Shown: positions 1-33,614 of the stretch, in pieces
Numbering within the stretch: the first letter of the stretch is position 1
How the letters are laid out: each line of letters begins with the position of its first letter
Assembly (NCBI GenBank): GCA_000990005.1
Contig: LBPF01000006.1
Coordinates: forward strand, 1-33,614
Direction of reading: 5' to 3'
DNA: 33,614 bases
Origin: Candidatus Woesebacteria bacterium GW2011_GWB1_33_38
Lineage (GTDB): Bacteria > Patescibacteriota > Microgenomatia > UBA8517
Made by a program: the position numbers and the translations under genes
The notes under the pieces: generated by a model
The model's input: the letters and a program-made list of their open reading frames with translations, nothing else
The model's database searches: none
Told to the model about the DNA's origin: nothing

Positions 1-51
1 CAGATTGCAGGAGTTTTTGTAGTAAAACTTAAATTTGAGATTTGGGCGTAA
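1..51 (+). CDS. possible 3' end of a CDS cut by the window edge
   Basis: Frame 1 is open from the edge for 16 codons and ends with TAA at 49-51. The tail would read QIAGVFVVKLKFEIWA. Nothing can be said about function, and an open frame this short could be chance. Confidence 0.2.
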   Translation, partial: QIAGVFVVKLKFEIWA

Positions 52-130
52 TTGAGGACATATACAATAATTTTACCAACGCAAATTACTAATTAAGCCA
101 ATGATTTTAATGATCTAATAGATAGAATTA

Positions 131-259
131 ATGAAAGAGATATGCAGGGAACAATCACTTAGAAAAAGCGCAATAGCCGGAATAGTACAAGGTCGTGTTT
201 CACCTGCTGTTTGGACCAAGTATGGTGAGTATATAATGAATAAAAAAAAGAAGGGTTAA
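131..259 (+). CDS. small ORF or gene relic, 42 aa
   Basis: An ATG-started frame encodes a basic 42-residue peptide (begins MKEICREQSLRKSAIAGIVQ, ends in a Lys run). A second frame just upstream (about 94-159) is also open and reads through INERDMQGTIT before a TAG, so the two may be frameshifted pieces of one decayed gene. No family is recognised. No promoter or ribosome site is obvious. The rest of 52-320 shows no other gene. Confidence 0.25.
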   Translation: MKEICREQSLRKSAIAGIVQGRVSPAVWTKYGEYIMNKKKKG

Positions 260-322
260 GAGATAGAAAAATAGTTATCTACTTTTCAATTTGTAAATCT
301 CAAAGGTGTTTATAGTTGCTTC

Positions 323-359
323 TTGACAAAAGTTTGTACAACTATTACCATATAGTTGT
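323..359 (+). promoter_or_regulatory. promoter with inverted-repeat operator for the 361 ATPase
   Basis: TTGACA at 323-328 is followed after 17 nt by TACCAT (346-351), 9 nt before the ATG at 361, so the message is probably leaderless. An inverted repeat, ACAACTAT (338-345) and ATAGTTGT (352-359), covers the -10. The 11-mer TTTGTACAACT occurs at 333-343 and again at 366-376 inside the gene. This arrangement suits repression by a dimeric protein. Confidence 0.6.
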
Positions 360-360
360 C

Positions 361-1596
361 ATGAATTTGTACAACTTAGAGGAACTACTTGTCAGTCAGA
401 ATCCTCAATTTATTTCAGGCAAAATAGATGAAGTAGGGTATAAAAGAGATATTTTCCCACAATTTTGCCATGAGTTAAAAAATAAAAAACTAATTATTAC
501 GCTTAATGGTCCTAGAAGAAGTGGTAAAACTTTTATCATAAAACAAGGAATGAGGTATTTGATTGAAAATGGAGTAAGCCCAAAAAATGTCAGTTATTTT
601 CAGTTCTCAAGTATTTTAAATGATAAAGAGATAATAATTAAGCTGGCCGACATTTTTTTAAAGAAATATTCAATAGATGGACAGAAATATTTGTTTTTGG
701 ATGAAGTGCAATTGGTTGATTTCTGGCAGGATCAAGTAAAGTTTCTTTACGATACATTTAAAGACATTAAAATTATTGTTAGCGGGTCAACTTCACTTTT
801 TTATAAACAGAGATCAGTAGAGAGTCTGGCTGGGAGAATTTATAAAATTAAACTTGGAGCATTAAATTTTCACGAATACTTAAGATTTAAAAAAATAGAT
901 GAGCCGTCGAATAATAGGGCTGAATTTATAACAAACCTAAATATTTATAGGAGTGAATTTAGAAAATATTTATCCTTTGGACAATATCCTGAAGTCGTTG
1001 CAAATTCTGAACTTGATTACAAGAAGTATATACACGATTTAGCAGATCAAATAATTAATTTTGATGCTTTATATTTTTTATCTAAAATTAATAGACAATT
1101 GTTTTTAGATACTATTAAAACTTTGTCGTTTGATTTGGCAGAAGAATTTAGTGTGAATAATGTCGCTAAAATCTTGAATTCGGACAGAAGAGAAATTGGA
1201 GAATATGTGAAGATACTATCAGAACTTAATTTGTTTAATACTTGTTTTAACTTCGGCCTTAAGAGTATGAGAAAAAAGCTTTCTGGATCTAAAAAAATAT
1301 ATGCTTTAAATTCAAACCTAACTTTAAATGTAAACGGTTTTGATATAAGTTATTTAAATGATTCCAGAGTTTATGGCAAATACCTTGAGAACTATGTTTA
1401 TACAAGATTAATTGATAAATATGAAAAAGTAGAATATTTTAGAGTTGATGGTAAAGAAATTGACTTTGTAACCGAAAAAGATTGTTTTGAGGTCAAATTA
1501 AGGGAGACTCATGATTTAACAAACTGTGAAAAAATATCAGTAAAATTAAACAAAAAATTTAATCTTCTTACTGAAGAAGAAGTTTTCTTACTTTAA
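361..1596 (+). CDS. AAA_14 / DUF4143 family ATPase, copy 1
   Basis: A 411-aa P-loop ATPase of the archaeal/CPR-type AAA_14 plus DUF4143 family. Walker A GPRRSGKT is at residues 50-57, Walker B LFLDEVQ at about 111-117, and a sensor-like IIVSGSTS follows. The C-terminal third is the DUF4143 part, which in this family combines a winged helix with a PD-(D/E)XK-like fold; EIDF (about 366) and FEVK (about 376) fit the E-x-D...E-x-K metal-site pattern. A TTG start at 316 was rejected because the promoter lies between it and this ATG. It is a single-gene unit with its own operator. The cellular role is not established; a nucleic-acid-related or selfish/defence role is inference. Two paralogues lie at 6032 and 24320. 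Confidence 0.85.
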   Translation: MNLYNLEELLVSQNPQFISGKIDEVGYKRDIFPQFCHELKNKKLIITLNGPRRSGKTFIIKQGMRYLIENGVSPKNVSYFQFSSILNDKEIIIKLADIFLKKYSIDGQKYLFLDEVQLVDFWQDQVKFLYDTFKDIKIIVSGSTSLFYKQRSVESLAGRIYKIKLGALNFHEYLRFKKIDEPSNNRAEFITNLNIYRSEFRKYLSFGQYPEVVANSELDYKKYIHDLADQIINFDALYFLSKINRQLFLDTIKTLSFDLAEEFSVNNVAKILNSDRREIGEYVKILSELNLFNTCFNFGLKSMRKKLSGSKKIYALNSNLTLNVNGFDISYLNDSRVYGKYLENYVYTRLIDKYEKVEYFRVDGKEIDFVTEKDCFEVKLRETHDLTNCEKISVKLNKKFNLLTEEEVFLL

Positions 1597-1621
1597 TTTT
1601 CAAGTAGTTAGAAGTATAAAA

Positions 1622-1649
1622 TTGACAAATTTAAAGTTTACCCTATAAT
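1622..1649 (+). promoter_or_regulatory. promoter of the Tat-lipoprotein gene
   Basis: TTGACA (1622-1627), 16-nt spacer, then a perfect TATAAT (1644-1649). The ATG at 1667 follows after 17 nt with no Shine-Dalgarno sequence, giving an expected leader of about 10 nt. Confidence 0.65.
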
Positions 1650-1666
1650 ACAAGTCTCATTAATAT

Positions 1667-3877
1667 ATGACTACATTTTTTCGCCGGGATTTTTTAAAGT
1701 TGATGGGTATTACCGCGGGGTCCTTGGTCCTCACAGCTTGTGGAAATAGCAAAGAAGGTGATAGTGGTGGTTTTTCTGGGGATGAACTTGATATTGCTTG
1801 GAATATTCATGCACTAAATGTAGATAATCTTAGAGATGCGTATCTATCTAATACAAATCTTGAAGTTGTGAGTTTTGGGCCTTTTGACAAGTCAAGTCAA
1901 ACTTATCAATATCGAGCAGTTATACTTCCAAGAGATAGATTTGATGAAACCAGTTGTTACCCAGCGTCTAATAAAGTTTTTCCTAGTGATGCAGAAAAGG
2001 AATTAAGAGATAAAATTAGAGAAATATATGACGGAGCTGAAGCAGTTATGGTCTTGCAACAGCAAGGACTAAATGGGTGGGAACCTATGACTCTTCCCAC
2101 TTCTGTCAGCCAGTTAAAAATTTCAGTCGAGATAAGCAATTATCTGGTGTCATTATTTGGAGTTGAGAACGGAAAGGAGACTCCTGAGGTAATTGAAGCT
2201 AAAGCTAGAATGTATGGTGCTTTTAATCCAAGATCAACAACTGATGAGCAAGCTAATGAGATTGTAGATCGATTAATAGAAGATCCAATTAGGAATATAG
2301 GTGTTAAAGAGATTTTACCTGCTGTGAGATCTTTATGGGCCGATATACCAGAAAATGTACCGTTAGATATTGCCGTAAATATTTTAAGAGCTGGACTTAG
2401 TCCTGTTTCTGGGACAGATACCTTTAATGAATTTCATAACGTGGCTGTAAAATCAGGTTATGCAGATGCGGTTTTTATACCCAGAGCAACAGCATACGAT
2501 GAAGGAGTAAAAGCACTGGAGAAATTAAAGATGGAATTAGGTAGGAAACCTGAGGTCTATTTTATAGAAAGACACACTATGTATGGTCTTACATCCAAGG
2601 TAATGGTTAGACACGACCCTGGAGATTTAGAGGAAAATAGAAAAAAAGACGGTGTATTTGACCTTGATGGTAAATATGCAACTTCAAACTCTGATATGGT
2701 TAAACAATGGGAAGAAAAGGGCTGTTTTGAGGTGCTCGATCCAAATTCTCTTGAATACCAAGATGCTGTTGATTTTTTTAGGATTAATACCAAAAGTAAT
2801 TTGATAAGAGGAGAAGTACAAAGAATTTTGAGAGTAAAGAAAGATATGATGTCATATTTCTTAGTTCCAAACAAATTTATCGGAGACTCCAAAGTTTCTG
2901 GAGGTTTTGGAATGCCAGTTTTTATGGATAATTTCGATTCTGAAGGTAAACAATTGCAAGTTCCTGAGCCTAAAGTAATGGTGTTTAGAGAAATGATGAG
3001 GGATAAGTTGGGTATTCAATCAATTCAACCACGAGATCAGGTTTGGAGCAATTGGATTACGGAATGGACTGAGAGCGCAAATAAACTTCTTGATTTAGGG
3101 GTTCATGAAATATCAAGAATTGGGGCTTGTTCTCCAATCGAAATGTTATCAAGATTTTTGATAGGTTATCACGACGTGATGAGGCGGAATCAGTTTTGGA
3201 TGTGGTCTAGTTCCAGAGGACAGGCTGTTTTACTGGACTGGTTCTATGGTGTTTTAGTGGATGATAAAGGCAGTAAATTAAAAGAGACAAATTTGTTGAC
3301 AGCGGTTGACGATATAGAAGTTTACCAATTAACAGCAGATAATTATGCAGGTTGGATTAAAAAATTAGCTAAAATGGCAAATAATTTATTCCGCAAAGAC
3401 ATTTTACCAGAAGAAGATGTTGTTTCAGTTGGATCTGCATTAGAAGATGACGGAACAAGAATGATAATTAAAAAAGGTGAGATGGTACCAACAACCAGAT
3501 TGATTAATATTGGAGGAGATTTATTTGTTACTGTGGGGCCAATTATGAAAGATGAAAATGCCACCAATATGGCATTAAACGAATGGGGAGCTAATCCTCA
3601 GTCTGGATTTTGGAATGGAGTAAGAAATTGGGGATTAAACGATAGTATTAAGGGGGTTTTGGCTATTAGGTATGAAGACGCTCTTAAAAAAGGATTAATT
3701 CTTGATCCAGATCCAAATCTTTTGGAAGCAGTTAAAAAAATTGCCGCAACACTTATTATTGCAGGATCCGTTGTTTATTGGATTGCCGCTCCTGTTTCGG
3801 CGGGAGCTGTTGTTACCGCAGGTGGTTTAGCTGTAAGGACAGCAATTGGGAGAATATTTAACTTTATAACAAGATAA
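1667..3877 (+). CDS. Tat-signal lipoprotein of unknown function, 736 aa
   Basis: The N-terminus carries a twin-arginine motif (RRDFLKLMG, residues 6-14), a hydrophobic stretch and a lipobox-like LTACG, so export by Tat and lipid attachment at Cys25 is likely. The mature part is a large soluble region with no motif I recognise. The last about 50 residues include a hydrophobic, Ala/Gly/Val-rich segment (about 692-722) that could be a membrane helix or hairpin, so both ends may contact the membrane. It has its own strong promoter and is convergent with the ABC exporter. Being monocistronic, it gains no functional hint from neighbours. The reading frame is intact. Function unknown. Confidence 0.8.
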   Translation: MTTFFRRDFLKLMGITAGSLVLTACGNSKEGDSGGFSGDELDIAWNIHALNVDNLRDAYLSNTNLEVVSFGPFDKSSQTYQYRAVILPRDRFDETSCYPASNKVFPSDAEKELRDKIREIYDGAEAVMVLQQQGLNGWEPMTLPTSVSQLKISVEISNYLVSLFGVENGKETPEVIEAKARMYGAFNPRSTTDEQANEIVDRLIEDPIRNIGVKEILPAVRSLWADIPENVPLDIAVNILRAGLSPVSGTDTFNEFHNVAVKSGYADAVFIPRATAYDEGVKALEKLKMELGRKPEVYFIERHTMYGLTSKVMVRHDPGDLEENRKKDGVFDLDGKYATSNSDMVKQWEEKGCFEVLDPNSLEYQDAVDFFRINTKSNLIRGEVQRILRVKKDMMSYFLVPNKFIGDSKVSGGFGMPVFMDNFDSEGKQLQVPEPKVMVFREMMRDKLGIQSIQPRDQVWSNWITEWTESANKLLDLGVHEISRIGACSPIEMLSRFLIGYHDVMRRNQFWMWSSSRGQAVLLDWFYGVLVDDKGSKLKETNLLTAVDDIEVYQLTADNYAGWIKKLAKMANNLFRKDILPEEDVVSVGSALEDDGTRMIIKKGEMVPTTRLINIGGDLFVTVGPIMKDENATNMALNEWGANPQSGFWNGVRNWGLNDSIKGVLAIRYEDALKKGLILDPDPNLLEAVKKIAATLIIAGSVVYWIAAPVSAGAVVTAGGLAVRTAIGRIFNFITR

Positions 3878-3895
3878 ACATTAATTTTTTCAATC

Positions 3896-5662
3896 TTAAC
3901 TTTGCAAATTCCAAAGGTGTTTATAAAGTCCGTTTTTATTTTCAACTAAATCTTTATGACTTCCTTCTTCAATTATTTTTCCATCATCCATGACAATTAT
4001 TCTATCTGCTTTGGCAATTGTTGAAAGGCGGTGGGCTATTACAATAGTAGTTTTGTTTTTGGCATAATTCCAAAAAGCATCTTGAATTAATTTTTCTGAT
4101 TCTGAATCAAGATGGGAAGTTGCTTCATCAAAAATTATAATGTCAGGATTACTCATAATCATGCGGGCTATGGCAAGCCTTTGTTTTTGTCCACCTGAAA
4201 GTTTAATTCCCCGTTCACCTACATTTGTCTCGTATTTTTGAGGGAGTTTTTCAATAAAATCAGAAAGGTGGGCCATTCGGGAAGCTTCTATGAGGGTCGG
4301 AACCTCTGCAGATAGGCCTTTCAGGTTCCGACCCTGTAAGATCCGCTGTGAGGTTCCACCGTAAGCGATGTTATATCCAATTGTGTTGTTAAATAAAACT
4401 GCCTCCTGTGGCACAACTCCAAAAAAACTTCTTAAATCAGTTTTTAAAAAGTCTTTGATATCAATTCCGTCAATTGTAATCTCTCCACCTGTTGGGTCAA
4501 AAAATCTCATTAGAAGTTTTGTGATTGTAGTTTTACCTGATCCGCTTCTTCCCACAAAGGCAACAGATTCTCCAGCTTTTATAGTTAAATTTAATTTTTT
4601 AATTGCATTTTTGGTTCCACCTAAATACGAATGAGAAACATTTTTAAACTCAATCACTCCTTTAAGTGACTTAAGTAACTTAGGTTTTATAGGGTCTAAG
4701 ACTTCTTCTTTGTATTCCAAAAGACCAAAGTATTTTTCAATGTCTGCATAATTTTTGGCTAAATCACGGGTTGACCAGACTAAGTCCCAAAGTTTAGGAT
4801 AAAAGGCTGATAGAAAGCCTGTAATTAAGACAAAATCGGGGACTGTCAAATTTAAATCTATGGCTTGATTAATGGTTAGATAAAGCACTAAAAATATGCT
4901 TAAACTAATTAATGTTCCCATTACAGCATCAATTAAGCGGAAAGAATTGCCATATCCCCAAAGTGCCCTTTTCCAAGGAATAAATGACTTTGTAAGCCTT
5001 TTGTTTTCCCATTTTTCTTTGGCAAAGAGTTTAACTGTTTCAAAGTTGATTAAGTTATCCGTTATAATTCCACTAATTGCATCTTCTTCATGATTAAAAA
5101 TTTTTCTTTTGGCAACATTGTTGGCAACTAAAAATTTAGCTGCAATTATAGTTATAATCAAAGAAGCTGTAGTTAGAACAACGATTAAAGGATTTAAGTT
5201 GAGTAAGAAATAAACCATGACTAAAAAGCCAATTAATACTCCAAACATTCTGACGTGAACGTCATGGAAAAAAGAAAAGAAGGCTCCGTCTCCTCGTTTA
5301 AAGGCTGAAATTAAACTTCCTGTTGATTTATTGGTGTGAAATGAGAAGTCTAAATTTTGGACATGTTTAAATATATCTATTCTAGCGTTTTTGGCAGCTT
5401 CAAATAGAATTGAATCACCGACATAAAAAGCAAAAATATCAGTAATTACTCCCAAAAATCTTGTTCCAATAAATATAAATAAAAGATTAATTAAATAGTT
5501 TTGATCCAAAGAGGGGATTGCTTTAACAAAAAGTTGATAAAAGTAGGGGTTTAAATTCATGGCAATGTTAGAAATTATTACCAATAGAAGAAAAAACCCA
5601 AAAAGAGGCTTATTTTTTAATAAATAGTGGTAAAAAGTCGCAAAGACTTTAAAAATAGACAT
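3896..5662 (-). CDS. ABC exporter, fused permease and ATPase (MsbA/LmrA-like)
   Basis: A 588-aa half-transporter. Residues 1-310 contain about six membrane helices (type I exporter fold). The ATPase domain follows, with Walker A GRSGSGKT (371-378), Q-loop Q419, signature LSGGQ (488-492), Walker B IIIFDE (508-513) and the H-loop histidine at 544, all intact. It should act as a homodimer or heterodimer exporting lipid, peptide or drug; the substrate cannot be inferred. Between Q-loop and signature, where relatives have roughly 11 residues between the AYG and the helix leading to AH, there are about 23. The extra part is encoded by a GC-rich palindrome (4293-4335). A TAAAAT box precedes the ATG by about 20 nt on the minus strand. 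Confidence 0.92.
   Translation of the reverse strand: MSIFKVFATFYHYLLKNKPLFGFFLLLVIISNIAMNLNPYFYQLFVKAIPSLDQNYLINLLFIFIGTRFLGVITDIFAFYVGDSILFEAAKNARIDIFKHVQNLDFSFHTNKSTGSLISAFKRGDGAFFSFFHDVHVRMFGVLIGFLVMVYFLLNLNPLIVVLTTASLIITIIAAKFLVANNVAKRKIFNHEEDAISGIITDNLINFETVKLFAKEKWENKRLTKSFIPWKRALWGYGNSFRLIDAVMGTLISLSIFLVLYLTINQAIDLNLTVPDFVLITGFLSAFYPKLWDLVWSTRDLAKNYADIEKYFGLLEYKEEVLDPIKPKLLKSLKGVIEFKNVSHSYLGGTKNAIKKLNLTIKAGESVAFVGRSGSGKTTITKLLMRFFDPTGGEITIDGIDIKDFLKTDLRSFFGVVPQEAVLFNNTIGYNIAYGGTSQRILQGRNLKGLSAEVPTLIEASRMAHLSDFIEKLPQKYETNVGERGIKLSGGQKQRLAIARMIMSNPDIIIFDEATSHLDSESEKLIQDAFWNYAKNKTTIVIAHRLSTIAKADRIIVMDDGKIIEEGSHKDLVENKNGLYKHLWNLQS
4293..4357. repeat. palindromic element inserted in frame in the ABC gene
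   Basis: Perfect 13-bp inverted arms lie at 4293-4305 (AGGGTCGGAACCT) and 4323-4335. An additional partial copy of the right arm (GAGGTTCC) lies at 4350-4357. The patch is clearly more GC-rich than the surrounding gene. It encodes residues about 436-457 of the transporter without disturbing the frame. The boundaries are approximate. Confidence 0.65.
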
Positions 5663-5702
5663 AGAGAAGTGTAAATTTTACCACAAAAGCAAGTTTTGAA
5701 GT

Positions 5703-5915
5703 TTAATTTTCTCTCTCAGTTTTAAAATTTGGAGTAGCTTGAAGTCCTATGTCATTTTCTTTCAATAATTCGTTTTTTGTTTCAGGCTTGGTAACAGCCA
5801 TGGCTACCAATTCAGCTTCTCTCAACGATAAGTCAGCATGTCTTGGTCTGTACCCCCCCCTCTTGTGTGGTTTGTAGTGTCGTGATCCACTTTGTTGTCT
5901 TTTGCCGTGTGACAT
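5703..5915 (-). CDS. small basic protein with a G8 tract, 70 aa
   Basis: A 70-residue protein whose first 25 residues are rich in His, Arg, Lys and Gly (MSHGKRQQSGSRHY...), followed by a more acidic helical half. No family is recognised; the basic start could bind nucleic acid. Codons 19-21 (Arg-Gly-Gly) are written by a run of eight G on the coding strand (C8 at 5853-5860), which is a plausible slippage site. The promoter TTGCAA-16-TAAAAT ends 9 nt before the ATG, so the mRNA is probably leaderless. Confidence 0.6.
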   Translation of the reverse strand: MSHGKRQQSGSRHYKPHKRGGYRPRHADLSLREAELVAMAVTKPETKNELLKENDIGLQATPNFKTEREN

Positions 5916-5924
5916 TAATGCCTA

Positions 5925-5952
5925 ATTTTACAAAATTTTCATCAAGTTGCAA
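5925..5952 (-). promoter_or_regulatory. promoter of the 5915 small gene
   Basis: On the minus strand TTGCAA (5952-5947) and TAAAAT (5930-5925) are separated by 16 nt. The start codon follows 9 nt after the -10. Confidence 0.5.
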
Positions 5953-5992
5953 GGGGAGAAAATTAAATTATTACCGGCTTTGTATATTCTAC

Positions 5993-6022
5993 TTGACAAA
6001 AAGTATACTTTTTGTCTAAAAT
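5993..6022 (+). promoter_or_regulatory. promoter overlaid by a perfect 22-bp palindrome
   Basis: TTGACA (5993-5998) and TAAAAT (6017-6022) are 18 nt apart, and the ATG follows 9 nt later. The arms GACAAAAAGTA (5995-6005) and TACTTTTTGTC (6006-6016) form a perfect palindrome without a spacer that fills the space between -35 and -10. A dimeric repressor bound here would block RNA polymerase. Confidence 0.75.
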
Positions 6023-6031
6023 AAGTAAATT

Positions 6032-7213
6032 ATGTTCATAAAACGTAAAATATTACCTCTTTTAGAAAAATATTTGGAATATCCAGAAGCGATTGTATTA
6101 ACAGGGTTTCGTAGGGTTGGGAAATCCACGTTGGTTAAATATCTTTTTGATAACTTAAAAACGAGTAATAAATTATTTTTAGATATGGAAAGCCCAGTTA
6201 ACCAAAAAATATTTCAAGAGGAAAATTATGACGCTATTACAACCAAATTTAAAGAACTTGGTTTAAATATTAAAGGAAAATCATATATCTTTATGGATGA
6301 AATTCAGTTTGTTAAAGATACGCCTTCAATTGTTAAATATTTATTCGATCATTATAAAATAAAGTTTGTTTTGACTGGATCAAGTAGCTTTTATCTAAAA
6401 AATTATTTTACAGAAAGTCTCTCGGGTAGAAAGTTCATTTTTGAACTTATGCCTTTAACATTTGAAGAATTTTTATGGTTTAGGGGAGAAAAAGTAACTG
6501 TTTCGGCAAATTATGATTTATTAAGGCATTTATATGATGAATATATGAATTTTGGTGGATTACCGGGAGTTGTCTTGGAAAGTACAATTGAAGCTAAAAA
6601 CCTAAAACTAGATGATGCCTTGGGATCATATTTCCAACTTGATGTTGCTAATCTTTCCACATTTAGAGACATAAAAATACTAAAATCGCTTCTTTTTTTG
6701 TTAGCCTCAAGGGTTGGAAGTAAATTAGATATCAGCAAATTGTCAGAAAGTTTAGGGGTTTCAAGGCAAAGCCTTTACAATTATCTTGAGTTTTTTGAAC
6801 AAACATATTTGATACATCTAGCTCCAGCTTATTCAAATTCTTCAGATATTATAATTAGGAAAAATCCAAAATTATATTTTTCTGATAGTGGTTTACTAAA
6901 TCGAATTGATAAAGTTTCAACTGGGCAAACTTTTGAAAATACTATTTTTAACCAACTTTTTATAAGCGACTATTTTAAAAGGGAGACAAAAATATTTGTA
7001 CCTAGAGTTAGTTACTTCCAGAAAAAGAGTGGGGCCGAAATCGATTTCATATCAGCTAATGTTGGCTATGAAGTTAAATTAACAGGCACCTCTAACGATG
7101 TCAGAAGAGTCAATAAATTTGCTTCAAATTTAAAGTTAGATAGCTCGTATGTTATTAGTCTTGAAAAACCAAAGTTTAAGACTCAGGGAGTTGTTTATCC
7201 ATTTAAAATTTAA
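6032..7213 (+). CDS. AAA_14 / DUF4143 family ATPase, copy 2
   Basis: A 393-aa ATPase with Walker A GFRRVGKS (25-32), Walker B IFMDEIQ (86-92), a sensor FVLTGSSS and the family segment ESLSGRKFIFELMPLTFEEF. A winged-helix-like stretch around residues 235-262 (LDISKLSESLGVSRQSLYNY) precedes the C-terminal nuclease-fold motif GAEIDF...YEVK (334-349). It is a free-standing gene with a promoter and operator palindrome directly in front. The protein is only distantly similar to the copies at 361 and 24320, so these are probably independent acquisitions rather than recent duplicates. Biological role unknown. Confidence 0.85.
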   Translation: MFIKRKILPLLEKYLEYPEAIVLTGFRRVGKSTLVKYLFDNLKTSNKLFLDMESPVNQKIFQEENYDAITTKFKELGLNIKGKSYIFMDEIQFVKDTPSIVKYLFDHYKIKFVLTGSSSFYLKNYFTESLSGRKFIFELMPLTFEEFLWFRGEKVTVSANYDLLRHLYDEYMNFGGLPGVVLESTIEAKNLKLDDALGSYFQLDVANLSTFRDIKILKSLLFLLASRVGSKLDISKLSESLGVSRQSLYNYLEFFEQTYLIHLAPAYSNSSDIIIRKNPKLYFSDSGLLNRIDKVSTGQTFENTIFNQLFISDYFKRETKIFVPRVSYFQKKSGAEIDFISANVGYEVKLTGTSNDVRRVNKFASNLKLDSSYVISLEKPKFKTQGVVYPFKI

Positions 7214-7233
7214 ATAATTACTGGATTATTAAT

Positions 7234-7551
7234 TTAATTCCACATATAACCTCTATTGTTGATTGTTTCAAGTCTTTTTGGGTTAATTCCTAATTTTTTC
7301 AATTTTTTTCTGAACCTTGAAATAACTTGATTAATGGCCCAATCGGTTACATCGGGATTATCCCAGATAATTTCAGCAATTTCGTCCTTATTGATAATTT
7401 TACTTTTATTATTCTCAAAATGATCAAGTAATATTTTATTTTTACCTCTAAGTTTGCTTTGGTTATTGATATCGGCTATAGACAAATTATTAAAAAGTTT
7501 TTCTAGTTCTTTTAATCTTTTCCCTATGGTGAGTAGAGTTTGTTGATCCAT
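7234..7551 (-). CDS. OmpR/PhoB-type winged-helix regulator, 105 aa
   Basis: The C-terminal about 70 residues match the Trans_reg_C winged helix: a KDEIAEIIW segment, then the recognition helix region INQVISRFRKKLKKLG and the wing hairpin LETINNRGYMWN. There is no receiver domain, only about 35 N-terminal helical residues that may dimerise, so it is a one-component DNA-binding protein. It is divergent from the small-protein operon starting at 7648. A perfect 27-bp inverted repeat touches its own start, suggesting autoregulation. Related C-terminal domains end the proteins at 17116-18273 and 22853-23863. Confidence 0.85.
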   Translation of the reverse strand: MDQQTLLTIGKRLKELEKLFNNLSIADINNQSKLRGKNKILLDHFENNKSKIINKDEIAEIIWDNPDVTDWAINQVISRFRKKLKKLGINPKRLETINNRGYMWN

Positions 7552-7552
7552 A

Positions 7553-7589
7553 TGACAGTTATTATACTAATAACTGTCAGAAAAGTCAA
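7553..7589 (-). promoter_or_regulatory. regulator promoter with 27-bp inverted repeat
   Basis: On the minus strand TTGACT (7589-7584), a 17-nt spacer and TATAAT (7566-7561) end 9 nt before the ATG at 7551. Arms TGACAGTTATTA (7553-7564) and TAATAACTGTCA (7568-7579) with a 3-nt centre cover the -10 and start site. More TGACA/TGTCA half sites lie at 7595-7599 and 7605-7609. Confidence 0.75.
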
Positions 7590-7594
7590 AAAAA

Positions 7595-7636
7595 TGACAC
7601 ATTTTGTCAAGACTTTTAAAATCTTATAGTTAAAAT
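7595..7636 (+). promoter_or_regulatory. probable activator-dependent promoter of the 7648 operon
   Basis: TAAAAT (7631-7636) lies 11 nt before the ATG but has no good -35 at normal spacing. Instead TGACA (7595) and GTCAAG (7606-7611) sit upstream, with 18 nt between the end of GTCAAGA and the -10. The same spacing recurs before 15906 and 18394. Confidence 0.45.
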
Positions 7637-7647
7637 ACTTAACACAT

Positions 7648-7908
7648 ATGGAGAAAAGGGTTGTAATACTTAGAGTTAGTTCTGATGAATTTTTGGCTGA
7701 ATCGTTAGCTGCAGCTGAGCATGAACGAGCAATAATGATGCAGTATGAAGCTCAAATCAAAAAAATTACGGATGATTATTTAGGAGTTTTAACTTACAAT
7801 GCAAACAGACAAATAGCTGAGATTAGGAAAAAGATGGCACCACATGCAGTAAGAGGTCTTAGATTATTAGGTGCAATGGGAGATGTGATTCTAGGAGAAA
7901 ATTCCTGA
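7648..7908 (+). CDS. small protein of unknown function, 86 aa
   Basis: First gene of a four-gene small-protein operon (gaps of 8, 3 and 6 nt follow). It is mostly helical by appearance, with an Ala/Glu-rich segment (LAESLAAAEHERAIMMQYEA) suited to coiled-coil pairing, then a Lys/Arg-containing tail. No signal peptide or membrane helix is present, and no family is recognised. It ends in TGA, one of the genes showing that TGA is a stop in this genome. The divergent winged-helix gene at 7551 is the likely regulator. Confidence 0.65.
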   Translation: MEKRVVILRVSSDEFLAESLAAAEHERAIMMQYEAQIKKITDDYLGVLTYNANRQIAEIRKKMAPHAVRGLRLLGAMGDVILGENS

Positions 7909-7916
7909 TTTAATAT

Positions 7917-8162
7917 ATGACAGAAAGATCTATAGTTATTGCAGGATTAACTCAAAAATTTCCCGGAATAGATTGGGAGATATCTGATCTTAACGCTATT
8001 CAAGGAGCTGTGGGTATTTATGATGATAAGACAATGACTGATCAATATTTTGTTTCGGGAGAAAGTAGAAAAAATCAACCAAATAAAAATACTAGATCAT
8101 CTCGTCGTCAGGCAAACATGATGAAAACAATTAATAAGCAAATTCGAAGAAGTGGAAGATAA
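7917..8162 (+). CDS. small protein of unknown function, 81 aa
   Basis: Second gene of the small-protein operon. The N-terminal half is mixed and mildly acidic; the last 30 residues are strongly basic and polar (NQPNKNTRSSRRQANMMKTI), likely disordered and able to bind nucleic acid or a membrane surface. No Cys, no signal peptide, no recognised family. Confidence 0.6.
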   Translation: MTERSIVIAGLTQKFPGIDWEISDLNAIQGAVGIYDDKTMTDQYFVSGESRKNQPNKNTRSSRRQANMMKTINKQIRRSGR

Positions 8163-8165
8163 AAT

Positions 8166-8438
8166 ATGTTTACTGAAATTACCTTATTACCTCAAGATAG
8201 TGATTTTGGTGAAGAATCTACTAAGGAAAGATTCTCTAGAGAGGAATGGACATCAAAGTGTAGTTTGTGTAGCCGATCTGGCTTTAATGGAAGCTGTACA
8301 GGAATAACTGTCTCTGCTTATCGTGGAAATCGTATGTCGTGGAAAGAGTTTGCTTTACAGGCTTCAACTAATGATTCTTCTGGATATTTGCATGAGATGA
8401 ATTTTCAATGTGTTAGGGCAGGGGCTGAAATAAAATAA
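8166..8438 (+). CDS. small four-Cys protein, paralogue of the next gene, 90 aa
   Basis: Third gene of the operon. It has a Cys cluster KCSLC (about 35-39), then CTGIT (about 48) and a last Cys near residue 82. The downstream gene has the same order: C-x2-C, a short gap, C-T-G-(I/V), a central Trp and a late Cys, so the two are diverged paralogues. The four Cys could bind zinc or an Fe-S cluster, or form disulfides; no export signal is present, which favours metal binding (inference). Function unknown. Confidence 0.6.
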   Translation: MFTEITLLPQDSDFGEESTKERFSREEWTSKCSLCSRSGFNGSCTGITVSAYRGNRMSWKEFALQASTNDSSGYLHEMNFQCVRAGAEIK

Positions 8439-8444
8439 AACTTC

Positions 8445-8783
8445 ATGGCTGAGATAAATTTTCCATTAAGTGTTAGAGATGAAAACAGTGGGGGAACATA
8501 TCATGGAACAGGAGATCGTTGGCCTCAAAATATGGATACACTACCCAAAACTTCACAATTAAAACTTCAGGAAGAATCGGCAGGATTACAAGTTGAAAAA
8601 ATAAAAAAAGATTGTTGTGAATTTTGTCCATTTCGTGCTAAGTGTACTGGTGTTCGTGTGGGTACAGGTGGTATGTTTTCAGGGGCATGGGTCAAAGTTG
8701 TCACAAGAACAAGTTTAACCAAAACTGAGTTTTTAACTGCAAATCCTGCATGTGCACAAAAATATGGTGCAACCTTTAGTTAA
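8445..8783 (+). CDS. small Cys-rich protein, 112 aa
   Basis: Last gene of the small-protein operon. Residues about 63-76 read DCCEFCPFRAKCTG, followed by a Gly-rich segment, a Trp and a final Cys near residue 104. The pattern parallels the preceding gene. CPFRAKCTG-like motifs recall short metal-binding knuckles, but no named family is assigned. The stop codon is only 3 nt before the -35 of the next transcription unit. Confidence 0.6.
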   Translation: MAEINFPLSVRDENSGGTYHGTGDRWPQNMDTLPKTSQLKLQEESAGLQVEKIKKDCCEFCPFRAKCTGVRVGTGGMFSGAWVKVVTRTSLTKTEFLTANPACAQKYGATFS

Positions 8784-8786
8784 TCC

Positions 8787-8836
8787 TTGACAAAAGTTCT
8801 GTTTTATTCTACAATTAGTTAAGTTTTTAACTAATT
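8787..8836 (+). promoter_or_regulatory. AbiE promoter and 24-bp operator abutting the start codon
   Basis: TTGACA (8787-8792), 17-nt spacer, TACAAT (8810-8815). Arms AATTAGTTAA (8813-8822) and TTAACTAATT (8827-8836) with a 4-nt centre overlap the -10 and run exactly up to the ATG at 8837. AbiEi proteins are known to repress their own operons by binding inverted repeats. Confidence 0.85.
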
Positions 8837-9466
8837 ATGGAACAGATTGAAAAATTACCTTTTTTTAATAAAGTAACGGCAGGTGTTGCCTTAGGTAAAT
8901 CTGGTCAAAATCTTGATTACTGGATTAAGACAAGGCTTAAAAGTGGTGAAATTATTGCTTTAAAAAAGGGATTATTTGTATCGAAATATTACTTAATAGC
9001 TTTGCAAGCAGATTTTAGGTTAAGAGAAAATTATCTTCAATACTTAGCTGGAATAATATATCAGCCATCATATTTATCATTAGAATATGTATTAAGTCTC
9101 AAGAATTTGATTCCCGAGGCTATATATAGTTATACCTCGATTTCACTTAAAACTACGAGAGATTTTAAAAACAAGTTAGGTAAATATAATTATCAAACCA
9201 TCAAAGATGATTTGTTTGGAGGGTTTGAAGTTATAGAATTTGATGGTGGAAAGAGAATAAGAATTGCGACAAAGGCTAAAGCATTGTTTGATTTCTTGTA
9301 TCTAAAAAAAATTAAGAATTTAGATCTGTTGAAATATGAAATAAATGAAGGGCTTCGGATTAATTGGTTAGAATTTGATAAAAATGATATTAAAGAATTT
9401 AAACGATTTGCAATGATTTCAAATTCATCTAAAATGAAAAGTATCGTAAAAATAATGAAATGGTAG
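8837..9466 (+). CDS. abiEi: AbiEi-like antitoxin of a type IV toxin-antitoxin system
   Basis: A 209-aa protein with a DNA-binding winged helix at the N-terminus and the AbiEi core (QPSYLSLEYVLSLKNLIPEA, about 75-94; later RIRIATKAKALFDFLYL, the usual conserved AKALFD segment). In this family the antitoxin does not bind the toxin directly: it counteracts it and represses the operon. Its stop overlaps the start of the toxin gene by 7 nt, so the pair is translationally coupled. The 24-bp operator directly in front fits autorepression. A second AbiE pair sits at 21112-22479 with a near-identical operator design. Confidence 0.87.
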   Translation: MEQIEKLPFFNKVTAGVALGKSGQNLDYWIKTRLKSGEIIALKKGLFVSKYYLIALQADFRLRENYLQYLAGIIYQPSYLSLEYVLSLKNLIPEAIYSYTSISLKTTRDFKNKLGKYNYQTIKDDLFGGFEVIEFDGGKRIRIATKAKALFDFLYLKKIKNLDLLKYEINEGLRINWLEFDKNDIKEFKRFAMISNSSKMKSIVKIMKW

Positions 9467-10311
9467 TTGAAAACTTAAAACTAATATTATCAAAAAATAA
9501 AGATATTAAATCAAAAGATTATCTTCGTAATTTGTTGAAAGAAGAGCTTCAAATTGTTGTTTTGAATTTTATATATACAAATTCCAAGTATAAAGATTTG
9601 ATTTTTACAGGCGGAACCTGTCTACGGAAATTTTATGGTTTAGGCAGGCTTTCTGAGGATCTTGACTTTGACACCCATGATGGTTACTCTTTTGCTGGTA
9701 AAGAATTTGATTATAATAAATTTGCAAATGATTTAATTACATATTTTAATTCTGTTCTGAAATATAAAAACATCTCTGCAAAAGTAAAATACAAGACAGT
9801 CTTTTTGAAATTACCGGTGCTTCGAGAAATTGGTTATGCTGGGCCAAATGATAGTGAAATACTTATGTTACGAATTGATATTTCAAATTCATACACATCA
9901 AGTTGCGGAATAGAGATTAAAATTTTTGATTCAATCGAGTACAGTTTTGTTGCTAAGACTTATGATTTTTCGACACTTATCGCAAATAAAATAGCTGCAT
10001 TTTTGACTAGAATCTATAAAAAAGGTGGTATTCAACAAGAATCTTTTAAAGGTAGAGATGCCTTTGATGTTGTTTGGATGTTTGGTGAGATTAATTCAAA
10101 AAAAGTAAATATAAATTTTACTAGATTAAAAGAATATGTAAATTTTAACAATGCCGATGATTTAAAAAATCAAATACTTAAAAAATCATTAGTAATTAAA
10201 AGCACTGATTTGTATTATGATCTGAAAAACTTTTTTAAAGATGATATATATGTAAAACAATTTTGTGATAATTTTCAAGAATTACTTAAAAGTAGCATTA
10301 AATACATCTAA
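9460..10311 (+). CDS. abiEii: AbiEii-like nucleotidyltransferase toxin
   Basis: A 283-aa nucleotidyltransferase of the AbiEii/AbiGii family. The active-site signature is complete: FTGGTCLRKFYGLGRLSEDL followed by DFD (about 47-69) gives the GG(T/S)...D-x-D pattern, and the later KGRDAFDVVWMF corresponds to the family's conserved KxRD-x-x-D block. Such toxins transfer nucleotides to cellular targets and stop growth, aborting phage infection in studied cases. No frame damage is visible, so it is likely functional. It is co-transcribed with the AbiEi gene. Confidence 0.88.
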   Translation: MVVENLKLILSKNKDIKSKDYLRNLLKEELQIVVLNFIYTNSKYKDLIFTGGTCLRKFYGLGRLSEDLDFDTHDGYSFAGKEFDYNKFANDLITYFNSVLKYKNISAKVKYKTVFLKLPVLREIGYAGPNDSEILMLRIDISNSYTSSCGIEIKIFDSIEYSFVAKTYDFSTLIANKIAAFLTRIYKKGGIQQESFKGRDAFDVVWMFGEINSKKVNINFTRLKEYVNFNNADDLKNQILKKSLVIKSTDLYYDLKNFFKDDIYVKQFCDNFQELLKSSIKYI

Positions 10312-10358
10312 TTTGATATAATACACACATATTCCACAATGCGTGGCATTGGTTATTT

Positions 10359-11249
10359 ATGAAGAAAGTAATTTTAGTATTTTTATTGTTTCTAACTTTT
10401 CAGTTTATAAGTTACGGGTTACGAGTTACGAGTACTATGGCCAAAACAACTCCAAGCCCTGTTGCTACAATTTTACCAAGTCCTATTCCAACTGAAATTT
10501 CAAGAGTTGACATAACTCAGAAAAGTGAAGAAGCAGTTGGTCCTTTAGAGAAACTTATTAAAGAACAAACTTTAAGTTCAATTTGGCCTTTTAATCCCTT
10601 AAAATACGCAATAAAAGATGCAGTTAATAGTGGTATTCCAGCTAACACTATTGTACTTTTACTTCTTTTGCCCGTTGTAGCTACGGTTATAGCCGCTACC
10701 CGTCAACTTATAGGTATAAGAGGTTTTGGTATATTTTTGCCAGCCGCACTTTCCGTTACTTTTGTCGCAATTGGCCCAGCTCTTGGAATTATATTATTTT
10801 TAATAATTGGAGCTATTTCAATGCTGGTTAGACTTTTAACTAGAAAACTAAAATTAAGACTACAATATTTACCTAAAATGGCACTTATTTTATGGTTTGT
10901 TTCATTCGGAATTTTAGGAGTATTGTTTATATCTCCATATGCAAACATAGAAGGACTTAAAAACGTATCAATTTTTCCTGTACTTGTTTTAACGCTTTTA
11001 GTTGAAGACTTTACCAAAATTCAGCTTGGAAAATCTGTTAAAACAGCAATTGGAATTACTTCCCAAACTTTACTATTGGCCCTTTTATCATACCTCTTTT
11101 TAACCTTTGCACCATTTCAAAAGTATGTACTTCTAAATCCCGAGATCTCTTTATTTATTACTTTTGCGATAGATATCATATTAGGTCGTTACATAGGTTT
11201 AAGATTTATGGAATACAAACGTTTCAGAAAATTAATAAGTGGAAAGTAA
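10359..11249 (+). CDS. 7TM_transglut_C-type integral membrane protein
   Basis: A 296-aa membrane protein. After a signal peptide or first helix and a Thr/Pro/Ser-rich linker comes a block of about seven membrane helices with the marker region VVATVIAATRQLIGIRGFGI (about 107-126), typical of the 7TM domain usually fused to an inactive transglutaminase. The transglutaminase domain is missing here. In many bacteria this membrane protein is encoded beside an ATP-grasp ligase and a retropepsin-like protease, exactly the next gene here (10-nt gap). A TATAAT at 10317-10322 may be its promoter. The heptamer GTTACG(G/A) is repeated three times at 10411-10431 in the signal-peptide region. Confidence 0.8.
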   Translation: MKKVILVFLLFLTFQFISYGLRVTSTMAKTTPSPVATILPSPIPTEISRVDITQKSEEAVGPLEKLIKEQTLSSIWPFNPLKYAIKDAVNSGIPANTIVLLLLLPVVATVIAATRQLIGIRGFGIFLPAALSVTFVAIGPALGIILFLIIGAISMLVRLLTRKLKLRLQYLPKMALILWFVSFGILGVLFISPYANIEGLKNVSIFPVLVLTLLVEDFTKIQLGKSVKTAIGITSQTLLLALLSYLFLTFAPFQKYVLLNPEISLFITFAIDIILGRYIGLRFMEYKRFRKLISGK

Positions 11250-11258
11250 AACTTCATT

Positions 11259-12575
11259 ATGAAAATATCATCAATTTTGGGCTTAAATTCAAGAGGTGTA
11301 CTTTATACTTCCAAGTATAATTCTCGCAGTGCTAAAAAAATTGCCGATTCAAAATTATTAACCCATGCCGTTTTAAAAAGATTTGATGTCCCACATCCTA
11401 AGATTTATAAAAAATTTAAAAATCCTGAAGATGTTATTGATTACGATTGGAACAAGCTACCTAGTAGTTTTGCATTAAAACCTTCCCGAGGGCTTGGAGG
11501 AGAGGGAATAATTGTTGTCAAAAAGAAAATAAATAATTATTGGTCAACAACTTCACGGCAAAAAATAACTGCTGAAGACTTAAAACTTCAAACCTTAGAT
11601 ATTTTAGAAGGTGCCTATTCTATGGGAAATGAGCCTGACACAGCTTTTGTTCAGGAGTATGTTGGCAAACATAGAAGGTTTTTTAAGTTAGCATTTCGTG
11701 GAACACCCGATATTAGAGTTATTGTTTTTAATAAAATTCCAGTAATGGCAATGCTAAGGCTTCCAACAAGAGAGTCGGGAGGAAGAGCAAACTTACATCA
11801 AGGAGCATTGGGTTTAGGTATTGATATAGGAAGTGGAATGACAACAAATGCAATTTGGCACAATAACCCAATTGAAAAATCTCCCGACTTTGAAACGAAG
11901 CTAAAAGGAGTGAAGGTGCCATACTGGCAAAAGATCTTAGAAATTGCAGTTAAAGCTCAGATTGCCTCAGGCTTGGGCTATGCTGGGGTGGATGTAGTCC
12001 TTCATCCTGATAAAGGACCCATGATAATTGAGCTTAATGCTCAGCCTGGGTTATCTATTCAACTAGCCAACATGGAAGGGCTTAAGAAAAGATTAGAAAG
12101 AGTTGATGATATGGATGTAATTGATGTTGGGCATGGGGTTAGGATTGCCAAAGCTTTATTTGGTGGAAGGTATAAGGGAAAAATTAAAGATAGCCCTGAT
12201 GAAGTCAAATTAATTAAAGCTGTTGAAGAAATCAAAATAAAGGATATAGATGGCAAAAAACATAAAGTTCTATCCAAAATTGACACAGGTGCATGGTCAT
12301 CCGCAATTGACAAAAAATATGCAAAAGCCTTAGGACTTTTAAAAAAGGATAGGATACTTTGGTTTAGAGATAAATTATCAAGTTTGGGTAAAGAAGCAAG
12401 GCCTGTTATCCCTGTGACCATTTACCTTTCTGGTAGAAAAATAAAAACAAACATGACTGTGGCTGATAGAAAATTATTGAGGTATGATGTGTTGATAGGT
12501 AGGATCGACTTACAAGGCTTTTTAGTTAATCCAGAAATTGATAAAGATAAACTTGTAAAGGCAAAATGGTCATGA
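11259..12575 (+). CDS. RimK/alpha-L-glutamate ligase-like ATP-grasp fused to retropepsin-like domain
   Basis: A 438-aa two-domain protein. Residues 1-about 310 form an ATP-grasp domain of the alpha-L-glutamate-ligase-like type: ATP loop ALKPSRGLGGEGIIVVKKK, FVQEYV, the DIRVIVFNK strand and the metal-binding IIELNAQPG. Residues about 325-438 match the retropepsin-like 'ATP-dependent zinc protease' family: the DTGAWSSAID active-site motif and the closing IGRIDLQGFLVNP. In other bacteria these are often separate adjacent genes; here they are one chain. Together with the 7TM protein upstream, the enzyme probably ligates and trims a peptide or cell-envelope substrate (inference). It overlaps the next gene by 10 nt. 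Confidence 0.85.
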   Translation: MKISSILGLNSRGVLYTSKYNSRSAKKIADSKLLTHAVLKRFDVPHPKIYKKFKNPEDVIDYDWNKLPSSFALKPSRGLGGEGIIVVKKKINNYWSTTSRQKITAEDLKLQTLDILEGAYSMGNEPDTAFVQEYVGKHRRFFKLAFRGTPDIRVIVFNKIPVMAMLRLPTRESGGRANLHQGALGLGIDIGSGMTTNAIWHNNPIEKSPDFETKLKGVKVPYWQKILEIAVKAQIASGLGYAGVDVVLHPDKGPMIIELNAQPGLSIQLANMEGLKKRLERVDDMDVIDVGHGVRIAKALFGGRYKGKIKDSPDEVKLIKAVEEIKIKDIDGKKHKVLSKIDTGAWSSAIDKKYAKALGLLKKDRILWFRDKLSSLGKEARPVIPVTIYLSGRKIKTNMTVADRKLLRYDVLIGRIDLQGFLVNPEIDKDKLVKAKWS

Positions 12576-13381
12576 ATATTATATTAATATTAACAAGTGG
12601 TAAAGTTTCAAAACTTGATAACTTTATTGGTAAAGGTGTTGATTTGGGATCGTTTGATGATGTTAATTTTGATTCCGACTCAAATGCTTTAAGGCTGAAA
12701 GCCGTAGACCTAAAGCAATATACGCTGATATATTTTCGGATGGTTGGGAAAAGTTTAGAAGTTGCAACTTTAGTTACTGATTATGCAATTAAAAATAATA
12801 TAAAAATAGTAGATGGAATTTATACTAAATCTAATCTTATGCCCATAACTCTGGGAAAGTCAGTTGAGCTAAAAAAACTCTTAGAATCTGGTATAACGAC
12901 CCCCAAAACTGTTTTTGGAACATTTAACAAGTTACCATTTCCATATGTAGTCAAGTCGACAACTTCTTCGCGGGCCAGAGAAGTATGGCTTGTAAACAAT
13001 GAAGAAGAATTAAAAAGTTTGAGAGAAAAACTTCCCAAAAATAAATTTTTCTTTGTTCAGGAGTTTATATCAAAAGCTAAGAGGGCACGTTTATTAATAA
13101 TAGGTAATAAAGTAATAGGGGGAATTTTAAGACAAACTAAATGGAATAAAGATGAAACAAAAGAGACATTGAATCCAGTGCCAGTTGATATGGCAAAGCT
13201 TGCAATTGAAGCTACAAAGGCAGTCGGGCTTGATGTGTGTGGAGTTGATTTGTTGATTAATGAGAATAAAAAGTTATATGTTATTGAAGCAAATGCTGCG
13301 CCTTCATGGAAATTAATTAATAAATATTGTGATGTATCAGTTGAAGATGAAATCATTAAATATCTATCAAGCAAAATTTAA
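12566..13381 (+). CDS. RimK-like ATP-grasp protein
   Basis: A 271-aa ATP-grasp enzyme. An N-terminal pre-ATP-grasp domain is followed by YVVKSTTSSRAREVWLV (ATP loop), FFVQEFI, ARLLIIGNKVIGGILRQ, CGVDLLI and the metal site YVIEANAAPSW (E-x-N intact). The family joins an amino acid to a carboxylate through an acylphosphate. The acceptor is unknown; the substrate is probably shared with the neighbouring ATP-grasp genes. Start and stop overlap both neighbours, showing a tightly coupled operon 10359-14537. Confidence 0.82.
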   Translation: MVMNIILILTSGKVSKLDNFIGKGVDLGSFDDVNFDSDSNALRLKAVDLKQYTLIYFRMVGKSLEVATLVTDYAIKNNIKIVDGIYTKSNLMPITLGKSVELKKLLESGITTPKTVFGTFNKLPFPYVVKSTTSSRAREVWLVNNEEELKSLREKLPKNKFFFVQEFISKAKRARLLIIGNKVIGGILRQTKWNKDETKETLNPVPVDMAKLAIEATKAVGLDVCGVDLLINENKKLYVIEANAAPSWKLINKYCDVSVEDEIIKYLSSKI

Positions 13382-13952
13382 AAAGTTTGGAAGTAATCAT
13401 AAATCATTACTCTGGAAAACTAAGGGTGCTGCACATCAGCGCTTCAGAGAGTTCTGGAAAGAAATAGATTTTAACAACAAAAAAGTGTTAGATATTGGTT
13501 GTGGTTTTGGTGAAATGGGCAATTTTCTTGTGAAAAGATATAAAAATGTTACCTACAAAGGTGTCGATATAATGCCCGAATTCATTGAAAGTGGGAAAAA
13601 ACTTTACCCACAGTTGGACCTTGAGATTCATGATTTTCACGAGCTAACAAACACCGTAAGTTATAGTGGCATAATGTACGACATTGTTTTAGCTAGTGGT
13701 GTTTTAAACTCCAACATCCCAAATAATATGGATTATCGCGAAAAGTCAATCAAAAAGATGTTTGAGTTAACTAATAATTGTCTTGCCTTTAACATGTTAG
13801 GAAGCCATCCTCAACCTAAAAATGATGAAGATTCAAATGTTTGGTATGCAGATAGTTTAGAAATTATAGAGTACTGTATGAGTTTATCACAACGCGTCAT
13901 ATTACGAGCAAATTATCATCCCAAAGACTTTACAATTTTTATGTATGTGTGA
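13347..13952 (+). CDS. class I SAM-dependent methyltransferase
   Basis: A 201-aa methyltransferase with motif I VLDIGCGFGEMGNFL at about residues 44-58 and an acidic motif II (YKGVDIMPEF). The N-terminal segment (YQAKFKKFGSNHKSLLWKTK) is typical of a small-molecule or trans-aconitate-like methyltransferase subgroup. ATG at 13347 was chosen because the conserved part begins just after it; GTG 13329 and ATG 13332 are alternatives. All overlap the previous gene. The tail overlaps the start of the pseudogene by 8 nt. It lies inside an ATP-grasp operon, so its target may be the same peptide or metabolite. Confidence 0.78.
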   Translation: MKSLNIYQAKFKKFGSNHKSLLWKTKGAAHQRFREFWKEIDFNNKKVLDIGCGFGEMGNFLVKRYKNVTYKGVDIMPEFIESGKKLYPQLDLEIHDFHELTNTVSYSGIMYDIVLASGVLNSNIPNNMDYREKSIKKMFELTNNCLAFNMLGSHPQPKNDEDSNVWYADSLEIIEYCMSLSQRVILRANYHPKDFTIFMYV

Positions 13953-14537
13953 TCTAATTATTTTTACACAATATCCAATGGCCTATGCTCCAAAAAGGCT
14001 CGAAAATGAGGCCCAATTGTAGGGTTTTACCCTGCAAGTCATCAGTTATAGTAATGTTGATTTGAAAATTTACCAGAAACAAAATATGTGATACTTCGGG
14101 AACCGAATCCAAAAAAAGATCTTTACAGATTAAGAGACAAAGTTTTGAGACATTACCTGAATTCTAATACCTATGTTCTAAATTCTAAATCCTATCTAAA
14201 GTGGAGTGTCTTGGACAAAAAGACTCAAGAGCTAGAATTTCAAAAAGCAGGTTTTGATTTACGAGTCATTGTAATCGATTCTAAAGTGGTTGGAATTATG
14301 AAAAGGACTCCAAGATCGGGAGAATTCCTTTCAAACTTTTCCAAAAGAATAATTATAGGAAACATAGCAGTCGAAACTGCAAGACGTTTCAAACTTGATT
14401 ATGTTGGGGTTGACATAATGCTTGGCAATGGCAATAAGTGGAAAGTTTTGGAAGTAAATAGAGCTTGCCAGTTCAAGGGATTTGAAAAGGCTTTAAAGAT
14501 TAATGTTGCAAAGGAAGTAACTGAATTTTTTAATTAA
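13945..14537 (+). pseudogene. decayed RimK-like ATP-grasp gene
   Basis: From ATG 13945 (overlapping the methyltransferase end) the frame reads MCDLIIFTQYPMAYAPKRLE, an ATP-grasp N-terminus, but hits TAG at 14020-14022 and continues in frame to VDLKIY. The homologous sequence then resumes in another frame (ENLPETKYVILREPNPKKDL) near 14064, so there is a frameshift with small loss around 14060. Further on, QKAGF jumps straight to DLRVIVIDSKVVG, so the central ATP-binding part (roughly 70-80 residues in relatives) is deleted, and the stretch after GEFLSNFSK is shortened. The end (KVLEVNRACQFKGFEKA) is well preserved. The longest remaining frame, 14088-14537 from GTG, is probably not a real gene. 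Confidence 0.8.
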
Positions 14538-14823
14538 CAAATCTAAGTGATTCTGAGTGCCACTTAGCAATTTCCTTGCCATGTTTTGCTATGTATTGCA
14601 CACATCTCGCACTTGCGTTGTCATCGAGTTTTCCACTAGCTAACGCTTTTTCGACTATTTTTACACTTTCCATTACCATTTTGCGATAACCATCATCTGC
14701 ATCTCCCTGATAATCAGCAAGTCTTGATATCCAATCATTATCAATATTTTTGCTATCGACTACCTGCGCTAAAATAATAGATCCAATCACCTGTTCCATT
14801 TCTCTTTTCAAATCTTTGTTCAT
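14530..14823 (-). CDS. small helical protein of unknown function, 97 aa
   Basis: A 97-residue, mostly helical, soluble protein (one Cys, two Trp) with no recognised family. It is convergent with the ATP-grasp pseudogene, overlapping by 8 nt. Upstream on its strand lies one copy of the CTCAA-n6-CTCAA box (14859-14876), about 35 nt from the start codon, a similar distance to that seen before the small gene at 22602. Confidence 0.55.
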   Translation of the reverse strand: MNKDLKREMEQVIGSIILAQVVDSKNIDNDWISRLADYQGDADDGYRKMVMESVKIVEKALASGKLDDNASARCVQYIAKHGKEIAKWHSESLRFVN

Positions 14824-14858
14824 AATGGAGGTAGTTTAAAGTAGTAATAAATCAATTT

Positions 14859-14876
14859 CTTGAGTTTTTGTTGAGG
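14859..14876. promoter_or_regulatory. CTCAA-n6-CTCAA box, copy 1
   Basis: Minus-strand CCTCAACAAAAACTCAAG has two CTCAA pentamers exactly 11 bp apart, one helical turn, as for tandem binding by OmpR-type winged helices. The same 18-mer occurs at 22550-22567 and a near copy at 21081-21097. It lies between the divergent genes 14823(-) and 14939(+). Confidence 0.55.
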
Positions 14877-14938
14877 TAAGGTTTTAATTAAATTTTCTAA
14901 CTCTGAGCGTGATATAATATAGGGTATATGATGAGACA

Positions 14939-15832
14939 ATGAAAAAAATATTAGTATTAGTTGATAGGTTGAGTTTAAGTAAAAAGAAATTAACTAGATT
15001 TTTAAATAAAAATTCAAGTAATTTATATCAGGCCGATCTTCGTTCCTTTTCTGATTTATTTTTTGAAATAAAAACTGGAAAAGTAAAAATTAAAGCGAGA
15101 GGTGTTGATTTATCTAAATATGATTTAGTCTTTGTAAGACGGGCTGGAAAGTATGTCCGCTACATGGGAGCAATTTCAAAATATTTAGATTTCAAAAAGG
15201 TAAAGTTTATAGATCCTGCATTTAGGGAAATTGGTATGTCTATGGATAAGGCCTCAAGTGCTATTAGACTGGCGATAAAAAAAATTCCAATGCCAGATAG
15301 TTATTTTTGTTTTAGATCTTCAGTTGTGAAGAATAAAGAAAAAATTATCCTATCCTTGGGTCTGCCAATAATTGCTAAGGCAATTAATTCTCAAAGAAAT
15401 AAAAACATATTTATCTTAAAGTCTTCTTTAGACTTTGATAAACTTTTGAAAAGATCAAAGAAGGAATTTATTTTTCAAAAATTCATAGATATTGAAAGTG
15501 AATATAGATTATTAGTTATGGGTGGAAAGGTTGTTGTTTTGGAGCAAAAATCAGTTCGTAATTACAAAAAAATTAAGGTAGAGTATTTAGACCCTGATGA
15601 ACCATCAGTGTTTTTAAAACTTGATACTGTTTGTCAAGAAATTAATAAAATAGCAATTAAATCAACCAGCATTTTAAATCTTGATATTGCTGGAGTTGAT
15701 ATCGCCATTGAAAAAGGTACAAATAAAAACTTTTTAATTGAAGTAAATAAAGGCCCAGGAATTGTCCCAGATGCAAAAACCTCTCCGGAACTAAAGGCCT
15801 TTTCAGATTATTTAAAGTCAGTTTTGAAGTAA
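14939..15832 (+). CDS. RimK-like ATP-grasp protein
   Basis: A 297-aa ATP-grasp enzyme. The pre-ATP-grasp part (to about 100) contains KYDLVFVRRAGKYVRYMG; the ATP-grasp core shows PIIAKAINSQRNKNIFILKS, FIFQKFIDIESEYRLLVMGG, IAGVDIAIE and the metal site FLIEVNKGPG (E-x-N intact). It is the fourth ATP-grasp reading frame in this cluster but has its own promoter (TATAAT 14913-14918, poor -35) and is separated from the operon by the minus-strand gene. Acceptor and amino-acid substrates are unknown. Confidence 0.8.
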   Translation: MKKILVLVDRLSLSKKKLTRFLNKNSSNLYQADLRSFSDLFFEIKTGKVKIKARGVDLSKYDLVFVRRAGKYVRYMGAISKYLDFKKVKFIDPAFREIGMSMDKASSAIRLAIKKIPMPDSYFCFRSSVVKNKEKIILSLGLPIIAKAINSQRNKNIFILKSSLDFDKLLKRSKKEFIFQKFIDIESEYRLLVMGGKVVVLEQKSVRNYKKIKVEYLDPDEPSVFLKLDTVCQEINKIAIKSTSILNLDIAGVDIAIEKGTNKNFLIEVNKGPGIVPDAKTSPELKAFSDYLKSVLK

Positions 15833-15835
15833 ATA

Positions 15836-15898
15836 TGTCAGGAATCTGTAATGATTGACAGGTATCCGTCAAGCGATATTTTTATTGATATTTATAAT
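15836..15898 (+). promoter_or_regulatory. regulated promoter shared in design with 18299-18361
   Basis: TGTCAGGAAT (15836-15845), then TTGACAGGTATCCGTCAAGC (15855-15874), then TATAAT (15893-15898) 18 nt later and 7 nt before the ATG at 15906. The same blocks in the same order precede the small-protein operon at 18394, so one regulator probably controls both. Confidence 0.6.
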
Positions 15899-15905
15899 TC
15901 ACAAA

Positions 15906-16151
15906 ATGGAAGTAGTCGTAGCGACAAAAACAGATTTGGAACAAGCAGAAGATGCGGCGAGAAAAGCTCGAAAAGAGGCATCCGATACTCTTGCTTGGTA
16001 TAAAGCAAAAAAACAAGGTGGGTCTAGAGTGGAAGCCAAGATATCTGCTAGGCTATTACTAGCTGATTTAAGGGACGCCAATGCTAAAGGTCGAGAGGTT
16101 GAAAGACTTAAGAAAAAACGAGATGAGTTGAAAACAATGGTCGCTTGGTAA
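15906..16151 (+). CDS. small coiled-coil protein of unknown function, 81 aa
   Basis: An Ala/Lys/Glu/Arg-rich, almost entirely helical protein (DLEQAEDAARKARKEASDTL and later REVERLKKKRDELKTMVAW) that looks like a helical hairpin. It ends in AW, resembling the LIW end of the small protein at 19035-19253, which has a comparable helical character; a distant relationship is possible. A start 51 nt upstream (15855) was rejected because it would lie inside the promoter. Convergent with the unknown gene at 16166-17128. Confidence 0.6.
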   Translation: MEVVVATKTDLEQAEDAARKARKEASDTLAWYKAKKQGGSRVEAKISARLLLADLRDANAKGREVERLKKKRDELKTMVAW

Positions 16152-16165
16152 GGTTGTAGTAATTT

Positions 16166-17128
16166 TTAATTATACATTTCTGCCAGATCAATTACTTTTT
16201 GAATTCTGTTATCAAATAGTGGGAAATTAGGATTTATGATGTCCAAAAACCAATCATATAAACCTCGATCCGCTTCTTTATGTGTCATGATATAAGCCAT
16301 TGATTTTAACATTAAAGCTAACAATAGATGGTCTTCTTTTTTATTCTTACCAAAGTTTACTGTAATTTGTTTTCCGTCTCTGGTTAGAAGTGTTTGAGCA
16401 ATAAATCTTAGTATAACAATACTGATAAATCTTATCTGACTATCATCAGTTTCCCTAAATGCTTTTTGAAGATCACCCTTAAGTTCTAATTTTAGTTCTT
16501 GTGTCAATAAATTTGGTATAACTTGGATATTCATGCCAGAATCAATTGGCAGTCTTATTTCATCTAAAGATGTATGTAAGTTATTTAAACTTCTTACATT
16601 TTGTAGATCTTCAGGGCTATCCTCAGTTATTGATATGCTATATCCATCGCCGAAACATACACGGTTCGGATCTGTCTTTATCTTGCAGTTAGGTAAGTCT
16701 GTTGTGCCTAGTACACTGGAATCTATATTTGGTCGAACAATATCGAGGTCAAATTTTAGATCTCTGTACTTCTGATCTCGTCTTGCTGAAGCTAATAAAT
16801 CATCAACTGGAAAATATTGTAAATTACCAACTACTTGGTAAAAACCACAGATCTTCCTAATTTGATACCCTAAAAATGCAAAAGCTATTCCACCTACAAC
16901 GTTTGCTTTTCCGTCTGATACATTATTTTCTAAAAATGCTATAACTTCAGTCTGTTCATTTCCTAGTTGGGTAAGAAAAGCGGAAAGATCAGGGTGCGAA
17001 TTTTTTCGAGCATCCAGCATATTTAGAAATTTGCTAGAAGTTACACCACAGATTTCATCTTCAGGTAAATCGTCATATCTATCAAATTGTTCGTCTACAT
17101 CGGAACGATCAAAATCTATAATTGCCAT
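16166..17128 (-). CDS. unknown protein encoded with the winged-helix ATPase, 320 aa
   Basis: A 320-residue soluble protein with an acidic N-terminus (DFDRSDVDEQFDRYDDLPED), a short hydrophobic segment near residues 75-92 and a helical C-terminus. I recognise no family or catalytic motif. Its start overlaps the end of the regulator gene by 13 nt, so the two are made together and may form one signalling unit, for example sensor or modulator plus DNA-binding ATPase (inference). Confidence 0.65.
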   Translation of the reverse strand: MAIIDFDRSDVDEQFDRYDDLPEDEICGVTSSKFLNMLDARKNSHPDLSAFLTQLGNEQTEVIAFLENNVSDGKANVVGGIAFAFLGYQIRKICGFYQVVGNLQYFPVDDLLASARRDQKYRDLKFDLDIVRPNIDSSVLGTTDLPNCKIKTDPNRVCFGDGYSISITEDSPEDLQNVRSLNNLHTSLDEIRLPIDSGMNIQVIPNLLTQELKLELKGDLQKAFRETDDSQIRFISIVILRFIAQTLLTRDGKQITVNFGKNKKEDHLLLALMLKSMAYIMTHKEADRGLYDWFLDIINPNFPLFDNRIQKVIDLAEMYN

Positions 17129-18273
17129 TTATACCCCTTTCCTTTAACAGTTTCTAAAAAATTAGGATCTAGGCCATATCTTGAAATCTTTTTTCTAAAC
17201 CTAGAAATTTTTTGATCCACAGCCCAATCCGAGTAATCTACTTCCTCGTTATTACCCCATATGGCAGAAGCAATTTTTTCTCTACTTACAACTTTATTTT
17301 TGCTTTTAAGTAAAAGATTATAAACTTCCAACTCCCAGTCGTTTAATATACTTCTTAAGACATTTGGATTTTTAGTTTGACTTAATATGAATTTATCCTT
17401 AAATATGTCAAGATCAACAATTCCTGATTTTCTTAAGGTTTCTAAAATTCTAAGTTCATTGGGGTTTATTACTTTTGTATTTGTTATGGTCTTTTCAAAA
17501 ACACTCTTATAATTATCAGGAAGATGTTTCCAAATAGCATTAAACTTTAAGTCAAGCTCTAAGTTGTTTTTGTCTTTATTTCGAAGAAGTGCTCTGGTAA
17601 GGGTTAATATCCCTCCTGTATAGTTTTTAATGTTTTCAATTTCTGTTTCAGTAATTGAAAAATTCAACTTTTGAGACTGGTTTTTTATAAAATTTGATAA
17701 TATCTCTGAAGGTAAACATGGAACAGTTTCAATTGAATTTATAAGGGTTATAATACTGGGTTGTCGATTAATAATCGACTCAATTTGTTCAAAATAATTA
17801 ATGTTTAGAATAGAATGAATATTATTTTGGTCTGAACGAACAATATTGCTAATACCGGTAAATAATCTTTGACGTTCAATCGTAGCTAAATTTTCTAATG
17901 TATCCCCGATAAAGACAACTTTTAAGCCTTTGTTTATAAGTTCTCGGCATCGATTAGAAACAGTATCTATTAAATTTGAATTGTTTTGTTTAATATTGAT
18001 ATTAAGATTTATCGCAATATTTTCTAATATTTCGGAAGCTTTATTGTTTTTGGATACAGTACCAACGTAATAAATAAATTTGTATTTCGAAAATGATTGA
18101 CCCAACACTAACCTTAAAGTTTTATTTGAATTTAATATGTTGTTAATAGTCCTAGTCTTACCAAGATAGGGGAACCAGATACATAACCTATTTTCGCCAT
18201 GTTTTAATGACCCTAAAATTAAAGGGGCGTAAAATCGGGCAATTTGTTCATCAATACTCCCTATAGTCTGCAT
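17116..18273 (-). CDS. P-loop ATPase with C-terminal OmpR-type winged helix
   Basis: A 385-aa predicted transcription regulator. The N-terminal about 270 residues look like a STAND/AAA-type ATPase: a Walker A-like WFPYLGKTRTIN (degenerate, GKTR), a Walker B-like LKVVFIGDTLENLA, and YTGGILTLTRALL resembling a sensor-2 segment. The last about 90 residues form a winged helix: VVSREKIASAIWG, WAVDQKISRFRKKISRYGLD, LETVKGKGYKW. A regulator that couples nucleotide binding to DNA binding is the likely job. Its promoter is TTGACA-17-TATTAT on the minus strand. Two TGTCAGGAAT repeats 22 bp apart flank that promoter, and small-protein genes diverge from it. Confidence 0.78.
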   Translation of the reverse strand: MQTIGSIDEQIARFYAPLILGSLKHGENRLCIWFPYLGKTRTINNILNSNKTLRLVLGQSFSKYKFIYYVGTVSKNNKASEILENIAINLNINIKQNNSNLIDTVSNRCRELINKGLKVVFIGDTLENLATIERQRLFTGISNIVRSDQNNIHSILNINYFEQIESIINRQPSIITLINSIETVPCLPSEILSNFIKNQSQKLNFSITETEIENIKNYTGGILTLTRALLRNKDKNNLELDLKFNAIWKHLPDNYKSVFEKTITNTKVINPNELRILETLRKSGIVDLDIFKDKFILSQTKNPNVLRSILNDWELEVYNLLLKSKNKVVSREKIASAIWGNNEEVDYSDWAVDQKISRFRKKISRYGLDPNFLETVKGKGYKWQL

Positions 18274-18276
18274 ATA

Positions 18277-18361
18277 TGTCAGGAATAATACACTTTTCTG
18301 TCAGGAATGTCAACTTTTGATAGGTGGCCGTCAAGCTAGAATTTTGGGCTTACTGTATTAT
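18277..18361. promoter_or_regulatory. divergent control region with TGTCAGGAAT repeats
   Basis: Direct repeats TGTCAGGAAT lie at 18277-18286 and 18299-18308, 22 bp apart (two turns), over the regulator's own promoter (minus: TTGACA 18313-18308, TATTAT 18290-18285). To the right, TTGATAGGTGGCCGTCAAGC (18317-18336) is followed 19 nt later by TATTAT (18356-18361) for the plus-strand operon. The block repeats the order found at 15836-15898. Confidence 0.65.
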
Positions 18362-18393
18362 TCCCCTATAGTTTTAATTTGGAGGTGAAAAAT

Positions 18394-18567
18394 ATGAAAG
18401 ATAACGAAAAAGTAGAAAAAGAAGATACGACAAAGGTTGCTGTTGTTAATAGTGACGAGGACAAAAATAAGGAAAAGCCTGTGGATGAAAAAAACGAAAC
18501 AAGACAGAAGCCTGGGTCTAAAGAAGCGTGGAAAATCCATAAATCTTTTGGACCGCAACCTAAGTAA
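18394..18567 (+). CDS. small charged protein, 57 aa
   Basis: A highly charged, Lys/Glu/Asp-rich and probably disordered peptide with a more basic end (EAWKIHKSFGPQPK). A strong Shine-Dalgarno GGAGGTG (18381-18387) sits at proper distance from the ATG, fixing the start and contrasting with the leaderless genes nearby. First gene of a plus-strand run of five small genes that ends at the terminator at 19504. No family recognised. Confidence 0.6.
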   Translation: MKDNEKVEKEDTTKVAVVNSDEDKNKEKPVDEKNETRQKPGSKEAWKIHKSFGPQPK

Positions 18568-18613
18568 AAAGATAAATCATAATTATGAAAAAAAGGAAGA
18601 AGGTGTTTAATAT

Positions 18614-18796
18614 ATGGAAAAAAAAGATAAAGTACAACCAATAACAGAATTGATATACGAGGAAGGCAGGCCATCTGATGGTAAAGATTGGAGTAGGTAC
18701 AAAAGAATTGTTGTTAAAGTTCCACCAACAGTTAATCATCGCGAAGCTGCAGTTATGGCAGACAAAATTTTAAAAGAACAGGGAATTATAGAATAA
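18614..18796 (+). CDS. small protein of unknown function, 60 aa
   Basis: Second gene of the small-protein operon, preceded by a purine-rich GGAAGAAGGTG. The C-terminal half (RIVVKVPPTVNHREAAVMAD) suggests a beta strand followed by a helix. There is no signal peptide, Cys or recognised family. Confidence 0.6.
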   Translation: MEKKDKVQPITELIYEEGRPSDGKDWSRYKRIVVKVPPTVNHREAAVMADKILKEQGIIE

Positions 18797-18803
18797 TTAC
18801 TTT

Positions 18804-19031
18804 ATGGAAGCAGAAGAAAACAGAAATGGTTTGAGAGAGGAAGTTTTATCTTTTTTTGAAGCTAGAGCTGAACCTGTAACAGCAATAGATTTAGCTAACG
18901 CATTTTCGTGAAAAAGGCTAGGTGGTATTTCCGCACGAGCAGTTTCTGTTGTTTTTGATCTTGTTGCAGACGGATCAATTAAGTATGACAATATAGACAA
19001 AAATTGGAGGTTTGTTCGAAAAGGTAATTAA
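18804..19031 (+). pseudogene. small winged-helix-like gene with an in-frame TGA
   Basis: From ATG 18804 the frame runs 75 codons to TAA at 19029-19031, interrupted only by TGA at 18909-18911 (codon 36). Both sides look like one small helix-turn-helix/winged-helix protein: LREEVLSFFEARAEPVTAID and, after the stop, GISARAVSVVFDLVADGSIK then a wing-like KNWRFVRKGN. A single base change from CGA (Arg) or TGG (Trp) would explain it. The gaps to the genes on both sides (7 and 3 nt) are those of an intact operon member. It is either a fresh pseudogene, a sequencing error or a read-through site. Confidence 0.6.
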
Positions 19032-19034
19032 ATT

Positions 19035-19253
19035 ATGGAATCAAAAACGCAAAGACAACTTTTAGAAGAGGCAGATGCTAACAAAAAAGAGTTTCTGAGA
19101 TTAGCTTATATAATTGAAATAACTAATTTTAATACTACCTATCAAGCACAGATTGCAGTAGGGTTAGCAATTGCTGTGGGTAAAAGAGCACAAAGACTAC
19201 AAGGAGAGGCTAAACAAGCCGAAGAAAACTATAATGCCACACTAATTTGGTAA
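19035..19253 (+). CDS. small helical protein, 72 aa
   Basis: Fourth gene in the small-protein run, starting 3 nt after the interrupted gene. It is Ala/Gln/Glu-rich and helical, ending ENYNATLIW. Overall character and the terminal Trp resemble the 81-aa protein at 15906, whose promoter has the same control blocks as this operon. No family recognised. Confidence 0.6.
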   Translation: MESKTQRQLLEEADANKKEFLRLAYIIEITNFNTTYQAQIAVGLAIAVGKRAQRLQGEAKQAEENYNATLIW

Positions 19254-19271
19254 TGTTTTATTAAATAATTT

Positions 19272-19502
19272 ATGGAAAAAGAAGAAAATAAGGAGAAACG
19301 CGAGGGAGTTTATAAGCTTATTATTTCAGCTTCCCATGTTGTGGGCGATAAGGATGAAAGAGTTGCCGACTTTGCCTCTACAACATGGCGGAGTGGCGAT
19401 GTAGTTGGTGCACTTGAAGTAGGAAAAACAATAGCGATCAAGAAATGGCCAGTGAAAGACGGATATTCTGATCATAATGCTACCCAAAACCATTTTTTTT
19501 AA
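19272..19502 (+). CDS. small protein of unknown function, 76 aa
   Basis: Last gene of the run. A charged start (MEKEENKEKREG) is followed by a probably folded part with RVADFASTTWRSGDVVGALE and an aromatic end. It stops 2 nt before the bidirectional terminator. No family recognised. Confidence 0.6.
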   Translation: MEKEENKEKREGVYKLIISASHVVGDKDERVADFASTTWRSGDVVGALEVGKTIAIKKWPVKDGYSDHNATQNHFF

Positions 19503-19503
19503 C

Positions 19504-19536
19504 AAAAAATCCCGTGATTTCTCTCGGGATTTTTTT
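19504..19536. terminator. bidirectional Rho-independent terminator
   Basis: Stem AAAAAATCCCG (19504-19514) pairs with CGGGATTTTTT (19525-19535) around a 10-nt loop. A T run follows on both strands, so it ends both the plus-strand small-protein operon and the minus-strand rplJ-rplL transcript. Confidence 0.9.
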
Positions 19537-19548
19537 GTGCAAATTAAA

Positions 19549-19938
19549 TTACTTTAACTCAACTGTTGCGCCTGCAGCTTTTAACTTTTCGGATGCATTC
19601 TTAACATCTTCAGGTTTTGCATCCTTTAATACTTCAAAAGGAACATTATCTGTTGCATCTTTTGCTTCTTTAAGTCCTAATGTTTGATTAATTTCTCTTA
19701 AAGCTTTAATAACTGCAATTTTTGTTGCTCCTGAAGCGGTCATTACTACGGTTTGATTTCCACCAGATTCTGCTACTGGTGTTTCTCCTGCCGTAGCTCC
19801 TGCTGGAGCGGAGGCTGAGGCTACTGGTGCCATTGCACTTACTCCAAGTTTATCTTGAAGTGCGGTTACAAGTTCCGAAAGATCAAGTACCGTAAGTTTT
19901 GAAATTTCTTCTACTAATTCATCTACTTTTTTAGCCAC
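19549..19938 (-). CDS. rplL: ribosomal protein bL12 (L7/L12)
   Basis: A 129-aa stalk protein: N-terminal dimerisation domain (about 1-35), Ala/Gly/Pro-rich hinge (about 36-60) and the C-terminal factor-binding domain with KIAVIKALREI and a GLKEAKD segment. It recruits translation factors to the 50S stalk. The start is GTG, fixed by a strong GGAGGTG Shine-Dalgarno site inside the end of rplJ; the two genes overlap by 8 nt. It is followed by the bidirectional terminator. Confidence 0.97.
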   Translation of the reverse strand: MAKKVDELVEEISKLTVLDLSELVTALQDKLGVSAMAPVASASAPAGATAGETPVAESGGNQTVVMTASGATKIAVIKALREINQTLGLKEAKDATDNVPFEVLKDAKPEDVKNASEKLKAAGATVELK

Positions 19939-20452
19939 GTGTACTCACCTCCTTCAGTATGTATACTAACTTTTGCATATTTCCATTTAGTGTTCCAATC
20001 AAACTATATATAGGGGACATTAAAGAACCTACAACTTGAGAGTATAGAATATCTTTTGTAGGTAACATAGAAATTTTAGTTAAACCTTCTTTATCAGTAA
20101 AATTACCGTCAATTATTCCAACTTTAAACTGGGGGACATTGTTTTCTTTGGCAAATTTGCCGATTACTTGTATTGGAGCTACACCATCGCCTTCTGTCAG
20201 AATTAAAGCTGTTTGGCCTGATAACACTTCATCAGTTAATACTTCATCATTTATTCCTGCCTCTTTGCCTGCTCTTTTAATGAGGGTATTTTTGATAACA
20301 GTCATATCAGCCCCAATTTCTTTAAGATTAGCTTTTAATTTTTGTTGTAACATAACCGAAAGGCCAGCAAAGTTAACAAAAACAACAGAACTAGAAGATT
20401 TTAATTTTGGGGTAAGTTTAACTACTAAATCAATTTTTTGCTGTTTTAACAT
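19931..20452 (-). CDS. rplJ: ribosomal protein uL10
   Basis: A 173-aa stalk base protein that anchors bL12 to 23S rRNA. The N-terminal part shows VVFVNFAGLSVMLQQKLKAN and IKNTLIKRA; the C-terminal helix binds bL12. The ATG at 20452 is chosen because AGAGGA lies just upstream (20462-20457); a TTG 36 nt further up (20488) has no such site. In most bacteria rplJ follows rplA directly. Here about 5 kb of accessory genes lie between, and rplJ has its own promoter (TTGCTT-18-TATAAT, 20538-20509). Confidence 0.95.
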   Translation of the reverse strand: MLKQQKIDLVVKLTPKLKSSSSVVFVNFAGLSVMLQQKLKANLKEIGADMTVIKNTLIKRAGKEAGINDEVLTDEVLSGQTALILTEGDGVAPIQVIGKFAKENNVPQFKVGIIDGNFTDKEGLTKISMLPTKDILYSQVVGSLMSPIYSLIGTLNGNMQKLVYILKEVSTRG

Positions 20453-20506
20453 ATTTTCCTCTACTTGGCTTACGTTGATTGACTGCAAGTTTTCTTTGGA
20501 CTAAAA

Positions 20507-20538
20507 GTATTATATAATACAAATATTATGGAAAGCAA
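20507..20538. promoter_or_regulatory. divergent promoter on a 14-bp palindrome
   Basis: The palindrome at 20507-20520 (GTATTATATAATAC) carries a TATAAT on each strand: minus 20514-20509 for rplJ with TTGCTT at 20538-20533, and plus 20513-20518 for the small gene at 20528, whose ATG lies inside the rplJ -35 zone. Confidence 0.6.
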
Positions 20539-20728
20539 GGATGAATTAAGAAAGAAATTAGATAAAGCTATACCCGATACCCCCCCCACACCTAAAGGTT
20601 ACCCAGTAGTAAAACCTGGTTTATTCGAACAAAGTATTCAAATTGGGGCAAGTCAGATTGTGACTGGATTTATAGAAAATCAAGTTGCAAATGCTGTAAT
20701 AGATAAAACAAAAAAACAAAAGAGTTAA
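20528..20728 (+). CDS. small protein with a C8 tract, 66 aa
   Basis: A 66-residue protein: charged helix, a Pro-rich patch (DTPPTPKGYP) and an amphipathic stretch (QIGASQIVTGFIENQ). The Thr-Pro-Pro codons 18-20 are a run of eight C (20580-20587), a possible slippage site at nearly the same codon position as the G8 tract at 5853. The -10 is 9 nt before the ATG. The end overlaps the convergent neighbour by 4 nt. No family recognised. Confidence 0.55.
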   Translation: MESKDELRKKLDKAIPDTPPTPKGYPVVKPGLFEQSIQIGASQIVTGFIENQVANAVIDKTKKQKS

Positions 20729-21036
20729 TTTGAAGAAGAAATTCGTTTGACAAAGACTGAGTTTGGGAATTGGGTATTTAGATTTGAATTGTGTGGCTTA
20801 GCAACTTCAAATTTAATACCATTTTTTTCAAAAATTTGACCTTCGGATGCATTAAGGGGAATCAACAATTGTACTGTTGTTGTGCTTGCATGCTTATCGC
20901 TATTACGATAGCCATATCCTTGCCAAACGCTTGTTGTATCAGTTGCTTCAAAACTAAGTGGAGTACCATCATCAAACAATCTTGCTATAACTTTTGGTAT
21001 CGCGCCCTCCTCGGGTGCTGTTTGCTTATCAATCAT
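20725..21036 (-). CDS. unknown protein, 103 aa, probably beta-rich
   Basis: A 103-residue soluble protein with alternating polar/hydrophobic segments (IPKVIARLFDDG, TTTVQLLIPLNA, FVKRISSSN) suggesting a small beta fold. ATG 21036 is chosen because TAAAAT (21050-21045) ends 8 nt before it with TTGCTA (21074-21069) at 18-nt spacing; a TTG at 21054 would lie upstream of this -10. A CTCAA-n6-CTCAA box (21081-21097) lies directly above the -35. No family recognised. Confidence 0.55.
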   Translation of the reverse strand: MIDKQTAPEEGAIPKVIARLFDDGTPLSFEATDTTSVWQGYGYRNSDKHASTTTVQLLIPLNASEGQIFEKNGIKFEVAKPHNSNLNTQFPNSVFVKRISSSN

Positions 21037-21080
21037 ATACACGTATTTTATCAAATTACTACCCCAAATAGCAAGTTTTT

Positions 21081-21097
21081 CCTCAACAGAAACTCAA
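21081..21097. promoter_or_regulatory. CTCAA-n6-CTCAA box, copy 2
   Basis: CCTCAACAGAAACTCAA, with CTCAA at 21082-21086 and 21093-21097, 11 bp apart. It differs from copies 1 and 3 by one base in the first 17. It is directly upstream of the promoter of the minus-strand gene starting at 21036. Confidence 0.5.
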
Positions 21098-21111
21098 ATG
21101 ATAAGGAGGAG

Positions 21112-21873
21112 TTATTTTACTTCATCAAATTTGGCTAGAATCAAATTTTTGATTTCAGGAATTATACTCCTGTCTTTTAGTGGCAAAAATTTTCTAATAT
21201 CATTATCCAAATCTTTATTATTCCATTTTTTTACCTTTTCAATAAATTCTTCTGGGTTGTATTTTTCATTGTAAAATTTTAATTTATTGTTTATTAATTT
21301 GATATTAAACTTAACATTCTTTTTAAGTATGAATAAAAAATCATATAAATCACGCCCCTTTTGTCTATTAATTATTGCTCTATATTTTTCAGCCAAAATC
21401 TCCTCAAGCGATAAATGGTTTATTATGCTTGTTGTTGTTATGGGTAAGTTGGTAAATATTGTTCCCAATTTTGGATCTAATACATTTTCTCTTTTAGAAA
21501 AATCAAGCTTAATTGTTAATGGTTGGCTTGATATATCGACAGGAAGAATAATCTTTTTAGAGATTCCTTGAATTGTATCTAAATCCTTTAAATAAACATC
21601 AGGATATTCTTTTTTCAATTCAACTATAGCTTTATCTATTAATATATTTAATTTTTTTAGAGTAAGGTTGGTTGTAAAATCCAAATCTTCAGAATATCTG
21701 TTCGAGCCAAAAATTATTTTTAATGCTGTACCTCCTTTAAAAAATAAATGTTTACTGTCTTTATTTTTATATAATTCGTTCAAAAATTGGATTTGAATAA
21801 TCTCTCTTAAGATTGAGTATTTATCAATACCTTTTCCTTCTGATAGTTCTTGTAAAATGTTGTTACTTATCAT
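21112..21873 (-). CDS. abiEii: AbiEii-like nucleotidyltransferase toxin, second locus
   Basis: A 253-aa AbiEii family nucleotidyltransferase with FFKGGTALKIIFGSNRYSED then LDF (about 43-65), the GG(T)...D-x-D active-site signature, and the conserved KGRDLYDFLFIL block. It follows its AbiEi gene after 6 nt. Sequence similarity to the toxin at 9460 is limited to the family motifs, so this is a different lineage rather than a local duplication. It lies in the cassette that separates rplA from rplJ. Confidence 0.9.
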   Translation of the reverse strand: MISNNILQELSEGKGIDKYSILREIIQIQFLNELYKNKDSKHLFFKGGTALKIIFGSNRYSEDLDFTTNLTLKKLNILIDKAIVELKKEYPDVYLKDLDTIQGISKKIILPVDISSQPLTIKLDFSKRENVLDPKLGTIFTNLPITTTSIINHLSLEEILAEKYRAIINRQKGRDLYDFLFILKKNVKFNIKLINNKLKFYNEKYNPEEFIEKVKKWNNKDLDNDIRKFLPLKDRSIIPEIKNLILAKFDEVK

Positions 21874-21879
21874 GTAGTG

Positions 21880-22479
21880 TTATCTATTATCTAAATTATG
21901 TGTCTTTATATAATTTTGAAATGGTTTGTAATTAATCCCCATTTTTATTTTATCAAAAGTTTTCCAATTAATAATACTTAAATCCAAATCAGATAAATTG
22001 AGACTCCCTATATTTTTACTTGCGAGATATATTAGATCAATCAATGCTTTTTCAGGTATAGCGATTAAAAAATTATCTTTCTTAACAAAATCACTAAAAA
22101 TTGCCTTTTGAATTTTGGTGTAATCATATTCTTTTGTTTTAATCTTATATTTTCTTGATTTTTGAGTAGTAACTGACGTAATTGAATAGGTAAATTGCGG
22201 TAATATTCCATAATAAGATAGTGCTGATTCAAGGCTAATGTATGAAGGAGACAAAATAATATTTGCTTTTTCAAAATCTGACATTTGTAAATCAGATAAA
22301 ATATATTTACCCTTTATTAATTTTTGAATAAGTTTATATTTTTCCATTCTTTCAAATATTTTGTAAATTGTGTGACGATTTTCGATATTAAGGACTTTAG
22401 AAAGTAACGTTGGGGATATAACTTTTAGATCTAATTCTTTTAGCCTCGAGATAGCTTTAATTGTAGATATAGACGCCAT
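21880..22479 (-). CDS. abiEi: AbiEi-like antitoxin, second locus
   Basis: A 199-aa AbiEi family protein: an N-terminal winged helix (ISPTLLSKVLNIENRHTIYK then IFERMEKYKLIQKL) and the AbiEi core (LSPSYISLESALSYYGILPQ, LIAIPEKALIDLIYLA). It should repress the operon through the palindrome that abuts its start codon and neutralise the AbiEii toxin downstream. The N-terminal helix-turn-helix is longer than in the 8837 homologue, yet the operators are nearly the same. Confidence 0.88.
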   Translation of the reverse strand: MASISTIKAISRLKELDLKVISPTLLSKVLNIENRHTIYKIFERMEKYKLIQKLIKGKYILSDLQMSDFEKANIILSPSYISLESALSYYGILPQFTYSITSVTTQKSRKYKIKTKEYDYTKIQKAIFSDFVKKDNFLIAIPEKALIDLIYLASKNIGSLNLSDLDLSIINWKTFDKIKMGINYKPFQNYIKTHNLDNR

Positions 22480-22519
22480 AATTAGTATAAATATATACTA
22501 ATTGTAGAATCTATGTCAA
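22480..22519 (-). promoter_or_regulatory. second AbiE promoter and 24-bp operator abutting the start codon
   Basis: Arms AATTAGTATA (22480-22489) and TATACTAATT (22494-22503) with a 4-nt centre run exactly up to the minus-strand ATG at 22479. Minus-strand TTGACA (22519-22514) and TATATT (22495-22490) frame it. Length, centre size, position and 8 of 10 arm bases match the operator at 8813-8836. Confidence 0.85.
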
Positions 22520-22549
22520 GTGGTAAAAAAATTTTGTAAAAAAATTTTT

Positions 22550-22601
22550 CCTCAACAAAAACTCAAGAAAATATAATAACCAAATTAGATAATAACCAAA
22601 T
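22550..22601 (+). promoter_or_regulatory. CTCAA box copy 3 and promoter with 13-bp direct repeats
   Basis: CCTCAACAAAAACTCAAG (22550-22567) is identical to copy 1 at 14859. It is followed by TATAAT (22572-22577) and by two perfect copies of ATAATAACCAAAT (22573-22585 and 22589-22601), 16 bp apart, the second ending at the ATG of the small gene at 22602. Confidence 0.6.
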
Positions 22602-22856
22602 ATGCCTTTTATATATCCGCGTAACTTACGGCCAGGAGTAAATCTTTTGGTTCATTTAACAAATACCTTCTCAAAAAGACCTGTTCCTTTGGGGAAAGTA
22701 CTTGAAAAACGAACTGAGCATAACGATCCAGGTCCAGATACTGAAATCTTAGTTATTCAAAAAGAATCAGGTGAACTAGTTGAAGTATCTTATTCGTTAA
22801 CTACTGGAAAAGCAGGAGCTTTATCTTCCGGGTTTGCTGAACGAAGAATAGGTTAA
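22602..22856 (+). CDS. small protein of unknown function, 84 aa
   Basis: An 84-residue soluble protein with beta-like segments (VNLLVHLTN, ILVIQKESGELVEVSY) and Gly-rich ends. It overlaps the end of the convergent winged-helix regulator by 4 nt. The upstream CTCAA box and 13-bp direct repeats mark it as a regulated gene. No family recognised. Confidence 0.55.
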   Translation: MPFIYPRNLRPGVNLLVHLTNTFSKRPVPLGKVLEKRTEHNDPGPDTEILVIQKESGELVEVSYSLTTGKAGALSSGFAERRIG

Positions 22857-23863
22857 TTAAAAATATATCCTTTTCCTCTTTTGGTAAAGATGACTTCTTT
22901 GTTAATTCCTAAAGTTTTTATTTTTCGCCTTAGATTTTCAACCAGTTTAGCCATGGCTTCGAGAGAAAACTTATCATCTGCCTTATCTTTCCAGATTATA
23001 TTTGCTACTTGATCAAAGTCTAAAATTTTTCCTTTATTTTTAATTAATGCAGTAAGTAAATCCTTTTCCTGTTTTGAGAATATTATATTTTCTAAGTTAA
23101 TTTTGATTTCTTTTTGAGGAAAACCTAATTTTACTAAATATTTATTTGATTTAGTTATTGTATCTTTTGAAAAAGAAAATTGTGATCTAATTATATTTTT
23201 AAAATTAGGATAATATTTTTTAAAAATAGTGTTTTCAAAAATGAATGAAATTGCTGACATTCTTTTTAAATATTTTTCCTCATTAATCTCCCCACCTATC
23301 CAATTTTCAACAATATATAAATTTTGTAAAATACCAGCTCCAATATTTCCAGCAGGAAGATCAACTCGAGATGTAACCAATAAATTGAATTTGTTACCGA
23401 TTCTTGGAGGGTTAAATGAACCAAGTGTTCCAAAAGGTGTAATCAAAACATTGATTTCGTGTACTTTTGAAATAGCCTTTTTAAAATCCAGGAATTTATC
23501 AACATCATTAAAAAATGACTCTTCAATTTTTTGCCAGTCTTTTTTAATTTTTTCTATGCCACTTCTCAAATTATCTTTTTTAAATTTTATAAGATGTAAC
23601 TTAATTTCATCGATTGCGGATTGCGGATATGTAGTGGAAAAGTTTTTGTTGGGGTTAAAATTAATAGTTCTCCAGAAATTTTTGGAATAGGGGAGGTTGG
23701 GAAAGTAAACTGTTTTAGGATTTCCCCTTTCAAGATTTGGAGTAACTGCAAATCCGCCATCTTGATATTCTCCCGTGCTTATACCTTTAGCCAAAAAACA
23801 AAGATACTGTGCTTCCAAATCTCCCGTAATATCGGTTACTATATTTACTTTAGGATAATTCAT
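22853..23863 (-). CDS. regulator with C-terminal OmpR-type winged helix, 336 aa
   Basis: The last about 85 residues form a winged helix: IIFSKQEKDLLTALIKNKGK, DQVANIIW, AKLVENLRRKIKTLGIN, FTKRGKGYIFN. The N-terminal about 245 residues are a separate sensor-like domain. The segment INVLITPFGTLGSFNPPRIG and the following helix vaguely resemble predicted metallopeptidases, but no HExxH is present, so any such origin would be inactive (weak inference). The ATG at 23863 is preferred over 23926 because a minus-strand TATAAT (23903-23898) lies between them. It is divergent from a small gene at 23951, as the other two winged-helix regulators are from theirs. Confidence 0.75.
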   Translation of the reverse strand: MNYPKVNIVTDITGDLEAQYLCFLAKGISTGEYQDGGFAVTPNLERGNPKTVYFPNLPYSKNFWRTINFNPNKNFSTTYPQSAIDEIKLHLIKFKKDNLRSGIEKIKKDWQKIEESFFNDVDKFLDFKKAISKVHEINVLITPFGTLGSFNPPRIGNKFNLLVTSRVDLPAGNIGAGILQNLYIVENWIGGEINEEKYLKRMSAISFIFENTIFKKYYPNFKNIIRSQFSFSKDTITKSNKYLVKLGFPQKEIKINLENIIFSKQEKDLLTALIKNKGKILDFDQVANIIWKDKADDKFSLEAMAKLVENLRRKIKTLGINKEVIFTKRGKGYIFN

Positions 23864-23867
23864 ATAC

Positions 23868-23903
23868 TCACTCAAGATGTTTGTTTTGAGTACTGATATT
23901 ATA
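23868..23903. promoter_or_regulatory. divergent promoter with ACTCAA/TTGAGT inverted repeat
   Basis: ACTCAA (23869-23874) and TTGAGT (23885-23890) flank a 10-nt centre between the regulator start and overlapping -10 boxes: minus TATAAT 23903-23898, plus TATTAT near 23897. The CTCAA core matches the dispersed CTCAA boxes, suggesting they share this regulator. Confidence 0.5.
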
Positions 23904-23950
23904 CCCTGTAGTAAAGCTAGAAACAAGAAAGGAAGAAAGGAGGCGAAAAT

Positions 23951-24208
23951 ATGAATACAGAAAAAAAAGATGTACTACAACTACTTGATTCAGCAGATGA
24001 AATGGATGCTACATTTCCTGATTGGAGAGAACAAGTAATTAGATTTTTAGGAGCCGATCCACTGAGGAGATATACTCCAGAAAAACTTATAGAATTGAGT
24101 CAAGATCCTACTAAATTATATAAAGCTTATAGACACGAATTTATTTGTGGAGCGATTGGAGGCGATGGTTTATCAGATAGTGCTCTTGCAATCAGACCTG
24201 AGCTTTAA
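23951..24208 (+). CDS. small acidic protein of unknown function, 85 aa
   Basis: An 85-residue helical, acidic protein (DVLQLLDSADEMDATFPDWR; PEKLIELSQDPTKLYKAYRH) with one Cys. A strong AAGGAGG Shine-Dalgarno site precedes the ATG. Divergent from the winged-helix regulator at 23863. No family recognised. Confidence 0.6.
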   Translation: MNTEKKDVLQLLDSADEMDATFPDWREQVIRFLGADPLRRYTPEKLIELSQDPTKLYKAYRHEFICGAIGGDGLSDSALAIRPEL

Positions 24209-24273
24209 ATTAAGTGTGGTGATGGTAGCTTATAACAACAGTTCCCCGAGCCTAACGTAATATAAAATGATAT

Positions 24274-24312
24274 TAATCTATATCTTGACAAAATATAGAT
24301 TAGTACTAAAAT
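24274..24312 (+). promoter_or_regulatory. promoter and inverted-repeat operator of ATPase copy 3
   Basis: Arms TAATCTATAT (24274-24283) and ATATAGATTA (24293-24302) flank a 9-nt centre that holds the -35 TTGACA (24285-24290). TAAAAT (24307-24312) follows at 16-nt spacing, 7 nt before the ATG, so the mRNA should be leaderless. Confidence 0.75.
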
Positions 24313-24319
24313 ATATTGT

Positions 24320-25480
24320 ATGAATATAGTAAAACGAGATATCGAGGATGATATAGAAGAATATCTCAAAAGCGATGGAATAAAGACATTATTTATTTGG
24401 GGACCCAGACGTTCAGGTAAAACCACATTAATTGATAATTTAGCCAAAAAACTGAAGGTTACTAAATACAACTTTGATCTCGCTTCTGATCGTGATAAGT
24501 TTCAACCACGTAGAGATATACTTGAGAAAATTGCTTCTGAAAATAAAGTAATACTAATCGACGAAGTACAAAATTATCCTGCATCTACTGTAATGCTTAA
24601 ATTATTACATGATGAATTTAAAAAGAAGGTTATCGCGACGGGGAGTTCAGAACTTCGTCAAAAAACAGGTCAGGAATTTGATACTATGGCTGGAAGATTT
24701 AATGAGATCTATTGTTTACCTTTATCAATCTCTGAAATTGTAAATAATGAGAGTCCAAAATCTTCAGAGATGACAGAATTTACTAAAAAAATGGTTATTA
24801 ATTCACAAATATGGGGGATGTATCCGGAAGTCTATTCAAGTAGTAGTATTTTATCAGAAAGCAAAAGAATTGATTTGCTTCAAAAAATACTTGATACTTA
24901 TATACTTAAAGACGTTGTCGATATATACGAACTAAAAAACCAAAAATTAGCCAAGGATATTCTCACTAAAATAGCTTTACAGCTGGGGTCCGAAGTTTCA
25001 CTTAATGAAATTGCCAAATCACTTAATGCATATCCTGCAACCGTCTCAAATTATATTGAGATCTTTATCAAAAACTATATTTTGATACCAATGCCGTCAT
25101 TTAAAACTAACATGAGAAGAGCTGTTTCTGAGAATCGTAAACTTTACTTTTATGATCTAGGGATTCGCAACGCACTAATTCAAGATTTTAGAGATTTAGA
25201 TTTGCGTCAAGATAAAGGTGGAGTTTTTGAGAATTTTGTAATTATCGAATTAGAAAAACTGCGTCGAATTACAAATACAAAAATAAATTTTTATTTTTAC
25301 CGCGAATATGGGGGTAAAGAAATTGATATAGTTATAGAGGACTACAAAAAAAATTATATAACTGTTGAAGTCAAATCAAAAACTGGCAGAGTCCAAGATA
25401 TATTTCCAATTAAAAACAGAACTGAAGTAATAACAACCCAAAATTATTATGAAAAGATAAAATCCTTGAATTGGGATTAA
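24320..25480 (+). CDS. AAA_14 / DUF4143 family ATPase, copy 3
   Basis: A 386-aa ATPase with Walker A GPRRSGKT (28-35), Walker B VILIDEVQ (77-84), sensor VIATGSSE and the family segment MAGRFNEIYCLPLSISEI. A winged-helix stretch (VSLNEIAKSLNAYPATVSNY) precedes the nuclease-fold motif GKEIDIVI...TVEVKSK (332-353). It is a single gene with its own operator palindrome, inserted head-to-head against the ribosomal operon, ending 4 nt into the convergent rplA stop. Role unknown, as for the other two copies. Confidence 0.86.
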   Translation: MNIVKRDIEDDIEEYLKSDGIKTLFIWGPRRSGKTTLIDNLAKKLKVTKYNFDLASDRDKFQPRRDILEKIASENKVILIDEVQNYPASTVMLKLLHDEFKKKVIATGSSELRQKTGQEFDTMAGRFNEIYCLPLSISEIVNNESPKSSEMTEFTKKMVINSQIWGMYPEVYSSSSILSESKRIDLLQKILDTYILKDVVDIYELKNQKLAKDILTKIALQLGSEVSLNEIAKSLNAYPATVSNYIEIFIKNYILIPMPSFKTNMRRAVSENRKLYFYDLGIRNALIQDFRDLDLRQDKGGVFENFVIIELEKLRRITNTKINFYFYREYGGKEIDIVIEDYKKNYITVEVKSKTGRVQDIFPIKNRTEVITTQNYYEKIKSLNWD

Positions 25481-26253
25481 ATTTGAATTTTTACACTTGG
25501 GGACATGGTGGATTTAATGAAGGTTCTGACTATTGTTTTACTACCTCCAAGTTTATCTAAAATAGTTTCTGCATTTTTGACAAGCTCACTCAAATCTTGT
25601 GATACTTTTCCAAAAGAAGTGTGAATTAGAGGGACTTCCTTTTCAGTTTTCAAATTAATTGTGTTTCCACCAAATTTTTCTTTGTCTTTAACTGATTTAA
25701 CAATTGTTCCATTCTTTGGATTTGGCATTAAGCCCCTTGGGCCCAGTAATTTAGCATACATTACAAGTTTTGGCATCATATCAGCTGTTGTCAAAAGTAC
25801 GTCAAAATCAATCTTCCCTATTTTCAATTTTTCTAAAGTTTCCTCAGTAGCAAATTCTATTCTTTTTTGTTTTCCAGCTGAATAGGGAAGTGTGACATTA
25901 ATATTTACTCCTGTCTTTTTGACTACTAAATGCATTTCCATTGTGCCGTCAAATTTAGAGTATGAAGTCTCTTTAACAAGTTTAATTGCGTCAGTTAGTT
26001 TATATGAGTTTGTCTTGTTTATCTTTAATTTAGCCTCCAAATATTTTTTACCTCTTTGTTTTTCAATTATTTCTTTTTTTACTTTAATCTCTGATTGTGC
26101 TGTCTCATCTTGTAATACCTGTTCTACTTTTGGTACGTCTAATACTTTTTCTTTTTCTATATCTCTTTTAGCTTTTTTCTCAGCATACTTTTCGGCTGAA
26201 GTTTTTTTGATTTCTTCCGTTTCTGTTACAAAAGCAGTTTTTGTTTTACCCAT
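25477..26253 (-). CDS. rplA: ribosomal protein uL1 with a charged N-terminal extension
   Basis: A 258-aa uL1. The core from about residue 68 is canonical (KYLEAKLKINKTNSYKLTDA, LLGPRGLMPNPKNGTIVKSV, FIKSTMSP). The first about 65 residues are a Lys/Glu-rich extension absent from typical uL1 (around 230 aa), probably helical or disordered. It binds 23S rRNA at the L1 stalk and in many bacteria represses its own operon. It starts 8 nt after the rplK stop. Downstream, where rplJ would normally follow, the accessory cassette begins. Confidence 0.95.
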   Translation of the reverse strand: MGKTKTAFVTETEEIKKTSAEKYAEKKAKRDIEKEKVLDVPKVEQVLQDETAQSEIKVKKEIIEKQRGKKYLEAKLKINKTNSYKLTDAIKLVKETSYSKFDGTMEMHLVVKKTGVNINVTLPYSAGKQKRIEFATEETLEKLKIGKIDFDVLLTTADMMPKLVMYAKLLGPRGLMPNPKNGTIVKSVKDKEKFGGNTINLKTEKEVPLIHTSFGKVSQDLSELVKNAETILDKLGGSKTIVRTFIKSTMSPSVKIQI

Positions 26254-26261
26254 AAATTTAT

Positions 26262-26696
26262 TTACAAGCTTTGCTTATCGACTTTAATTCCCATACTTCT
26301 AGCAGTTCCTGCAACTATTTTTACAGCCATCTTTAAATCTTTAGTATTCAAGTCATCCATTTTTTCTTTGGCAATTTCTTCAGCTTGGTTTTTAGTTAAT
26401 ACGGCAATTGTTTCTCTGCCTGCAGTGCCAGATGCTTTTTCAAGACCAAGTACTTTTTTAATCATTGCTGAAACTGGGGCCTTTTTGATTATGAAATCAA
26501 AACTTCTGTCTTCATAAATTGTGATGACTGCAGGGACTATCTGACCTTTCATGTCTTTGGTTTTGTCATTGTAAGCTTTGACAAAATCCATAATGGCAAT
26601 ACCATGTTGTCCTAAGGCAGTACCAACTGGAGGTGCAGGTGTGGCTTCACCACCCTTGAGGTTTATCTTAACTAATGTTTTAATTTTCTTTGCCAT
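26262..26696 (-). CDS. rplK: ribosomal protein uL11
   Basis: A 144-aa uL11 of full length, with the N-terminal GGEATPAPPVGTALGQHGI motif near residues 16-34 and the C-terminal rRNA-binding domain ending GTARSMGIKV. ATG 26696 begins the canonical MAKKIKTLVKINL; an open frame reaching further upstream (to 26912) is not conserved sequence. Normally cotranscribed with nusG, but here a Fic gene and a small gene on the other strand lie between, so it needs its own promoter in 26700-26800. Confidence 0.97.
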   Translation of the reverse strand: MAKKIKTLVKINLKGGEATPAPPVGTALGQHGIAIMDFVKAYNDKTKDMKGQIVPAVITIYEDRSFDFIIKKAPVSAMIKKVLGLEKASGTAGRETIAVLTKNQAEEIAKEKMDDLNTKDLKMAVKIVAGTARSMGIKVDKQSL

Positions 26697-26807
26697 ATAA
26701 CAAGATATAAAGTGATTTGATATAAAGATATTAAGTGAAGGATAAAAACACTTCGACTTAAAGTCTTCCACATTAATTTGTGGTAGATGAATACTAACAT
26801 AGAAAAT

Positions 26808-26836
26808 TTGACTTTTCAATAGACGAGTAATATACT
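26808..26836 (+). promoter_or_regulatory. promoter of the 26847 small gene
   Basis: TTGACT (26808-26813), 17-nt spacer, TATACT (26831-26836), 10 nt before the ATG at 26847. No Shine-Dalgarno site. Confidence 0.6.
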
Positions 26837-26846
26837 TCACACCAAT

Positions 26847-27131
26847 ATGGCATTTGCAAGATTTAACAGAGCACGGCGTTTGGGGGCATATGGAAAAATG
26901 GTGAGTGATCAACTTACAGTGGCCGAAGTTTTTGCTAAAGATGTAAATGCAACTAAGGCTGAAATTAAATCAAATGAAACTACAGATTGGCATCAGGGTG
27001 GAGATATACTCTGTACTTCCCCAAGACATACAGGACTTAAAAGATGGCTTCCTTTGGCAGAAAAATTGCGAGATCGTGCAATTGAAAATATAGGTAACAT
27101 TGACTCTACTGCAGTTGAAAGAAACGGATAA
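26847..27131 (+). CDS. small protein of unknown function, 94 aa
   Basis: A 94-residue protein with a basic start (MAFARFNRARRLGAYGK), a central WHQGGDILCTSPRHTGLKRW segment containing His, Cys and Trp, and a helical end. No family recognised. Inserted between nusG and rplK on the opposite strand, with its own promoter. Confidence 0.55.
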   Translation: MAFARFNRARRLGAYGKMVSDQLTVAEVFAKDVNATKAEIKSNETTDWHQGGDILCTSPRHTGLKRWLPLAEKLRDRAIENIGNIDSTAVERNG

Positions 27132-27172
27132 ACACTTCTTTTTGGTGTGAATTTGGGTGAGAAATGACTTGA

Positions 27173-27213
27173 ATTCACGTAAACTTGACAAATTAGCGTG
27201 AATATATTATAAT
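27173..27213 (+). promoter_or_regulatory. consensus promoter and inverted repeat of the Fic gene
   Basis: TTGACA (27185-27190), 17-nt spacer, TATAAT (27208-27213): a perfect consensus. The ATG follows 6 nt later, so transcription probably starts at or within a nucleotide of the A of ATG. Arms ATTCACG (27173-27179) and CGTGAAT (27197-27203) flank the -35. Confidence 0.75.
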
Positions 27214-27219
27214 CATTTC

Positions 27220-28092
27220 ATGATTCTAGGAAATTCTATAAAAACTAAAATTGATGAGTTAAAGAAAGAGTTTGATGAGCTTAAAATTGATAAAGAACCA
27301 CTTCTTAATTTAATAGATGAAGCTGAAATTGCAGAAAGTGTATATAACAGTAATGCAATCGAAAACTCGACTTTGACCTTAAAAGAGACCGAAAAAATAT
27401 TGATGGATCTTGAAGTTTCAAAAGATCTAAATTTAAGAGAAGTTTTTGAAGCTAAGAATCTGGCTAGAATTATGGAGTATCTTCGAAATAAAAATAATAT
27501 AGCTGAGTTGAATACTGATTTCATGTTTTTTTTACATAAAATGCTTTTAGAAAATATTAATTCTAGTATTTCAGGCAGATTTAGAGAAAATAATGAATAT
27601 GTACGAGTTAGTACTCATATTGGGGCACCTCCTCAAAAAATAGTTGAATTAATTAAAAATCTACTAATTGAATATTCAAGCAATAATAATAGTTACTTTT
27701 TAGAAAAGGTTGCGAAATTTCATCTCGAGTTTGAATCAATCCATCCGTTTAACGATGGTAATGGAAGAATGGGTCGAGTTTTACTAAATTTTCAACTAGG
27801 ATGTCTTGGTTTTCCCAATATTATTGTCAAAAATAAAGAAAAACTTAATTATTATCTAGCCTTTAATGAATATAATGAATCAAAAAAAGTTAAAACTATG
27901 TTTGAGATAATAAGTAAAGCGTTAACCGAATCATTATATAAACGCCTTGCCTATCTAAAAGGATTAAAGATAATTAGATTATCAGAATATGTAAGGTTAA
28001 ATAAAAGTAAAGGATCTTCTTTATTTAATTTTGCTAAACGTCAAACTATCCCAGCATTCAGGGAAAAAGGAATTTGGAAAATTGGAATCTAG
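27220..28092 (+). CDS. Fic domain AMP-transferase with N-terminal inhibitory helix
   Basis: A 290-aa Fic protein. The active-site motif HPFNDGNGRMGR (175-186) is complete. The inhibitory motif SNAIEN (44-49, S/T-x3-E-G/N) lies N-terminal, as in class II Fic proteins, which are held inactive by their own helix. The last about 50 residues (LSEYVRLNKSKGSSLFNFAK, then TIPAFREKGIWKIG) resemble a small excisionase-like DNA-binding domain, which could let it bind its own operator (inference). Fic enzymes usually move AMP onto a Tyr, Ser or Thr of a target protein; the target is unknown. It is convergent with nusG, with 13 nt between stops. Confidence 0.9.
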   Translation: MILGNSIKTKIDELKKEFDELKIDKEPLLNLIDEAEIAESVYNSNAIENSTLTLKETEKILMDLEVSKDLNLREVFEAKNLARIMEYLRNKNNIAELNTDFMFFLHKMLLENINSSISGRFRENNEYVRVSTHIGAPPQKIVELIKNLLIEYSSNNNSYFLEKVAKFHLEFESIHPFNDGNGRMGRVLLNFQLGCLGFPNIIVKNKEKLNYYLAFNEYNESKKVKTMFEIISKALTESLYKRLAYLKGLKIIRLSEYVRLNKSKGSSLFNFAKRQTIPAFREKGIWKIGI

Positions 28093-28105
28093 ATTTTTTT
28101 GAGAT

Positions 28106-28723
28106 TTAAATCTTTTGTATCTGCAAGAAGTCAAGTTCTACTGGTGTTTCTCTTCCAAAAATTGATACTAAAACTTTTACTTTTCCTTTTTCTTCGTCAA
28201 TTTCATGAATTGTTCCTAAAAAGTCAGTAAATGGACCATCTGTGATTTTAACAGCCTCACCATTAATAAACTTAGTTTTATATCTTGGTGCAGGGGAGCT
28301 GACGAACTTTTGAATGTTGGCAACTTCTAATTCTGATAGTGCAGTAGGTTTATTGCCTGCGCCCACAAAACCTGTTATTCCTGCTGTAGTGCGAACAGCC
28401 AGCCATGTAGGATCATCCAAAATCATCTTTACAAGTAAATATCCTGGGAAGATTTTTTCTTTGATTTGGGATTTTTTGCCACTTCGAATTACGATTTTAT
28501 CTTGAGTGGGGACAAGCATTTCAAAGACTTTATCCTTTAGTCCCATCGTTTCAATTCTTTGACGAAGTTGCTCCATTACCCTAACTTCATGACCTGAAGA
28601 TGTGTGAACAACAAACCATTTGGCCATTGGGTTCTCAGATGCTGAGATAATCATGTGACCAGGAATCTTTTTACTTCCTGTTCCTTTTTCGCTAATTTGG
28701 GCCTCGTTTTGATTAGTATCCAT
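28106..28723 (-). CDS. nusG: transcription antitermination factor NusG
   Basis: A 205-aa NusG. A 33-residue low-complexity extension precedes the NGN domain ([39 protein letters not shown]), followed by the KOW domain ([19 protein letters not shown]). It binds RNA polymerase and the ribosome to promote elongation and coupling. It lies 10 nt after secE, the conserved order. Confidence 0.96.
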
Positions 28724-28733
28724 ATTTATTAAT

Positions 28734-28919
28734 TTACCTCGCTACTAAATTCTCTAAAGCTTTTGTTAGACCAAAGTCAACTATACCTATAAAGATTGCA
28801 ACAATTGCAGAAATTACCAATACTAAACTTAGCAATTGTATCACTTCATTTCGTTTTGGCCAAGAGACTTTTTTAAGTTCAATTAAAACTTCGGAAAAGT
28901 AAGAAAAGATTTTATTCAT
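28734..28919 (-). CDS. secE: preprotein translocase subunit SecE
   Basis: A 61-aa single-span SecE: the amphipathic helix with the family motif [13 protein letters not shown], then one membrane helix (about 29-51). It stabilises SecY in the translocon. It sits between rpsU and nusG with gaps of 6 and 10 nt. Confidence 0.95.
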
Positions 28920-28925
28920 TTTAGA

Positions 28926-29120
28926 TTAATAGTTCCTCTTTTTCTCAAGCATTCTTTGGAATTCAATTTTATATTTTTTCTCTTTCCTTTTTTCAGAAGG
29001 CTTTTTAAATCTCTCTCTGTCACGAAGTTCAAGCAAAAGACCAGACATAATTGTCTTTTTGCGAAATCTTGCTAGTAATGAGTCGTCCGACTCTCCTTTT
29101 TTCTTTGTTACAATGAACAT
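28926..29120 (-). CDS. rpsU: ribosomal protein bS21
   Basis: A 64-aa basic protein matching bS21: KKGESDDSLLARFRKK near the start, then KPSEKRKEKKYK. An AAGGAGG lies 14 nt before the ATG on the minus strand, rather far but the only candidate. Being just in front of secE is unusual; the tRNA-Trp/rpmG neighbourhood is more typical there. Confidence 0.88.
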   Translation of the reverse strand: MFIVTKKKGESDDSLLARFRKKTIMSGLLLELRDRERFKKPSEKRKEKKYKIEFQRMLEKKRNY

Positions 29121-29178
29121 AAATAGTAAAATCGCCTCCTTTCAAGAATAACATTAGAAACTATTTTACCACACTCAA

Positions 29179-29958
29179 TTAGATATTTATAGGTGGGGAG
29201 ATGTGAGAGATTTCTTTTTTGTTTTTCTTAAGTGCATAATAAATTGTTGAAATCACGATTAAGACAAACATTGCGAATAATGGAAGTGCGTATTTAGTAA
29301 AGAATTTATTTTCAGGTTCATATGAAAAAGCGGATTTACCAGATTCAGTAGGCGAAGCCTTAAGTGTTGTAGTTTTAAAAGATAATCCATATCCCGATCC
29401 AGATGGGACCGTTGACCCTTTTAACGTGCTTGTTGGTTTAGGTGTAGCTGTTTTCGGTTTGGCGGTTGTTGTTTTAATTGGAGTAGCTACACAATCACAA
29501 TTGGAGTCGGATGGGCAAACAGGATTTCTACAAAAACCTTGGTAACAATAGTAATTTGCTTGACAGTTGAAATTGCTTCCACATGTTCCACCACAATAAT
29601 TGGGAATCCCTGGTATAGAAGTTGCAGTAGCTGTTGCTGTGGCTGTTGCAGTAGAGGTTGGTGTCGGCGTAGTAGTTGGGGCGGGGCAGATACAATCAGG
29701 GTTTTCAGGGCACGCCTTGTTTCTACATAATCCGCTGTCAACATCTTCAGGGTAGCATGTTAATTCCTGAGGCCAAGGCTCTTCGTTTAGACAAATATTG
29801 TCAGGATCACAAAGATCATTACAAATAGACAATTGAATTACTTCACTAGCCTTTTCTTTTGGGTTTAAATTTAAATTAATAATTGACCACACAAAAATAG
29901 GAAGAGCTACTAAAAAAGCTACTAACAAACCAATTAACCCCAATTTTTTAGGAGGCAT
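29179..29958 (-). CDS. Cys-rich surface protein anchored by two membrane helices
   Basis: A 259-aa protein: an N-terminal helix (about 7-28, signal anchor), an external part with two similar Cys-rich modules (about 45-92 and 120-157, each ending near CP..(P/S)(D/N).(D/N)C.C), separated by a low-complexity Thr/Pro/Ala repeat (TPTPTSTATATATA), a second Thr/Pro-rich linker, a C-terminal helix (about 224-244) and a short basic tail. The Cys count suggests disulfides outside the cell. It resembles glycosylatable stalked surface proteins; function unknown. It lies between rpsU and its own leaderless promoter. Confidence 0.75.
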   Translation of the reverse strand: MPPKKLGLIGLLVAFLVALPIFVWSIINLNLNPKEKASEVIQLSICNDLCDPDNICLNEEPWPQELTCYPEDVDSGLCRNKACPENPDCICPAPTTTPTPTSTATATATATATSIPGIPNYCGGTCGSNFNCQANYYCYQGFCRNPVCPSDSNCDCVATPIKTTTAKPKTATPKPTSTLKGSTVPSGSGYGLSFKTTTLKASPTESGKSAFSYEPENKFFTKYALPLFAMFVLIVISTIYYALKKNKKEISHISPPINI

Positions 29959-29965
29959 ATAACTA

Positions 29966-30000
29966 ATAATAGAAATATGCTATCACAATGTCAATTGTGA
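29966..30000 (-). promoter_or_regulatory. promoter of the surface-protein gene with inverted repeat
   Basis: Minus-strand TTGACA (29994-29989), 17-nt spacer, TATTAT (29971-29966), 7 nt before the ATG at 29958. Arms TCACAAT (29983-29989) and ATTGTGA (29994-30000) flank the core of the -35. The gmd gene diverges from here. Confidence 0.6.
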
Positions 30001-30025
30001 AACATGTTTATACTATGTTATTATA

Positions 30026-31039
30026 ATGTCAATGGCTACTAAAAAAGCATTAATTACAGGGATTACTGGTCAGGATGGATCATATTTAGCTGAACTTTTA
30101 TTAAAGAAAAAATATGAAGTCTCAGGAATTGTTAGAAAGACTTCACATGAAGACTATGCCAATATAGGCCATATTCAAGATAACCTAAAACTTTATCAGG
30201 GAGATCTTCTTGATCCTGTATCACTTCGCGAAATTATTCAGAAAATTGGTCCTGACGAAGTTTATAATTTAGCTTCACAATCCCATCCTTCAGAAAGTTT
30301 TAAACAACCAATTCATACTGCTGAAATTACAGGTATTGGAGCACATAGAGTACTTGATGCAACTTTAGATGTCAATCCAAAGACAAAATTCTATCAAGCT
30401 AGTTCTTCGGAGATGTTTGGTTGGGTAAGGGAAATTCCGCAAACGGAAGAAACCCCCTTTAATCCTGCTAACCCATACGCAGCAGCCAAACTATATGCCT
30501 TTGCTATGACAAAAATATATAGAAAGAGTTACAACATGTTTGCAACCAATGGAATTTTATTTAACCATGAGTCACCCCGTAGGCATTTAGGTTTTGTTAC
30601 TCAAAAAGTAACTTATGCTGCAGCTTGTGCCAGACTAGGAATTAATAATTCTGATCATTTAAATGAGGAAGGGGAATTAGTTGTCAAAAATGGAAAAGTA
30701 TCTTTAGGAAATTTGGAAGCTAAAAGAGATTGGGGATACGCTGGAGATTTTGTAGAAGCAATGTGGTTAATGATGCAGGCCGATACTGCTGATGATTTTG
30801 TCGTGGCAACGGGGGAAACACACTCAATTCAGGAACTTTGTGAGGAGGCTTTTGGTTATGTCAATTTAAATTGGAAAGACCATGTAATTGTTGACAAGAG
30901 GTTTATTAGACCAACAGAAACAGGCCCATTGGTTGGAAATCCCGCAAAAGCTAAAAAAATATTAGGTTGGGAACCAAAAACAAAATTTAAAGAACTTGTG
31001 AAAATTATGGTTGATGCCCATCTTGCGAGATTAAAGTAA
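30026..31039 (+). CDS. gmd: GDP-mannose 4,6-dehydratase
   Basis: A 337-aa short-chain dehydrogenase of the extended type. NADP loop GITGQDGSYLAELL (about 13-26), the SSSEMFG active-site strand, catalytic Tyr-x3-Lys in NPYAAAKLYA and the GMD marker NHESPRR are all present. It converts GDP-D-mannose to GDP-4-keto-6-deoxy-D-mannose, the first step to fucose-, rhamnose- or perosamine-type sugars of surface glycans. The start may be ATG 30026 or 30032. It is followed after 6 nt by the PRPP-synthetase-like gene. Confidence 0.92.
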   Translation: MSMATKKALITGITGQDGSYLAELLLKKKYEVSGIVRKTSHEDYANIGHIQDNLKLYQGDLLDPVSLREIIQKIGPDEVYNLASQSHPSESFKQPIHTAEITGIGAHRVLDATLDVNPKTKFYQASSSEMFGWVREIPQTEETPFNPANPYAAAKLYAFAMTKIYRKSYNMFATNGILFNHESPRRHLGFVTQKVTYAAACARLGINNSDHLNEEGELVVKNGKVSLGNLEAKRDWGYAGDFVEAMWLMMQADTADDFVVATGETHSIQELCEEAFGYVNLNWKDHVIVDKRFIRPTETGPLVGNPAKAKKILGWEPKTKFKELVKIMVDAHLARLK

Positions 31040-31045
31040 AAATCT

Positions 31046-32488
31046 ATGGGAGTTCCAATTTTTGGAATAAATATCCCTGCCCCAAATGTCAAAATTGACA
31101 AATTTTTGTTGGAAAAGTATGCCGATCTTTATCGTGGAATTCGTGACAGAAAAGATACTGTTTCTTGGCGAACACTTATTGTTACTATACGTGAATTGCT
31201 TGGGGAAAAATATCCCGATTATAAAAAAGTAAGTCATAGGTTTCATATAAAGGGCAGAAAATTAATTCAATTATTAGTTAATAAAACATATTTAGAGCCT
31301 CTTATTCCTGAAATCGAGTATGCTGTGGGAATTCGTGGTTCTGTTGGCCGAGGTGGGAAGGATTTAGATTTGTTACTCCTAAGTGGGCGTCATTTTCCTG
31401 AAGCTATACTTTGGACTTTAGCGGATTATGCCAAGCATTTAGGAAAAAGTGTTGCAGTTATTAATCCTGTTGGTCATTATAGTGATGGTCAAACAAGAGT
31501 TATTGGGCCCTATAAGTATTTTCGAAAGATAAAAAACTTAATAATTTTGTCTTCCACCCAGTCAAAACTTGGTGGAAGCGTGTCGGTGCTTGCTAATGTT
31601 ATTAAACTTATCAGGAATAATGATTTAGCAAAAAGAACTGAAAAAGTAGAAATTGTAATTCCAATGTTTGGTGGGTCAAGAGGCCATAGATTCGGCCAAA
31701 GCCAGGAAGCAGGTTACGAAGTAATGGAAGCTGGGTTTAATGCACAAATGCTTTCACTTATTACTGAAGACATTTTAAAACGTCTTAAAAATGAGATTAA
31801 AAATTTGCCAATTGTCAGGTTTTCTTCAATTGATATTCATAATGATGAATATCCTAAAAATACATTTAATGAAGTTGGCTTGGAATTTTTTTCTATAAAT
31901 TCTTCTAGTGTTTTGGCGAAGGGTTTGGTTACAGTAGTTGTTGAAAAGAAAATTAAGGCACCCCTAAAATTAGTTGCTTGTGATAAAGGAGCAATTCCAA
32001 GAACACAGAAGTTAGCTAGTAATATTTTGTTTGCAGAAAAATCAATCTATAGCAGTATTCAGCTTATTTACATGGAAAAGAAAAGAATTTCAGCTGGAAT
32101 GGTAACAGATACTACTATTTCTAAAATAGAAGAATGGAAAAAAATTGACACAACTATTAAAGTCAGAAAAGTTAAAATACACCCAAAACCAGTTTTTAGA
32201 AGTGTGGTAATTGTTTATTCAGACGATATGATAGATACAGGTGGAACAGCAGAAAAAGATCTTAAATTTATATCTAATTTTTATCCCAATTGCATTTTAA
32301 AGATATTTGTAGCAACACACCCTGTTCTTTCAAAAGGTTTTAGTGCAATTAAAAGAATTGGAGCAGATGTTTATATTTTAGGAAACACATTAAATTGGGA
32401 CGGTTTAAGTGATATTAAGGGTGTAGAAATAGTTGACTTTGCCGAAGAAATTTATAATTTCATTAATCTTCCTCTAGAAGCTGATTAG
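31046..32488 (+). CDS. PRPP synthetase-like protein with an extra N-terminal domain
   Basis: A 480-aa protein. Residues about 165-480 align by motif with ribose-phosphate pyrophosphokinase: LIILSSTQSKLGGSVSVLA, IPMFGGSRGHRFGQ, SSIDIHNDEY, VACDKGAIPRTQKLA and the PRPP loop VYSDDMIDTGGTAEK (about 390-404). The histidine region is altered and the usual KRR catalytic flexible loop appears as KKRISAG, so activity may differ from true Prs. The first about 160 residues are not in normal Prs (about 315 aa); GIRGSVGRGGKDLDLLLL (95-112) resembles the GS...DxD signature of Pol-beta-type nucleotidyltransferases. It could supply PRPP or a modified sugar phosphate; co-transcribed with gmd. Confidence 0.75.
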   Translation: MGVPIFGINIPAPNVKIDKFLLEKYADLYRGIRDRKDTVSWRTLIVTIRELLGEKYPDYKKVSHRFHIKGRKLIQLLVNKTYLEPLIPEIEYAVGIRGSVGRGGKDLDLLLLSGRHFPEAILWTLADYAKHLGKSVAVINPVGHYSDGQTRVIGPYKYFRKIKNLIILSSTQSKLGGSVSVLANVIKLIRNNDLAKRTEKVEIVIPMFGGSRGHRFGQSQEAGYEVMEAGFNAQMLSLITEDILKRLKNEIKNLPIVRFSSIDIHNDEYPKNTFNEVGLEFFSINSSSVLAKGLVTVVVEKKIKAPLKLVACDKGAIPRTQKLASNILFAEKSIYSSIQLIYMEKKRISAGMVTDTTISKIEEWKKIDTTIKVRKVKIHPKPVFRSVVIVYSDDMIDTGGTAEKDLKFISNFYPNCILKIFVATHPVLSKGFSAIKRIGADVYILGNTLNWDGLSDIKGVEIVDFAEEIYNFINLPLEAD

Positions 32489-32501
32489 TTTACCTTCTTT
32501 G

Positions 32502-32572
32502 CAAGGGTGGAAAGAATCGAACTTTCGTTACCTGTTTTGGAGACAGGAGGCCTACCACTGACCGACACCCTT
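32502..32572 (-). tRNA. trnW: tRNA-Trp (anticodon CCA)
   Basis: A 71-nt cloverleaf: acceptor AAGGGTG/CACCCTT with discriminator G, D stem GGTC/GGCC, anticodon stem CCTGT/ACAGG with loop CTCCAAA (anticodon CCA), T stem GAAAG/CTTTC with loop TTCGATT. CCA is not encoded. The CCA anticodon reads only UGG, against UGA being Trp here. Confidence 0.95.
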
Positions 32573-32640
32573 TTGTGCGATATGGTAATTATACTTTATA
32601 TCTTGTAATTTTGGAAAAAAATGAGATAATTAAACTTATA

Positions 32641-32865
32641 ATGGATATACTTACATTTGATAGTGAAGCTTATTTGAGGTTACAACAGGAAGCAACCAGA
32701 AATAAAAAAAGAAAACCTAGTGGGGCAAGAATAACTGCAGGATCTGTGGAGGTTGACCTTCCTGACCCTAGATATGTAGTTCGTGCTAAAACAGGTGGAC
32801 AAGGCAGTTCAACTTTAGGATTTGCAAAGGGAGAAGTTTTTAGTCAAAATCTTGAGGATCAGTAA
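32641..32865 (+). CDS. small basic protein of unknown function, 74 aa
   Basis: A 74-residue protein with an acidic start, a basic middle (EATRNKKRKPSGARI) and a Gly/Ser-rich end. ATG 32641 is chosen over an upstream frame opening at 32575 because that lies in the tRNA-Trp leader; a GATAAT at 32625-32630 would give a leaderless message. It is inserted between tRNA-Trp and rpmG on the other strand. No family recognised. Confidence 0.5.
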   Translation: MDILTFDSEAYLRLQQEATRNKKRKPSGARITAGSVEVDLPDPRYVVRAKTGGQGSSTLGFAKGEVFSQNLEDQ

Positions 32866-32878
32866 TACTTCAATAAAC

Positions 32879-33097
32879 ATGACAGAAAATAAAACTACAA
32901 ATTTGTATCGTGGTGCAAAACGAACTAGGGAAGAATTGATTAATTTTTTAATGCAATTAGGCAGGCTTGGTCAACTACAAGGTAAAAGTACCGAGTGGAG
33001 AAACCTAGAGGATTATATTGTTGCTAATAATGAACCAGCTGATTGGTTGGCGGACGAGGAAATTGAGATAGATAGATTATTAAAAGAAGACTTATAA
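32879..33097 (+). CDS. small acidic protein of unknown function, 72 aa
   Basis: A 72-residue helical protein (TREELINFLMQLGRLGQLQG; EPADWLADEEIEIDRLLKED). It follows the previous small gene after 13 nt and is convergent with rpmG (2-nt gap). No family recognised. Confidence 0.55.
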   Translation: MTENKTTNLYRGAKRTREELINFLMQLGRLGQLQGKSTEWRNLEDYIVANNEPADWLADEEIEIDRLLKEDL

Positions 33098-33099
33098 AA

Positions 33100-33285
33100 C
33101 TACTTCAATTTGCTTGTTTCTTTGTGGTTAGTTACTTTTTTACAAGTCTGACAGTATTTTTTTAATTCAAGTTTTGGTTTGCCTTTTAAATCCATATTAA
33201 CTTTATTCCTATTAGTAATATAGTTTTGTGATTTGCAGGTTGTACAAATCATTCCTACTAATTCTCTTGCGCCCTTTTTTGCCAT
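33100..33285 (-). CDS. rpmG: ribosomal protein bL33
   Basis: A 61-aa bL33 with a complete zinc-ribbon pattern, CTTC near residue 14 and CQTC near residue 45 (zinc-binding form), and a basic C-terminus. It begins 29 nt after tRNA-Thr on the same strand and is probably co-transcribed with it. In many bacteria tRNA-Thr, rpmG, tRNA-Trp, secE and nusG stand together; here two small opposite-strand genes split rpmG from tRNA-Trp. Confidence 0.93.
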   Translation of the reverse strand: MAKKGARELVGMICTTCKSQNYITNRNKVNMDLKGKPKLELKKYCQTCKKVTNHKETSKLK

Positions 33286-33314
33286 GAGGGTATCTTAACA
33301 CAAAAAATCATCAG

Positions 33315-33387
33315 AGCCTAGAGCCAGGATTGAACTGGCGACCTTACCCTTACCATGGGCACGCTCTACCAACTGAGCTATCTAGGC
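33315..33387 (-). tRNA. trnT: tRNA-Thr (anticodon GGT)
   Basis: A 73-nt cloverleaf: acceptor GCCTAGA/TCTAGGC, D stem GCTC/GAGC, anticodon stem TGCCC/GGGTA with loop ATGGTAA (anticodon GGT), T stem GCCAG/CTGGC with loop TTCAATC, discriminator T. CCA is not encoded. Confidence 0.95.
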
Positions 33388-33400
33388 TTAAAGATATACT

Positions 33401-33614
33401 ATGAGTAAGCTTATTTCTTCTCTTTTGGTTTTTCTTCTTTCCTTTGTTTCAACAGGATCTAATCCTAATTCTATTCCTGTTTCTAACCAGACAACAATTA
33501 TTTTTACGGGGGATATAATGCTTGGAAGGTCTGTAATGGGTGCTGCCTTAGATAATAATGATCCGTTTTACCCTTTTCGAAAACTTAATAGTTTTTTATC
33601 ATCAGCAGACATCA
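33401..33614 (+). CDS. CapA-like protein, N-terminal part only
   Basis: The gene is open to the window edge (71 codons). An N-terminal hydrophobic signal (LISSLLVFLLSFVSTGSN) is followed by TTIIFTGDIMLGRSVMG, the first metal-binding strand of the CapA/PGA_cap metallophosphatase-like family associated with poly-gamma-glutamate or envelope functions. Its start lies 13 nt from the tRNA-Thr 5' end, so its promoter must overlap that tRNA gene. Confidence 0.8.
   Translation, partial: MSKLISSLLVFLLSFVSTGSNPNSIPVSNQTTIIFTGDIMLGRSVMGAALDNNDPFYPFRKLNSFLSSADI

Follow-up and report, generated by a model that had tools for sequence, protein, structure and literature searches.

The window analysed here, a stretch of 33,614 nucleotides from Candidatus Woesebacteria bacterium GW2011_GWB1_33_38 (contig LBPF01000006.1), carries a cassette of 3.7 kb in which a regulator gene and a partner gene on the minus strand are placed between two units of small-protein genes on the plus strand (Table 1). 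In a blastn comparison with a sister species of the same genus (G001) homology stops at 15816 and restarts at 19502, and the slot is occupied there by a single gene for an AAA/DUF4143-type ATPase. As homology is broken exactly at these two positions, the units, the regulator, the partner and the control blocks form one replaceable insert. This location suggests accessory genes subject to exchange, as would be expected if they served in conflict or interaction. The other two modules of the window with a wHTH regulator likewise fall in segments missing from the sister species (5688-10457 and 20516-25485). Besides wHTH regulators these segments hold small proteins, AbiEi/AbiEii pairs and DUF4143 ATPases, and the second one splits the rplJ-rplA ribosomal protein neighbourhood. 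A Fic/DOC-family protein (27220-28092; PF02661, E=1e-20; PADLOC models SoFic/PDC-S04) is encoded next to nusG in a stretch without homology to the sister species. The backbone cluster at 10359-15832, mostly kept in that species, encodes a 7TM_transglut membrane protein, an ATPgrasp_ST/Zn_protease fusion, several RimK-like ATP-grasp proteins and a methyltransferase; the ATP-grasp fragment at 14088 (149 aa) looks truncated.

Table 1. Coordinates of the genes, promoters and control elements within the window.
Feature	Position	Strand	Details
Paralogous wHTH-only regulator, 105 aa	7234-7551	-	PF00486, E=2.8e-11
Block of the second cassette	7553-7636	+	TGACAG 7553, TGTCAG 7575, GTCAAG 7606, -10 TAAAAT 7631
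Small-protein genes (86, 81, 90, 112 aa), divergent from 7234	7648-8783	+	no Pfam family at E<=0.01
Whole accessory cassette (unit 1, partner, regulator, unit 2), 3.7 kb	15817-19501		absent from sister species G001
Control block 1	15836-15874	+	TGTCAGGAAT-N9-TTGACAGGTATCCGTCAAGC; GTCAAGC at 15868-15874
-10 of unit 1, TATAAT	15893-15898	+	25 nt after GTCAAG start; class-wide modal geometry
Unit 1 protein, 81 aa, Ala/Lys/Glu-rich, ends MVAW	15906-16151	+	ORF
Partner gene, 320 aa, 13-nt overlap with regulator	16166-17128	-	no known family
Regulator, NTPase-like N-terminal region and C-terminal OmpR/PhoB-type wHTH	17116-18273	-	PF00486, E=3.3e-15
Third TGTCAGGAAT copy	18277-18286	+	overlaps the -10 end and start site of the regulator promoter; likely site of autorepression
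Regulator's own promoter	18285-18313	-	TTGACA-17-TATTAT; 11 of 12 match
Control block 2	18299-18336	+	TGTCAGGAAT-N8-TTGATAGGTGGCCGTCAAGC; GTCAAGC at 18330-18336
-10 of unit 2, TATTAT	18356-18361	+	26 nt after GTCAAG start; class-wide offset peak 26
Unit 2 ORF 1, 57 aa, highly charged	18394-18567	+	Shine-Dalgarno GGAGGTG
Unit 2 ORF 2, 60 aa	18614-18796	+	ORF; no family match
Unit 2 ORF 3, 75-codon frame	18804-19031	+	in-frame TGA at codon 36
Unit 2 ORF 4, 72 aa, ends TLIW	19035-19253	+	ORF; no family match
Unit 2 ORF 5, 76 aa	19272-19502	+	ORF; no family match
Weak equivalent of the block at the third wHTH module (22853-23926)	23871-23902	+	CTCAAG, TATTAT 26 nt after its start

Pfam, NCBIfam, PHROGs and PADLOC gave no usable match for the small proteins. 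The frame of ORF 3 in unit 2 is open on either side of its TGA, which could point to a disrupted gene, recoding or a sequencing error; read through, it gave no family. The first-pass annotation had paired the proteins at 15906 and 19035 by their Trp ends; these ends (...MVAW and ...TLIW) and an Ala/Glu/Lys-rich composition are indeed common to both, whereas the implied kinship is not supported, BLASTP giving no significant similarity between the two (E=4.8). The scanned cassette proteins contain no toxin or antitoxin family, and the arrangement is not that of a type II toxin-antitoxin system, the regulator being 385 aa long and divergent from the small genes.

The wHTH of the regulator (residues 314-382) scores 56.3 bits against PF00486 (Trans_reg_C), for which the curated cut-off is 26.2, and its nearest solved structures are DNA-binding domains of the OmpR/PhoB family (PhoB, ArlR, SaeR and PcoR in the PDB). 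No receiver-domain family was found in the 385 residues, all response-regulator models matching residues 287-385 only, and the protein is therefore not a response regulator. Its N-terminal region contains the P-loop-like motifs WFPYLGKT and VVFIGDT, of which the former, the Walker A, is without its first glycine; in most surveyed relatives this motif cannot be recognised by a simple pattern (it can in 11 of 106). Neither Pfam AAA or NACHT nor, in a profile scan, BTAD was matched. The model of this region comes closest to AAA+ folds of the Cdc6/ORC, RFC and NB-ARC type at low confidence (mean pLDDT 59.6, TM ~0.35), and the attempt to name the NTPase class by structure was dropped because the model is too weak. 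The partner gene has no other match in 137 genomes of the class.

A long control block had been reported to stand duplicated before the two units, and direct reading confirms it exactly: at both places TGTCAGGAAT is followed, after 9 or 8 nt, by TTGA(C/T)AGGT(A/G)(T/G)CCGTCAAGC. In full, block 1 reads 15836 TGTCAGGAAT-CTGTAATGA-TTGACAGGTATCCGTCAAGC 15874 and block 2 reads 18299 TGTCAGGAAT-GTCAACTT-TTGATAGGTGGCCGTCAAGC 18336, with a 20-bp core identical at 17 of 20 positions. Exact copies of TGTCAGGAAT occur at three sites of the window only (15836, 18277 and 18299); the extra one at 18277, exactly 22 bp upstream of that at 18299, was said to lie over the regulator's promoter, and both the reading and a promoter scan bear this out. 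When up to three mismatches are allowed, the core is found at the same two places only, in the window (0 in 100 shuffles) as in the whole genome of 845,411 bp, and the composite block pattern is likewise confined to them, so that both copies stand beside the regulator operon and none elsewhere. The GTCA offsets within the window's block (1, 23, 32 and 53) fit an 11-nt rule exactly in the 22-bp step only, and an 11-bp half-site rule is a better fit to the regulator family than to this copy of the block. Tandem repeats were looked for and none were found.

The regulator's promoter is the best sigma70-like match within 15500-19700, with TTGACA at 18313-18308 and TATTAT at 18290-18285 on the minus strand, separated by 17 bp. 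The TGTCAGGAAT copy at 18299-18308 falls inside its spacer and that at 18277-18286 on the -10 end and the start site, the latter being placed by the promoter ~5 nt before the ATG. On the plus strand the promoters of units 1 and 2 have good -10s and no -35; GTCAAGC is found in its stead, starting 25 and 26 nt ahead of the -10 and ending 18-19 bp before it. As the -10 of unit 1 is merely 7 nt before the ATG at 15906, its mRNA would be near-leaderless, and so would the regulator transcript.

The element at 7553-7636 has the block geometry of the 17116-18273 cassette and is located in the second regulator's own divergent promoter. The wHTH of this second regulator (7234-7551) is 46% identical to that of 17116-18273. 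Two small Cys-containing proteins encoded at 8166-8783 have a common CxxC...C pattern, and one gave a weak WhiB-like PHROG match (E=0.003). At the third module, the element at 23871-23902 precedes an 85-aa gene at 23951.

The block is probably the operator of the 17116-18273 protein, in an autoregulated, Pho-box-like local regulon carried on an accessory cassette. The regulator would be a one-component protein, with an NTPase-like sensor for a presumed signal and a PhoB-type wHTH, predicted to bind in a head-to-tail row on the GTCA half-sites so that the last one, GTCAAGC, takes the place of the -35. Once bound it may help RNA polymerase to start unit 1 (15906) and unit 2 (18394 onward), by analogy with the PhoB and SARP activators, and as the row covers its own near-consensus promoter it would also lower its own synthesis. 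That the regulator is repressed and the units are activated is deduced solely from positions. The regulon would be local because the regulator, the partner, the units and the blocks travel together as a 3.7-kb cassette. The half-sites over the near-consensus promoter could also belong to a purely repressor operator, by which the regulator silences its own promoter and the units until a signal arrives, as in switches of the toxin-antitoxin or lysogeny type; the cassette also uses slots common to AbiE toxin-antitoxin pairs, DUF4143 ATPases and a Fic protein. However, where a TTGACA -35 would be expected in the unit promoters there is GTCAAGC, 25-26 nt from the -10, and an operator at the -35 of an otherwise weak promoter points to activation. 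Repression alone is for this reason considered unlikely.

The geometry recurs across the class. The wHTH profile (A3) gave matches in 158 of 280 class genomes and, at a stricter cut-off, in a handful of genomes only elsewhere in the phylum. Upstream of 108 related regulators, GTCA direct-repeat pairs in divergent orientation were counted 31 times at 11 bp, 21 at 22 bp and 11 at 33 bp, where dinucleotide shuffles give ~0.3 each. A periodic pair is present in 53 of the 108 against 6 of 265 controls (p=4e-27), and in 24 of 61 when one regulator per 40%-identity cluster is taken (p=1e-14), while a clear GTCA repeat is missing in about half of the surveyed regulators. GTCAAG occurs on the divergent strand in 50/108 (controls 20/265) and the reverse, CTTGAC, in 0/108; the longer GTCAAGC is found in 33/108 versus 4/265. 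Moreover the box TCAAG-N19-21-TANNNT faces the divergent gene in 59 regulators and the opposite way in 2, the distance of the -10 from the GTCAAG start showing a sharp peak at 26 nt. The control rate for this box, 35/329, is inflated because nine of these regions share a regulator's box and six are wHTH regulators fetched later.

A fixed distance between GTCAAG and the -10, together with a conservation better than that of the upstream copies, is also what a promoter for an alternative sigma factor, TCAAG(C)-N19-21-TANNNT, would present, the upstream repeats then being incidental. Such a promoter does not account for the way in which the box goes with wHTH genes (59/108, as compared with 35/329 control regions, an inflated rate) nor for upstream GTCA copies that recur at 11, 22 and 33 bp, and it is very improbable. 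An ORF begins within 170 nt of the -10 at 56 of the 59 boxes, and is complete in 51; the complete ones have a median length of 73 aa, and 40 of them do not exceed 130 aa. An ATG with a ribosome site or a near-leaderless start was found for 39 of the 56 ORFs versus 5 of 33 opposite-strand controls, the ORF chooser being biased to better start signals and longer frames and single gene starts being tentative. Codon-position GC is 0.51/0.41/0.34 as against 0.44/0.37/0.42 in the opposite-strand control, and these ORFs look coding more than this control does. Merely three similar pairs exist among them, so the targets of the box are mostly lineage-specific.

The several RimK-like ATP-grasp genes at 11259-15832 bring to mind graspetides, which have been reported from CPR bacteria (PMC8939145), and the small proteins might be precursors modified by these adjacent enzymes, with the regulator serving that pathway. 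The ATP-grasp genes, save the fragment at 14088, nevertheless form part of the conserved backbone and also occur in the sister species, which lacks the cassette; in addition, no ATP-grasp gene was recognised among the ORFs of a 13-kb locus in a more distant relative (G019, examined by its ORFs and not by profile scan). The link was rejected on the persistence of these genes without the cassette, and a graspetide role is very improbable.

A search of named relatives gave one true ortholog, in G019 (MGGJ01000009.1, a Woesebacteria MAG of another genus), and two distant wHTH matches; only in G019 was another full-length, strongly similar regulator found, 32% identical to 17116-18273. Between this regulator and two divergent small-protein genes lies the block TGTCAGGAATAATAACATTTTCAGTCAGAAGTATCAATTTTATGACAGATGAGGTCAAGC, which aligns without gaps to 18277-18336 with identical 22-bp and 30-bp steps. 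On the other strand the G019 regulator has its promoter in the equivalent place (TTGATA-17-TATTAT), and two half-sites overlie the regulator promoter in both genomes. A 324-aa gene starting MAI occupies the position of the partner gene, and the small proteins are, by eye, unrelated to those of the window. As both blocks lie in one cassette and have a core identity of 17/20, they might be taken for a product of chance, or of a recent duplication inside the cassette that means nothing for regulation. This is hardly credible: the sequence flanking the core differs between them, a second genus retains the block beside diverged small genes, and neither the shuffles nor the rest of the genome contain a chance copy.

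Across 50 family genomes the motif is not spread without relation to the regulator: TGAYAG-N4-7-GTCAAGC occurs five times, and three of these are the blocks described here. An additional match, in G058, is within a coding gene. The one in G064, a further genus (G064:C21:10914-10932), is an intergenic TGTCAG...TGATAG...GTCAAGC-like element without the 30-bp step; no large gene is called alongside it in a 3-kb locus, and it may be left over from a lost module or be a target in its own right. The local regulon with feedback proposed by the first-pass annotation is thus supported by the footprint of the G019 block, by three of five family matches and by the insertion as a single cassette, the regulation itself being what we infer from sequence.

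In these reduced, host-dependent bacteria almost nothing is known of gene control. Through a box that can be read from sequence alone, roughly half of the regulators surveyed are linked to a single neighbouring set of genes, as a rule small and specific to a lineage, and the box offers a handle on proteins without homologs. The promoter rule (GTCA repeats, GTCAAGC, 26 nt, -10) lends itself to testing in an ordinary laboratory host. A description of this regulator family was not found in the literature on regulators, motifs and small proteins of Patescibacteria/CPR, in a search that left subscription journals mostly outside. As a tentative suggestion, for which we would not claim even odds, one-component switches carried on cassettes may make up a large family of the class that has not been described, in which every member is linked, by way of a GTCA-repeat promoter, to a rapidly changing set of small proteins of its own; these could form a swappable arsenal for conflict or host-cell contact, read out by the NTPase-like sensor.

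In phoA the Pho-box element stands ~15 nt before the -10, unlike the GTCAAG described here, which starts 26 nt before it. The likeness to PhoB and its box lies in the PF00486 wHTH, the head-to-tail GTCA half-sites and the site that replaces the -35. The Pho box of E. coli is built of head-to-tail half-sites with an 11-nt unit and the core CTGTCAT (PMC4415409). Unlike PhoB, the present regulator has an NTPase-like region ahead of the wHTH and no receiver domain; moreover it is divergent, probably autoregulated, and limited to one cassette. With the AAA+/STAND one-component regulators (ORC/Cdc6, NB-ARC-like) it would share a P-loop-type core, helical regions and a DNA-binding wHTH, according to a model of low confidence, and it differs from them in a Walker A minus its first glycine.

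The SARP/AfsR proteins of Streptomyces are cluster-situated activators in which an OmpR-type DNA-binding domain is joined to a nucleotide-binding module, and their sites are direct repeats 11 or 22 bp apart that overlap the -35 of weak promoters (PMC10936776). The regulator resembles them in its OmpR-type domain joined to an NTPase-like region, in the repeats at 11 and 22 bp seen across its family and in its location beside the genes concerned. By definition, however, SARP/AfsR proteins have the OmpR-like domain at the N-terminus followed by BTA, and their 3' repeat is 8 bp from the -10 (PMC10936776), whereas here the wHTH is C-terminal (314-382 of 385), no BTA or TPR domain was recognised, and 18-19 bp separate the end of the 3' repeat from the -10, ~11 bp or one helical turn more. 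With a C-terminal wHTH and a last repeat 18-19 bp instead of 8 bp from the -10, the regulator is therefore not a SARP.
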